A stretch of DNA of 33,853 nt from an uncultured Hyphomicrobiales bacterium. GTDB lineage: Bacteria; Pseudomonadota; Alphaproteobacteria; Rhizobiales; Beijerinckiaceae. The stretch lies in NCBI GenBank assembly GCA_903930675.1, contig CAIYZJ010000013.1, positions 1 through 33,853 on the forward strand, written 5' to 3'. The first letter of the stretch is position 1. Each line of letters opens with the position of its first letter. The notes under the pieces are model-generated. The model was not told the origin of the DNA. It did not search any database and saw only the letters and a program-made list of their open reading frames with translations. Both the position numbers and the translations under genes were made by a program. Below, one piece after another: positions 1 to 33,853 of this stretch.

Positions 1-86
1 CCACCAATTACCCGCACAAGCTGCAAGGCAAAGCCGTGCGGTTTTTTCAGGGTCAGGAAGAATTGCACCTGACCAACAAGCACTGA
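1..86 (+). CDS. C-terminal end of an unidentified protein (partial)
   Basis: An open frame enters from the left edge (first full codon at position 3) and stops at TGA 84-86, giving 27 residues that end in ELHLTNKH. Codon use is like the neighbours (GC-rich third positions), so it is probably the real 3' end of a gene. The fragment is too short for a family call. A 168-nt non-coding stretch separates it from the permease start, so the two need not be co-transcribed. Confidence 0.5.
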   Translation, partial: TNYPHKLQGKAVRFFQGQEELHLTNKH

Positions 87-254
87 GTGCCTGCCTTTTA
101 TTCTCCAAATCCGCGATGATGTCTGTCTGATCCGCTGAAGGGATTGGACAAGCGCGCCCATTTGCCGCAAACAGCCACTTGATGCAGGCTTGTGACGCGC
201 TATGTCGGCAAGATGCAAATTGATGCACACCCACCACCCGATCAAAGGCCCGTC

Positions 255-1526
255 ATGACTGATCAGATCTCCGCCCCGACCAATGAAGCCCTTGCGCCGG
301 TCAGCCCTTCGGCCCGCTCCCTAGGCGGCTTGTCGCATGTCTCGCTGTGGTTCAGCCTCGGGGTCGGCCTGCTGGTGATCCAGATGGGCGCCTATCTTGT
401 GCCCGTCATGGGAACGAAAGATGCTTTGCTGGCCATTGTGCTCGGCTCGGTGATCGGCTCGGGCCTGCTGGCCTGGACCGCCAAACTGGGCACCGATACC
501 GGCCTGTCGAGCGCGGGCCTGATCCACCGCGTCTATGGCAGCGGTTTTGCCCGTTTGCCGATTGTGCTCAACATCGTGCAGCTGATCGGCTGGACCACGT
601 TCGAGCTGGTTGTGATGCGCGACGGCACCACGGCGATCGGCGCACAGATATTTAACCTGCCACCCGAAAGCCCTCTGGCAATGGTGCTGGCCACGCTGGT
701 CTGGGGCGCAATCCTCAGCCTGTTGATGACGGGCTCGATGCTGACACTGGTGCGCGGCTTTGTGAACCGCTTCGGCCTGCCGCTGGTGATCGCCTCGCTG
801 GTCTGGTTGAGCTGGCAGTTCCTCGGCAAAGTGATGGCGCAGGATGCACAAGCTTTCTGGAACCGTCCGGGCACCGGCGGAATGGGCCTGTTGACCGGAC
901 TGGATCTGGTGATTGCCATGCCGGTGTCTTGGCTGCCGCTGGTGGCCGATTATGCCCGCTTCGGCCGCTCGGGCGTCTCGACCATGCGCGGCACATGGAT
1001 CGGCTATGCCATTGCCAATATCTGGTGCTATAGCCTCGGCATTGTCGTGGCCAGCCTGTCGGAACCCGATGCCAATCTGGTCAACACCCTGCTGCTGGCC
1101 CAAGGCGGCCTGCTGGCACTCGGCCTGATCCTGCTTGACGAATTGGACAATGCCTATGGCGATGTCTATTCGGGCTCGGTCTCCTCGCATGCGCTGATGC
1201 CGACGGTGTCGATCCGCCAATGGGGTCTGGCAATTGCCATCCTCTGCACGGGTCTGGCGATGATCCTGCCCATGCACGCGCTGGAGCCGTTTTTGCTGCT
1301 GCTCAGCTCGATCTTTGTGCCGCTTTACGGGGTGATTTTGGGCCGTCTGGCCTTCGGCCACAGCCAAGAGGCAAGCGACAGGGCGTTTGATATCACCGCA
1401 GGCCTGATCTGGCTGGCGGGTATCGCCTGTTTCCACGGCGCAACCCAATGGGCCCCGCAATTCGGCTCGGCTTTGCCAAGCCTGATCCTGACTTTCGGCG
1501 CGGCCTTTGTGACGCGGGCGAAGTAA
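255..1526 (+). CDS. NCS1-family nucleobase/cytosine-type permease
   Basis: This is an inner-membrane symporter-like protein of about 423 residues with roughly 12 hydrophobic segments, matching NCS1 permeases such as CodB and CytX (around 420 aa). The N-terminal part holds the first helices after a Pro/Ser/Ala-rich cytosolic leader, followed by a VLNIVQLIGWTTFE helix like the QL.GW helix of CytX/CodB relatives. I chose ATG 255 because AAAGG lies 5-6 nt upstream and the protein then has the family length. An in-frame GTG at 192 would add 21 residues without a clear ribosome site. It stands alone, convergent with the gal operon. The substrate could be cytosine, hydroxymethylpyrimidine, a purine or an allantoin-like compound; the sequence does not decide. 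Confidence 0.8.
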   Translation: MTDQISAPTNEALAPVSPSARSLGGLSHVSLWFSLGVGLLVIQMGAYLVPVMGTKDALLAIVLGSVIGSGLLAWTAKLGTDTGLSSAGLIHRVYGSGFARLPIVLNIVQLIGWTTFELVVMRDGTTAIGAQIFNLPPESPLAMVLATLVWGAILSLLMTGSMLTLVRGFVNRFGLPLVIASLVWLSWQFLGKVMAQDAQAFWNRPGTGGMGLLTGLDLVIAMPVSWLPLVADYARFGRSGVSTMRGTWIGYAIANIWCYSLGIVVASLSEPDANLVNTLLLAQGGLLALGLILLDELDNAYGDVYSGSVSSHALMPTVSIRQWGLAIAILCTGLAMILPMHALEPFLLLLSSIFVPLYGVILGRLAFGHSQEASDRAFDITAGLIWLAGIACFHGATQWAPQFGSALPSLILTFGAAFVTRAK

Positions 1527-1532
1527 CCGATA

Positions 1533-1571
1533 AAACAGCCTGCCCCTCATGCAGAGGCAGGCTTGTATTTT
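1533..1571. terminator. Bidirectional rho-independent terminator
   Basis: A hairpin with perfect 8-bp outer arms AGCCTGCC (1537-1544) and GGCAGGCT (1556-1563) lies between the convergent permease and galC genes. It is followed by a T-rich tract on the plus strand (TGTATTTT) and preceded by AAAA, which reads as TTTT on the minus strand. It can serve both transcripts. Confidence 0.7.
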
Positions 1572-1585
1572 GAAGCCACTCTGCG

Positions 1586-2278
1586 TCACACATCTTCGAG
1601 ATGGTCGACATAGACCAGACCGGCTTTGGCCAGCGGCTCGCGCATTTTGTACATGTCGAGCCCCAACACGCCAGAGGCGAGCTGGCGGCGTTTGTCCTCC
1701 TCGTTGGCCTTGCGTTCGGCGGCCTTGCCGGCGACCGCCCGGGCCTGGGCCAGCGGCACCACCACCACGCCGTCATCATCCGCCACGATCACATCACCGG
1801 CGCGGATCGCCACACCGGCGCAAACGACCGGCACATTGACCGCCCCCAACGTGGCTTTGACCGTTCCCTTGGCCGAAATCGCCTTGGACCAGACCGGAAA
1901 GCCCATCTCCTTCAAGGTGCGGACATCGCGGCATCCGGCATCGATGATCAGGCCTTTGACCCCGCGCGCTTGCAACGAGGTGGCCAGCAGGTCGCCGAAC
2001 ATGCCGTCGCTGTTGTCGGTGGTCACCGCCACCACCAGCACATCGCCGGGCTGGCATTGTTCGACCGCCACATGCAGCATCCAGTTGTCGCCCGGTTGGG
2101 CCAGCACGGTGACGGCACTGCCGGCAATGGCCGCCCCTGCCCAGACAGGCCGCATATAGGGCTGCATCAAGCCGATACGGCCCATGCTTTCATGCACGCT
2201 CGACACGCCGTAACCGGCCAGAGCTTCGGCAAGAGCGGGATCGACGCGGTCATGGTTGCGGACAACAACGGTTTTCAT
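1586..2278 (-). CDS. galC: 4-carboxy-4-hydroxy-2-oxoadipate aldolase (GalC/LigK type)
   Basis: This 230-residue protein belongs to the RraA-like class II HMG/CHA aldolase family. The known reaction is cleavage of 4-carboxy-4-hydroxy-2-oxoadipate to pyruvate and oxaloacetate, the last step of gallate and protocatechuate 4,5-cleavage. Seen in the sequence: the [19 protein letters not shown] segment and the DAGCRD motif, whose Arg-Asp pair binds substrate and the divalent metal in the family, followed by [21 protein letters not shown]. The ATG at 2278 overlaps the galB stop (ATGA, 2275-2278), so translation is coupled and longer upstream frames are rejected. It is the last gene of galD-galB-galC and runs into the terminator at 1533-1571. 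Confidence 0.9.
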
Positions 2279-2997
2279 GCCAATTCCTCCAGCACCATCG
2301 GAAACAGCCGCTGATAGGCCTCGCCATAGGTCATGGCGCGGCCCGAATTGCGCCCGCCCTGCATCCCGCGATTGAGCGCCACACGGGTGTAATAATCCCA
2401 CAGATGCTTTTGTGCCGACAACACCTCGAACGCCTTGCGCTTGGTCTCCCAGACATCGTCGATATTGAGGATCACGTTCGGCTTGTAATTGCATTGTTCG
2501 GGCTGGTGCGGCTCGAACAGGAACACCGGCGGGGCGGCATAGGCGCGCGCGGGATCGGGCTTGTGGCCTGCCGCTTGCGCGATGATCCGCGCCTCTTGCG
2601 CAAAGCGCGTCGCCTCGGGATGGTCGACATTATAGGGATCTTCGAGCGAATGGGTCAGCACGAAAGACGGGTTCAACTCGTGCATCACATCAATCGCCCG
2701 TTCCATCATGGCAGGCGTGGTGTGCAAGGGATAATCACCCGCATCGAAAAACTCGATCTCGGCCCCCAGAATATGGGCGGCGGTTTCGGCCTCGGCCTTG
2801 CGCTGGGCCTTGACCTCGGCAAGCGTCACACCTGCCTGTTTCCATGCCCATTGGCTTTCGCCGCGCTCGCCGAACGACAGGCACAGGATTTTCATCCGGT
2901 AGCCCTTGGCATGATGCAGCGCAATCGCTCCGCCTGCCCGCCAGACGAAATCCCCCGGATGGGCGGTAATCACCAAACCGCTTTTGCCCTTGCTCAT
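2275..2997 (-). CDS. galB: 4-oxalomesaconate hydratase (GalB, PIG-L/LmbE fold)
   Basis: A 240-residue PIG-L/LmbE-fold zinc protein. In Pseudomonas putida, GalB of this fold hydrates 4-oxalomesaconate to 4-carboxy-4-hydroxy-2-oxoadipate rather than acting as a deacetylase. Visible motifs are TAHPGDFVW (His13, Asp16), [23 protein letters not shown] (His126) and FEPHQPEQC, all typical of GalB. I chose ATG 2997 because a strong AAAGGAGA lies 9 nt upstream and the protein then begins a few residues before the first strand. Earlier in-frame ATGs at 3018 and 3033 lack such a site; 3033 would overlap galD by 8 nt. It lies between galD and galC, and the enzymes act in the order tautomerase, hydratase, aldolase. 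Confidence 0.9.
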
Positions 2998-3025
2998 TGT
3001 CCCGATCTCCTTTGCCATCGCTTTG

Positions 3026-4120
3026 TCAGACATCCCAACGCGGAAAAATCCTGCCGTCAAACAATTTGCGGGCGGTGCGCAACAGGCCCGCCTGCGTCAC
3101 CTTCACAGCCCCGCCCTCGCCTTCCAGTGTCAGCCGCACCGAGAATTCACCGGTCGGATGTTCGACCGATATCACCTTGACCGGACCTTCGGGCAAAACC
3201 GCAAGTCCATGTGCGGGCGAACCGGGCAAGACGCAAGCGGTCGCCACCGTGACGGCGGCAAACACGCCGATCGAGGCGTGGCATTCATGCGGAATGAAGG
3301 AGCGGGTCGCGATATTGCCGCCTGCCTGCGGGGCCGCCACCAAAATCACCTTGGGCACCACCTTGTCGCGGACATCGCCCAAATTCATCAAGGGACCGGC
3401 GGCAAGCCTGATCTCTTCCAGCCGCACTTTCAATGCGGCGTCCCGATCCAACTGGTCGCGCGGTTCATAACCGCTGCGCCCGACCGAGGAGGCCGCCAGC
3501 ACAATCACCGGCATGCCATTGTCGATCAGCGTCACATCCACCCCCGCCACATGATCGACACTGCGCCCCGTCGGCAACAAAGCCCCGCAGACCGAACCTT
3601 CGGCATCCAGAAAATCAATGGCAATCGGGGCGGCAAAACCGGGCACGCCGTCAATCCGCGCCGTTCCGGCCTCGTTGACCACGCCGTTGGGGGTCTCGAT
3701 CAGCAGATCGGCCACCGTACCGGTATTGACGGTGCGCACCCGCACCCGTGTGTGCGGATCAGACGCTTTGACCAAGCCGCGCGCGATGGCAAACGGGCCG
3801 ACACCGGCGAGAATATTGCCGCAATTGGGGGTGGTATCGACCAGCGGACGATCCACCGAGACCTGGCAGAACAGATAATCGATATCAATCCCCGGCTCGC
3901 TCGAGCGCGAAACCACCGCCACTTTGCTGGTCAACGGATGCGCGCCGCCGACCCCGTCCACCTGTCTCGGATCGGGCGAACCCATGACCGACAACAAGAC
4001 GGCATCGCGCTTGGCACGGTCTTGGGGCAAATCATCGGCCAGAAAATACGCGCCCTTGGATGTACCGCCGCGCATCAACATGCAGGCAATGCCCGCATGA
4101 TCACCGTTTGTGCTGGCCAT
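3026..4120 (-). CDS. galD: 4-oxalomesaconate tautomerase (GalD, PrpF family)
   Basis: A 364-residue PrpF/diaminopimelate epimerase-fold protein. GalD is known to convert the keto and enol tautomers of 4-oxalomesaconate after gallate ring cleavage. Family signatures include CMLMRGGTSKGAYF near the N-terminus, GSPDPRQVDGVGGAHPLTSKVAVV, a TTPNCGNILAGVGPFA segment, and a conserved CHASIGVFAAVTVATAC stretch near the C-terminus. AGGAAAG sits about 4-6 nt before ATG 4120. It is the first gene of galD-galB-galC, 28 nt ahead of galB. PrpF homologues can also be aconitate isomerases, but the two gal partners make the tautomerase call strong. No gallate dioxygenase gene adjoins it. Confidence 0.88.
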   Translation of the reverse strand: MASTNGDHAGIACMLMRGGTSKGAYFLADDLPQDRAKRDAVLLSVMGSPDPRQVDGVGGAHPLTSKVAVVSRSSEPGIDIDYLFCQVSVDRPLVDTTPNCGNILAGVGPFAIARGLVKASDPHTRVRVRTVNTGTVADLLIETPNGVVNEAGTARIDGVPGFAAPIAIDFLDAEGSVCGALLPTGRSVDHVAGVDVTLIDNGMPVIVLAASSVGRSGYEPRDQLDRDAALKVRLEEIRLAAGPLMNLGDVRDKVVPKVILVAAPQAGGNIATRSFIPHECHASIGVFAAVTVATACVLPGSPAHGLAVLPEGPVKVISVEHPTGEFSVRLTLEGEGGAVKVTQAGLLRTARKLFDGRIFPRWDV

Positions 4121-4284
4121 CTGCTTTCCTATCCCATGCTGTGCCGTTTGCCGGTCTGTCGCATCCAGCTTTATAAACTGCCCCGACTCTGATCAAGACG
4201 CAAAGTGGAAATACCTTTATATCCGGCCGTGACTTGATTCATGCCTGCAAAGCAGGCCCAATAACAAAAATGAGGGAGTGCACA
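4121..4284. promoter_or_regulatory. Divergent control region between galD and the extradiol dioxygenase
   Basis: This 164-bp non-coding region must hold the promoters of both divergent units. It contains a 15-bp inverted repeat, GCCTGC (4243-4248), AAA, GCAGGC (4252-4257), in the leader of the dioxygenase gene, which could be an operator or a small hairpin. TTTATA-like boxes occur near 4170-4177 and 4216-4222, but I cannot assign -35/-10 pairs with confidence. GAGGGAGTG (4272-4280) is the ribosome site of the dioxygenase gene. No regulator gene adjoins it. Confidence 0.45.
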
Positions 4285-5244
4285 ATGAGCGAACAAACCG
4301 AACCCTGTCATGACATTGCCCATCTCGGCCATGTCGAGATGTTCACCCCCAAACTGGCCGAAAGCGTCCATTTCTTTGTCAATGTGCTGGGCCTGACCGA
4401 AAGCGGGCGCGAGGGCGACAGCGTCTATCTGCGCGGCTGGGATGATTACGAATTCCATACGCTGAAGCTTACGGCCTCCCGCACCTCGGGCATGGGCCAT
4501 GTGGCGTGGCGCACCATGAGCCAAAAAGCACTCGAACGCCGCGTCAAAGTCTTGCAGGACAAAGGCTGGGGTGTCGGCTGGACCGATGGCGATCTCGGCC
4601 ACGGCCCGTCCTATCGCGCCCGCACGCCCGATGGCCACCCGATCGAACTCTATTACGACACCAAATGGTATGAGGCTCCCGAAGCGCTAAGGCCCGCACT
4701 GAAAAATCAGGCGATGAAATATCCCGCCCGCGGCTGCAATGCCCGCCGGATCGACCATCTGAACCTGCTGGTGCTGGATGTGGCCGAAACCCGCGTGTTT
4801 TTCGAGCAGGGCATGGGCATGCGCCTGACCGAACAGATCGTGCTGGATGACGGCACCGAGGCAGGCGCATGGATGACCGCCACCAACAAGACCTATGACA
4901 TTGCCTTCACCAAGGACAATACCGGCGTGGCCGGACGTTTCCACCACCTGACCTATGCGCTTGATTGCCGCGAGGATATTTTGCGCGCCGCCGATGTGTT
5001 TCTGGAAAACGGCGTGTTTATCGAAACCGGACCGCACAAACACGCGGTGCAACAGACCTTTTTCCTCTATGTCTGGGAGCCGGGCGGCAATCGGGTCGAA
5101 GTCGCCAATGCGGGGGCGCGGCTGATGCTGGCGCCTGACTGGAAGCCGATCCGCTGGACACAGGCAGAGCGTTCCAAAGGACAGGCCTGGGGGCTGAAAA
5201 CCGTCGAGAGCTTCCACACCCACGGCACGCCGCCGGTGGAATAG
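4285..5244 (+). CDS. VOC-family extradiol (catechol 2,3-type) ring-cleavage dioxygenase
   Basis: A 319-residue two-domain vicinal-oxygen-chelate protein resembling catechol 2,3-dioxygenases of the metapyrocatechase II kind. The N-terminal VOC module spans about residues 10-130 and the C-terminal catalytic module about 150-290. The Fe(II) facial triad is visible as His158 (RIDHLNLL), His220/221 (GRFHHLTYAL) and Glu272 (PGGNRVEV). ATG 4285 follows GAGGGAGTG; an upstream in-frame ATG at 4234 has no such site. It stands alone on the plus strand, divergent from galDBC, and its stop is only 8 nt from that of the convergent DegT-like gene. Its substrate is some catechol, but no semialdehyde dehydrogenase or hydrolase of a standard meta pathway is adjacent. 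It is not of the LigAB type used for gallate. Confidence 0.85.
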   Translation: MSEQTEPCHDIAHLGHVEMFTPKLAESVHFFVNVLGLTESGREGDSVYLRGWDDYEFHTLKLTASRTSGMGHVAWRTMSQKALERRVKVLQDKGWGVGWTDGDLGHGPSYRARTPDGHPIELYYDTKWYEAPEALRPALKNQAMKYPARGCNARRIDHLNLLVLDVAETRVFFEQGMGMRLTEQIVLDDGTEAGAWMTATNKTYDIAFTKDNTGVAGRFHHLTYALDCREDILRAADVFLENGVFIETGPHKHAVQQTFFLYVWEPGGNRVEVANAGARLMLAPDWKPIRWTQAERSKGQAWGLKTVESFHTHGTPPVE

Positions 5245-5252
5245 GACGGACT

Positions 5253-6599
5253 TTAAAAATCTTTGCCCGCATTGCGGAACAGACGGCCGATTTTCTCGAT
5301 CTCGCCGTCTGTCATCAGCGGGGATGTGGTGACAGTCAGAGTCCGCGCGGCCAAGGCCTCGGCCTGCGGCATCGGATCGGGCGGTATGATGCCCTTGAGT
5401 GCCGGATAGGCCGTCAAAGGGCCTGCAAACAGCCGCGAAACGCCCAATCCCTCGCCGATGGATTGGGCCAGCACCCTGTCGGCCTGCTTGCGGCTCGCCA
5501 TGCTGACGAACAGAAAGCCGAAGGACGGGCTGACACCGGCGGGCGGCACATGCACTTCCGAGCGCGGCACCGATTGCAGCACCGACAACAACCGCGCCAC
5601 CCGTCCTGCCACAGCCTGCCGATGCATGTCCAAACGTTGCAAGGCATTGAACCCCACCTGCTGCCGCCATGCCCCCAAACGGTGCAACGGCAGGGCAGAC
5701 CAGTCATCTTCCCCGTACAGTGCATAGCGCGGCAGGCTGGTGCCCTTACGATGGCTGGCCGCGCCATAGACCAGCCGGTAGTGTTCGGCATCATAAAAGG
5801 CATGATAGGCCAACAGGCCAAGACATTGCCGCCATTCGTGCCGCCACGAAGGCGGCTGCATCCGTGCCGCCAGATTTTTCAAACCCTTCAGGATGATCGG
5901 ATTGTCGCTGACCAGACAGCCGCCCTGAAACAGCGTCAGGCCCGTGCCTCTGGCAAAGCTGAACAGGCCCAGATCGCCAGCCAGACCGACCGGCTGCCCC
6001 CTGACGCGCGCGCCGAAGGCCTGTGCGGCATCCTCGACCAGCACCACATGCGGGGCAATGCCCTGCAACAGCACCTTCAGCGGGGCTATCGGGGTGATAT
6101 GCCCGCCGAAATGGGTCGGTACAATTGCCAGCGTCTGACCGCCGACCAGCCGCGCCAGCATGCCCAGATCGAAATCGAACCGCGATTGTCCGGTGTCGCA
6201 CAGGCGCACGCTCAAACCGGCCCGATGCGCCGCCATCGCCACTTTGGGAGATGTGAAGGCAGGCAAAATCACCTCGCGCCCCAACGCGCCCTTTTTGAGA
6301 TATTCGAAAGCGATGACAAGGGCGGCAAAGCCCGAATTGACCATCACAACGTCATCGGTTCCGATCGATTGAGCCAGATGGCGGCTTAGAACATGATCAT
6401 GATTGTCATGCTGACCATCGGCACCATCGGCCCTTGCAGATTTGCTGGTTGAAAGGGTCAACCGTTTGAAAAACTGTTGTGCCGCATGCCGCGGGCGTGA
6501 CATCACGGAGCCCGATGATCCGACAGGCCTGTCCGGATGATCGAACAAATCCCTCCATCGCGGAGCCAGCCCCGCTGTCGGCGGCAATTCACGCTTCAC
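5253..6599 (-). CDS. DegT/DnrJ/EryC1-family protein lacking the PLP lysine
   Basis: A roughly 448-residue fold-type I aminotransferase-like protein. It has the ELPPTAGLAPRW leader of one DegT subgroup, GTDDVVMVNSGFAALV, EVILPAFTS, and the VLVEDAAQAFGA cofactor-site motif. Where DegT aminotransferases carry the Schiff-base lysine (FSF..xxK), this protein reads FSFARGTGLTLFQGG: the position is Thr219, codon ACG (plus-strand 5943-5945). Aminotransfer by the usual mechanism therefore seems impossible. It may be a pseudoenzyme, a PLP-binding structural protein, or have altered chemistry. The start is uncertain: GTG 6599 has AGGG upstream and begins just before the family leader; ATG 6656, 6 nt after the regulator's stop, is the alternative. 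It is probably co-transcribed with the regulator upstream. Confidence 0.7.
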   Translation of the reverse strand: MKRELPPTAGLAPRWRDLFDHPDRPVGSSGSVMSRPRHAAQQFFKRLTLSTSKSARADGADGQHDNHDHVLSRHLAQSIGTDDVVMVNSGFAALVIAFEYLKKGALGREVILPAFTSPKVAMAAHRAGLSVRLCDTGQSRFDFDLGMLARLVGGQTLAIVPTHFGGHITPIAPLKVLLQGIAPHVVLVEDAAQAFGARVRGQPVGLAGDLGLFSFARGTGLTLFQGGCLVSDNPIILKGLKNLAARMQPPSWRHEWRQCLGLLAYHAFYDAEHYRLVYGAASHRKGTSLPRYALYGEDDWSALPLHRLGAWRQQVGFNALQRLDMHRQAVAGRVARLLSVLQSVPRSEVHVPPAGVSPSFGFLFVSMASRKQADRVLAQSIGEGLGVSRLFAGPLTAYPALKGIIPPDPMPQAEALAARTLTVTTSPLMTDGEIEKIGRLFRNAGKDF

Positions 6600-6662
6600 G
6601 CCATACCCTGCAATCCCGAAAACAACGCAGTGATTGTAACCGGAACCACGCGGCATGCCACT

Positions 6663-7418
6663 TTAAAAGCTCAGCGGCACCGTCGCGCTCAACCCCTCAT
6701 TGCGATATCCCACCCCATGCACCGTGCTGAACGGAGACGGATAGCCGGTATTCTGTTCTATTTTGTGGCGCAGCCGATAGATCGTCGTATCAATGCGCCG
6801 GATATTCGGGCTCTTGATCCCGAACAACTCGATCAGATCTTGACGCCGAACCGGTTCCGGGTCCTTGGTGATCAGCATCGCAATCAACCGCGCCTCGCTG
6901 GCCGAGAGTGCGAAACTTTCGCCCACGGGCGGGATCAGCACCATCGCCACCGGATCAAACTGCCAGAGCCTGCTGTCGTCCGGTGCCTTATCGGCAGCGG
7001 CGCCACCTGTAAGCGACAGTCTGGCCCTGTGCTTGCGCATCATGTTTTGCAACGCAAAGGCCAGTTGGTCCATGCCGACCGGTTTATCCAGCAAAAAATC
7101 GGCCCTCTGCAACAGCACATCACAAAGCTGGTTGTTTGCCTCCTGCCCGGTCTCACGGCGTGCCCGTGCGACAATGACCCCTTGCATGGTCCGGCGTGAC
7201 AGCCATAGTGAAACAGCTTTGGCAGCCGTTTCAATCTCTTCCGCAGCCAGATCGGCATCAATCAGCAAGCATACCTGCTGCGAAAACGCCCCCCCCAGCA
7301 GACCGGCCCAATCTGGAACCCATTGCACGGTCATACCCGCAGAATCAAAAGAACGGCTGACTTCCTCGCGCAACGATTCATCGGGAGAGACAACGCAAAG
7401 ATGTTGCGGATATTCCAT
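6663..7418 (-). CDS. Atypical OmpR/PhoB-type winged-helix response regulator
   Basis: A 251-residue protein with a receiver-like N-terminal half (about 1-125) and a C-terminal PhoB-type winged-helix domain (about 150-245). The DNA-binding half is clear: FALSASEARLIAML, VRRQDLIELFG, the recognition-helix region IRRIDTTIYRLRHKIEQ, and the wing FSTVHGVGYR. The receiver half is divergent. It keeps acidic residues near the start (SPDE), an Asp in CLLIDAD and the Lys of DKPV, but the Thr/Ser of the switch site appears to be Ala (VIVARAR). Phosphorylation control is therefore doubtful. No histidine kinase is adjacent. AAGGG lies 8 nt before ATG 7418. It sits between the DegT-like gene, 6-63 nt downstream depending on that gene's start, and the AT-rich island upstream. 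Confidence 0.75.
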   Translation of the reverse strand: MEYPQHLCVVSPDESLREEVSRSFDSAGMTVQWVPDWAGLLGGAFSQQVCLLIDADLAAEEIETAAKAVSLWLSRRTMQGVIVARARRETGQEANNQLCDVLLQRADFLLDKPVGMDQLAFALQNMMRKHRARLSLTGGAAADKAPDDSRLWQFDPVAMVLIPPVGESFALSASEARLIAMLITKDPEPVRRQDLIELFGIKSPNIRRIDTTIYRLRHKIEQNTGYPSPFSTVHGVGYRNEGLSATVPLSF

Positions 7419-7781
7419 AGTGAAACCCTTGAAAAATAAATTTTAAAATAATGACTAAATCGACAATGATTGAATAACGAATAAAATGAATTTATTCAAT
7501 TCCATTTTAGAAGTGTAATTTAAAAATGATAAAATACAATTTTAAATTGAGTTTTAATTTTTTACACGTTTGACTTTAATCCATCATCCGATCATCGTTT
7601 TAAAATGACACAGGAATGCGAGCCCCCGCGCTCATAGCCGGTTTGTCCAAACGCCGAAAAATGTGGGAGTTGCGCTTAGGGGCTGGAAACAGGGGCCGAT
7701 ATGACGCATTTTGAAAGATGAAAGTGTGAGTCGTGATTTCGGCCTGCATTTTCTGTGTTTTGTCAGCATTGGATGGGGCGT
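7419..7781. promoter_or_regulatory. 363-bp non-coding divergent region with an extremely AT-rich core
   Basis: No credible gene lies here; the longest ATG-initiated frames I see in the AT-rich part are 15 codons or fewer. Positions 7441-7560 contain only 20 G or C among 120 bases (about 17%), against roughly 60% in the flanks. The core holds a perfect 9-bp inverted repeat (7469-7500) and many A- and T-tracts. The segment 7600-7781 returns to ordinary composition and leads to the formyltransferase-like gene. The region must carry the promoters of the divergent regulator and formyltransferase genes. An AT-rich core of this kind could act as an UP element or a nucleoid-protein silencing site. 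Confidence 0.65.
7469..7500. repeat. Inverted repeat, 9-bp arms, inside the AT-rich island
   Basis: ATTGAATAA (7469-7477) and TTATTCAAT (7492-7500) are perfect inverted copies separated by 14 bp. The centres of the arms are 23 bp apart, about two helical turns, which suits a dimeric regulator. The nearby winged-helix regulator is a candidate ligand by position only. Confidence 0.5.
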
Positions 7782-8699
7782 ATGCGGATTATTGTGAACG
7801 GGCAGCAGGCTTTCGGAGAGGCGGTGTTGCGCGCTCTGGTGGAGCGGGGCGAACATGTCGTGGCGGTCTATTGTGCTCCCGACAAACCCGGCGCCCGCCC
7901 CGATCCGCTGAAGCTGGCAGCCGAAAGCCTCGGCCTGCCCGTGCACCAGCCAGCCTCGTTCAAAAATCCCGAAGTCTGGGCTGAAATGGCCGCGCTGAAG
8001 CCCGATCTTTGCGTCATGGCTTTTGTGACCAAATTCGTGCCCTCCGATTGTCTGGCCATTCCGCGCCTCGGCACGATCCAGTATCACCCCTCGCTGCTGC
8101 CGCGCCATCGCGGACCCAGCGCGATCAACTGGCCGATCATTGAAGGTGAAACCGTGACCGGTCTGTCGATTTTCTGGCCCGATGACGGGCTGGATACCGG
8201 CCCGATCCTGCTGCAAAAGCAGGTCGACATCGGGCCCGATGCCACCTTGGGCACGCTGTATTTCGACAACCTGTTCCCGATGGGTGTGGCCGCGATGCTG
8301 GAAAGCGTCGATCTGGTGCGCGAGGGCAAGGCCCCGAAAATCGAGCAGGATCACACGCAGGCCGATTATCAGGGCTGGTGCAAGGCAGAGGACTGCCTGA
8401 TCGACTGGGCCAAGCCTGCCCAAACGGTCTATAACCTGATCCGCGGGGCCAATCCGTCACCGGGCGCTTCGACCCTGTTCAAAGGCGAGAGCCTGACCCT
8501 GTTCGATGCCCGACTGGTGGCCCCGCACGGTGGCAAAGCGGGCACGATCTCGGCGGTGCAAGACGATGGTTTTATCGTCGAGGCGGAAGGCGGGGCCATT
8601 CTGGTGCAGCGTCTGCGTTACGGCAAAGGCCCGAAAGAGGCCGCAATGGAATGGTTCAATCGCGAGGGTCTCGCGGTCGGAACCGGTTTCGGATCATAA
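7782..8699 (+). CDS. Free-standing formyltransferase/10-formyl-THF hydrolase-like protein
   Basis: A 305-residue protein with the Rossmann-type formyl-transferase domain (about 1-200) followed by an FMT C-terminal-like domain. The central block IQYHPSLLPRHRGPSAINW ... WPDDGLDTGPILLQ is closest to the N-terminal 10-formyltetrahydrofolate hydrolase domain of ALDH1L1. Catalytic His102 and Asp138 are present and 36 residues apart, as in Fmt. The Asn of classical formyltransferases is Gln100 here (Ile in ALDH1L1). It lacks the aldehyde dehydrogenase half. It could be a formyl-THF hydrolase, a small-molecule or sugar N-formyltransferase, or a divergent Fmt. ATG 7782 is preceded by GGATGGGGCG. It is followed 27 nt later by an aldo/keto reductase on the same strand. 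Confidence 0.78.
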   Translation: MRIIVNGQQAFGEAVLRALVERGEHVVAVYCAPDKPGARPDPLKLAAESLGLPVHQPASFKNPEVWAEMAALKPDLCVMAFVTKFVPSDCLAIPRLGTIQYHPSLLPRHRGPSAINWPIIEGETVTGLSIFWPDDGLDTGPILLQKQVDIGPDATLGTLYFDNLFPMGVAAMLESVDLVREGKAPKIEQDHTQADYQGWCKAEDCLIDWAKPAQTVYNLIRGANPSPGASTLFKGESLTLFDARLVAPHGGKAGTISAVQDDGFIVEAEGGAILVQRLRYGKGPKEAAMEWFNREGLAVGTGFGS

Positions 8700-8726
8700 A
8701 CAGAAACAACAAAGAGGAAACGGCTG

Positions 8727-9749
8727 ATGGATTATCATAAATTGGGCCGTTCCGGCCTCAAAGTCTCGCCCTTGTGCCTTGGCACCATGTTGTTTGGCGC
8801 GCAAACCGACGAGCCGACCTCGCAAAGGATCATTGCGGCCGCGCGTGATCACGGCGTCAACTTCATCGACACGGCCGACACCTATAACGAGGGGGTCTCG
8901 GAAGAAATTGTCGGCCGCGCCATTGCCAAAGACCGCGATGCGTGGGTGCTGGCCACCAAGGTCGCCAATGTCGTGCAACAGACCCCGAGCGGCACCGCAC
9001 CCAACAAAAGCGGGCTGTCGCGCAAATGGATCATGGAAGCGGCCGAGGACAGTCTGAAACGGCTCGGCACCGATTATATCGACATCTATTACCTGCACAA
9101 AGAAGACCACTCGACCCCGCTGGACGAAACCGTCAAGGCGATGGGCGATTTGATGAAATCGGGCAAAATCCGCTATTTCGGCATTTCCAACTATCGCGCA
9201 TGGCGTTTGGCGGAAATCTGCCGGATGTGTGACGAATGGGGCATTGACCGCCCGATTGTCAGCCAGCCTTATTACAATGCCATGAACCGGATGCCGGAAG
9301 TCGAGCATCTGCCGGCTTGCGGGCATTTCGGGCTCGGGGTTGTGCCCTACAGCCCGCTGGCGCGCGGCGTGCTGACCGGCAAATACGATCCCAACCGCCC
9401 GCCGCCCGAAGGCACCCGCGCCGGCCGTCAGGACCGCCGGATGATGCAGACCGAATGGCGGGTGGAATCGCTCGATATCGCACAGGAAATCAAACAGCAT
9501 GCCGAGGCGCGCAACACCAAGGCGCAATATCTGGCTTTGGCATGGGTGCTCAACAACAAATTCATCACTTCGGTGATCGGCGGCCCGCGCACCGAGGAGC
9601 AATGGGCCGATTATCTGGCCGCCCTCGATTACACCTTTACCGCCGAGGACGAGGCCCTGATCGACCGGCTGGTGCCCGCGGGCCATCCCTCGACACCGGG
9701 TTACAACGATCCGGCCTATCCGCTCGAAGGGCGCGTATCGCGGGTTTGA
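8727..9749 (+). CDS. Aldo/keto reductase
   Basis: A 340-residue NAD(P)H-dependent TIM-barrel oxidoreductase. The catalytic tetrad is visible: Asp48 and Tyr53 (FIDTADTYNEG), Lys78 (VLATKV) and His124 (YYLHKED). ISNYRAWRLAEI and YSPLARGVLTGKY are typical of the YhdN/Tas-like branch. AGAGGAAA precedes ATG 8727. It is the second gene of a two-gene unit with the formyltransferase-like protein and ends at a strong terminator (9768-9794). The substrate, an aldehyde or ketone, cannot be read from sequence. Confidence 0.88.
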   Translation: MDYHKLGRSGLKVSPLCLGTMLFGAQTDEPTSQRIIAAARDHGVNFIDTADTYNEGVSEEIVGRAIAKDRDAWVLATKVANVVQQTPSGTAPNKSGLSRKWIMEAAEDSLKRLGTDYIDIYYLHKEDHSTPLDETVKAMGDLMKSGKIRYFGISNYRAWRLAEICRMCDEWGIDRPIVSQPYYNAMNRMPEVEHLPACGHFGLGVVPYSPLARGVLTGKYDPNRPPPEGTRAGRQDRRMMQTEWRVESLDIAQEIKQHAEARNTKAQYLALAWVLNNKFITSVIGGPRTEEQWADYLAALDYTFTAEDEALIDRLVPAGHPSTPGYNDPAYPLEGRVSRV

Positions 9750-9767
9750 CAGCTCCCATATAACGAC

Positions 9768-9794
9768 AAAAGGCCGCATCGCTGCGGCCTTTTT
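9768..9794. terminator. Strong bidirectional rho-independent terminator
   Basis: AAAAGGCCGCA (9768-9778), a TCGC loop and TGCGGCCTTTT (9783-9793) form a perfect 11-bp stem with A- and T-runs on its flanks. It works for both the aldo/keto reductase (plus) and the RND adaptor gene (minus), which converge here. Confidence 0.9.
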
Positions 9795-9818
9795 GCTGTA
9801 TTGATATTGAAAGGTAAC

Positions 9819-10946
9819 TTAGCGGCGTGCCTCTGCCGCGCGCACTTTGGAACCTTCGACCAGATCACTCGATACGTTGAGGCCGACCCGTTCGCCGACC
9901 TTCAACCCGTCTGTCACGTTGATCAGCGCGCCATCTGTGGAAGCCACTTTCATGGGACGGAATTTGATGGTGGAGTCCTCGCCGATCACCGCGACTTGCT
10001 GATTTCCGCCGCGCTGCATCATGGCCGAGACCGGAATTTGCAGGAAGCTCTTCACCGGCACGCGCAAGCTGACATTCACGAAACTGCCGGGCACCAGAAA
10101 CTGGTCGCTATTGTCGAGGTCGATTTCGACAAAGAGCGTGCGGGTGCGCGGGTCGAGCGTACCTGCGGTGCGGCTGATCTTGGCCTTGCGCCTGCGATCG
10201 GGATTGGCAGCATCGATGATTTCAGCCTCATCGCCGACTTTGATGGCTGCGACATCGCGCTGCTCGACATAGATACCGACGCGTAATTTTGAGTTGTCCG
10301 CGATCTGCATCACCGGCAGAGAGCTGGCCTGATTGGTGGTGGCGGCTTGCATCAGGGCGCCCGGATCGGCAAAGCGGGCGACAACCGTGCCGTTAAACGG
10401 GGCTTTGAGGGTTTGATAGGACCGCATGATGCCGAGATTTCGCACGGTTTCCTGTGACATGCGGTAATTGGTTTCGGCCTGTTCGGCCGCCTGTTGCGAG
10501 GTCGTGCTGTTGCGGAACAATTCGCGTGAGCGTGCATCGATACGCTGCTTCTGGTCGAGATCGGCGACCGCACTCTGATACTGGCTTTCAAGCTCCGCGC
10601 TGTCGATTTCCGCGATAACCTGATTGGCAGTGACCTGATCGCCTTTGTCGACCAGCACCGATTTCAGATAGCCGCTGACCTTGGCAAAGACTGTAATGGT
10701 CTGATAGGGGCGCGCATCACCCAGCAGCTGGATTGTCCGGAATTGCGGACCCTGCACCACATTGGCCACCACCACGCGAGGCCCGCGCGCCACATCCGCC
10801 TCCATTGCGGCTTTGGCATTGGCCAAACCGTCAGAGGATTGCCGCATGTAATAGGCCGTGCCCAGCACTGACGCGACCACGCAAACGACGCCCATCAGAT
10901 AGAGGCGGGTTTTGGACGAGCGGCCCTGAGAGGAAAGTTGATCCAT
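9819..10946 (-). CDS. RND efflux periplasmic adaptor (membrane fusion protein)
   Basis: A 375-residue adaptor with a short cytosolic tail and one N-terminal anchor helix (about 15-35). It has no lipobox Cys, so it is membrane-anchored rather than a lipoprotein. The first lipoyl half (VFAKVSGYLKSVLVDKGDQVTANQVIAEID) is followed by a short alpha-hairpin (about 120-165), the second lipoyl half (LKAPFNGTVVARFADPGALM), and beta-barrel/proximal domains with RTRTLFVEIDLDN and LVPGSFVNVSL. ATG 10946 comes 6 nt after the permease stop; a GTG one codon earlier (10949) is also possible. It is the second gene of the operon, whereas the adaptor is usually first. No TolC-type outer membrane gene is present. 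Confidence 0.88.
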   Translation of the reverse strand: MDQLSSQGRSSKTRLYLMGVVCVVASVLGTAYYMRQSSDGLANAKAAMEADVARGPRVVVANVVQGPQFRTIQLLGDARPYQTITVFAKVSGYLKSVLVDKGDQVTANQVIAEIDSAELESQYQSAVADLDQKQRIDARSRELFRNSTTSQQAAEQAETNYRMSQETVRNLGIMRSYQTLKAPFNGTVVARFADPGALMQAATTNQASSLPVMQIADNSKLRVGIYVEQRDVAAIKVGDEAEIIDAANPDRRRKAKISRTAGTLDPRTRTLFVEIDLDNSDQFLVPGSFVNVSLRVPVKSFLQIPVSAMMQRGGNQQVAVIGEDSTIKFRPMKVASTDGALINVTDGLKVGERVGLNVSSDLVEGSKVRAAEARR

Positions 10947-10952
10947 CACTGA

Positions 10953-13900
10953 TTATCCGTTGACCGACGGGACATGTCCCGAATGAGTTTGGGCATCATG
11001 GGGTGTCGAGGCATGAGGCGGGGCGGCAAAATTCGGGGCAGCCTGGGCTGAGGCAGCTCCTGCCGATTCAATGGCATATTGCGTATCGAGTTCGTGCAAG
11101 CGCGGTGGCTTGCGGCGCAACAGCGTGTAGAAGATCGGCACGATGAACAATGTGGCGATGGTGGCAGCCAGCAGGCCTCCGATCACCGCACGACCCAACG
11201 GAGCGTTCTGCTCGCCCGCTTCCCCCAGCCCCAAGGCCATCGGGATCATGCCGAGAATCATCGCCAGCGCTGTCATCAGGATCGGGCGCAAACGGGTTTT
11301 GCCCGCTTCCACCACCGCCTCGAACGGTGTCACATCGCCGCGCGCACGCACATCATTGGCAAAACTGACCACCAGAATGGAGTTGGACACCGAAATCCCG
11401 ACCGTCATGATCGTTCCCATCAGCGAGACCACATTGATGGTGGTGCCTGTCAGCGCCAGCATCCAGATAATGCCGATCAGCGCCCCCGGAATGGCCATCA
11501 TGATGATGAACGGATCAACCCATGACTGGAACAGCACAACCAGCAGCGCATAGACCAGAATGATCGCGATCACCAACCCCTGTGCCAGCCGGGCAAAGGA
11601 AGAATCCATGACTTCGGGCTGGCCGCGCAGATTGATATGCGTGGTCACCGGAAGGTCTTTCGACACCTCTGCAATCGCCTTGCGCACATCTGTCGCCACA
11701 CCGCCAAGATCACGACCGTCGACATTGGCGGCCACGTCGATCACGCGCTGGACCGAATAATGGTTGATCGCCGCCAGCGAACTGCGCGGACGCACCGAGG
11801 CTATGTCGGCCATACGGGTGACGGGCGCATTCGGGAAGGTCGAATATTGGGTGGTCGAAAACTGGTTGGCGACATTGGACGGCTGGTTGACCATCGGTTG
11901 GCTGACCGGCAGGCCCATCAGATCATCAACCGTCTGGATGGCTTCCATCGGCTGACGCACCGCCACGAAATAGTTCACATTATTGGCGGGATTGAGGAAA
12001 TAGGACGGGGCGACCAGAGAGCTTGATGACAGTGACACCAGCAGATTGTTGGACACATCGCGCTGTGACACGCCCAGTTGCGCCGCGCGCAAGCGATCGA
12101 CATCGATCTGCAACGTCGGATAGTCGAGAATCTGCGTGATATGCGGATCAGCCACACCGGGAATTTTCTGCAAAGCCAGCAACAATTTTTGCGCCAGCTC
12201 ATAGGAGCGGTTGAAATTGGGATCGGAAATCTGGATGTCGATCGGCGCGGACAGGCCGAAATTCAGAACCTGAGAGACGATATCGGCATTCTGGAAATAG
12301 AACATCGCACCGGGGAAGGCATCGGGCAGCACCGCGCGCAAGGCACGGATATGTTCGACGCTCGGCTTGTGGCCCTTTTTGAGCTGGATCAGAATATCGG
12401 CATCCGCGCTGGACACGTTATCGGACGGGATCAAAGCCAGATTGGTTGCAAAGGGCACGCCCACCACGTCATTGATGGTCTGGATTTCGTCATTGCCGAT
12501 CACTTCGCGGATTTTGGCTTGCACGGCCAGCACGTTCTGCTCTGTCACTTCGAGGCGTGTGCCCGCAGGTCCACGATAATGCAGTTTGATAATGCCGACA
12601 TCGGCGGTGGGGAAAAAGTCCTTGCCGAGATAGCCGGCCATCACCAGCGACACCGCCAGCACGACACCGAAGGTCGCCAGCACGAAGCCGCGGGCGCGCA
12701 AACAGGCTTCCAGCGCGTTCTGGTATCCGGTCCGCACCCATTCAAAGCCGCGCTCGAATTTCGCGAAGACGCCGGTCGGGGTTTCATGGACATGTTCGGT
12801 CAGCATCATGCGCGCCATGGTCGGCACAATCGAGAAGCTGAGCACATAGGAGGCAAGCATCGCCAGCACCACGGTCAGGCCCAGCGGAATGAACAGGTAA
12901 CGCGCCGCCCCTTCGAGCAGGAAAACGGGGAAAAACACGATACAAATCGCCAGCGTGGCCACCGTCAGCGGTGTCACCACTTCCGAACACCCGTCGAGAA
13001 TCGCCACCGTCAAGGGTTTGCCGAGCGACTGGTTGCGGTGGATGTTTTCAATCGTCACCGTCGCATTGTCCACCAACAGGCCGATGGCCAGTGCGAGACC
13101 GCCCAAAGTCATCAGATTGATGGTTTCACCCGCCGCATACAGGCCTGCAATACCGGCGAGAATGGACAGCGGGATCGAGGTCGAGACAATCACCATATTG
13201 CGCCATGATCCGAGGAAGAACAGGATCATCAGCGAGACAAGGATCGAGGAGACCAGCGCTTCTTCAAGCACGTTGTGAATGGCGGAGCGCACAAACACCG
13301 ATTGGTCGAAATCCAGCTGCATATCCAGCCCTTCGGGGGCGGCGGCTTTGATTTCCGGCAGCAAGGCGCGGGTCGCTTCCACCACCGCAATGGTCGAGGC
13401 ATCGGAGTGGCGCATGATGGTCACATAGGTGGCGCGCTCGCCGTTCACATGCACCATATTGGTCTGGTTGGCGAAACTGTCGCCCACTTTGGCGACATCG
13501 CCCAAAGTCACCACAATGCCGTTGCGCACCGCCAGCGGCAGATTGGAAAACTGCGCCACATTGGGCGGGCTGGAATTGATCGCCACATTGTATTCTCGCT
13601 CGCCGATGCGCGCGACACCGGCCGGCACAATCACGTTGGAGCTTTGCAGCGCTGCCACCACATCACTGGGCGACACGCCCTTGGCCGCCATGCGGGCGGG
13701 ATCGATATCGACAATAATCTGGCGAGCCTTGCCGCCATAGGGTGCCGACAGCGAAATGCCGGGAATGGTGAACAGCTTCAGACGCACGAAATTGAAGGTA
13801 TAATCGAGAATCTGCTCTTCGGGGATGGTCTTGCTCGACGATGTCATCTGCACGACACCGACATTGGAGGCACTGAACGGGATCAGGATCGGCGGCGTCA

Positions 13901-14273
13901 TGCCCGGCGGCATCACGCGCAACACCTGATTGTTGACCGCATTGATCTGCGCCATCGCACCGCCCAATTCGGCACCCGGCTTGAAAAAGATTTTGATAAT
14001 GCCGGTCCCCGACAACGACTGGCTCTCGATATGGTCGATCCCGTCAACGCTCTGCGCATAGGTGCGCTCGGCCACCAGCACCACACGCCGTTCCATTTCC
14101 TCGGCCGAGAGACCGCCGTAATTCCATGCGACCAGCACAACCGGAATATTGATGGCCGGGAAAATATCGACCACCATGCGACTGAGAGAGAGAAAACCCG
14201 CCAAGACGACAATGAACGCGGAAATAGCAGACGTATAGGGACGCCGCAACGCGACGTGAACCAACCCCATCAT
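10953..14273 (-). CDS. RND efflux pump inner-membrane permease (AcrB-like)
   Basis: About 1106 residues with the AcrB architecture: TM1 (about 12-32), a large periplasmic loop, TM2-6, the central cytoplasmic linker, TM7, a second large loop and TM8-12. RND motifs include FPAINIPVV after TM1 and GIDHIESQSLSGTG. The TM4 motif reads GLLVDNATVTIENIHR, so the second Asp of AcrB's Asp407-Asp408 pair is Asn403. The TM10 motif reads VGISVSNSILVV, with Ser963 where AcrB has Lys940. The TM11 Arg (RLRPILMT) remains. The proton relay is thus altered, perhaps a feature of this subfamily. Tandem ATGs at 14273 and 14270 follow GGGGGA. The long C-terminal tail (about 50 residues) is His/Pro/Ala-rich. The substrate is unknown; location suggests aromatics or toxic intermediates. 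Confidence 0.9.
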   Translation of the reverse strand: MMGLVHVALRRPYTSAISAFIVVLAGFLSLSRMVVDIFPAINIPVVLVAWNYGGLSAEEMERRVVLVAERTYAQSVDGIDHIESQSLSGTGIIKIFFKPGAELGGAMAQINAVNNQVLRVMPPGMTPPILIPFSASNVGVVQMTSSSKTIPEEQILDYTFNFVRLKLFTIPGISLSAPYGGKARQIIVDIDPARMAAKGVSPSDVVAALQSSNVIVPAGVARIGEREYNVAINSSPPNVAQFSNLPLAVRNGIVVTLGDVAKVGDSFANQTNMVHVNGERATYVTIMRHSDASTIAVVEATRALLPEIKAAAPEGLDMQLDFDQSVFVRSAIHNVLEEALVSSILVSLMILFFLGSWRNMVIVSTSIPLSILAGIAGLYAAGETINLMTLGGLALAIGLLVDNATVTIENIHRNQSLGKPLTVAILDGCSEVVTPLTVATLAICIVFFPVFLLEGAARYLFIPLGLTVVLAMLASYVLSFSIVPTMARMMLTEHVHETPTGVFAKFERGFEWVRTGYQNALEACLRARGFVLATFGVVLAVSLVMAGYLGKDFFPTADVGIIKLHYRGPAGTRLEVTEQNVLAVQAKIREVIGNDEIQTINDVVGVPFATNLALIPSDNVSSADADILIQLKKGHKPSVEHIRALRAVLPDAFPGAMFYFQNADIVSQVLNFGLSAPIDIQISDPNFNRSYELAQKLLLALQKIPGVADPHITQILDYPTLQIDVDRLRAAQLGVSQRDVSNNLLVSLSSSSLVAPSYFLNPANNVNYFVAVRQPMEAIQTVDDLMGLPVSQPMVNQPSNVANQFSTTQYSTFPNAPVTRMADIASVRPRSSLAAINHYSVQRVIDVAANVDGRDLGGVATDVRKAIAEVSKDLPVTTHINLRGQPEVMDSSFARLAQGLVIAIILVYALLVVLFQSWVDPFIIMMAIPGALIGIIWMLALTGTTINVVSLMGTIMTVGISVSNSILVVSFANDVRARGDVTPFEAVVEAGKTRLRPILMTALAMILGMIPMALGLGEAGEQNAPLGRAVIGGLLAATIATLFIVPIFYTLLRRKPPRLHELDTQYAIESAGAASAQAAPNFAAPPHASTPHDAQTHSGHVPSVNG

Positions 14274-14438
14274 AGGATATATTCCCCCATTGCCATTGGC
14301 CAGTCTTCCGGATTCATGGCTTTGATCCGGTCGTCTGGCCTGAACACTTTAACTTGATCGCGCAGACTGCCCCGTCGAACAGGTCCGTGTCAACTCTTGC
14401 ACTCCCGAAGCTTTGATATGTTCGGTAAAGATACCGAT
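14274..14438. promoter_or_regulatory. Leader/promoter region of the RND operon with a post-dgoK hairpin
   Basis: This 165-bp gap separates dgoK from the RND permease on the same strand. A hairpin TCGGTA (14422-14427), AAGA, TACCGA (14432-14437) lies directly after the dgoK stop but lacks a U-tract, so it is at best a weak terminator. A TTGACA on the minus strand near 14388-14393 could be a -35 box, but I find no convincing -10 at the right distance. The RND genes probably have their own promoter here. Confidence 0.35.
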
Positions 14439-15338
14439 TTAGCGGTTCAATGCCGACAGGCGGCTGAAGCCATCGACACTGGCCAAAGGCGAGCCCAATT
14501 CAGCCTCGATCCCGAATTCGGCCAAAGCCAGTCTGTAGCGTTGCGCCAGAAAAGCATCGCCGACAATCAGCAACCGCCCTGTCACGGGGTAAGCCGCCAG
14601 CCCGTCCCTGATTTCATGCCCGATCAGCAAGCCGGACAAACGGCCCGCGCTGTCTTGCGCGTCCAGCTGCCCCAGCAAGACCCCGCTGCGGGTGGTAAAA
14701 ATATCATGCAGCAGACCGACCGTCTCGTTGCGGCTGACCTGACGGACGCCGTCGAGAAAAGCCTGCCCGTCGTTGTCGCTTGGTGCATCCACCATCAGAC
14801 GGCCCAGAATCGAATGGGTCTTGAGCACGCCGAACACTTCGCCCGTCATGAAACTGCTGAAGCGCTGCAAGGCCCCGTCCCGCACCGCGACCCATTTGCT
14901 GTGGGTGCCGGGCAGGATCACTGTGGCGGTCTCGTGCTCGCCGACCACGCCGAACACCTGTATTTCCTCCCCGCGCATCACATCGGGGGTCGGGCTGTGC
15001 ATGGCCACGCCGGGCAGGAAGTGCATGTTGACGCCGTTCTCCGCCTCCACCACCACGGCGGCTTTGGCCAGATCGGCCAAACGGGCGGGCGCTTCCACAT
15101 AGGGGGTTTCAATCCAGCCATTGCGGCTGGTGATCATGCCCGACAGGAAAATGTCCATGTCCGGGGTGATCCATGCGCCGATTTCACGCTGCAAAACGGC
15201 CGCAAAATCACGATCGGCAACGCCGAGGATACCGGCGGCGGCCTGATGGGTCTGTGCGACAGTGCCATCGGCTGCAAAACGGTAACAGCGGAAATTGCTG
15301 GTGCCCCAATCCACCACCAAACGGGCGCGTAGTGTCAT
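14439..15338 (-). CDS. dgoK: 2-dehydro-3-deoxygalactonokinase
   Basis: A 299-residue sugar-acid kinase of the DgoK family. The known reaction is ATP-dependent phosphorylation of 2-keto-3-deoxygalactonate in the De Ley-Doudoroff route. Motifs: VVDWGTSNFRCYRF at the N-terminus (phosphate-binding loop), LSGMITSRNGWIETPY, VMRGEEIQVFG and ILPGTHSKWV, all diagnostic. GGGAGA precedes ATG 15338. It starts 21 nt after the stop of the CoA ligase-RidA gene and appears to belong to that operon, which is odd. The partner aldolase dgoA and a galactonate dehydratase are not in the window. The family call is strong; the physiological role here is open. Confidence 0.85.
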   Translation of the reverse strand: MTLRARLVVDWGTSNFRCYRFAADGTVAQTHQAAAGILGVADRDFAAVLQREIGAWITPDMDIFLSGMITSRNGWIETPYVEAPARLADLAKAAVVVEAENGVNMHFLPGVAMHSPTPDVMRGEEIQVFGVVGEHETATVILPGTHSKWVAVRDGALQRFSSFMTGEVFGVLKTHSILGRLMVDAPSDNDGQAFLDGVRQVSRNETVGLLHDIFTTRSGVLLGQLDAQDSAGRLSGLLIGHEIRDGLAAYPVTGRLLIVGDAFLAQRYRLALAEFGIEAELGSPLASVDGFSRLSALNR

Positions 15339-15359
15339 GCGTTCAAGTCTCCCAAAAAC

Positions 15360-17402
15360 CTATTCAGGCACCACCGCAGTGGCTTCGATTTCCACCAGTG
15401 CTTTGGTTTCCACCAGACGCACGACCTGCACAAGGGCCATGGCAGGATAATGCTTGCCGATCACATCCCGATAGGCTTTGCCGATCGCGCGCAATTGGCC
15501 GAGATAATCCCCGATATCGGTGACATACCATGTCAACCGCATCAGATGACGCGGTTCGGCCCCGCCGACCGCCAGAATATCGACGATGTTCTGCAAAGCC
15601 TGACGGGTTTGTTCGACCAGCCCTTCTGGGAACTGTTCCTTGGCATCCCAACCGACCACCCCGCCGGTCATGATCAGGCGGCCCTTGGCCATCATGCCGT
15701 TGGAATAGCCTTGCGGACGCGGCCAGCCTTTGGGCAGCAGCGAGATCGGTTCGACGTCCGGCAACACCTCGTCCCCCGCCCGAGTGCCCTGTGCGCGCTG
15801 GCGCAGCACAAAGCGTTGCAACTTGCCGGTTTCGGTCCGCGGCAAATGATCGACAAATTCGATCTCGCGCGGATATTTGTAAGGCGCGATATCGGCTTTG
15901 ACATAGTCTTGCAGGGTCTTGACCATCGCGCCATCGCCGGCAATGCCGGGCTTCAACACGATATAGGCTTTGACCACCATGCCGCGTTCGTCATCGGGCG
16001 CACCGACCACGCCGCATTCGGCCACGGCGGGATGGGTCAGCAACGAGGCTTCGACCTCGGGACCTGCGATGTTGTAGCCCGAGGAGACGATCATGTCGTC
16101 CGAACGCGCTTGATACCAGAAATAGCCGTCCTCGTCCTGCATGAAGCTGTCGCCCGTCATGTTCCAGCCATTGCGGACATAATTGGACTGGCGCGGATCA
16201 TCGAGATAGCGGCAACCGGTCGGTCCGCGCACCGCCAGCAGGCCGATGGTGCCGCGCGGCACGTCCTGCCCGTCGCCGTCCACCACCTTGGCCTCGTAAC
16301 CGGGCACGACAAGGCCCGTCGAGCCCGCACGGATTTTGTCATGCGGCGCGCCGATGAAAATATGCAGCATTTCGGTGGCCCCGATGCCGTCCATCAAGGA
16401 CATGCCGGTTGCCTTGTGCCAAGCGTCAAAGGTCGCCAGCGGCAAATGCTCGCCCGCCGAGACGCACAGGCGCAAGGAGGAGATGTCATGTTCGGACAGT
16501 TTGCCCAGCATGGCCCGATAGGCGGTGGGCGCGGTAAAGCACACAGTCGCCTTGAAGCGGGCAATGGCAGCCATCAGCGCATCGGGCGGGGTCTTGTCGA
16601 GCATGACGAAGGCGGCACCGATCCTGAGCGGAAACAGCACCAGACCGCCCAGCCCGAAGGTAAAGGCCAGCGGCGGCGAGCCGATAAACACATCCGAAGC
16701 CTGCGCCTTCAGCACCTGCGCGCCGTAGCAATCGCAAATCGCCAGCAAATCGCGGTGATAATGCATCGTGCCCTTGGGCTCGCCCGTGGTGCCGGAGGTA
16801 AAACCGATCAGGCAGACATCATCACGCGAGGTATCGACTGCCTGAAAATCCGGCAGGGCCTTGGCCATCAGGCTTTCAAGCGCATCGTCGCCATCATGCC
16901 CCCATGTCACGATGGTTTCGAGATCGGGACACAAAGCCTTGGCGGCTTCCAGTTCGCCGACCAGCCCATGATCGCACAAAGCCAGATGGATTTTGGCCTT
17001 TTTGATCGGATAGCTCAATTCCTTGGCCCGCAGCATCGGCATGGTTGCCACCACGATGCCACCGGCCTTGATGATCGCCAGATAGGCCGCCACCAGCATC
17101 GGCGTATTGGCCGAACGCAACAACACGCGATGCCCGCTTTTCATGCCGAAGGTCTGTGTCAGCACATTGGCGATGCGGTTGACCTGTGCGGCCAGCTCCC
17201 GATAGGTCCACCGGCCCTGATCCGACAGGATGCACGGCGCATCTCCCTTGCCCTGCTCCACCCAGTGATCCAGCAATTCACTGACCACGTTCAAACGGTC
17301 GGGATAGGCAAGACCGGCCTGTTCGAGCCGGAAATCCGGCATCATCCCGGGCTCTGGCAGGTTATCGCGGGCAAAACTGTCAAGATGCGCTGAAAACGTC
17401 AT
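15360..17402 (-). CDS. Aromatic acid-CoA ligase (2-aminobenzoate/benzoate type) fused to a C-terminal RidA domain
   Basis: A 680-residue two-domain protein in one uninterrupted frame. Residues about 1-540 are an ANL-superfamily ligase of the benzoate/2-aminobenzoate-CoA ligase group: P-loop GFTSGTTGEPKG, DGIGATEM (A5), WNMTGDSFMQDEDGYFWYQARSDDMI (A7) and the A10 lysine in RTETGKLQRF. Ligases of this group are about 540 aa. Residues about 550-680 are a RidA/YjgF domain, with the catalytic Arg at 662 (VVRLVETKALVEIEA) retained. RidA hydrolyses reactive enamines and imines. The fusion suggests that the acyl-CoA route yields an enamine intermediate, as the aminobenzoyl-CoA pathway would. GGAG lies 7 nt before ATG 17402, 18 nt after the acyl-CoA dehydrogenase stop. 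The substrate is inferred, not proven. Confidence 0.88.
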   Translation of the reverse strand: MTFSAHLDSFARDNLPEPGMMPDFRLEQAGLAYPDRLNVVSELLDHWVEQGKGDAPCILSDQGRWTYRELAAQVNRIANVLTQTFGMKSGHRVLLRSANTPMLVAAYLAIIKAGGIVVATMPMLRAKELSYPIKKAKIHLALCDHGLVGELEAAKALCPDLETIVTWGHDGDDALESLMAKALPDFQAVDTSRDDVCLIGFTSGTTGEPKGTMHYHRDLLAICDCYGAQVLKAQASDVFIGSPPLAFTFGLGGLVLFPLRIGAAFVMLDKTPPDALMAAIARFKATVCFTAPTAYRAMLGKLSEHDISSLRLCVSAGEHLPLATFDAWHKATGMSLMDGIGATEMLHIFIGAPHDKIRAGSTGLVVPGYEAKVVDGDGQDVPRGTIGLLAVRGPTGCRYLDDPRQSNYVRNGWNMTGDSFMQDEDGYFWYQARSDDMIVSSGYNIAGPEVEASLLTHPAVAECGVVGAPDDERGMVVKAYIVLKPGIAGDGAMVKTLQDYVKADIAPYKYPREIEFVDHLPRTETGKLQRFVLRQRAQGTRAGDEVLPDVEPISLLPKGWPRPQGYSNGMMAKGRLIMTGGVVGWDAKEQFPEGLVEQTRQALQNIVDILAVGGAEPRHLMRLTWYVTDIGDYLGQLRAIGKAYRDVIGKHYPAMALVQVVRLVETKALVEIEATAVVPE

Positions 17403-17420
17403 GAGCGGGCTCCGAACAGG

Positions 17421-18599
17421 TTAGGCTTGTGGGCCGTGTTGACGCAAAATCTCGCGGGCGATGATCAATTTCTGGACCTCGGTCGCCCCCTCGTAAATCC
17501 GCAAGGCGCGGATGTCGCGATACAGCATCTCGACCCGCATGCCCGAGCGCACACCGAGACCGCCGAACAGTTGCACCGCTTTGTCGATCACGACTTGGGC
17601 ATGCTCTGTTGCGACCATTTTGGCCATGGCCGCCTCGCGGGTGATGCGTTCGGCGCCATTGTCCTTGGCCCATGCGGCGCGATAGACCAGCAAGGCGGCA
17701 GCATCCACATCGGTCGCCATTTCGGCCAGCGAGGCTTGGGCGAGCGGCAAAGCCGCCATGGGTTGACCGAACAAATGGCGGGTACTGACCCGCTCCATGG
17801 CTTCATCCAAAGCCCGTCGGGCAAAACCCAAGGCCGCCGCCCCCACGGTGGAACGGAACACATCGAGTGTGGCCATCGCGATCTTGAACCCTTCGCCGCC
17901 TTTGCCGATCTGGTTGGCCCGCGGGATCCGGCAATCATGGAAGCGCAAGCGTGCCAGCGGATGCGGGGCAATCACGTCGATCCGCTCGGCAATCTCCAGC
18001 CCTTCGGTATCGGCAGGCACGATGAAGGCCGACAGGCCGCGCGCGCCGGGGGCTTCGCCGGTGCGCGCGAACACGACGTAGAAATCGGCAATGCCGCCGT
18101 TGGAAATCCACATCTTCTCGCCATTCAGCCGGACATGGTCCGGCCCGTCCGGTGTGGCCGCGCAAGCAAGGGCTGCCACATCGGAGCCTGCTTCGGTTTC
18201 CGACAATGCAAAAGCCGCCAGACTTTTGCCCGCCACCACATCCGGCAAAAAGCGCTGTTTTTGTTCGTCTGTGCCGAACAGAGTGATCGGGCCGGAGCCC
18301 AAGCCCTGCATCGCAAAGGCAAAATCGGCCAAGCCGTCATGATAGGCCAGCGTCTCGCGCGACAGGCACAGCGAGCGCACATCATAGCCGGTGCCCTGCC
18401 CACCATAGGCGGCGGGAGCGACAGGCTTCAGCCAGCCGTCGCGCCCCAAAGCGGCAACCAGCTTGCGGCAGGAGCCGTCGACATCGTGATGGTCACTGAG
18501 CGCGGCAACGCGCTGTTGCGCCCATGAATCAAGCGATTGGCGCAAGGCCTTGTGTTGCGGGCCGAAAAACGGCCAGTCGAGAAAACTCTGATCCGCCAT
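17421..18599 (-). CDS. Acyl-CoA dehydrogenase
   Basis: A 392-residue FAD-dependent acyl-CoA dehydrogenase with the helical N-domain, central beta-domain ([15 protein letters not shown], then [20 protein letters not shown]) and helical C-domain. The catalytic base is present as Glu370 in [10 protein letters not shown], the MCAD-like position. It would oxidise an alicyclic or linear acyl-CoA at the alpha-beta bond and pass electrons to ETF. The ATG overlaps the crotonase stop by one base (TGATG), with GAGGGGG upstream. It belongs to the SDR-MarR-crotonase-ACAD-ligase-dgoK operon. Its position beside the CoA ligase implies work on the ring-reduced or ring-opened product. Confidence 0.88.
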
Positions 18600-19432
18600 C
18601 AATCCCCCTCGAACACAGGTTGGCTTTTATTGGCAAAGGCATGGAATGCCCGTGTAAAATCTTCAGTATGCATGCACAAAGCCTGCGCCACCGCTTCGGC
18701 CTCGATGGCATCATCGACCGACATGGCCCATTCCATCTGCATCATGCGCTTGGTCATGGCATGGGCGAAGGTCGGGCCTTCGCTGATCTCGCGGGCCATC
18801 GCCTGTGCTTCCTGCAGCAGGGCCTCGGGCTCGATCAGACGGTTGAGGAAGCCCCAACGCTCGGCCTCCTCGCCACGCAAGATCCGGCCTGTATAGAGCA
18901 ATTCGGAGGCCCGCCCCTGCCCGATAATGCGCGGCAGCATCGCACAGGCTCCCATGTCGCAACCGGCCAAGCCGACGCGGTTGAACAGAAAGGCCGTCTT
19001 GCTCTTGGCGGTGCCGTAGCGCAGATCGGACGCCATGGCGATGATCGCGCCCGCGCCCGCGCAAATGCCGTCAATGGCCGAGATGATCGGCTGCGGACAG
19101 GCGCGCATCAGTTTGACCAATTCACCCGTCATATGGGTAAAGGCCAGCAAGTCCTTGGTATTCATGGCAATCAGCGGCTGGATGATCTCGAACACATCGC
19201 CGCCCGAGCAGAAATTGCCGCCCGCCCCCGTCACCACCACCGCCTTGATCTCGTCATCCTTGTTGAGAGCCTGAAAGAAATCGGCCAATTCGCGATAGGA
19301 TTCAAAGGTCAGCGGGTTTTTCTTGTCGGGTCGATTCAAAGTCACCGTGGCGACTTTGCCGGTCACCGACAGATCGAAATGCGCGGGTTTGAACTGCGAC
19401 AGCGGAAAGGTAACGGCATTGGCAACGCGCAT
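18599..19432 (-). CDS. Enoyl-CoA hydratase/crotonase-family protein without the two crotonase glutamates
   Basis: A 277-residue crotonase-fold protein. The oxyanion-hole motifs are present (FCSGGDVFE and [12 protein letters not shown]). The two catalytic glutamates of crotonase are not: the Glu144 position is Ile130 and the Glu164 position is Arg152 (FLFNRVGL). Instead Asp159 sits in [15 protein letters not shown], in the area where other family members place a catalytic Asp. It is therefore unlikely to be a plain 2-enoyl-CoA hydratase; an isomerase or ring-opening hydrolase role fits the context. The ATG overlaps the MarR stop by one base (TGATG) and GGAG lies 9 nt upstream. Longer upstream in-frame starts run inside the MarR gene and were rejected. 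Confidence 0.82.
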
Positions 19433-19992
19433 CAGCGTGATCTCCGGCTCGATGGTTTTTTGACAACAGGTGCATCCGCTGCAGCCCCGTGCTGCGACAG
19501 ATCGGCTTGCAAAGAGGCTTTGGTCTTGGCCAGCAATTTCATCAGATTGCCGATGTCCTTGGCATTCAACCCGCCGAACATATTGGCAATCCACGCCTCG
19601 TGCGCCGAAGCCATGTCGCGGAAATTGGCGCGGCCCGTCTCGGTCAGCCGGATCAGCTGGGCACGGCGGTCATGTGCCGAGGTTTGCCGCTCGACATCCC
19701 CCGAAGCCACCAGATGTTCGACAATCAGCGTGACATTGCCGCTCGAGACCATCATGCGCTTGGACACTTCCGACATCATCATGCCGTCGGACGCCCGATA
19801 GAGCTGGGCCATCAGATCGAAGCGCGGCAGCGTCACATCATATTCGGCCCTCAGCCGTGATCTGATCTGCCCCTCGATCATATTGGTGCAGGTCAGCAGG
19901 CGCAGCCACAACCGCAACTCGTCCTGATGGGCGTGGCCCACCTCGGTTCCCGCCGTTTCGGCGTCCAGCAAGGGCGTGGGTTGATCACTCAT
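19432..19992 (-). CDS. MarR-family transcriptional regulator
   Basis: A 186-residue MarR-type winged-helix protein: dimerisation helices at both ends, HTH around residues 70-100 ([24 protein letters not shown]) and a wing with [16 protein letters not shown]. The C-terminal tail is basic (KKPSSRRSR). MarR proteins in aromatic-CoA operons are commonly repressors released by the CoA thioester, which is the likely mode here (inference). The ATG overlaps the SDR stop (ATGA, 19989-19992). The 26-bp palindrome at 20841-20866 upstream of the SDR gene is the obvious candidate operator, implying autoregulation of the operon. Confidence 0.88.
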
Positions 19993-20762
19993 GCGATGCT
20001 TTCTCCGCCATCAACCACCACGCCCTGCCCGTTGATCGCCGAGGCCAGCGGATCGGCCAGCATCACCACGGCAAAGGCCACCTCGGCTGGCTCGACCAGA
20101 CGGCCGAGCGGTTTTTTGGAGACGAATTTGGCCAATACCTCTTCCGGCGTCTGTCCGGTTTTGCGGGCAGTGTCGGCCATGGATTCAAGGATCAGACCGG
20201 TGGCGGTAAAGCCGGGGCAGACGGCATTGACGGTGACGCCCTTTTTGGCCACTTCAAGCGCCAGAGCCCGCGTCAGGCCCAAAATGGCATGTTTGGCCGC
20301 CACATAGGCCGCCACCCCCTGATAGCCCTGCACAGAGGCCGTCGAGCCGATATTGATGATGCGCCCGAAGCCTTTGGCCAGCATGGCGGGCAGCAGCAGG
20401 CGCGACAATTCCGCGGGGGCAGCCAGATGCTGGGCCGTCATGGCGGCAAAAGCGGCCGGGTCCTGTTTGGCAAAAGGCGCCGAAATGGCCGTGCCCGCAT
20501 TGTTGACCAGAATATCGAACTGTTTCCCCGCCATCAGGGCGGCCAGCGCATCGAGATCGGTGACATCGGCGCTGATTTGGTGTTTGGCCGCCCCATTCCG
20601 GACCGCCTCGTCGAGAGAGGCCGCATGGCGGCCCATGATGGTCACCCCGCAGCCGGCTTGGGTCAAAGCCTGCGCAATCGCCAGACCGATCCCGCGGCTG
20701 CCGCCGGTGACCAAGGCAGACAACCCCGCCAAACGCTGTTGTCCCTCACGCTGACCAGACAT
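19989..20762 (-). CDS. Short-chain dehydrogenase/reductase
   Basis: A 257-residue classical SDR: cofactor motif TGGSRGIG near the N-terminus, NNAG, the active-site Ser in INIGSTAS and YVAAK supplying Tyr and Lys, then CPGFTATGL. It is an NAD(P)-dependent alcohol/ketone oxidoreductase, probably acting on a 3-hydroxyacyl-CoA or ring keto intermediate of the pathway. It is the first gene of the operon. I prefer ATG 20762 over the in-frame TTG 20768. The gene begins about 80 nt downstream of the palindromic operator. Confidence 0.87.
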   Translation of the reverse strand: MSGQREGQQRLAGLSALVTGGSRGIGLAIAQALTQAGCGVTIMGRHAASLDEAVRNGAAKHQISADVTDLDALAALMAGKQFDILVNNAGTAISAPFAKQDPAAFAAMTAQHLAAPAELSRLLLPAMLAKGFGRIINIGSTASVQGYQGVAAYVAAKHAILGLTRALALEVAKKGVTVNAVCPGFTATGLILESMADTARKTGQTPEEVLAKFVSKKPLGRLVEPAEVAFAVVMLADPLASAINGQGVVVDGGESIA

Positions 20763-20840
20763 ATCCAAGCCCGCCTTTCAATGCGTTTCTGCCGTCGGAC
20801 AGAACAAGGCACCGGCCTTGCTCAACCCCGTCGACCTCTC

Positions 20841-20866
20841 AAACTATTTTAAGATTAAAGTAGTTT
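20841..20866. promoter_or_regulatory. 26-bp near-perfect palindrome, probable MarR operator
   Basis: AAACTATTTTAA (20841-20852), GA, TTAAAGTAGTTT (20855-20866): the 12-bp arms match as inverted copies at 11 of 12 positions. It is AT-rich within GC-rich sequence and lies 79 bp upstream of the SDR start, the first gene of an operon that encodes a MarR protein. Size and symmetry fit a MarR dimer site. It is an operator by inference, not shown. Confidence 0.65.
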
Positions 20867-20949
20867 TTCCCGAAGGCAAGGACTATCCGTCCCGTAAAAC
20901 CTCCGACCCACAGACCGATCCACAGTCGATCTGACCAAGAGCCGCAGCA

Positions 20950-21747
20950 TCAGGCGGTTTCGTGGGACTTTTTGTGCCACATCAGGGCCAGATTCCAGAC
21001 AATGCACATGGCCAGTGCCAGAAGCAGCGACAGGGTCGCGCCCATCGGCTCGGCGGTCCAGTGCATCACGGTCACCGCCGCGCCAAATCCCAACAGGCCC
21101 GGCAGCGTATGGACCATGGTGACGGCGGAAGCGCGTCCGCCGATCCGCTTGTGCAGGATCACGATCAGACTGCTGAGCACGATCGGAAACGGGGCGGCAT
21201 AGCCGGCAGCCTCCGGCCCCAGCACATAGCCCGCCATCATCACAAAACCGACCAGACACATGACCCCGAAGGCGCGGGCCGGAATTTCCCAGACCGAACG
21301 ATGCCGTACCGCCGGTGCGTCGCCCGCCTCCAAATGGCGGGTCAGCAACGAGGCCAGCCCGAAACAGGCCAGATTGAGCATGACCGCGCCCGCCATGTTC
21401 CATTCGACACAATGGGCCAACCCGATCGAGACAAACCAGACCATCAATGCCACAAGCAGGCAGGGCAACAGTGCGAACCGCTGCGCCATATGGGCATAGG
21501 TGAGCACGAACAGGCCGTTGACCCCGTTGGTGATGATGGTGGCCACCGCACTTTGGGCGATAAAACCCGCGCCGTGGTCCATCGCCAGAAACACATAGGA
21601 CGGGCCTGCCGAAATCGGCAACGTCGCAATCATCGCGCCCAGAAACGGGCCGGAGCGTTCAACCAGAAACGAGGCCGCGACCACGATGCTCATGGTCAGC
21701 AGCATTTTCGCACCGATCATCACGGCCAGCGATGTGCTTATATCCAT
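20950..21747 (-). CDS. Polytopic membrane protein of unknown function
   Basis: A 265-residue, very hydrophobic protein with about 8-9 predicted helices, starting at about residues 8-30 (AVMIGAKMLLTMSIVVAASFL). The second segment has ERSGPFLGAMIATLPISAGPSY, a Gly/Pro-rich region that may be a functional motif. Another motif is PFPIVLSSLIVILHKR near residue 190. I do not recognise the family. It stands between the Mo-hydroxylase operon, which ends at a terminator, and the SDR operon, on the same strand, and probably has its own promoter. A role as a small transporter is possible but unsupported. ATG 21747 was chosen over TTG 21750. Confidence 0.65.
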   Translation of the reverse strand: MDISTSLAVMIGAKMLLTMSIVVAASFLVERSGPFLGAMIATLPISAGPSYVFLAMDHGAGFIAQSAVATIITNGVNGLFVLTYAHMAQRFALLPCLLVALMVWFVSIGLAHCVEWNMAGAVMLNLACFGLASLLTRHLEAGDAPAVRHRSVWEIPARAFGVMCLVGFVMMAGYVLGPEAAGYAAPFPIVLSSLIVILHKRIGGRASAVTMVHTLPGLLGFGAAVTVMHWTAEPMGATLSLLLALAMCIVWNLALMWHKKSHETA

Positions 21748-21845
21748 CAAAAAAGCGACCCCGAATATACGCGAGACTGAAATCTCACTAAATTCAAAAT
21801 CGCGGATGCGTCAGCCCTGCTTTCGCATAGCAGCCGCGCATCCAT

Positions 21846-21874
21846 AAAAAACGGGGCGGTCGATGCCGCCCCGT
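21846..21874 (-). terminator. Rho-independent terminator of the molybdenum hydroxylase operon
   Basis: Read on the minus strand: a 9-bp GC stem ACGGGGCGG / CCGCCCCGT (plus-strand 21851-21859 and 21866-21874) with a 6-nt loop, followed directly by six U residues (plus-strand A-run 21846-21851). It lies just after the large-subunit stop. Confidence 0.85.
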
Positions 21875-21900
21875 CAAACCTGTCAATTGGGCCAATCCGC

Positions 21901-24216
21901 TCAGCCCCGATCGATCAGTTCCACCAGATCCTGCGGTGACAAAGGATGGCTGCCCAACCGCACATGGAAAGGCGACAGAGCATCTTCGATGGCCGAAATG
22001 ACGCAGGCTGCGGCGGGAATCGTGCCGCCTTCGCCTGCCCCCTTCACACCGATCGGATTGCGCGGTGACGGGGATTCCATGTGGACGATCTCGATGCGCG
22101 GCATTTCGGTGGCCAGCGGCAGCAGATATTCGCCGTAATTGGTGGTCTGCGGCTGGCCGTTCTCGTCATAGATCATCCGCTCGAACAGCGCATTGCCGAT
22201 GCCGTGCACCACGCCGCCCCTGATCTGGCCATCGACCAGCATCGGGTTGATCAGCGTGCCGCAATCATGGGCTACGACATAACGCAGGATCTTGACCGCG
22301 CCGGTTTCGATATCCACCTCGACCTCGCACAGATTGGTGCCATTGGCGAAAGTGGTCTGGCGCGCCTCGTAAAAGGCGGTGGCCGACAGGCCGGGCGCAA
22401 TGCCTGCGGGCAAAGGCTGCCCGAAATTGCCGTGCAGCATCAAGGCCAGTTGCCCGAGCGAGACCTGACGGTCGGTTCCGGACACTTTGACAAAGCCGCC
22501 TTCGAGCACCAGATCGGCCTCTTGCGCTTCCAGCACCTGCGAGGCCACCTTGATCGCCTTGGCGCGGGTTTCCACCGCCGCCATATGCACCGAGGAGCCG
22601 CCCGTCACCGCCACGCGGCTGGCAATCGTGCCGATGCCGAGCGGAAACAGCGAGGTATCGCCCGCTTCCACCGTGATGTCCTGCGGGGTGATGCCGAGCT
22701 GGTCGGCGGCAATCTGGGCAAACACGGTTTTGTGGCCCTGCCCCTGTGCCGCAGCCCCTGTCAGCAACAGCACCTTGCCATTGGGCTGCACGCGGATGGT
22801 GGCCCCCTCGTAAGGGGCCAGACCGGTATCTTCGACATAAGAAGCGATGCCCATGCCGATATAGCGGCCTTCGGCGCGCGCTTTGTCCTGACGGGCCTTG
22901 AAATCGGACCCGAATTTGGCGACCGCCAGATCAAGACATTGCACATAATCGCCCGAGTCATAGGACACAGGCGAGCCGTCACGCGCTTTCATACCGGTTT
23001 CATAGGGAAACTGGCTGACTTGAACGAAGGAACGGCGACGGACATCCTCGCGGGAGATCCCCAATTCCCGCGCCACCCGATCGGCCAAACGTTCGAGCAC
23101 GAAACAGGTATTGGGACGCCCCGCCCCGCGCACCGGCGTATTGGGCACCATATTGGTGTAGATCACATCAATGCTGATCTCGAGCGCTTCGAGCGCATAG
23201 GGACCGGGGAAAGACGACATCGACGTCACCGGCAGCACCACGCCGTAGGGCAGATAGGCCCCGTTGTCATGCAGGCAATGGCCGCGCACGCCGAGCATGC
23301 GGCCTTGCGCATCGGCGGCGACTTCCAGCTCCCACAACTGGTCGCGCTGCTGGGTGGTGGCCACGAAATGCTCGCCGCGATCCTCGACCCATTTCAACGC
23401 ACGGCCCAAATGGCGCGCCGCCATCGGGATCGCATAATCTTCGGCATAGACCACCGCTTTGGGGCCGAACCCGCCGCCGACATCGGGGGCTGTCACCCGC
23501 ACCGAGGCCTCGTCCATGCCAAGGCAAAGAGCCAGAGCACGCCGCACCATGTAGGGCGACTGGGTCGAACTCCAGATATCGATCCGGTTGCCCGACGGAT
23601 CGGGCCGCGCCATGACACCGCGACATTCCATCGCATGACAGCCGCCGCGATGCAGCGACAGGCTTTCCTTGAACACATGCGCCGCTTTGGAGAACACGCC
23701 CGCGACATCGCCGAAGCCGCCTTTCAGCGTACCGGCCAGATTGCTTTGCAACGCCTGATTGGCCACGGCCGCGCCCTCATTCAAGGCATGGGCCAGATCG
23801 ACCATCGCAGGCAGCGGATCGTAATCGACCATCACCATCGCGGCCGCATCTTCGGCAACCGCACGGCTTTCGGCCACAACCAGAGCCACCGCCTCGCCGA
23901 CATAATGGACCGAGCCATGGGCCAGCGGGCTTTGGGTCAAGGGGGTTTTGACCATCGGCGCGGGGGCCATCATCGGCATCGGCTTGCGGGCCATCTCGCC
24001 GAGATCGTCGGCCGTCAGCACTGCCACCACACCGGCATGCCCGCGCGCCATCGAGGTATCGATGGCGTTGATCAGGGCATGGGCATGGGGCGAACGCACC
24101 ACCGCCACATGCAGTACGCCGGGCATGGCGATATCATCGAGATACTGGCCGCGTCCGGTGATCAGCTTGGGATCTTCCAGCCGTTTGACAGCGGCTCCGA
24201 AATAACGTGCACCCAT
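21901..24216 (-). CDS. Molybdenum hydroxylase large subunit (xanthine oxidase/form II CoxL-like)
   Basis: A 771-residue Moco-binding subunit beginning with the typical GARYFGAAVKRLEDPKLITGRGQY. The active-site loop reads PVRGAGRPN around residue 359, which is the form II (aldehyde oxidase/hydroxylase) pattern and not the Cys-containing AYRCSFR of true CO dehydrogenase, so CO oxidation is very unlikely. The catalytic Glu is Glu729 in KGAGEGGTIP, and GGGFGPK and GAAAQGQGHKT contribute to Moco binding. The enzyme would hydroxylate an aromatic or N-heteroaromatic ring or oxidise an aldehyde, using water. ATG 24216 has GGGGAG 9 nt upstream and starts 1 nt after the FeS-subunit stop. It is last in the GntR-CoxG-FAD-FeS-Mo series. 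Confidence 0.9.
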   Translation of the reverse strand: MGARYFGAAVKRLEDPKLITGRGQYLDDIAMPGVLHVAVVRSPHAHALINAIDTSMARGHAGVVAVLTADDLGEMARKPMPMMAPAPMVKTPLTQSPLAHGSVHYVGEAVALVVAESRAVAEDAAAMVMVDYDPLPAMVDLAHALNEGAAVANQALQSNLAGTLKGGFGDVAGVFSKAAHVFKESLSLHRGGCHAMECRGVMARPDPSGNRIDIWSSTQSPYMVRRALALCLGMDEASVRVTAPDVGGGFGPKAVVYAEDYAIPMAARHLGRALKWVEDRGEHFVATTQQRDQLWELEVAADAQGRMLGVRGHCLHDNGAYLPYGVVLPVTSMSSFPGPYALEALEISIDVIYTNMVPNTPVRGAGRPNTCFVLERLADRVARELGISREDVRRRSFVQVSQFPYETGMKARDGSPVSYDSGDYVQCLDLAVAKFGSDFKARQDKARAEGRYIGMGIASYVEDTGLAPYEGATIRVQPNGKVLLLTGAAAQGQGHKTVFAQIAADQLGITPQDITVEAGDTSLFPLGIGTIASRVAVTGGSSVHMAAVETRAKAIKVASQVLEAQEADLVLEGGFVKVSGTDRQVSLGQLALMLHGNFGQPLPAGIAPGLSATAFYEARQTTFANGTNLCEVEVDIETGAVKILRYVVAHDCGTLINPMLVDGQIRGGVVHGIGNALFERMIYDENGQPQTTNYGEYLLPLATEMPRIEIVHMESPSPRNPIGVKGAGEGGTIPAAACVISAIEDALSPFHVRLGSHPLSPQDLVELIDRG

Positions 24217-24217
24217 T

Positions 24218-24721
24218 TCAATGATCTCCCCGCATGCGAGATGCCGCCTGCAAGGCCGCATCGACAATGGTCTCGTAACCCGTGCAACGGCAGATATTGC
24301 CGGAAATGGCCTCGCGGATTGCCGTCTCGTCCAAAGTCGGATCGGCCTCGAGCACCGCGGCCAGCGTCGTCACCATGCCGGGCGTGCAAAAGCCGCATTG
24401 CAGGCCGTGCTTGTCCCAAAACGCCTCTTGTACCGGATGCAGCGTACCATCGGCCTGCGCCAGTCCTTCGATGGTGCGGATGGTCGCGCCATTGGCCTGG
24501 ACCGCCAGCATCAGACAGGAGCGGATCGGCTGGCCATCCAGAATGATCGTGCACGCGCCGCAGACGCCGTGCTCGCAGCCCAGATGCGTGCCTGTCAGGC
24601 CCAATTCCTGCCGCAAAAAATCGCCCAGATGGGTGCGGGTCAAGACGTCGCGTTCGTAAACGGTGCCGTTGACCGTCACGCTGATGTGACGGGTTGTTTG
24701 TGCGTGGTCGAGTTCAGACAT
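24218..24721 (-). CDS. Molybdenum hydroxylase small [2Fe-2S] subunit
   Basis: A 167-residue iron-sulfur subunit with two [2Fe-2S] clusters. The plant-ferredoxin-type cluster uses Cys49, Cys54, Cys57 and Cys69 (GCEHGVCGACT...RSC). The second uses Cys109, Cys112, Cys144 and Cys146 (CGFC...CRC). It carries electrons from Moco to FAD. ATG 24721 overlaps the FAD-subunit stop by 8 nt (ATGTCTGA), supporting coupled translation. An upstream in-frame start at 24751 would lie deeper inside the FAD gene and is less likely. Confidence 0.92.
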   Translation of the reverse strand: MSELDHAQTTRHISVTVNGTVYERDVLTRTHLGDFLRQELGLTGTHLGCEHGVCGACTIILDGQPIRSCLMLAVQANGATIRTIEGLAQADGTLHPVQEAFWDKHGLQCGFCTPGMVTTLAAVLEADPTLDETAIREAISGNICRCTGYETIVDAALQAASRMRGDH

Positions 24722-25598
24722 TCCGGCCTCCCGTGGCGCGGTTGAGGGCATCGCTCAAGGCCCGTTTGGTCATTGTTTGCGCCAGACGCCCGCGATAGGC
24801 CGGCGTGATATGGGCATCTTCCATCATCTCGATGGTGGCAGCCATGGCAGAGACTGTCCCGATCAAGGCCTGATCGAGCACGTGCCCCACCAGAGCCTGT
24901 TCGGCCACGGCAAGCCGCACCGGTTTTACGTCCACCCCTGCCAGCGCAATCGACGCACGGCGAACCACGCCGCCCGCATCCAGCGACACAAGGGCCGCAG
25001 CCGCAACAATCGCATAATCACCATGCCTGCGGGCAAATTCATGGAAACCATGGCCGATGGTCTGCCCCTGGGCGGACCAGACAGGCAGGGTCAGGCCGAG
25101 CAAAGCCTCGTCGGGCTCCAGATTCGGGGTCATATAGGACATGACCCAATCGCGCATGGCGACATCACGGGGCCCGCGCGGACCCGACACATGCAGCACC
25201 GCATCATAAAGGGCGGCAATGCAGGGCTGTTCGGCCGCAGGATCGAGATGGCACAGACTGCCGCCGATGGTGCCGCGGGCACGGGTTTGCACATGGCCGA
25301 CCCAATGCAGTGCCTCGGCCAGAACGGGAGCATGTTCGAGCACCAGAGGATGCTCGCGCACGATCCGCTGGCGGGTCATCGCACCGATCCGCAGCCCCTG
25401 AGGCGTCATCACCACCTCTGCCAGACCGGCAATGTGGTTGATGTCGATCACATGGTCGGGAAAGGCATAGCGCATGTTCAGCATCGGCATCAGCGATTGC
25501 CCGCCTGCCAGAATACGGACATTGTCGAGTGAGCCGAGCAGACTGTTCAGCTCCTGCACGGTTTTGGGATCATGATAGGCAAAGGCCGAGGCTTTCAT
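24714..25598 (-). CDS. Molybdenum hydroxylase FAD-binding (medium) subunit
   Basis: A 294-residue CoxM/CutM-like flavoprotein. The FAD motifs are AGGQSLMPMLNMRYAFPDHVIDI near residue 33 and RGTIGGSLCHLDPAAEQP near residue 110. It takes electrons from the FeS subunit and passes them to an acceptor. ATG 25598 follows AAAGGG; it is 26 nt downstream of the CoxG-like gene and overlaps the FeS gene by 8 nt. The M-S-L order is the usual one for CoxMSL-type enzymes. No XdhC-type Moco chaperone is in the window. Confidence 0.9.
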   Translation of the reverse strand: MKASAFAYHDPKTVQELNSLLGSLDNVRILAGGQSLMPMLNMRYAFPDHVIDINHIAGLAEVVMTPQGLRIGAMTRQRIVREHPLVLEHAPVLAEALHWVGHVQTRARGTIGGSLCHLDPAAEQPCIAALYDAVLHVSGPRGPRDVAMRDWVMSYMTPNLEPDEALLGLTLPVWSAQGQTIGHGFHEFARRHGDYAIVAAAALVSLDAGGVVRRASIALAGVDVKPVRLAVAEQALVGHVLDQALIGTVSAMAATIEMMEDAHITPAYRGRLAQTMTKRALSDALNRATGGRNV

Positions 25599-25624
25599 CA
25601 GTAAAACCCTTTCAAGCGCGACAC

Positions 25625-26254
25625 TTACTGGCCGGATTGGTTTTTGCGGGAGAACAGGGATTTGATCACACCCCATAACAGGGCGAAGGCCGACAATTCA
25701 CGGATCGGGGCCACGGGGGCCGTGGTGGTCACGGAGGCAACATCGGCATCACCGGTTGGCCGGTCCGTGGCGGCAGCCGATGCCGAAACGCCCTCTTGCG
25801 AGCGGGCCAGAATGTCGCTGCGCAGGTTGGCGGCAAATTGTTCGACGATCTGGTTGGCGATTTCCTTGATCAAGCCCTGTGCGCGGCCATATTGGGCCAC
25901 CGCACCGACCAGCTGCAAATCCGTCACCACCGTGATCAGCGTGCCTTCGCCTTCGGCCACAAGCGCGAAATCGGCGGTGGCCGAGGCACTGCCGCGCCCC
26001 TTGGCATCGGCCCCTTTGGCGATGACGCGGGCGGTATGGGCCGTATCGTCAATGTCTGTAATCTGCGCCTCACCCGCAAAGGTCAGCTGCACCGGACCGA
26101 CTTTCACCGTGGCTTGGCCCTTGTAGCGGTTGTCTCCCAGATCGGCCGTCAGCGAGGCCCCGGGCAGGCAGGGCACAATGCGCGGCACATCCAGCAACAA
26201 AGGCCAGGCCTGTTGCGGCGGAACCGGAACCGAAAAGCTCACATCGATTTTCAT
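25625..26254 (-). CDS. CoxG-like SRPBCC-domain protein
   Basis: A 209-residue protein with an N-terminal SRPBCC/CoxG domain (about 1-150: FSVPVPPQQAWPLLLDVPRIVPCLPGA, then GQATVKVGPVQLTFAGEA), a low-complexity Ala/Thr linker and a C-terminal hydrophobic segment (about 185-200, FALLWGVIKSLFS) with basic residues after it. In CO dehydrogenase systems CoxG recruits the enzyme to the membrane; the C-terminal anchor seen here fits that. It stands directly before the three hydroxylase genes. AAGGAT precedes ATG 26254. Confidence 0.85.
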   Translation of the reverse strand: MKIDVSFSVPVPPQQAWPLLLDVPRIVPCLPGASLTADLGDNRYKGQATVKVGPVQLTFAGEAQITDIDDTAHTARVIAKGADAKGRGSASATADFALVAEGEGTLITVVTDLQLVGAVAQYGRAQGLIKEIANQIVEQFAANLRSDILARSQEGVSASAAATDRPTGDADVASVTTTAPVAPIRELSAFALLWGVIKSLFSRKNQSGQ

Positions 26255-26276
26255 GAAAAGATCCTTGTTGGCAAAG

Positions 26277-26966
26277 TCATGGCAGGATTGACGCGCTGGA
26301 CAAAGCCCGCATCACCCGCTTTTCGGCGCGTCCGACATGCTGTGTCAGCAATTTGCCCGCCTTGCGGCCATCGCGCGCCTGCAAGGCGTCGATAATGGCA
26401 CAATGCTCGGACAGCAGGCTGTCATAATTGCGGCGGTCAAACACGGTCACACTCAATTGCACCAGACGGTCGAATTGTTCGATCAGATCGACAGCCGTTT
26501 CGGCCACCCGACGATTGGGACATAGGGCCAGCACGGCAAAATGGAAGGCCCGGTTATAGGCGACAAAGCCTGCCTCGCCCCATGCGCCCAGTGTGCGGAA
26601 ACGGTCCAGCGCCTTCAGGTCCTCATCGCCGGCCTGTTCGGACGCCGTCATGGCGCAATGCTGCTCCAGCACCGCGCGGAATTCGAACAATTCGCGGGCA
26701 TCGACCAGCGAGACCGGGGCCACGCGATAGCCCTTGCGCGGCTCGACCGTCACCAGCTTTTCGGCATGCAGCCGCGACAGCGCATCGCGAATCGGGGATT
26801 TGCTGACCGAATAGGTCTCGGCCAGCACGCCTTCATAGAGCGGTGTACCGGGCGCAAGTGCGCATGACAGGATATCCTGCCTGATCCGCGCATAGACGGC
26901 CTCGCGGCGAAGACCCGTCACTGGCCCCGTCACTGGCGACATCCCCTCATGAACAGCCTCTGTCAT
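26277..26966 (-). CDS. GntR-family (FadR/FCD subfamily) regulator
   Basis: A 229-residue GntR protein: winged HTH at about residues 20-85 (AVYARIRQDILSCALAPGTPLYEGVLAETYSVSKSPIRDALSRL... in order), then an all-helical FCD ligand domain with metal-site-type residues (FEFRAVLE, NRAFHFAVL, HCAIIDAL, THV-like QHVGRAE). FCD regulators usually bind organic acids and are released from DNA by them. It is first in the minus-strand operon, 22 nt before the CoxG gene, and divergent from the ABC importer. It is therefore the natural regulator of both the hydroxylase and the uptake system. Confidence 0.88.
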   Translation of the reverse strand: MTEAVHEGMSPVTGPVTGLRREAVYARIRQDILSCALAPGTPLYEGVLAETYSVSKSPIRDALSRLHAEKLVTVEPRKGYRVAPVSLVDARELFEFRAVLEQHCAMTASEQAGDEDLKALDRFRTLGAWGEAGFVAYNRAFHFAVLALCPNRRVAETAVDLIEQFDRLVQLSVTVFDRRNYDSLLSEHCAIIDALQARDGRKAGKLLTQHVGRAEKRVMRALSSASILP

Positions 26967-27145
26967 ATCTCTTTATGGCCGGTTTGATGAAATCAGTAAT
27001 ATGTTTCACTTTCGTCTGATATCCCCCATATACCAGTAAATCAAACAATTTTTGTAAAATTCCGGAGGATGAATTGACATTTTTTGATTTTCACTGATAT
27101 CTTAGCAAACGTAAAAATGAGAGATCACATTCAGGGAGACGGGCT
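26967..27145. promoter_or_regulatory. Divergent promoter/operator region of the hydroxylase and ABC importer operons
   Basis: This 179-bp AT-rich intergenic region has two copies of CTGATATC, at 27016-27023 and 27094-27101, 78 bp apart, each with a GATATC palindrome at its core. The right copy overlaps the predicted -10 box of the importer operon. The left lies on the GntR side. They are candidate operators for the GntR protein. The region also carries AGGGAGA, the ribosome site of the binding-protein gene. Confidence 0.5.
27074..27103 (+). promoter_or_regulatory. Predicted sigma70-type promoter of the ABC importer operon
   Basis: TTGACA (27074-27079), an 18-bp spacer and TATCTT (27098-27103). 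The -35 is a perfect consensus; the -10 matches 4 of 6. It lies 42 bp upstream of the binding-protein ATG. Confidence 0.5.
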
Positions 27146-28381
27146 ATGCTCAATCGTCGTCAATTTGCTCTTGGTATTGCCGCTGTTGCCGGTGCTTCGG
27201 GCGCGATCAAGGGGGCTGCGGCCCAGACCGGCCCGATCCGCGTCGGCTTTCTGACCGTCAATTCGGGCGCACTTGCCGCCGGTGGCCGACAGCTCGAAGA
27301 AGGCATCAAGCTGTTTCTCAAGCAGCGTGACAACAAGATCGGCGGCCGTCCCGTCGAACTGATCATCGCCGACACCGCCGGACAGCCCGCCAACACCCGC
27401 ACCAAGGCGCAGGAATTGATCGAGCGCAACAATGTGCATGTGATCATCGGCCCGCTGGCGGCTTTCGAGGCTTTGGCCATCAACGACTATATCCAGCAGG
27501 TCGGCATCCCGACCATCTCGGATTCGGCTGCCGCCGAAGACCTGACCCAGCGCAAATTGAACCCGTGGTTTGTGCGCGCAGTCAGCAGCTCGGCCCAGCC
27601 AGCCCATGCTTTGGCCGATTATGCCGCTAAAACGCTGAAATACAAGAAAATCGCGATTGTTGCCGATGACTTCGCCTTCGGCCACGAAATCTCGGCCGGT
27701 TTCCAGCGCGTGTTCGAGGAAAACGGCGGCAAGGTGCTGCAAAAGCTGTGGTCGCCGCTCAATGTAGCCGATTACGGCTCCTACATCACCCAGATCGACC
27801 GTTCGGCCGATGCCGTGCTGGCCAATTTCGCCGGTGCCAACGGCTTGCGCTTCATCAAGCAGTATAACGAATACGGCCTGTCGGGCACGATCCCGCTGTT
27901 GGGCCATATGACGACAATCGACGAAGGCATCCTGAAAAACATGGGTGACGAGGCCAAGGGCGTTGTCTCGACCGGCTGGTATTCGGCCGCCATCGACACC
28001 CCTGCCAACAAGGAATTCGTGACCGCCTGCCGCGCCGAATACAAGGCCGATCCCGGCTATTACACGCTGGGTGCCTATCTCTCGGGCATGTTCCTGGAAG
28101 AAGCCGTTAAAAAGGTCAACGGCAATGTCGAGGACAAGACCGCTTTGATGAAGGCTCTGCGCAATATCGACCTGAAGGACACGCCGGCCGGTCCGATCAA
28201 AATCGACGAATACGGCAATCCGACCATGAACATCTATATCCGCAAGGTGGAAACGGTTGACGGCCGTTTGATGAACAAGGTCATCCATACCTATCCGTCG
28301 GTCAGCCAGTTCTGGACCTATGATCCGAAAACCTTCCTGCAAAGCCCCGTCTATGCCCGCGAATGGGCTGTGAAGGGCTAA
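27146..28381 (+). CDS. ABC importer substrate-binding protein (branched-chain amino acid/aromatic acid type)
   Basis: A 411-residue periplasmic binding protein of the Peripla_BP_6/LivJ family. The N-terminus has a twin-arginine-like signal, NRRQFALG followed by a hydrophobic Ala/Gly stretch and a cleavage site near AAA-QT (about residue 27), suggesting Tat export. The mature part starts IRVGFLTVNSGALAAGG, with GGRPVELIIADTAGQPANT and VIIGPLAAFEA. Family members bind Leu/Ile/Val, urea, or aromatic acids (benzoate, coumarate); the catabolic setting favours an aromatic or heteroaromatic acid. It is the first gene of a seven-gene operon and divergent from the GntR regulator. A stable hairpin follows it. 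Confidence 0.9.
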   Translation: MLNRRQFALGIAAVAGASGAIKGAAAQTGPIRVGFLTVNSGALAAGGRQLEEGIKLFLKQRDNKIGGRPVELIIADTAGQPANTRTKAQELIERNNVHVIIGPLAAFEALAINDYIQQVGIPTISDSAAAEDLTQRKLNPWFVRAVSSSAQPAHALADYAAKTLKYKKIAIVADDFAFGHEISAGFQRVFEENGGKVLQKLWSPLNVADYGSYITQIDRSADAVLANFAGANGLRFIKQYNEYGLSGTIPLLGHMTTIDEGILKNMGDEAKGVVSTGWYSAAIDTPANKEFVTACRAEYKADPGYYTLGAYLSGMFLEEAVKKVNGNVEDKTALMKALRNIDLKDTPAGPIKIDEYGNPTMNIYIRKVETVDGRLMNKVIHTYPSVSQFWTYDPKTFLQSPVYAREWAVKG

Positions 28382-28407
28382 CAGACCTTCTCCGGTTTTC
28401 ACCTCTC

Positions 28408-28440
28408 GCGACGGATCGGCAGCGATGTCCGGTCCGTCGC
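28408..28440 (+). other. Stable intercistronic hairpin between binding protein and permease genes
   Basis: GCGACGGA (28408-28415) pairs with TCCGTCGC (28433-28440); the stem extends by a G-U and three more pairs to about 12 bp with a 7-9 nt loop. There is no U-run after it. Such hairpins often raise expression of the binding protein over the downstream membrane genes by mRNA stabilisation or partial termination. Confidence 0.55.
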
Positions 28441-28473
28441 CCATTCTGACCCCATCACCATAAAGGTTCGCTG

Positions 28474-29340
28474 ATGTCGATCGGCTTCTGGCTGCTGCAA
28501 AGCCTGAACGCGCTGGCGCTGGGCGGGCTGTTGTTTCTGCTCTCCTCCGGCTTTTCGCTGATTTTCGGCCTGATGCGGGTCGCCAATCTCAGCCATGGCG
28601 CTTATTTCATGCTCGGGGCCTATGTCGGCCTGTCGGTGCTGCAAGCCGGCTTTGGCTTCATCGAGGCCATTCTGGCCGCTGGCGTCGTGATTGCCGTGCT
28701 GGGCGGCTTGATCGAACGGTTCCTGCTGCGCCGTCTAGCCAACCGCACGCTTGCACAGGTGCTGGTGACGCTGGGACTGGCTTTCGCGATTGCCGATATC
28801 TGCCTGATGCTGTGGTCGGGTGACCCGATGCAACTGCCCGCCCCGCGCTGGCTGTCGCAACCGATCCGCGCCTTCGGCTTTGTGTTTCCCGGCTATCGGG
28901 TGTTTGTGGTCGAGGTGTCGATTGTCGTGGCCATTCTGCTGTGGCTGCTGATCGAACGCACCAAGCTGGGCGCGATGGTGCGCGCCAGCGTCGACGATAT
29001 CCAGATGGCACGCGGCGTCGGTATTCCCGCGCAAAAACTGTTCAGCTTCATCTTCTGTCTCGGTGCCGCTCTGGCGGGCATGGGCGGTGTGCTGGGCGGG
29101 CCGATCCTGTCGGTCTATCCCGGTCTTGACGGCGAAATGCTGCCTCTCGCGCTGGTTGTGGTGATTCTGGGCGGGATCGGCAGCATCGGCGGGGCCTTTG
29201 TCGGCGCCTATATCACCGGCTTTGTCTACACCTTCGGCCAGACCCTGTTGCCCGCCTTTTCCTATGTGATCCTGTTTCTGCCGATGATCGTGGTTTTGGC
29301 GTTCCGTCCGAGCGGCCTGTTTGGAAAGTCCGCGCCATGA
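28474..29340 (+). CDS. Branched-chain-type ABC importer permease (LivH-like)
   Basis: A 288-residue inner-membrane permease with about 8 helices. Family features are NALALGGLLFLLSSGFSLIFGLMRVANLSHGAYFMLGAY at the start and, near the C-terminus, VVVILGGIGSIGGAFVGAYITG, the ATPase-coupling area. ATG 28474 follows AAAGG. It overlaps the LivM-like gene by 4 nt (ATGA). It forms the membrane pore with that protein. Confidence 0.92.
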   Translation: MSIGFWLLQSLNALALGGLLFLLSSGFSLIFGLMRVANLSHGAYFMLGAYVGLSVLQAGFGFIEAILAAGVVIAVLGGLIERFLLRRLANRTLAQVLVTLGLAFAIADICLMLWSGDPMQLPAPRWLSQPIRAFGFVFPGYRVFVVEVSIVVAILLWLLIERTKLGAMVRASVDDIQMARGVGIPAQKLFSFIFCLGAALAGMGGVLGGPILSVYPGLDGEMLPLALVVVILGGIGSIGGAFVGAYITGFVYTFGQTLLPAFSYVILFLPMIVVLAFRPSGLFGKSAP

Positions 29341-30311
29341 CCCGCAAATCCCGCATCACCCTGATCAGCCTGAGCCTGCTGATCCTCGCGCTGGCGGCTC
29401 CGCTGCTGATGGGCCAGCCTTTCTATATCAATATCGGCTCGCAAGTGCTGATTGCCGCCATTTTTGCCATGAGCCTGAATATTCTGGTCGGTTATGGCGG
29501 CATGACCTCGATCGGGCACGCCGCCTATCTCGGCACCTCGGCCTATGTCGTGGCCCTGCTGACCTTGCAGCACGGTTTCGGTTTCTATACGGCCTCGTTG
29601 GTGGCGCTGGGGGTGGTTGTCATCATGGCGGCGATATTCGGGGCGATCGCGCTGCGCGGCACCGGCATTACCTTTTTGATGATCACGCTGGCTCTGGGCC
29701 AGACCATGTGGGGCGTGGCGTTTCGCTGGTCGGAAGTGACAGGCGGCGACAACGGCCTGCCCGATATCAAACGACCCGATCTGTTCGGCTTGAATCTGGT
29801 GGAACCGGGCCTGTTCTATGGCGTGATGATCGCCTTGTTCGTGATCGCGCTGGTGGGCATGTGGATTTTCACGCAATCGGGCCTTGGCCTGAGCCTGCAA
29901 GGCACGCGGGATCAGCCGCGCCGTATGGGCATGCTGGGCCATCACGTCTGGCTGGTGCGCTGGATCGCCTTTATCATTGCCGGCTTCTGGGCGGGCGTCG
30001 CGGGCATCGCCTTCATCGGCTATCACGGCTATATCCACCCGCTGTCGCTGGGACTGGCCAATTCCGCCGAAGTGCTGCTGATGGTGATTGCCGGAGGCGC
30101 GGGCACGCTGTTGGGCCCCGTGGTGGGTGCGGCCATTGTGGTTGTGCTGAAAATGGTGGTCAGTGCCTATGTGTCGCGCTGGGTGCTGTTGCTGGGCTGC
30201 ACCTTTGTGGCGATTGTGATCCTGCTGCCCGAAGGCGTCGTGCCGGGGCTAGAGCGGTTGCTGAAAGCCATTCTGCCTGCTGCGCGTGACGACGAGGAGG
30301 CAAGCTCATGA
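29337..30311 (+). CDS. Branched-chain-type ABC importer permease (LivM-like)
   Basis: A 324-residue permease with about 9-10 helices. It has LNILVGYGGMTSIGHAAYLG, TLALGQTMWGVAFRWSEVTGGDNGLP and VIAGGAGTLLGPVVGAAI, all LivM signatures. The ATGA overlaps at both ends (29337-29340 with LivH, 30308-30311 with LivG) show tight translational coupling. The short acidic C-terminal tail (RDDEEASS) is cytosolic. Confidence 0.92.
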   Translation: MTRKSRITLISLSLLILALAAPLLMGQPFYINIGSQVLIAAIFAMSLNILVGYGGMTSIGHAAYLGTSAYVVALLTLQHGFGFYTASLVALGVVVIMAAIFGAIALRGTGITFLMITLALGQTMWGVAFRWSEVTGGDNGLPDIKRPDLFGLNLVEPGLFYGVMIALFVIALVGMWIFTQSGLGLSLQGTRDQPRRMGMLGHHVWLVRWIAFIIAGFWAGVAGIAFIGYHGYIHPLSLGLANSAEVLLMVIAGGAGTLLGPVVGAAIVVVLKMVVSAYVSRWVLLLGCTFVAIVILLPEGVVPGLERLLKAILPAARDDEEASS

Positions 30312-31054
30312 CCACCGAACTTGCGCTGCAAATCACCGGAATGACCAAAAATTTCGGCGGGCTGAAGGCCATCGACGGCGTCAACCTGACTATCCCCAAA
30401 GGCGATCGCCGCCTGCTGCTCGGCCCCAACGGCGCGGGCAAAACCACGCTGTTCAACCTGATCACCGGAGATCTGAAACCGACCTCGGGCAGCGTGCAAC
30501 TGTTTGGCCGCGACATTACCGGCCTGCCCTCGCACCATTGCGCCCCGCTCGGGCTGGCCCGCACCTACCAGATCATCACCTTGTTTCCCAAAAACACTCT
30601 GGCAGACAATGTGATCCTGTCGCTGCTGGGCATTTCGCCGCTGCGCTGGAGCCCGATCAGCCGCATCAAGGGCCGCAAGGAGTTCGAGGAGCGCGCCCGC
30701 GCAGCCCTCAAGCAAGTGGGACTGGAAGCCAAGGCCGACCGCCCCTTGGGCGAGACCTCCTATGGCGAAAAGCGCCGGTTGGAAATCGCGCTGGCTCTGG
30801 CGCAAAACCCGAGCCTGCTGTTGCTGGACGAACCGCTGGCGGGCCTGTCGCGGCAGGAACGGCTGGATGTGCAGTCCCTGATTGAATCGATCCCGCGCGA
30901 TATCACGCTGATCCTGATCGAGCACGATATGGATGTGGCTCTGGCTTTGGCCGACAGCATCACCGTCATGTATCACGGGCGGGTGATTTGCGAGGGGGAT
31001 CGCGCACAGGTTGTGGCCGATCCGCGCGTCAAGGAGATCTACCTTGCAAGCTGA
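30308..31054 (+). CDS. Branched-chain-type ABC importer ATPase (LivG-like)
   Basis: A 248-residue ABC ATPase. Walker A is GPNGAGKTTLFN (about residue 39), the signature is TSYGEKRRLEIALAL, a mild variant of the usual LSYG motif, and Walker B is LLLLDEPLAGL, followed by the switch His in LIEHDMDVAL. LARTYQIITLF carries the Q-loop. It overlaps the LivF-like gene by 11 nt if that gene starts at TTG 31044. Confidence 0.92.
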   Translation: MTTELALQITGMTKNFGGLKAIDGVNLTIPKGDRRLLLGPNGAGKTTLFNLITGDLKPTSGSVQLFGRDITGLPSHHCAPLGLARTYQIITLFPKNTLADNVILSLLGISPLRWSPISRIKGRKEFEERARAALKQVGLEAKADRPLGETSYGEKRRLEIALALAQNPSLLLLDEPLAGLSRQERLDVQSLIESIPRDITLILIEHDMDVALALADSITVMYHGRVICEGDRAQVVADPRVKEIYLAS

Positions 31055-31775
31055 CACCTCCCCCAAACCCGCCGATGCGCTGGTTCTGACCGGCATCAAT
31101 ACCCGTTATGGCGAAAGCCATGTGCTGCATGATGTCAGCCTGACCCTGCAGGAAGGCCGCGTGCTGGCCCTGCTGGGCCGCAACGGCGCCGGAAAAACCA
31201 CCACCATGCATTCGGTTATCGGCTATCAGCCGGTGATGTCGGGCAGCATCACGCTGTTCGGACAGGAGATTTCCGCTCTGGTGCCCGAAGCGATTTCCGA
31301 TCTCGGCATTGCTTTGGTGCCGCAGGGGCGCCGGATTTTTACCAGCCTGACCGTGCAGGAAAATCTCGATGTCGCCCATCGCCGTGGCTCCAAGCCGCGC
31401 TTTGGTTTCGACACGCTGTTCGAATGGTTCCCGCGCCTCAAAGAACGCCGCCAGCAACGCGCCGGCACGCTGTCGGGTGGTGAACAACAGATGCTGGCGA
31501 TTGCCCGCGCGCTGATCACCGATCCCAAAGTCGTGCTGTTCGACGAGCCGTCGGAAGGTCTGGCCCCGCAAATCGTCGAGGAGGTCGGGGCCATTCTGCA
31601 CCGGCTGAAGGCGGGCGGTCTGTCGATCATTCTGGTCGAACAGAACACCAAACTGGCCCTGAGCGTGGCCGATGATGTCGTGATCCTCAATTCCGGTCAG
31701 GTGGCTGTCACCTGCTCTGCACAGGATGTGTCCAACGATCCTGATTTCCTTGTCAACCATCTCGGAGTCTATTGA
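31044..31775 (+). CDS. Branched-chain-type ABC importer ATPase (LivF-like), TTG start
   Basis: A 243-residue ABC ATPase with Walker A GRNGAGKTTTMH, Q-loop IALVPQGRRIF, signature LSGGEQQMLAIARAL, Walker B VVLFDEPSEGL and switch His replaced by Gln in ILVEQNTKLAL, which is normal for LivF. I chose TTG 31044 because AAGGAG (31029-31034) lies in the right place upstream. The in-frame ATG at 31011 would add 11 residues read out of frame from the end of LivG and has no ribosome site. Its stop is 3 nt before the alpha/beta hydrolase start. Confidence 0.9.
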   Translation: MQADTSPKPADALVLTGINTRYGESHVLHDVSLTLQEGRVLALLGRNGAGKTTTMHSVIGYQPVMSGSITLFGQEISALVPEAISDLGIALVPQGRRIFTSLTVQENLDVAHRRGSKPRFGFDTLFEWFPRLKERRQQRAGTLSGGEQQMLAIARALITDPKVVLFDEPSEGLAPQIVEEVGAILHRLKAGGLSIILVEQNTKLALSVADDVVILNSGQVAVTCSAQDVSNDPDFLVNHLGVY

Positions 31776-31778
31776 TCC

Positions 31779-32561
31779 ATGCAAAAGCCAGCGCCGCAGC
31801 ACCACACGATCCACGGCAAGTCCGTGACAGGGATTCAGACGGGTCAGGGATCGGATCTGGTGATCCTGCATTCGCTGCTCACCGATGCCCGCGCCTTTGA
31901 CCATGTCCTGCCCGACCTGGCCAAACACCACCGCGTGACCCTGCTCAATCTGCCCGGCTTTCATGGCTCGGACCCGATCGAAGCCTCTTGGTCGGCCTAT
32001 AATGCGTGGATTGCCGATGCTGTCGCCGCCTTCGGCGTGCATCAGGGCTTTACCTTGCTGGGTAACGGCTTTGGCGGTTCGCTGGCTTTGGGTTATGCGC
32101 TGGCTTATCCCGAAACATTGTCAAAGCTGGTGATTTGCGATGCGGCTGCCGGTTTTCCCGAACAGGGCAAGCAGGCTTTCCGCGTGATGGCCGAAAAGGT
32201 CGCCAGTGGCGGGCTCGGCGCGATTGCCGAAATTGCCGCCAATCGGGTGTTCCACCCCGCTTATCTCGCTGCCCATCCGACCGCCATCGACGAGCGGCGC
32301 GAGGCCCTGATGCTGATCCATCCCGATGCCTTTCAGGCCGCTTGCAGCCTATTGGTCGAGGCCGATCTGATCCCGCAATGCCGTGACCTGAAATTGCTGA
32401 CTTTGGTCATTTGCGGCGAATTGGATGCCGCTACCCCGCCCGTGCTCAACCGCGCGATTGCCGAAGCCATTCCGCATGCCCGCTATATCGAATTGCCCAA
32501 GATCGGCCATTGCCCGCCGCTGGAAGCACCGCAGGCCTTTCTGGACGCGTTTAACAGTTAA
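31779..32561 (+). CDS. Alpha/beta-hydrolase-fold protein lacking the nucleophile serine
   Basis: A 260-residue alpha/beta hydrolase related to 3-oxoadipate enol-lactonase/MhpC-type enzymes (ILHSLLTDARAFDHVLP, TLLNLPGFHGSD). The elbow reads LLGNGFGGSLAL, where active relatives have G-x-S-x-G-G: the nucleophile position is Gly97 (codon GGC at 32067-32069). The other triad members remain: Asp216 (CGELDAATPP) and His244 (KIGHCPPLEAP). A nucleophile mechanism is excluded; it may be a pseudoenzyme or use general-base chemistry such as a decarboxylase, lyase or cofactor-free oxygenase. It follows LivF by 3 nt, so it belongs to the importer operon and probably acts on the imported compound or its product. 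Confidence 0.8.
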   Translation: MQKPAPQHHTIHGKSVTGIQTGQGSDLVILHSLLTDARAFDHVLPDLAKHHRVTLLNLPGFHGSDPIEASWSAYNAWIADAVAAFGVHQGFTLLGNGFGGSLALGYALAYPETLSKLVICDAAAGFPEQGKQAFRVMAEKVASGGLGAIAEIAANRVFHPAYLAAHPTAIDERREALMLIHPDAFQAACSLLVEADLIPQCRDLKLLTLVICGELDAATPPVLNRAIAEAIPHARYIELPKIGHCPPLEAPQAFLDAFNS

Positions 32562-32593
32562 ACCGCCCGTTAAAAGATCAGGGAGCTGCCCCC

Positions 32594-32881
32594 ATGCTGT
32601 TTATCATCCATGGCATCGACAAGCCCGACGGGCTGCCCCTGCGTCTGGCGCATTACGAGGCGCACAAGGCGTTTTTGTCGGACACCTCGGCCTTCGGCGT
32701 CAAGATTGTGATGTCGGGCCCGCTGGTGGCCGATGACGGCACCAGCATGATCGGCAGTTTCTTTCTGATCGAGGCCCCCGACCGCGCCACGGTCGATCGG
32801 TTCAACGCGGCTGATCCGTTCAAACAGGCCTATATCTGGGAGCGGGTCACCATTACCGGCTTTTTGAAGCGGCAAGGTTGA
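32594..32881 (+). CDS. YciI-family protein
   Basis: A 95-residue ferredoxin-like-fold protein of the YciI/YCII family. The conserved His (RLAHYEAHKAFL), Asp (GPLVADDGTSMIGSFFLIEA) and RFNAADPFKQA are all visible. Family members occur in aromatic degradation operons, where some act as isomerases or dehalogenases on muconolactone- or hydroxyquinol-like molecules; most have no assigned reaction. AGGGAG precedes ATG 32594. It ends the importer operon, 32 nt after the hydrolase. Confidence 0.82.
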   Translation: MLFIIHGIDKPDGLPLRLAHYEAHKAFLSDTSAFGVKIVMSGPLVADDGTSMIGSFFLIEAPDRATVDRFNAADPFKQAYIWERVTITGFLKRQG

Positions 32882-32980
32882 GGCAAAGGGCGAAAGCAAG
32901 CTTTTGCGCCTAGACAGCGCAAGACTTTCCCTGTTCAATCCGGTCAACCACAAAGACGGGAAACAACCAAGGATTGTCCG

Positions 32981-33727
32981 ATGCAACTGCGTATTCTTGC
33001 CGATAAACCGAGCCTTGGCACCTTCATGGCCAAAGAGGGCGCCAAGCTGATCCGGCAGGCGATTGCCGCTGACGGCCATGCCAATATCATCGTGGCGACC
33101 GGAGCCAGCCAGTTCGAGCTGCTCGAGGCGCTGGTGCAAGAACCCGATCTGGACTGGAGCAAGGTCACGGCCTTTCATCTGGATGAATATGTCGGCCTGC
33201 CGGTCAGTCATGGCGCGAGTTTCCGCCGCTATTTGCACGAACGCTTTGTCTCGAAACTGCCGACACTCGGCGAATTCGTCGAAGTGATCGGCGATGCCGC
33301 AGATTTGTCCGGCGAGATCAAGCGGCTGAACGACCGTATCAGCGGTTTGAGCATTGCCGTTTGCTTTGCCGGTATCGGTGAAAACGGCCATCTGGCCTTT
33401 AACGATCCGCCCGCCGATTTCGACACGACAAGCCCCTATCTGGTTGTCACTCTCGATGAAGCCTGCCGCAAGCAGCAATGGGGCGAAGGCTGGTTCCCGA
33501 CCCTTGATGACGTGCCCACACAGGCGATTTCGATGTCGATCCGCCAGATTCTGGCCTCGCAACATCTGCTGATCACCGTGCCGGATGCCCGCAAGGCAGA
33601 GGCCACGCAAAAGGCCATCGAAGGCCCGCTGACGCCCCTGTGCCCCGCCTCGATCCTGCGGCTGCACCCGTCCTGCCTGATCGCGCTGGATCCGCCTGCC
33701 GCCAGCACGCTGACTGTGCGGCCATGA
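32981..33727 (+). CDS. nagB: Glucosamine-6-phosphate deaminase
   Basis: A 248-residue NagB/RpiA-fold aldose-ketose isomerase-deaminase. The known reaction is glucosamine-6-phosphate to fructose-6-phosphate plus ammonia. Motifs: [24 protein letters not shown] (the catalytic Asp) and [17 protein letters not shown], the form found in a NagB subgroup where the second Asp of E. coli NagB is Asn. [15 protein letters not shown] and [10 protein letters not shown] are further subgroup marks. AAGGAT precedes ATG 32981. It overlaps nagA by 4 nt (ATGA). A 99-bp gap separates it from the YciI gene, and it is a metabolically separate amino-sugar unit. Confidence 0.88.
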
Positions 33728-33853
33728 CAACCACTGCGGGCCTTTTCGATCTGCAAGTCAACGGCTTTGCCGGTGTCGATTTCAACGATGCCGGTTTGAC
33801 GCCTGCGGCGTTTGAAACCGCCATTGATGCCTTGCTGGCCAGCGGCGTGACGC
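33724..33853 (+). CDS. nagA: N-acetylglucosamine-6-phosphate deacetylase, N-terminal part (truncated by window edge)
   Basis: The frame opens at ATG 33724, overlapping the nagB stop as ATGA, and runs to the window end without a stop (43 residues). The start [20 protein letters not shown] carries the DLQVNG.GG.DF segment that opens the NagA amidohydrolase barrel after its first strands. The protein begins close to that motif, so the N-terminal beta-sandwich strands seem shortened. Position next to nagB supports the call. Confidence 0.75.

Follow-up and report, generated by a model that had tools for sequence, protein, structure and literature searches.

A predicted 2-aminobenzoate-type CoA ligase fused in frame to a Rid domain with methionine at the catalytic arginine position

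The fused gene and its operon

We analysed a stretch of 33,853 nucleotides from an uncultured Hyphomicrobiales bacterium, referred to below as the window. ORF calling and translation gave a single open frame of 680 codons at positions 15360-17402 of the minus strand, a strand that the original prediction had not recorded. The frame encodes an aryl (2-aminobenzoate-type) CoA ligase followed by a Rid domain of a methionine-bearing type (Met-type Rid), and all window features described here lie on the same strand. The prediction of one such frame with a complete ANL ligase was borne out by the frame itself and by the Pfam matches to AMP-binding (residues 46-395, E 4.6e-75) and AMP-binding_C (residues 449-527, E 3.8e-24), which together with the closest structure support a ligase part of residues 1-536 (15795-17402). 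The predicted P-loop (TSGTTGEPKG in the translation, residues 202-211, 16770-16799) and A10-type lysine (K527, 15822-15824) are both present. K527 is invariant across the 34 rows of alignment A3 (4 fused proteins and 30 ligases), and the role of the A10 lysine is general knowledge for the ANL family. TIGR02262, the model for the benzoate-CoA ligase family of the ANL superfamily, matched residues 36-535 with 384.8 bits against a cut-off of 375.25. By sequence the nearest solved structure was the anthranilate-CoA ligase 4wv3 with 343.7 bits, compared to 271.8 for the benzoate-CoA ligase 2v7b.

A loosely conserved linker of about 20 residues (537-556, 15735-15794) leads into the Rid (YjgF/YER057c/UK114) domain, which spans residues 557-680 (15363-15734) and is supported by PF01042, a structural model, Foldseek and dN/dS. 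The pairwise dN/dS of the linker (0.13-0.34) is higher than that of either flanking domain, with 0.04-0.08 for the Rid domain and 0.07-0.12 for the ligase. The Rid domain is thus clearly under purifying selection. Linker residues 540-553 have pLDDT values below 50 in the full-length model. This model was built from A3, where full-length fusions account for 4 of the 34 rows; its Rid region has low confidence and we claim no domain arrangement from it. A mixed alignment with ligases and Rids as separate rows (A4) was left unused, as its ligase rows were stretched across the Rid part.

An acyl-CoA dehydrogenase gene (17421-18599; Pfam) belongs to this operon and is separated from the fused gene by 18 bp on the upstream side. 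Its product is 62% identical to that of a gene in the Paracoccus denitrificans cluster, and PADLOC returned no match for it. It is preceded by an enoyl-CoA hydratase family gene (PRK08258; 18599-19432; NF006107 with 466.6 bits against a cut-off of 330), which overlaps each of its neighbours by 1 base, a MarR family regulator (19432-19992) and a short-chain dehydrogenase (19989-20768, exact start uncertain), the last two identified by Pfam and frequent neighbours elsewhere. Downstream, at a distance of 21 bp, follows a 2-keto-3-deoxygalactonokinase-like gene (14439-15338; Pfam DGOK, E 4.5e-87). This gene is kept beside the fusion in both fused loci that we read (L001 and L002) and occurs in only 2 of 19 loci of wider relatives. 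In those 19 loci, which were chosen by hand and cover up to about 20 kb each, we counted Rid 18 times, MarR 17 times, 2-aminobenzoyl-CoA monooxygenase/reductase (ACMR) 16 times, the short-chain dehydrogenase 15 times, the enoyl-CoA hydratase 13 times and the acyl-CoA dehydrogenase 12 times.

From the Azoarcus evansii cluster we take the grouping of a ligase with enoyl-CoA hydratase, acyl-CoA dehydrogenase, short-chain dehydrogenase and MarR genes to be a defining feature of the pathway, and this grouping was found in the window operon and in its relatives. The P. denitrificans cluster resembles the window operon in its beta-oxidation-type genes and its MarR gene, as does that of A. evansii. 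For A. evansii, Schuhle et al. 2001 reportedly listed a 'putative translation inhibitor protein' without a reaction; translation inhibitor protein is an old name for Rid.

Extent and origin of the fusion

The fusion is present in 4/5 genomes of the organism's own genus and was not detected in any of the other sampled genomes. A stop or frameshift between the domains, which would have spoken against the original prediction, was not found: the fusion occurs in three more assemblies from this genus, at 89-92% identity and without an internal stop. We therefore rule out an assembly or frameshift artefact, as four genomes share a stop-free frame under purifying selection. A widespread fusion had to be rejected as well. 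There were many apparent full-length matches at first, but the reading frames of 24 loci left ligase and Rid fused in L001 and L002 only. The other loci have the two as separate genes or have no Rid nearby. In L057 ligase and Rid are in different frames, and two further genomes (G206 and G254) show long open frames across Rid, yet are not fused.

In relatives Rid is mostly a gene of its own immediately downstream of the ligase, which agrees with the original claim that 2-aminobenzoate-CoA ligase loci usually carry it separately. In G207 the stop codon of the ligase is followed by an in-frame Rid ATG. Loss of such a stop codon may have joined Rid to the ligase. The original prediction also proposed that the fusion channels an enamine. 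Channelling is doubtful, because the enamine is made by ACMR, which is encoded on another contig of the genome, and not by the ligase to which Rid is linked. The joining would not require channelling; it may do nothing beyond keeping two proteins of the pathway at a 1:1 ratio.

The active site of the Rid domain

Rid similarity after residue 550, for which a domain search had been proposed, was confirmed by the Pfam match to Ribonuc_L-PSP (PF01042) at residues 565-678 (E 8.5e-18; 64.9 bits, cut-off 27.3). The monomer model of the domain reached a pLDDT of 96.9 and a pTM of 0.91, and Foldseek matched it to structures of the Rid family with 22-33% identity across the 50 structures listed. For most of the listed matches the superposition is loose (TM around 0.7, rmsd around 11); a close superposition was obtained with 5v4f (TM 0.84, rmsd 2.1), which has Asn at the arginine site in the alignment. 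PF01042 and the fold place the domain in the Rid superfamily. It falls outside the RidA subfamily, with 51.4 bits against the TIGR00004 cut-off of 106.25 and Met655 in place of the catalytic Arg105.

The original prediction had named an intact RidA domain with its catalytic arginine at residue 662, and on this point our alignments disagree. Arg662 (15417-15419) aligns with Arg112 of E. coli RidA, a position that is not conserved (13 sequences have Arg there, out of 40 reaching it), and is excluded as the catalytic residue, since Arg105 aligns with Met655 (15438-15440). PDB alignments gave the same register (ypAMalv vs ypARStf and kPARVAV). Methionine occupies the Arg105 position in 84/84 sequences examined from the clade (59 rows of alignment A1 including the window, and 25 more) and in 5/5 plasmid copies, 3 of them actinobacterial. 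The equivalents of RidA Tyr17 and Glu120 (Tyr566, 15705-15707, and Glu671, 15390-15392) are kept and invariant in A1. Among the other Rids of the same genome, 4/5 have the arginine.

A second tier of Met-type Rids was found in G175, G211, G240 and G531; the 15 kb read around each contains neither ACMR nor a ligase of close similarity. The one in G531 is surrounded by genes for solute ABC transporters, and further along follow a thiolase and a distant AMP-binding gene (26.5% identical); G531 carries ACMR and a top-tier Rid elsewhere. We therefore rejected the idea that methionine strictly marks the ACMR pathway.

The domain shares its family, fold class and the Tyr17 and Glu120 equivalents with canonical RidA and TdcF (YjgF), and differs from them in having methionine for Arg105, which is needed for imine hydrolysis. 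Among Rids that serve catabolism, RutC (3-aminoacrylate deaminase) is similar in being dedicated to a single step of a single catabolic operon (PMC8113886, excerpt); it keeps the arginine, however, and the carboxylate of its substrate is free. The RutC profile matched the window Rid weakly (24 bits against a cut-off of 169.1). AmnE (2-aminomuconate deaminase), also a Rid, has as its substrate an enamine that originates from an aromatic ring (PMC6742747, excerpt), but it keeps its conserved Arg117. It was found by profile (E 9.3e-7) and was absent from single-sequence matches at E<=1e-5. According to the excerpt of PMC4433059, Rid4-Rid7 also lack the arginine and keep the glutamate; there Rid4 and Rid7 have Trp at the arginine site and Rid5 and Rid6 are variable, whereas the window Rid has Met.

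Excerpts of PMC4433059 and PMC8113886 describe Rids without the active-site arginine as having no known activity, report no deaminase activity for them in published tests, and state that R104A abolishes the activity of RutC. We accordingly found no precedent in these excerpts for a deaminase that lacks the arginine, and the original proposal of detoxification by RidA chemistry is not simply transferable to a domain in which a conserved methionine replaces the catalytic residue.

Co-occurrence with ACMR and the proposed role

The ACMR of the same genome lies at G000:C175:10482-12749, on a contig other than that of the fused gene (NF006101 with 1100.2 bits against 1078). It consists of FAD_binding_3 and Oxidored_FMN halves according to Pfam, and we take this FAD plus old-yellow-enzyme architecture to be that of the A. 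evansii ACMR. Across 119 sampled genomes of the family we counted 49 with the ligase (E<=1e-150), 50 with ACMR (E<=1e-250) and 51 with Met-type Rid (E<=1e-50). All 49 ligase genomes have both ACMR and Met-type Rid, and two extra Rids (G159 and G187) adjoin an ACMR cut by a contig end. In 349 sampled genomes of the phylum (ACMR E<=1e-200, Rid E<=1e-25) Rid was present in 54 of the 55 genomes with ACMR and in 0 of the 294 without; in the remaining ACMR genome of this sample, G538, no Rid was detected. The samples score only the best first-look candidates (in the phylum sample no more than 12 Rid and 2 ACMR candidates from each genome), and the related genomes behind these counts are not independent. 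In G157 and G166 ligase and Rid are on different contigs or megabases apart and ACMR is still present. Kynureninase was found in 0/10 genomes tested, and we rejected kynurenine as the source of anthranilate in the clade.

The pAL1 plasmid of Arthrobacter sp. Rue61a resembles the window genome in carrying a ligase, ACMR and a Rid gene with methionine at the site, on pAL1 all in one cluster. In the stretch of pAL1 that we read, PaaX-type regulators, a fumarylacetoacetate hydrolase family gene and a cupin gene replace the MarR, short-chain dehydrogenase, enoyl-CoA hydratase and acyl-CoA dehydrogenase genes. The window differs from both the pAL1 and the A. evansii clusters in having Rid inside the ligase protein and ACMR on another contig. 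Expression has shown that the pAL1 ligase, which we matched to the gene of the paper by gene order, is active on anthranilate, and cells grown on anthranilate contain a CoA ester of C7H8O4, for which the authors suggest cyclohexanedione-carboxyl-CoA (PMC3534580, excerpt).

We consider the assignment to the aerobic 2-aminobenzoyl-CoA (anthranilate) pathway to be strong. The family of the ligase and its closest structure 4wv3, the co-occurrence of ACMR and Rid and the assay of the pAL1 ligase, whose cluster is of the same type, all point to 2-aminobenzoate as the substrate, and the gene product is probably the enzyme that starts the known anthranilate breakdown route. Judged by sequence, salicylate may also be a substrate. 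The ligase belongs to this type of locus, and the original expectation of an enamine downstream of 2-aminobenzoyl-CoA gains support. We somewhat favour the reading of the fused protein as a bifunctional enzyme of this pathway that carries Rid as the pathway's own deaminase-type partner. The N-terminal ANL part would convert 2-aminobenzoate to its CoA thioester, and the C-terminal part would be the pathway's own Rid protein, for which the deaminase step is predicted. As the carboxyl of the substrate would already be a CoA thioester, the RidA arginine for a free carboxylate may be unnecessary, with a conserved methionine in its place and Tyr and Glu kept in the site. Tentatively, and with somewhat less confidence, we propose that Met-type Rid is a new Rid enzyme, a CoA-thioester-enamine deaminase without the arginine that acts as the ammonia-releasing enzyme of the pathway. 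The enamine may also hydrolyse without an enzyme, given its reported instability at pH <5 (PMC3534580, excerpt).

The best surviving alternative, which we nevertheless regard as unlikely, is a non-catalytic Rid part with a structural or ligand-sensing function that trimerises the ligases or binds CoA esters of the pathway and so tunes the ligase. In its favour, the arginine that assayed Rid deaminases are reported to require (PMC4433059 and PMC8113886, excerpts) is absent, Rid proteins are typically trimers (PMC4433059, excerpt), and Rid is part of the ligase protein in the window and usually its neighbour elsewhere. However, the Tyr17 and Glu120 equivalents are invariant, and Rid tracks ACMR even where the ligase is far off (G157 and G166), a pattern more in keeping with a metabolic step than with scaffolding. 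Less probable still is that the Rid part guards against an ACMR side product such as a quinone-imine from 5-hydroxy-2-aminobenzoyl-CoA under NADH shortage. Although 5-hydroxyanthraniloyl-CoA is a by-product under NADH limitation (PMC3534580, excerpt) and Rid proteins generally act in damage pre-emption (PMC4433059, excerpt), formation of the quinone-imine is conjectural. The near-obligate presence of Rid with ACMR fits a step of the main route at least equally well.

NCBI records name the ACMR family bifunctional salicylyl-CoA 5-hydroxylase/oxidoreductase, but a salicylate pathway (salicylyl-CoA to gentisyl-CoA) with an unrelated role for Rid is very improbable: it offers no nitrogen to remove, although Rid accompanies nearly every ACMR of the phylum sample, the architecture described above matches the A. 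evansii ACMR, and anthranilate is the substrate on which the pAL1 ligase was shown to act (PMC3534580, excerpt). About as improbable is a conventional RidA, clearing imines of the 2-aminoacrylate type, that was fused by chance, since despite the PF01042 score above cut-off Arg105 is Met, TIGR00004 is missed, four further Rids of the genome carry Arg and the distribution follows ACMR.

If Met-type Rid acts as we propose, it would provide the first activity for a Rid without the arginine, in one genus built into the first enzyme of the pathway, and would fill a gap at the ammonia-releasing step, for which we found no assigned enzyme in the literature consulted (PMC3534580, excerpt). It would connect one group of such Rids with a specific catabolic step, for which an enamine that has no free carboxylate is a chemically plausible substrate. 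It is also a warning against naming Rid domains deaminases from annotation alone. In the open-licence literature, with older Rid names partly covered, we found no published link between Rid and 2-aminobenzoyl-CoA. COG251 enamine deaminases have been predicted to belong to regulons for benzoate and catechol in Betaproteobacteria, in a paper whose excerpt has no treatment of the 2-aminobenzoyl-CoA pathway (PMC6449761). As a separate observation, on one Arthrobacter plasmid kynU lies a few genes from the pathway cluster.

The fused gene and its distribution

The fused gene (15360-17402, minus strand) forms one frame of 680 residues, in which Pfam placed AMP-binding at residues 46-395, AMP-binding_C at 449-527 and Ribonuc_L-PSP (Rid family) at 565-678, each above its cut-off. 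The protein also passed the cut-off of TIGR02262 (benzoate-CoA ligase family), and the ligase part carries both the P-loop and Lys527. By sequence, the nearest ligase of solved structure was the anthranilate-CoA ligase 4wv3, with benzoate-CoA ligases ranking behind. The structure model of the Rid part reached a pLDDT of 96.9 and its top structural matches (50 listed) were Rid proteins; the majority gave loose superpositions, with TM about 0.7 and rmsd about 11, and 5v4f a close one, with TM 0.84 and rmsd 2.1. The open reading frame, Pfam, TIGR02262 and the Rid-part model thus bear out the original observation of a 680-codon frame with an ANL ligase followed by a Rid domain, and the domain search it had proposed found Rid similarity beyond residue 550. 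In the full-length model residues 540-553 had a pLDDT below 50 and the Rid region was also of low confidence, because full-length fusions made up just 4 of its 34 alignment rows; we therefore read no domain arrangement from that model.

Across the four fused genes (pairwise NG86, 6 pairs) dN/dS ranged over 0.07-0.12 in the ligase part, 0.04-0.08 in the Rid part and 0.13-0.34 in the linker of 20 codons. The low values indicate that both parts are maintained as working proteins and that the linker is less constrained.

The fused gene occurs in four of five genomes of the window's own genus, the other three copies being 89-92% identical; the fifth gave no match at E<=1e-100. The ligase (E<=1e-150) was found in 49 of 119 genomes sampled from the family, with a stop-free match over residues 1-680 only in own-genus members (three in this sample). 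We examined the ligase-Rid junction in the window and at 32 further loci, and found it fused in the window, L087, L088 and L089. Among the remaining 29 loci a separate Rid lies within the locus in 24, and the short stretch covered holds no Rid in 5, so that the proposed survey of fused versus separate genes agrees with the earlier statement that related loci carry Rid as a gene of its own. A second check asked for an open frame of roughly 650 residues across Rid and covered the listed Rid matches from 54 genomes of the family sample and 54 of the phylum sample. Frames of that length were seen only in own-genus members and in genomes G206 (785) and G254 (797); the latter two were rejected as fusions after reading the loci, where ligase and Rid are not joined. 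In an order sample of 150 the window alone matched residues 1-680 without a stop among the matches listed, and in a species collection of 24 loci only L001 and L002 were fused; their coordinates make it likely that they coincide with G151 and G152. One family member, G207, matches residues 3-680 with one internal stop: its ligase ends in CGT TGA and the Rid ATG follows as the next codon in the same frame. From this arrangement, the loss of a single stop codon plus small length changes could yield the fusion. In the genomes sampled, the fusion is confined to one genus and unites two pathway genes that usually lie side by side.

Methionine at the Arg105 site

Arg662, originally taken to be catalytic, proved to be the wrong residue. 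The catalytic Arg105 of E. coli RidA aligns with Met655, both in the alignment with the E. coli protein and in PDB alignments, and Arg662 aligns with E. coli Arg112, where 13 of the 40 sequences reaching that position have Arg. Met occupies the Arg105 site in all 59 rows of our Rid alignment (window included) and in 25 of 25 further family members read singly, giving 84 of 84 with close relatives included in the count. As both pathway and likeness to the Rid of the window guided the choice of sequences, this count shows conservation and not specificity. The same residue is found in five plasmid copies, including the cluster on pAL1 of Arthrobacter sp. Rue61a; three of the five are actinobacterial, with 34-38% identity. 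The equivalents of Tyr17 and Glu120 are invariant throughout the alignment. As a control, the five other Rids of the window's own genome have Arg in four cases and Ser in one.

Met does not hold as a strict rule of the pathway: it also occurs in weaker relatives in genomes G175, G211, G240 and G531, whose loci lack the bifunctional 2-aminobenzoyl-CoA monooxygenase/reductase (ACMR). Ser was observed at the site in paralogues of G035, G112 and G143; such Ser-type paralogues (L204, L205 and L207, genus g39) occur in genomes that also carry the Met-type pathway Rid. A second Met-type group comprises L206 (7282-7707) and L201-L203. The neighbours of the L206 gene are solute ABC-transporter genes and, at a greater distance, genes for an epimerase, a PfkB kinase and a thiolase and an AMP-binding gene; ACMR was not found in the 15 kb. 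A contig labelled Bacillus subtilis SK6B4 and one of Pseudochrobactrum asaccharolyticum (L007 and L008) show identical layout, scores and Rid sequence, which suggests that the B. subtilis record is mislabelled or contaminated.

Association with ACMR and a proposed role

NCBI names the ACMR protein bifunctional salicylyl-CoA 5-hydroxylase/oxidoreductase. The window's own genome encodes one above the cut-off (G000:C175:10482-12749), on a different contig of this draft of 304. It combines an FAD monooxygenase half with an old-yellow-enzyme half, an arrangement described for the 2-aminobenzoyl-CoA monooxygenase/reductase of Azoarcus evansii. For the co-occurrence searches the best first-look candidates per genome were scored. 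The family sample of 119 gave 49 genomes with the ligase, 50 with ACMR and 51 with Rid at E<=1e-50 (a limit of E<=1e-30 gave 54, the additions being a weaker group of three in genus g112), and all 49 ligase genomes have both ACMR and Rid. The exceptions, G159 and G187, have Rid beside an ACMR broken at the contig end. In the phylum sample of 349, ACMR (E<=1e-200) was present in 55 genomes and Rid (E<=1e-25) in 54, all 54 with ACMR; the exception, G538, has no Rid within 20 kb around its ACMR. A TAG stop is reported within that ACMR match (L200, G538:C229), which may be a variant or a copy in decay. Fisher tests gave p<=2e-31 with related genomes treated as independent, and hence the argument rests on the pattern, for example within genus g4, where G117 and G254 have both genes and G197, G230 and G513 have neither.

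The operon runs short-chain dehydrogenase (SDR), MarR family regulator, enoyl-CoA hydratase family (ECH, PRK08258), acyl-CoA dehydrogenase (ACAD), ligase-Rid and a deoxygalactonokinase-like gene, with neighbours overlapping by 1-4 bases or separated by at most 21. In 19 hand-chosen loci of relatives, each at most ~20 kb, we counted Rid in 18, MarR in 17 (on the opposite strand in some), ACMR in 16, SDR in 15, ECH in 13, ACAD in 12 and the kinase in 2. Paracoccus denitrificans PD1222 has ACMR, SDR, MarR, ECH, ACAD, a thioesterase, Rid, the ligase and a branched-chain-type ABC transporter in a single row. We consider it highly probable that the fused gene belongs to the 2-aminobenzoyl-CoA (anthranilate) pathway.

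We lean slightly towards the Met-type Rid being the deaminase of this pathway. Expression demonstrated activity of the pAL1 ligase on anthranilate, and a CoA ester of C7H8O4 was present in Arthrobacter Rue61a grown on anthranilate, for which the authors suggest cyclohexanedione-carboxyl-CoA; the main text of that paper never uses the word deaminase (PMC3534580). This compound is the product expected once ammonia is lost, and the Met-type Rid would carry out that loss. Arg105 is reported to bind the ligand carboxylate, its loss nearly abolishing imine hydrolysis, and the Rid4-Rid7 groups lacking it are described as having no known activity (PMC4433059; PMC8113886). The proposed substrate would be an enamine, as reported, with its carboxyl, as follows from the pathway, held as a thioester; a carboxylate-binding Arg would then find no ligand, and a hydrophobic Met would fit. 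RutC accelerates a step formerly presumed spontaneous (PMC8113886), so a possible uncatalysed reaction does not exclude an enzyme. The fusion couples the enzyme that acts first to what would be the third step and not to ACMR, and direct channelling is thus not the natural reading, which is fixed co-supply or a common complex with ACMR.

The pathway-bound Rid without Arg is the more interesting part of the finding, as it lets the function of such Rids be tested directly. We found no link of RidA to the 2-aminobenzoyl-CoA pathway in the open-licence papers searched. A 2001 paper on A. evansii reportedly lists the Rid gene by an older name. Other aromatic regulons have predicted Rid members (PMC6449761).

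Surrounding genes

The 2-keto-3-deoxygalactonokinase-like gene (14439-15338, minus strand) lies 21 bp downstream of the fused gene and is retained beside the fusion in L001 and L002. About 6 kb away from the anthranilate operon, at 27146-32561 on the plus strand, we observed an operon for a branched-chain-type ABC transporter, made up of a binding protein, two permeases and two ATPases, with an alpha/beta hydrolase gene after it. The gene classes come in the order found downstream of the cluster in P. denitrificans, but the transporter parts are only 30-45% identical to their counterparts and the hydrolase shows no significant similarity. The operon may be an uptake system, or its position may be a coincidence. 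Upstream of the anthranilate operon, at 21901-26966 on the minus strand, lies a molybdenum hydroxylase set (large, FeS and FAD subunits) with a CoxG-like gene and a GntR regulator. At 806.9 of 950, its large subunit falls short of the CO dehydrogenase group 5 cut-off, and pAL1 likewise has a xanthine-dehydrogenase-type hydroxylase close to its anthranilate genes.
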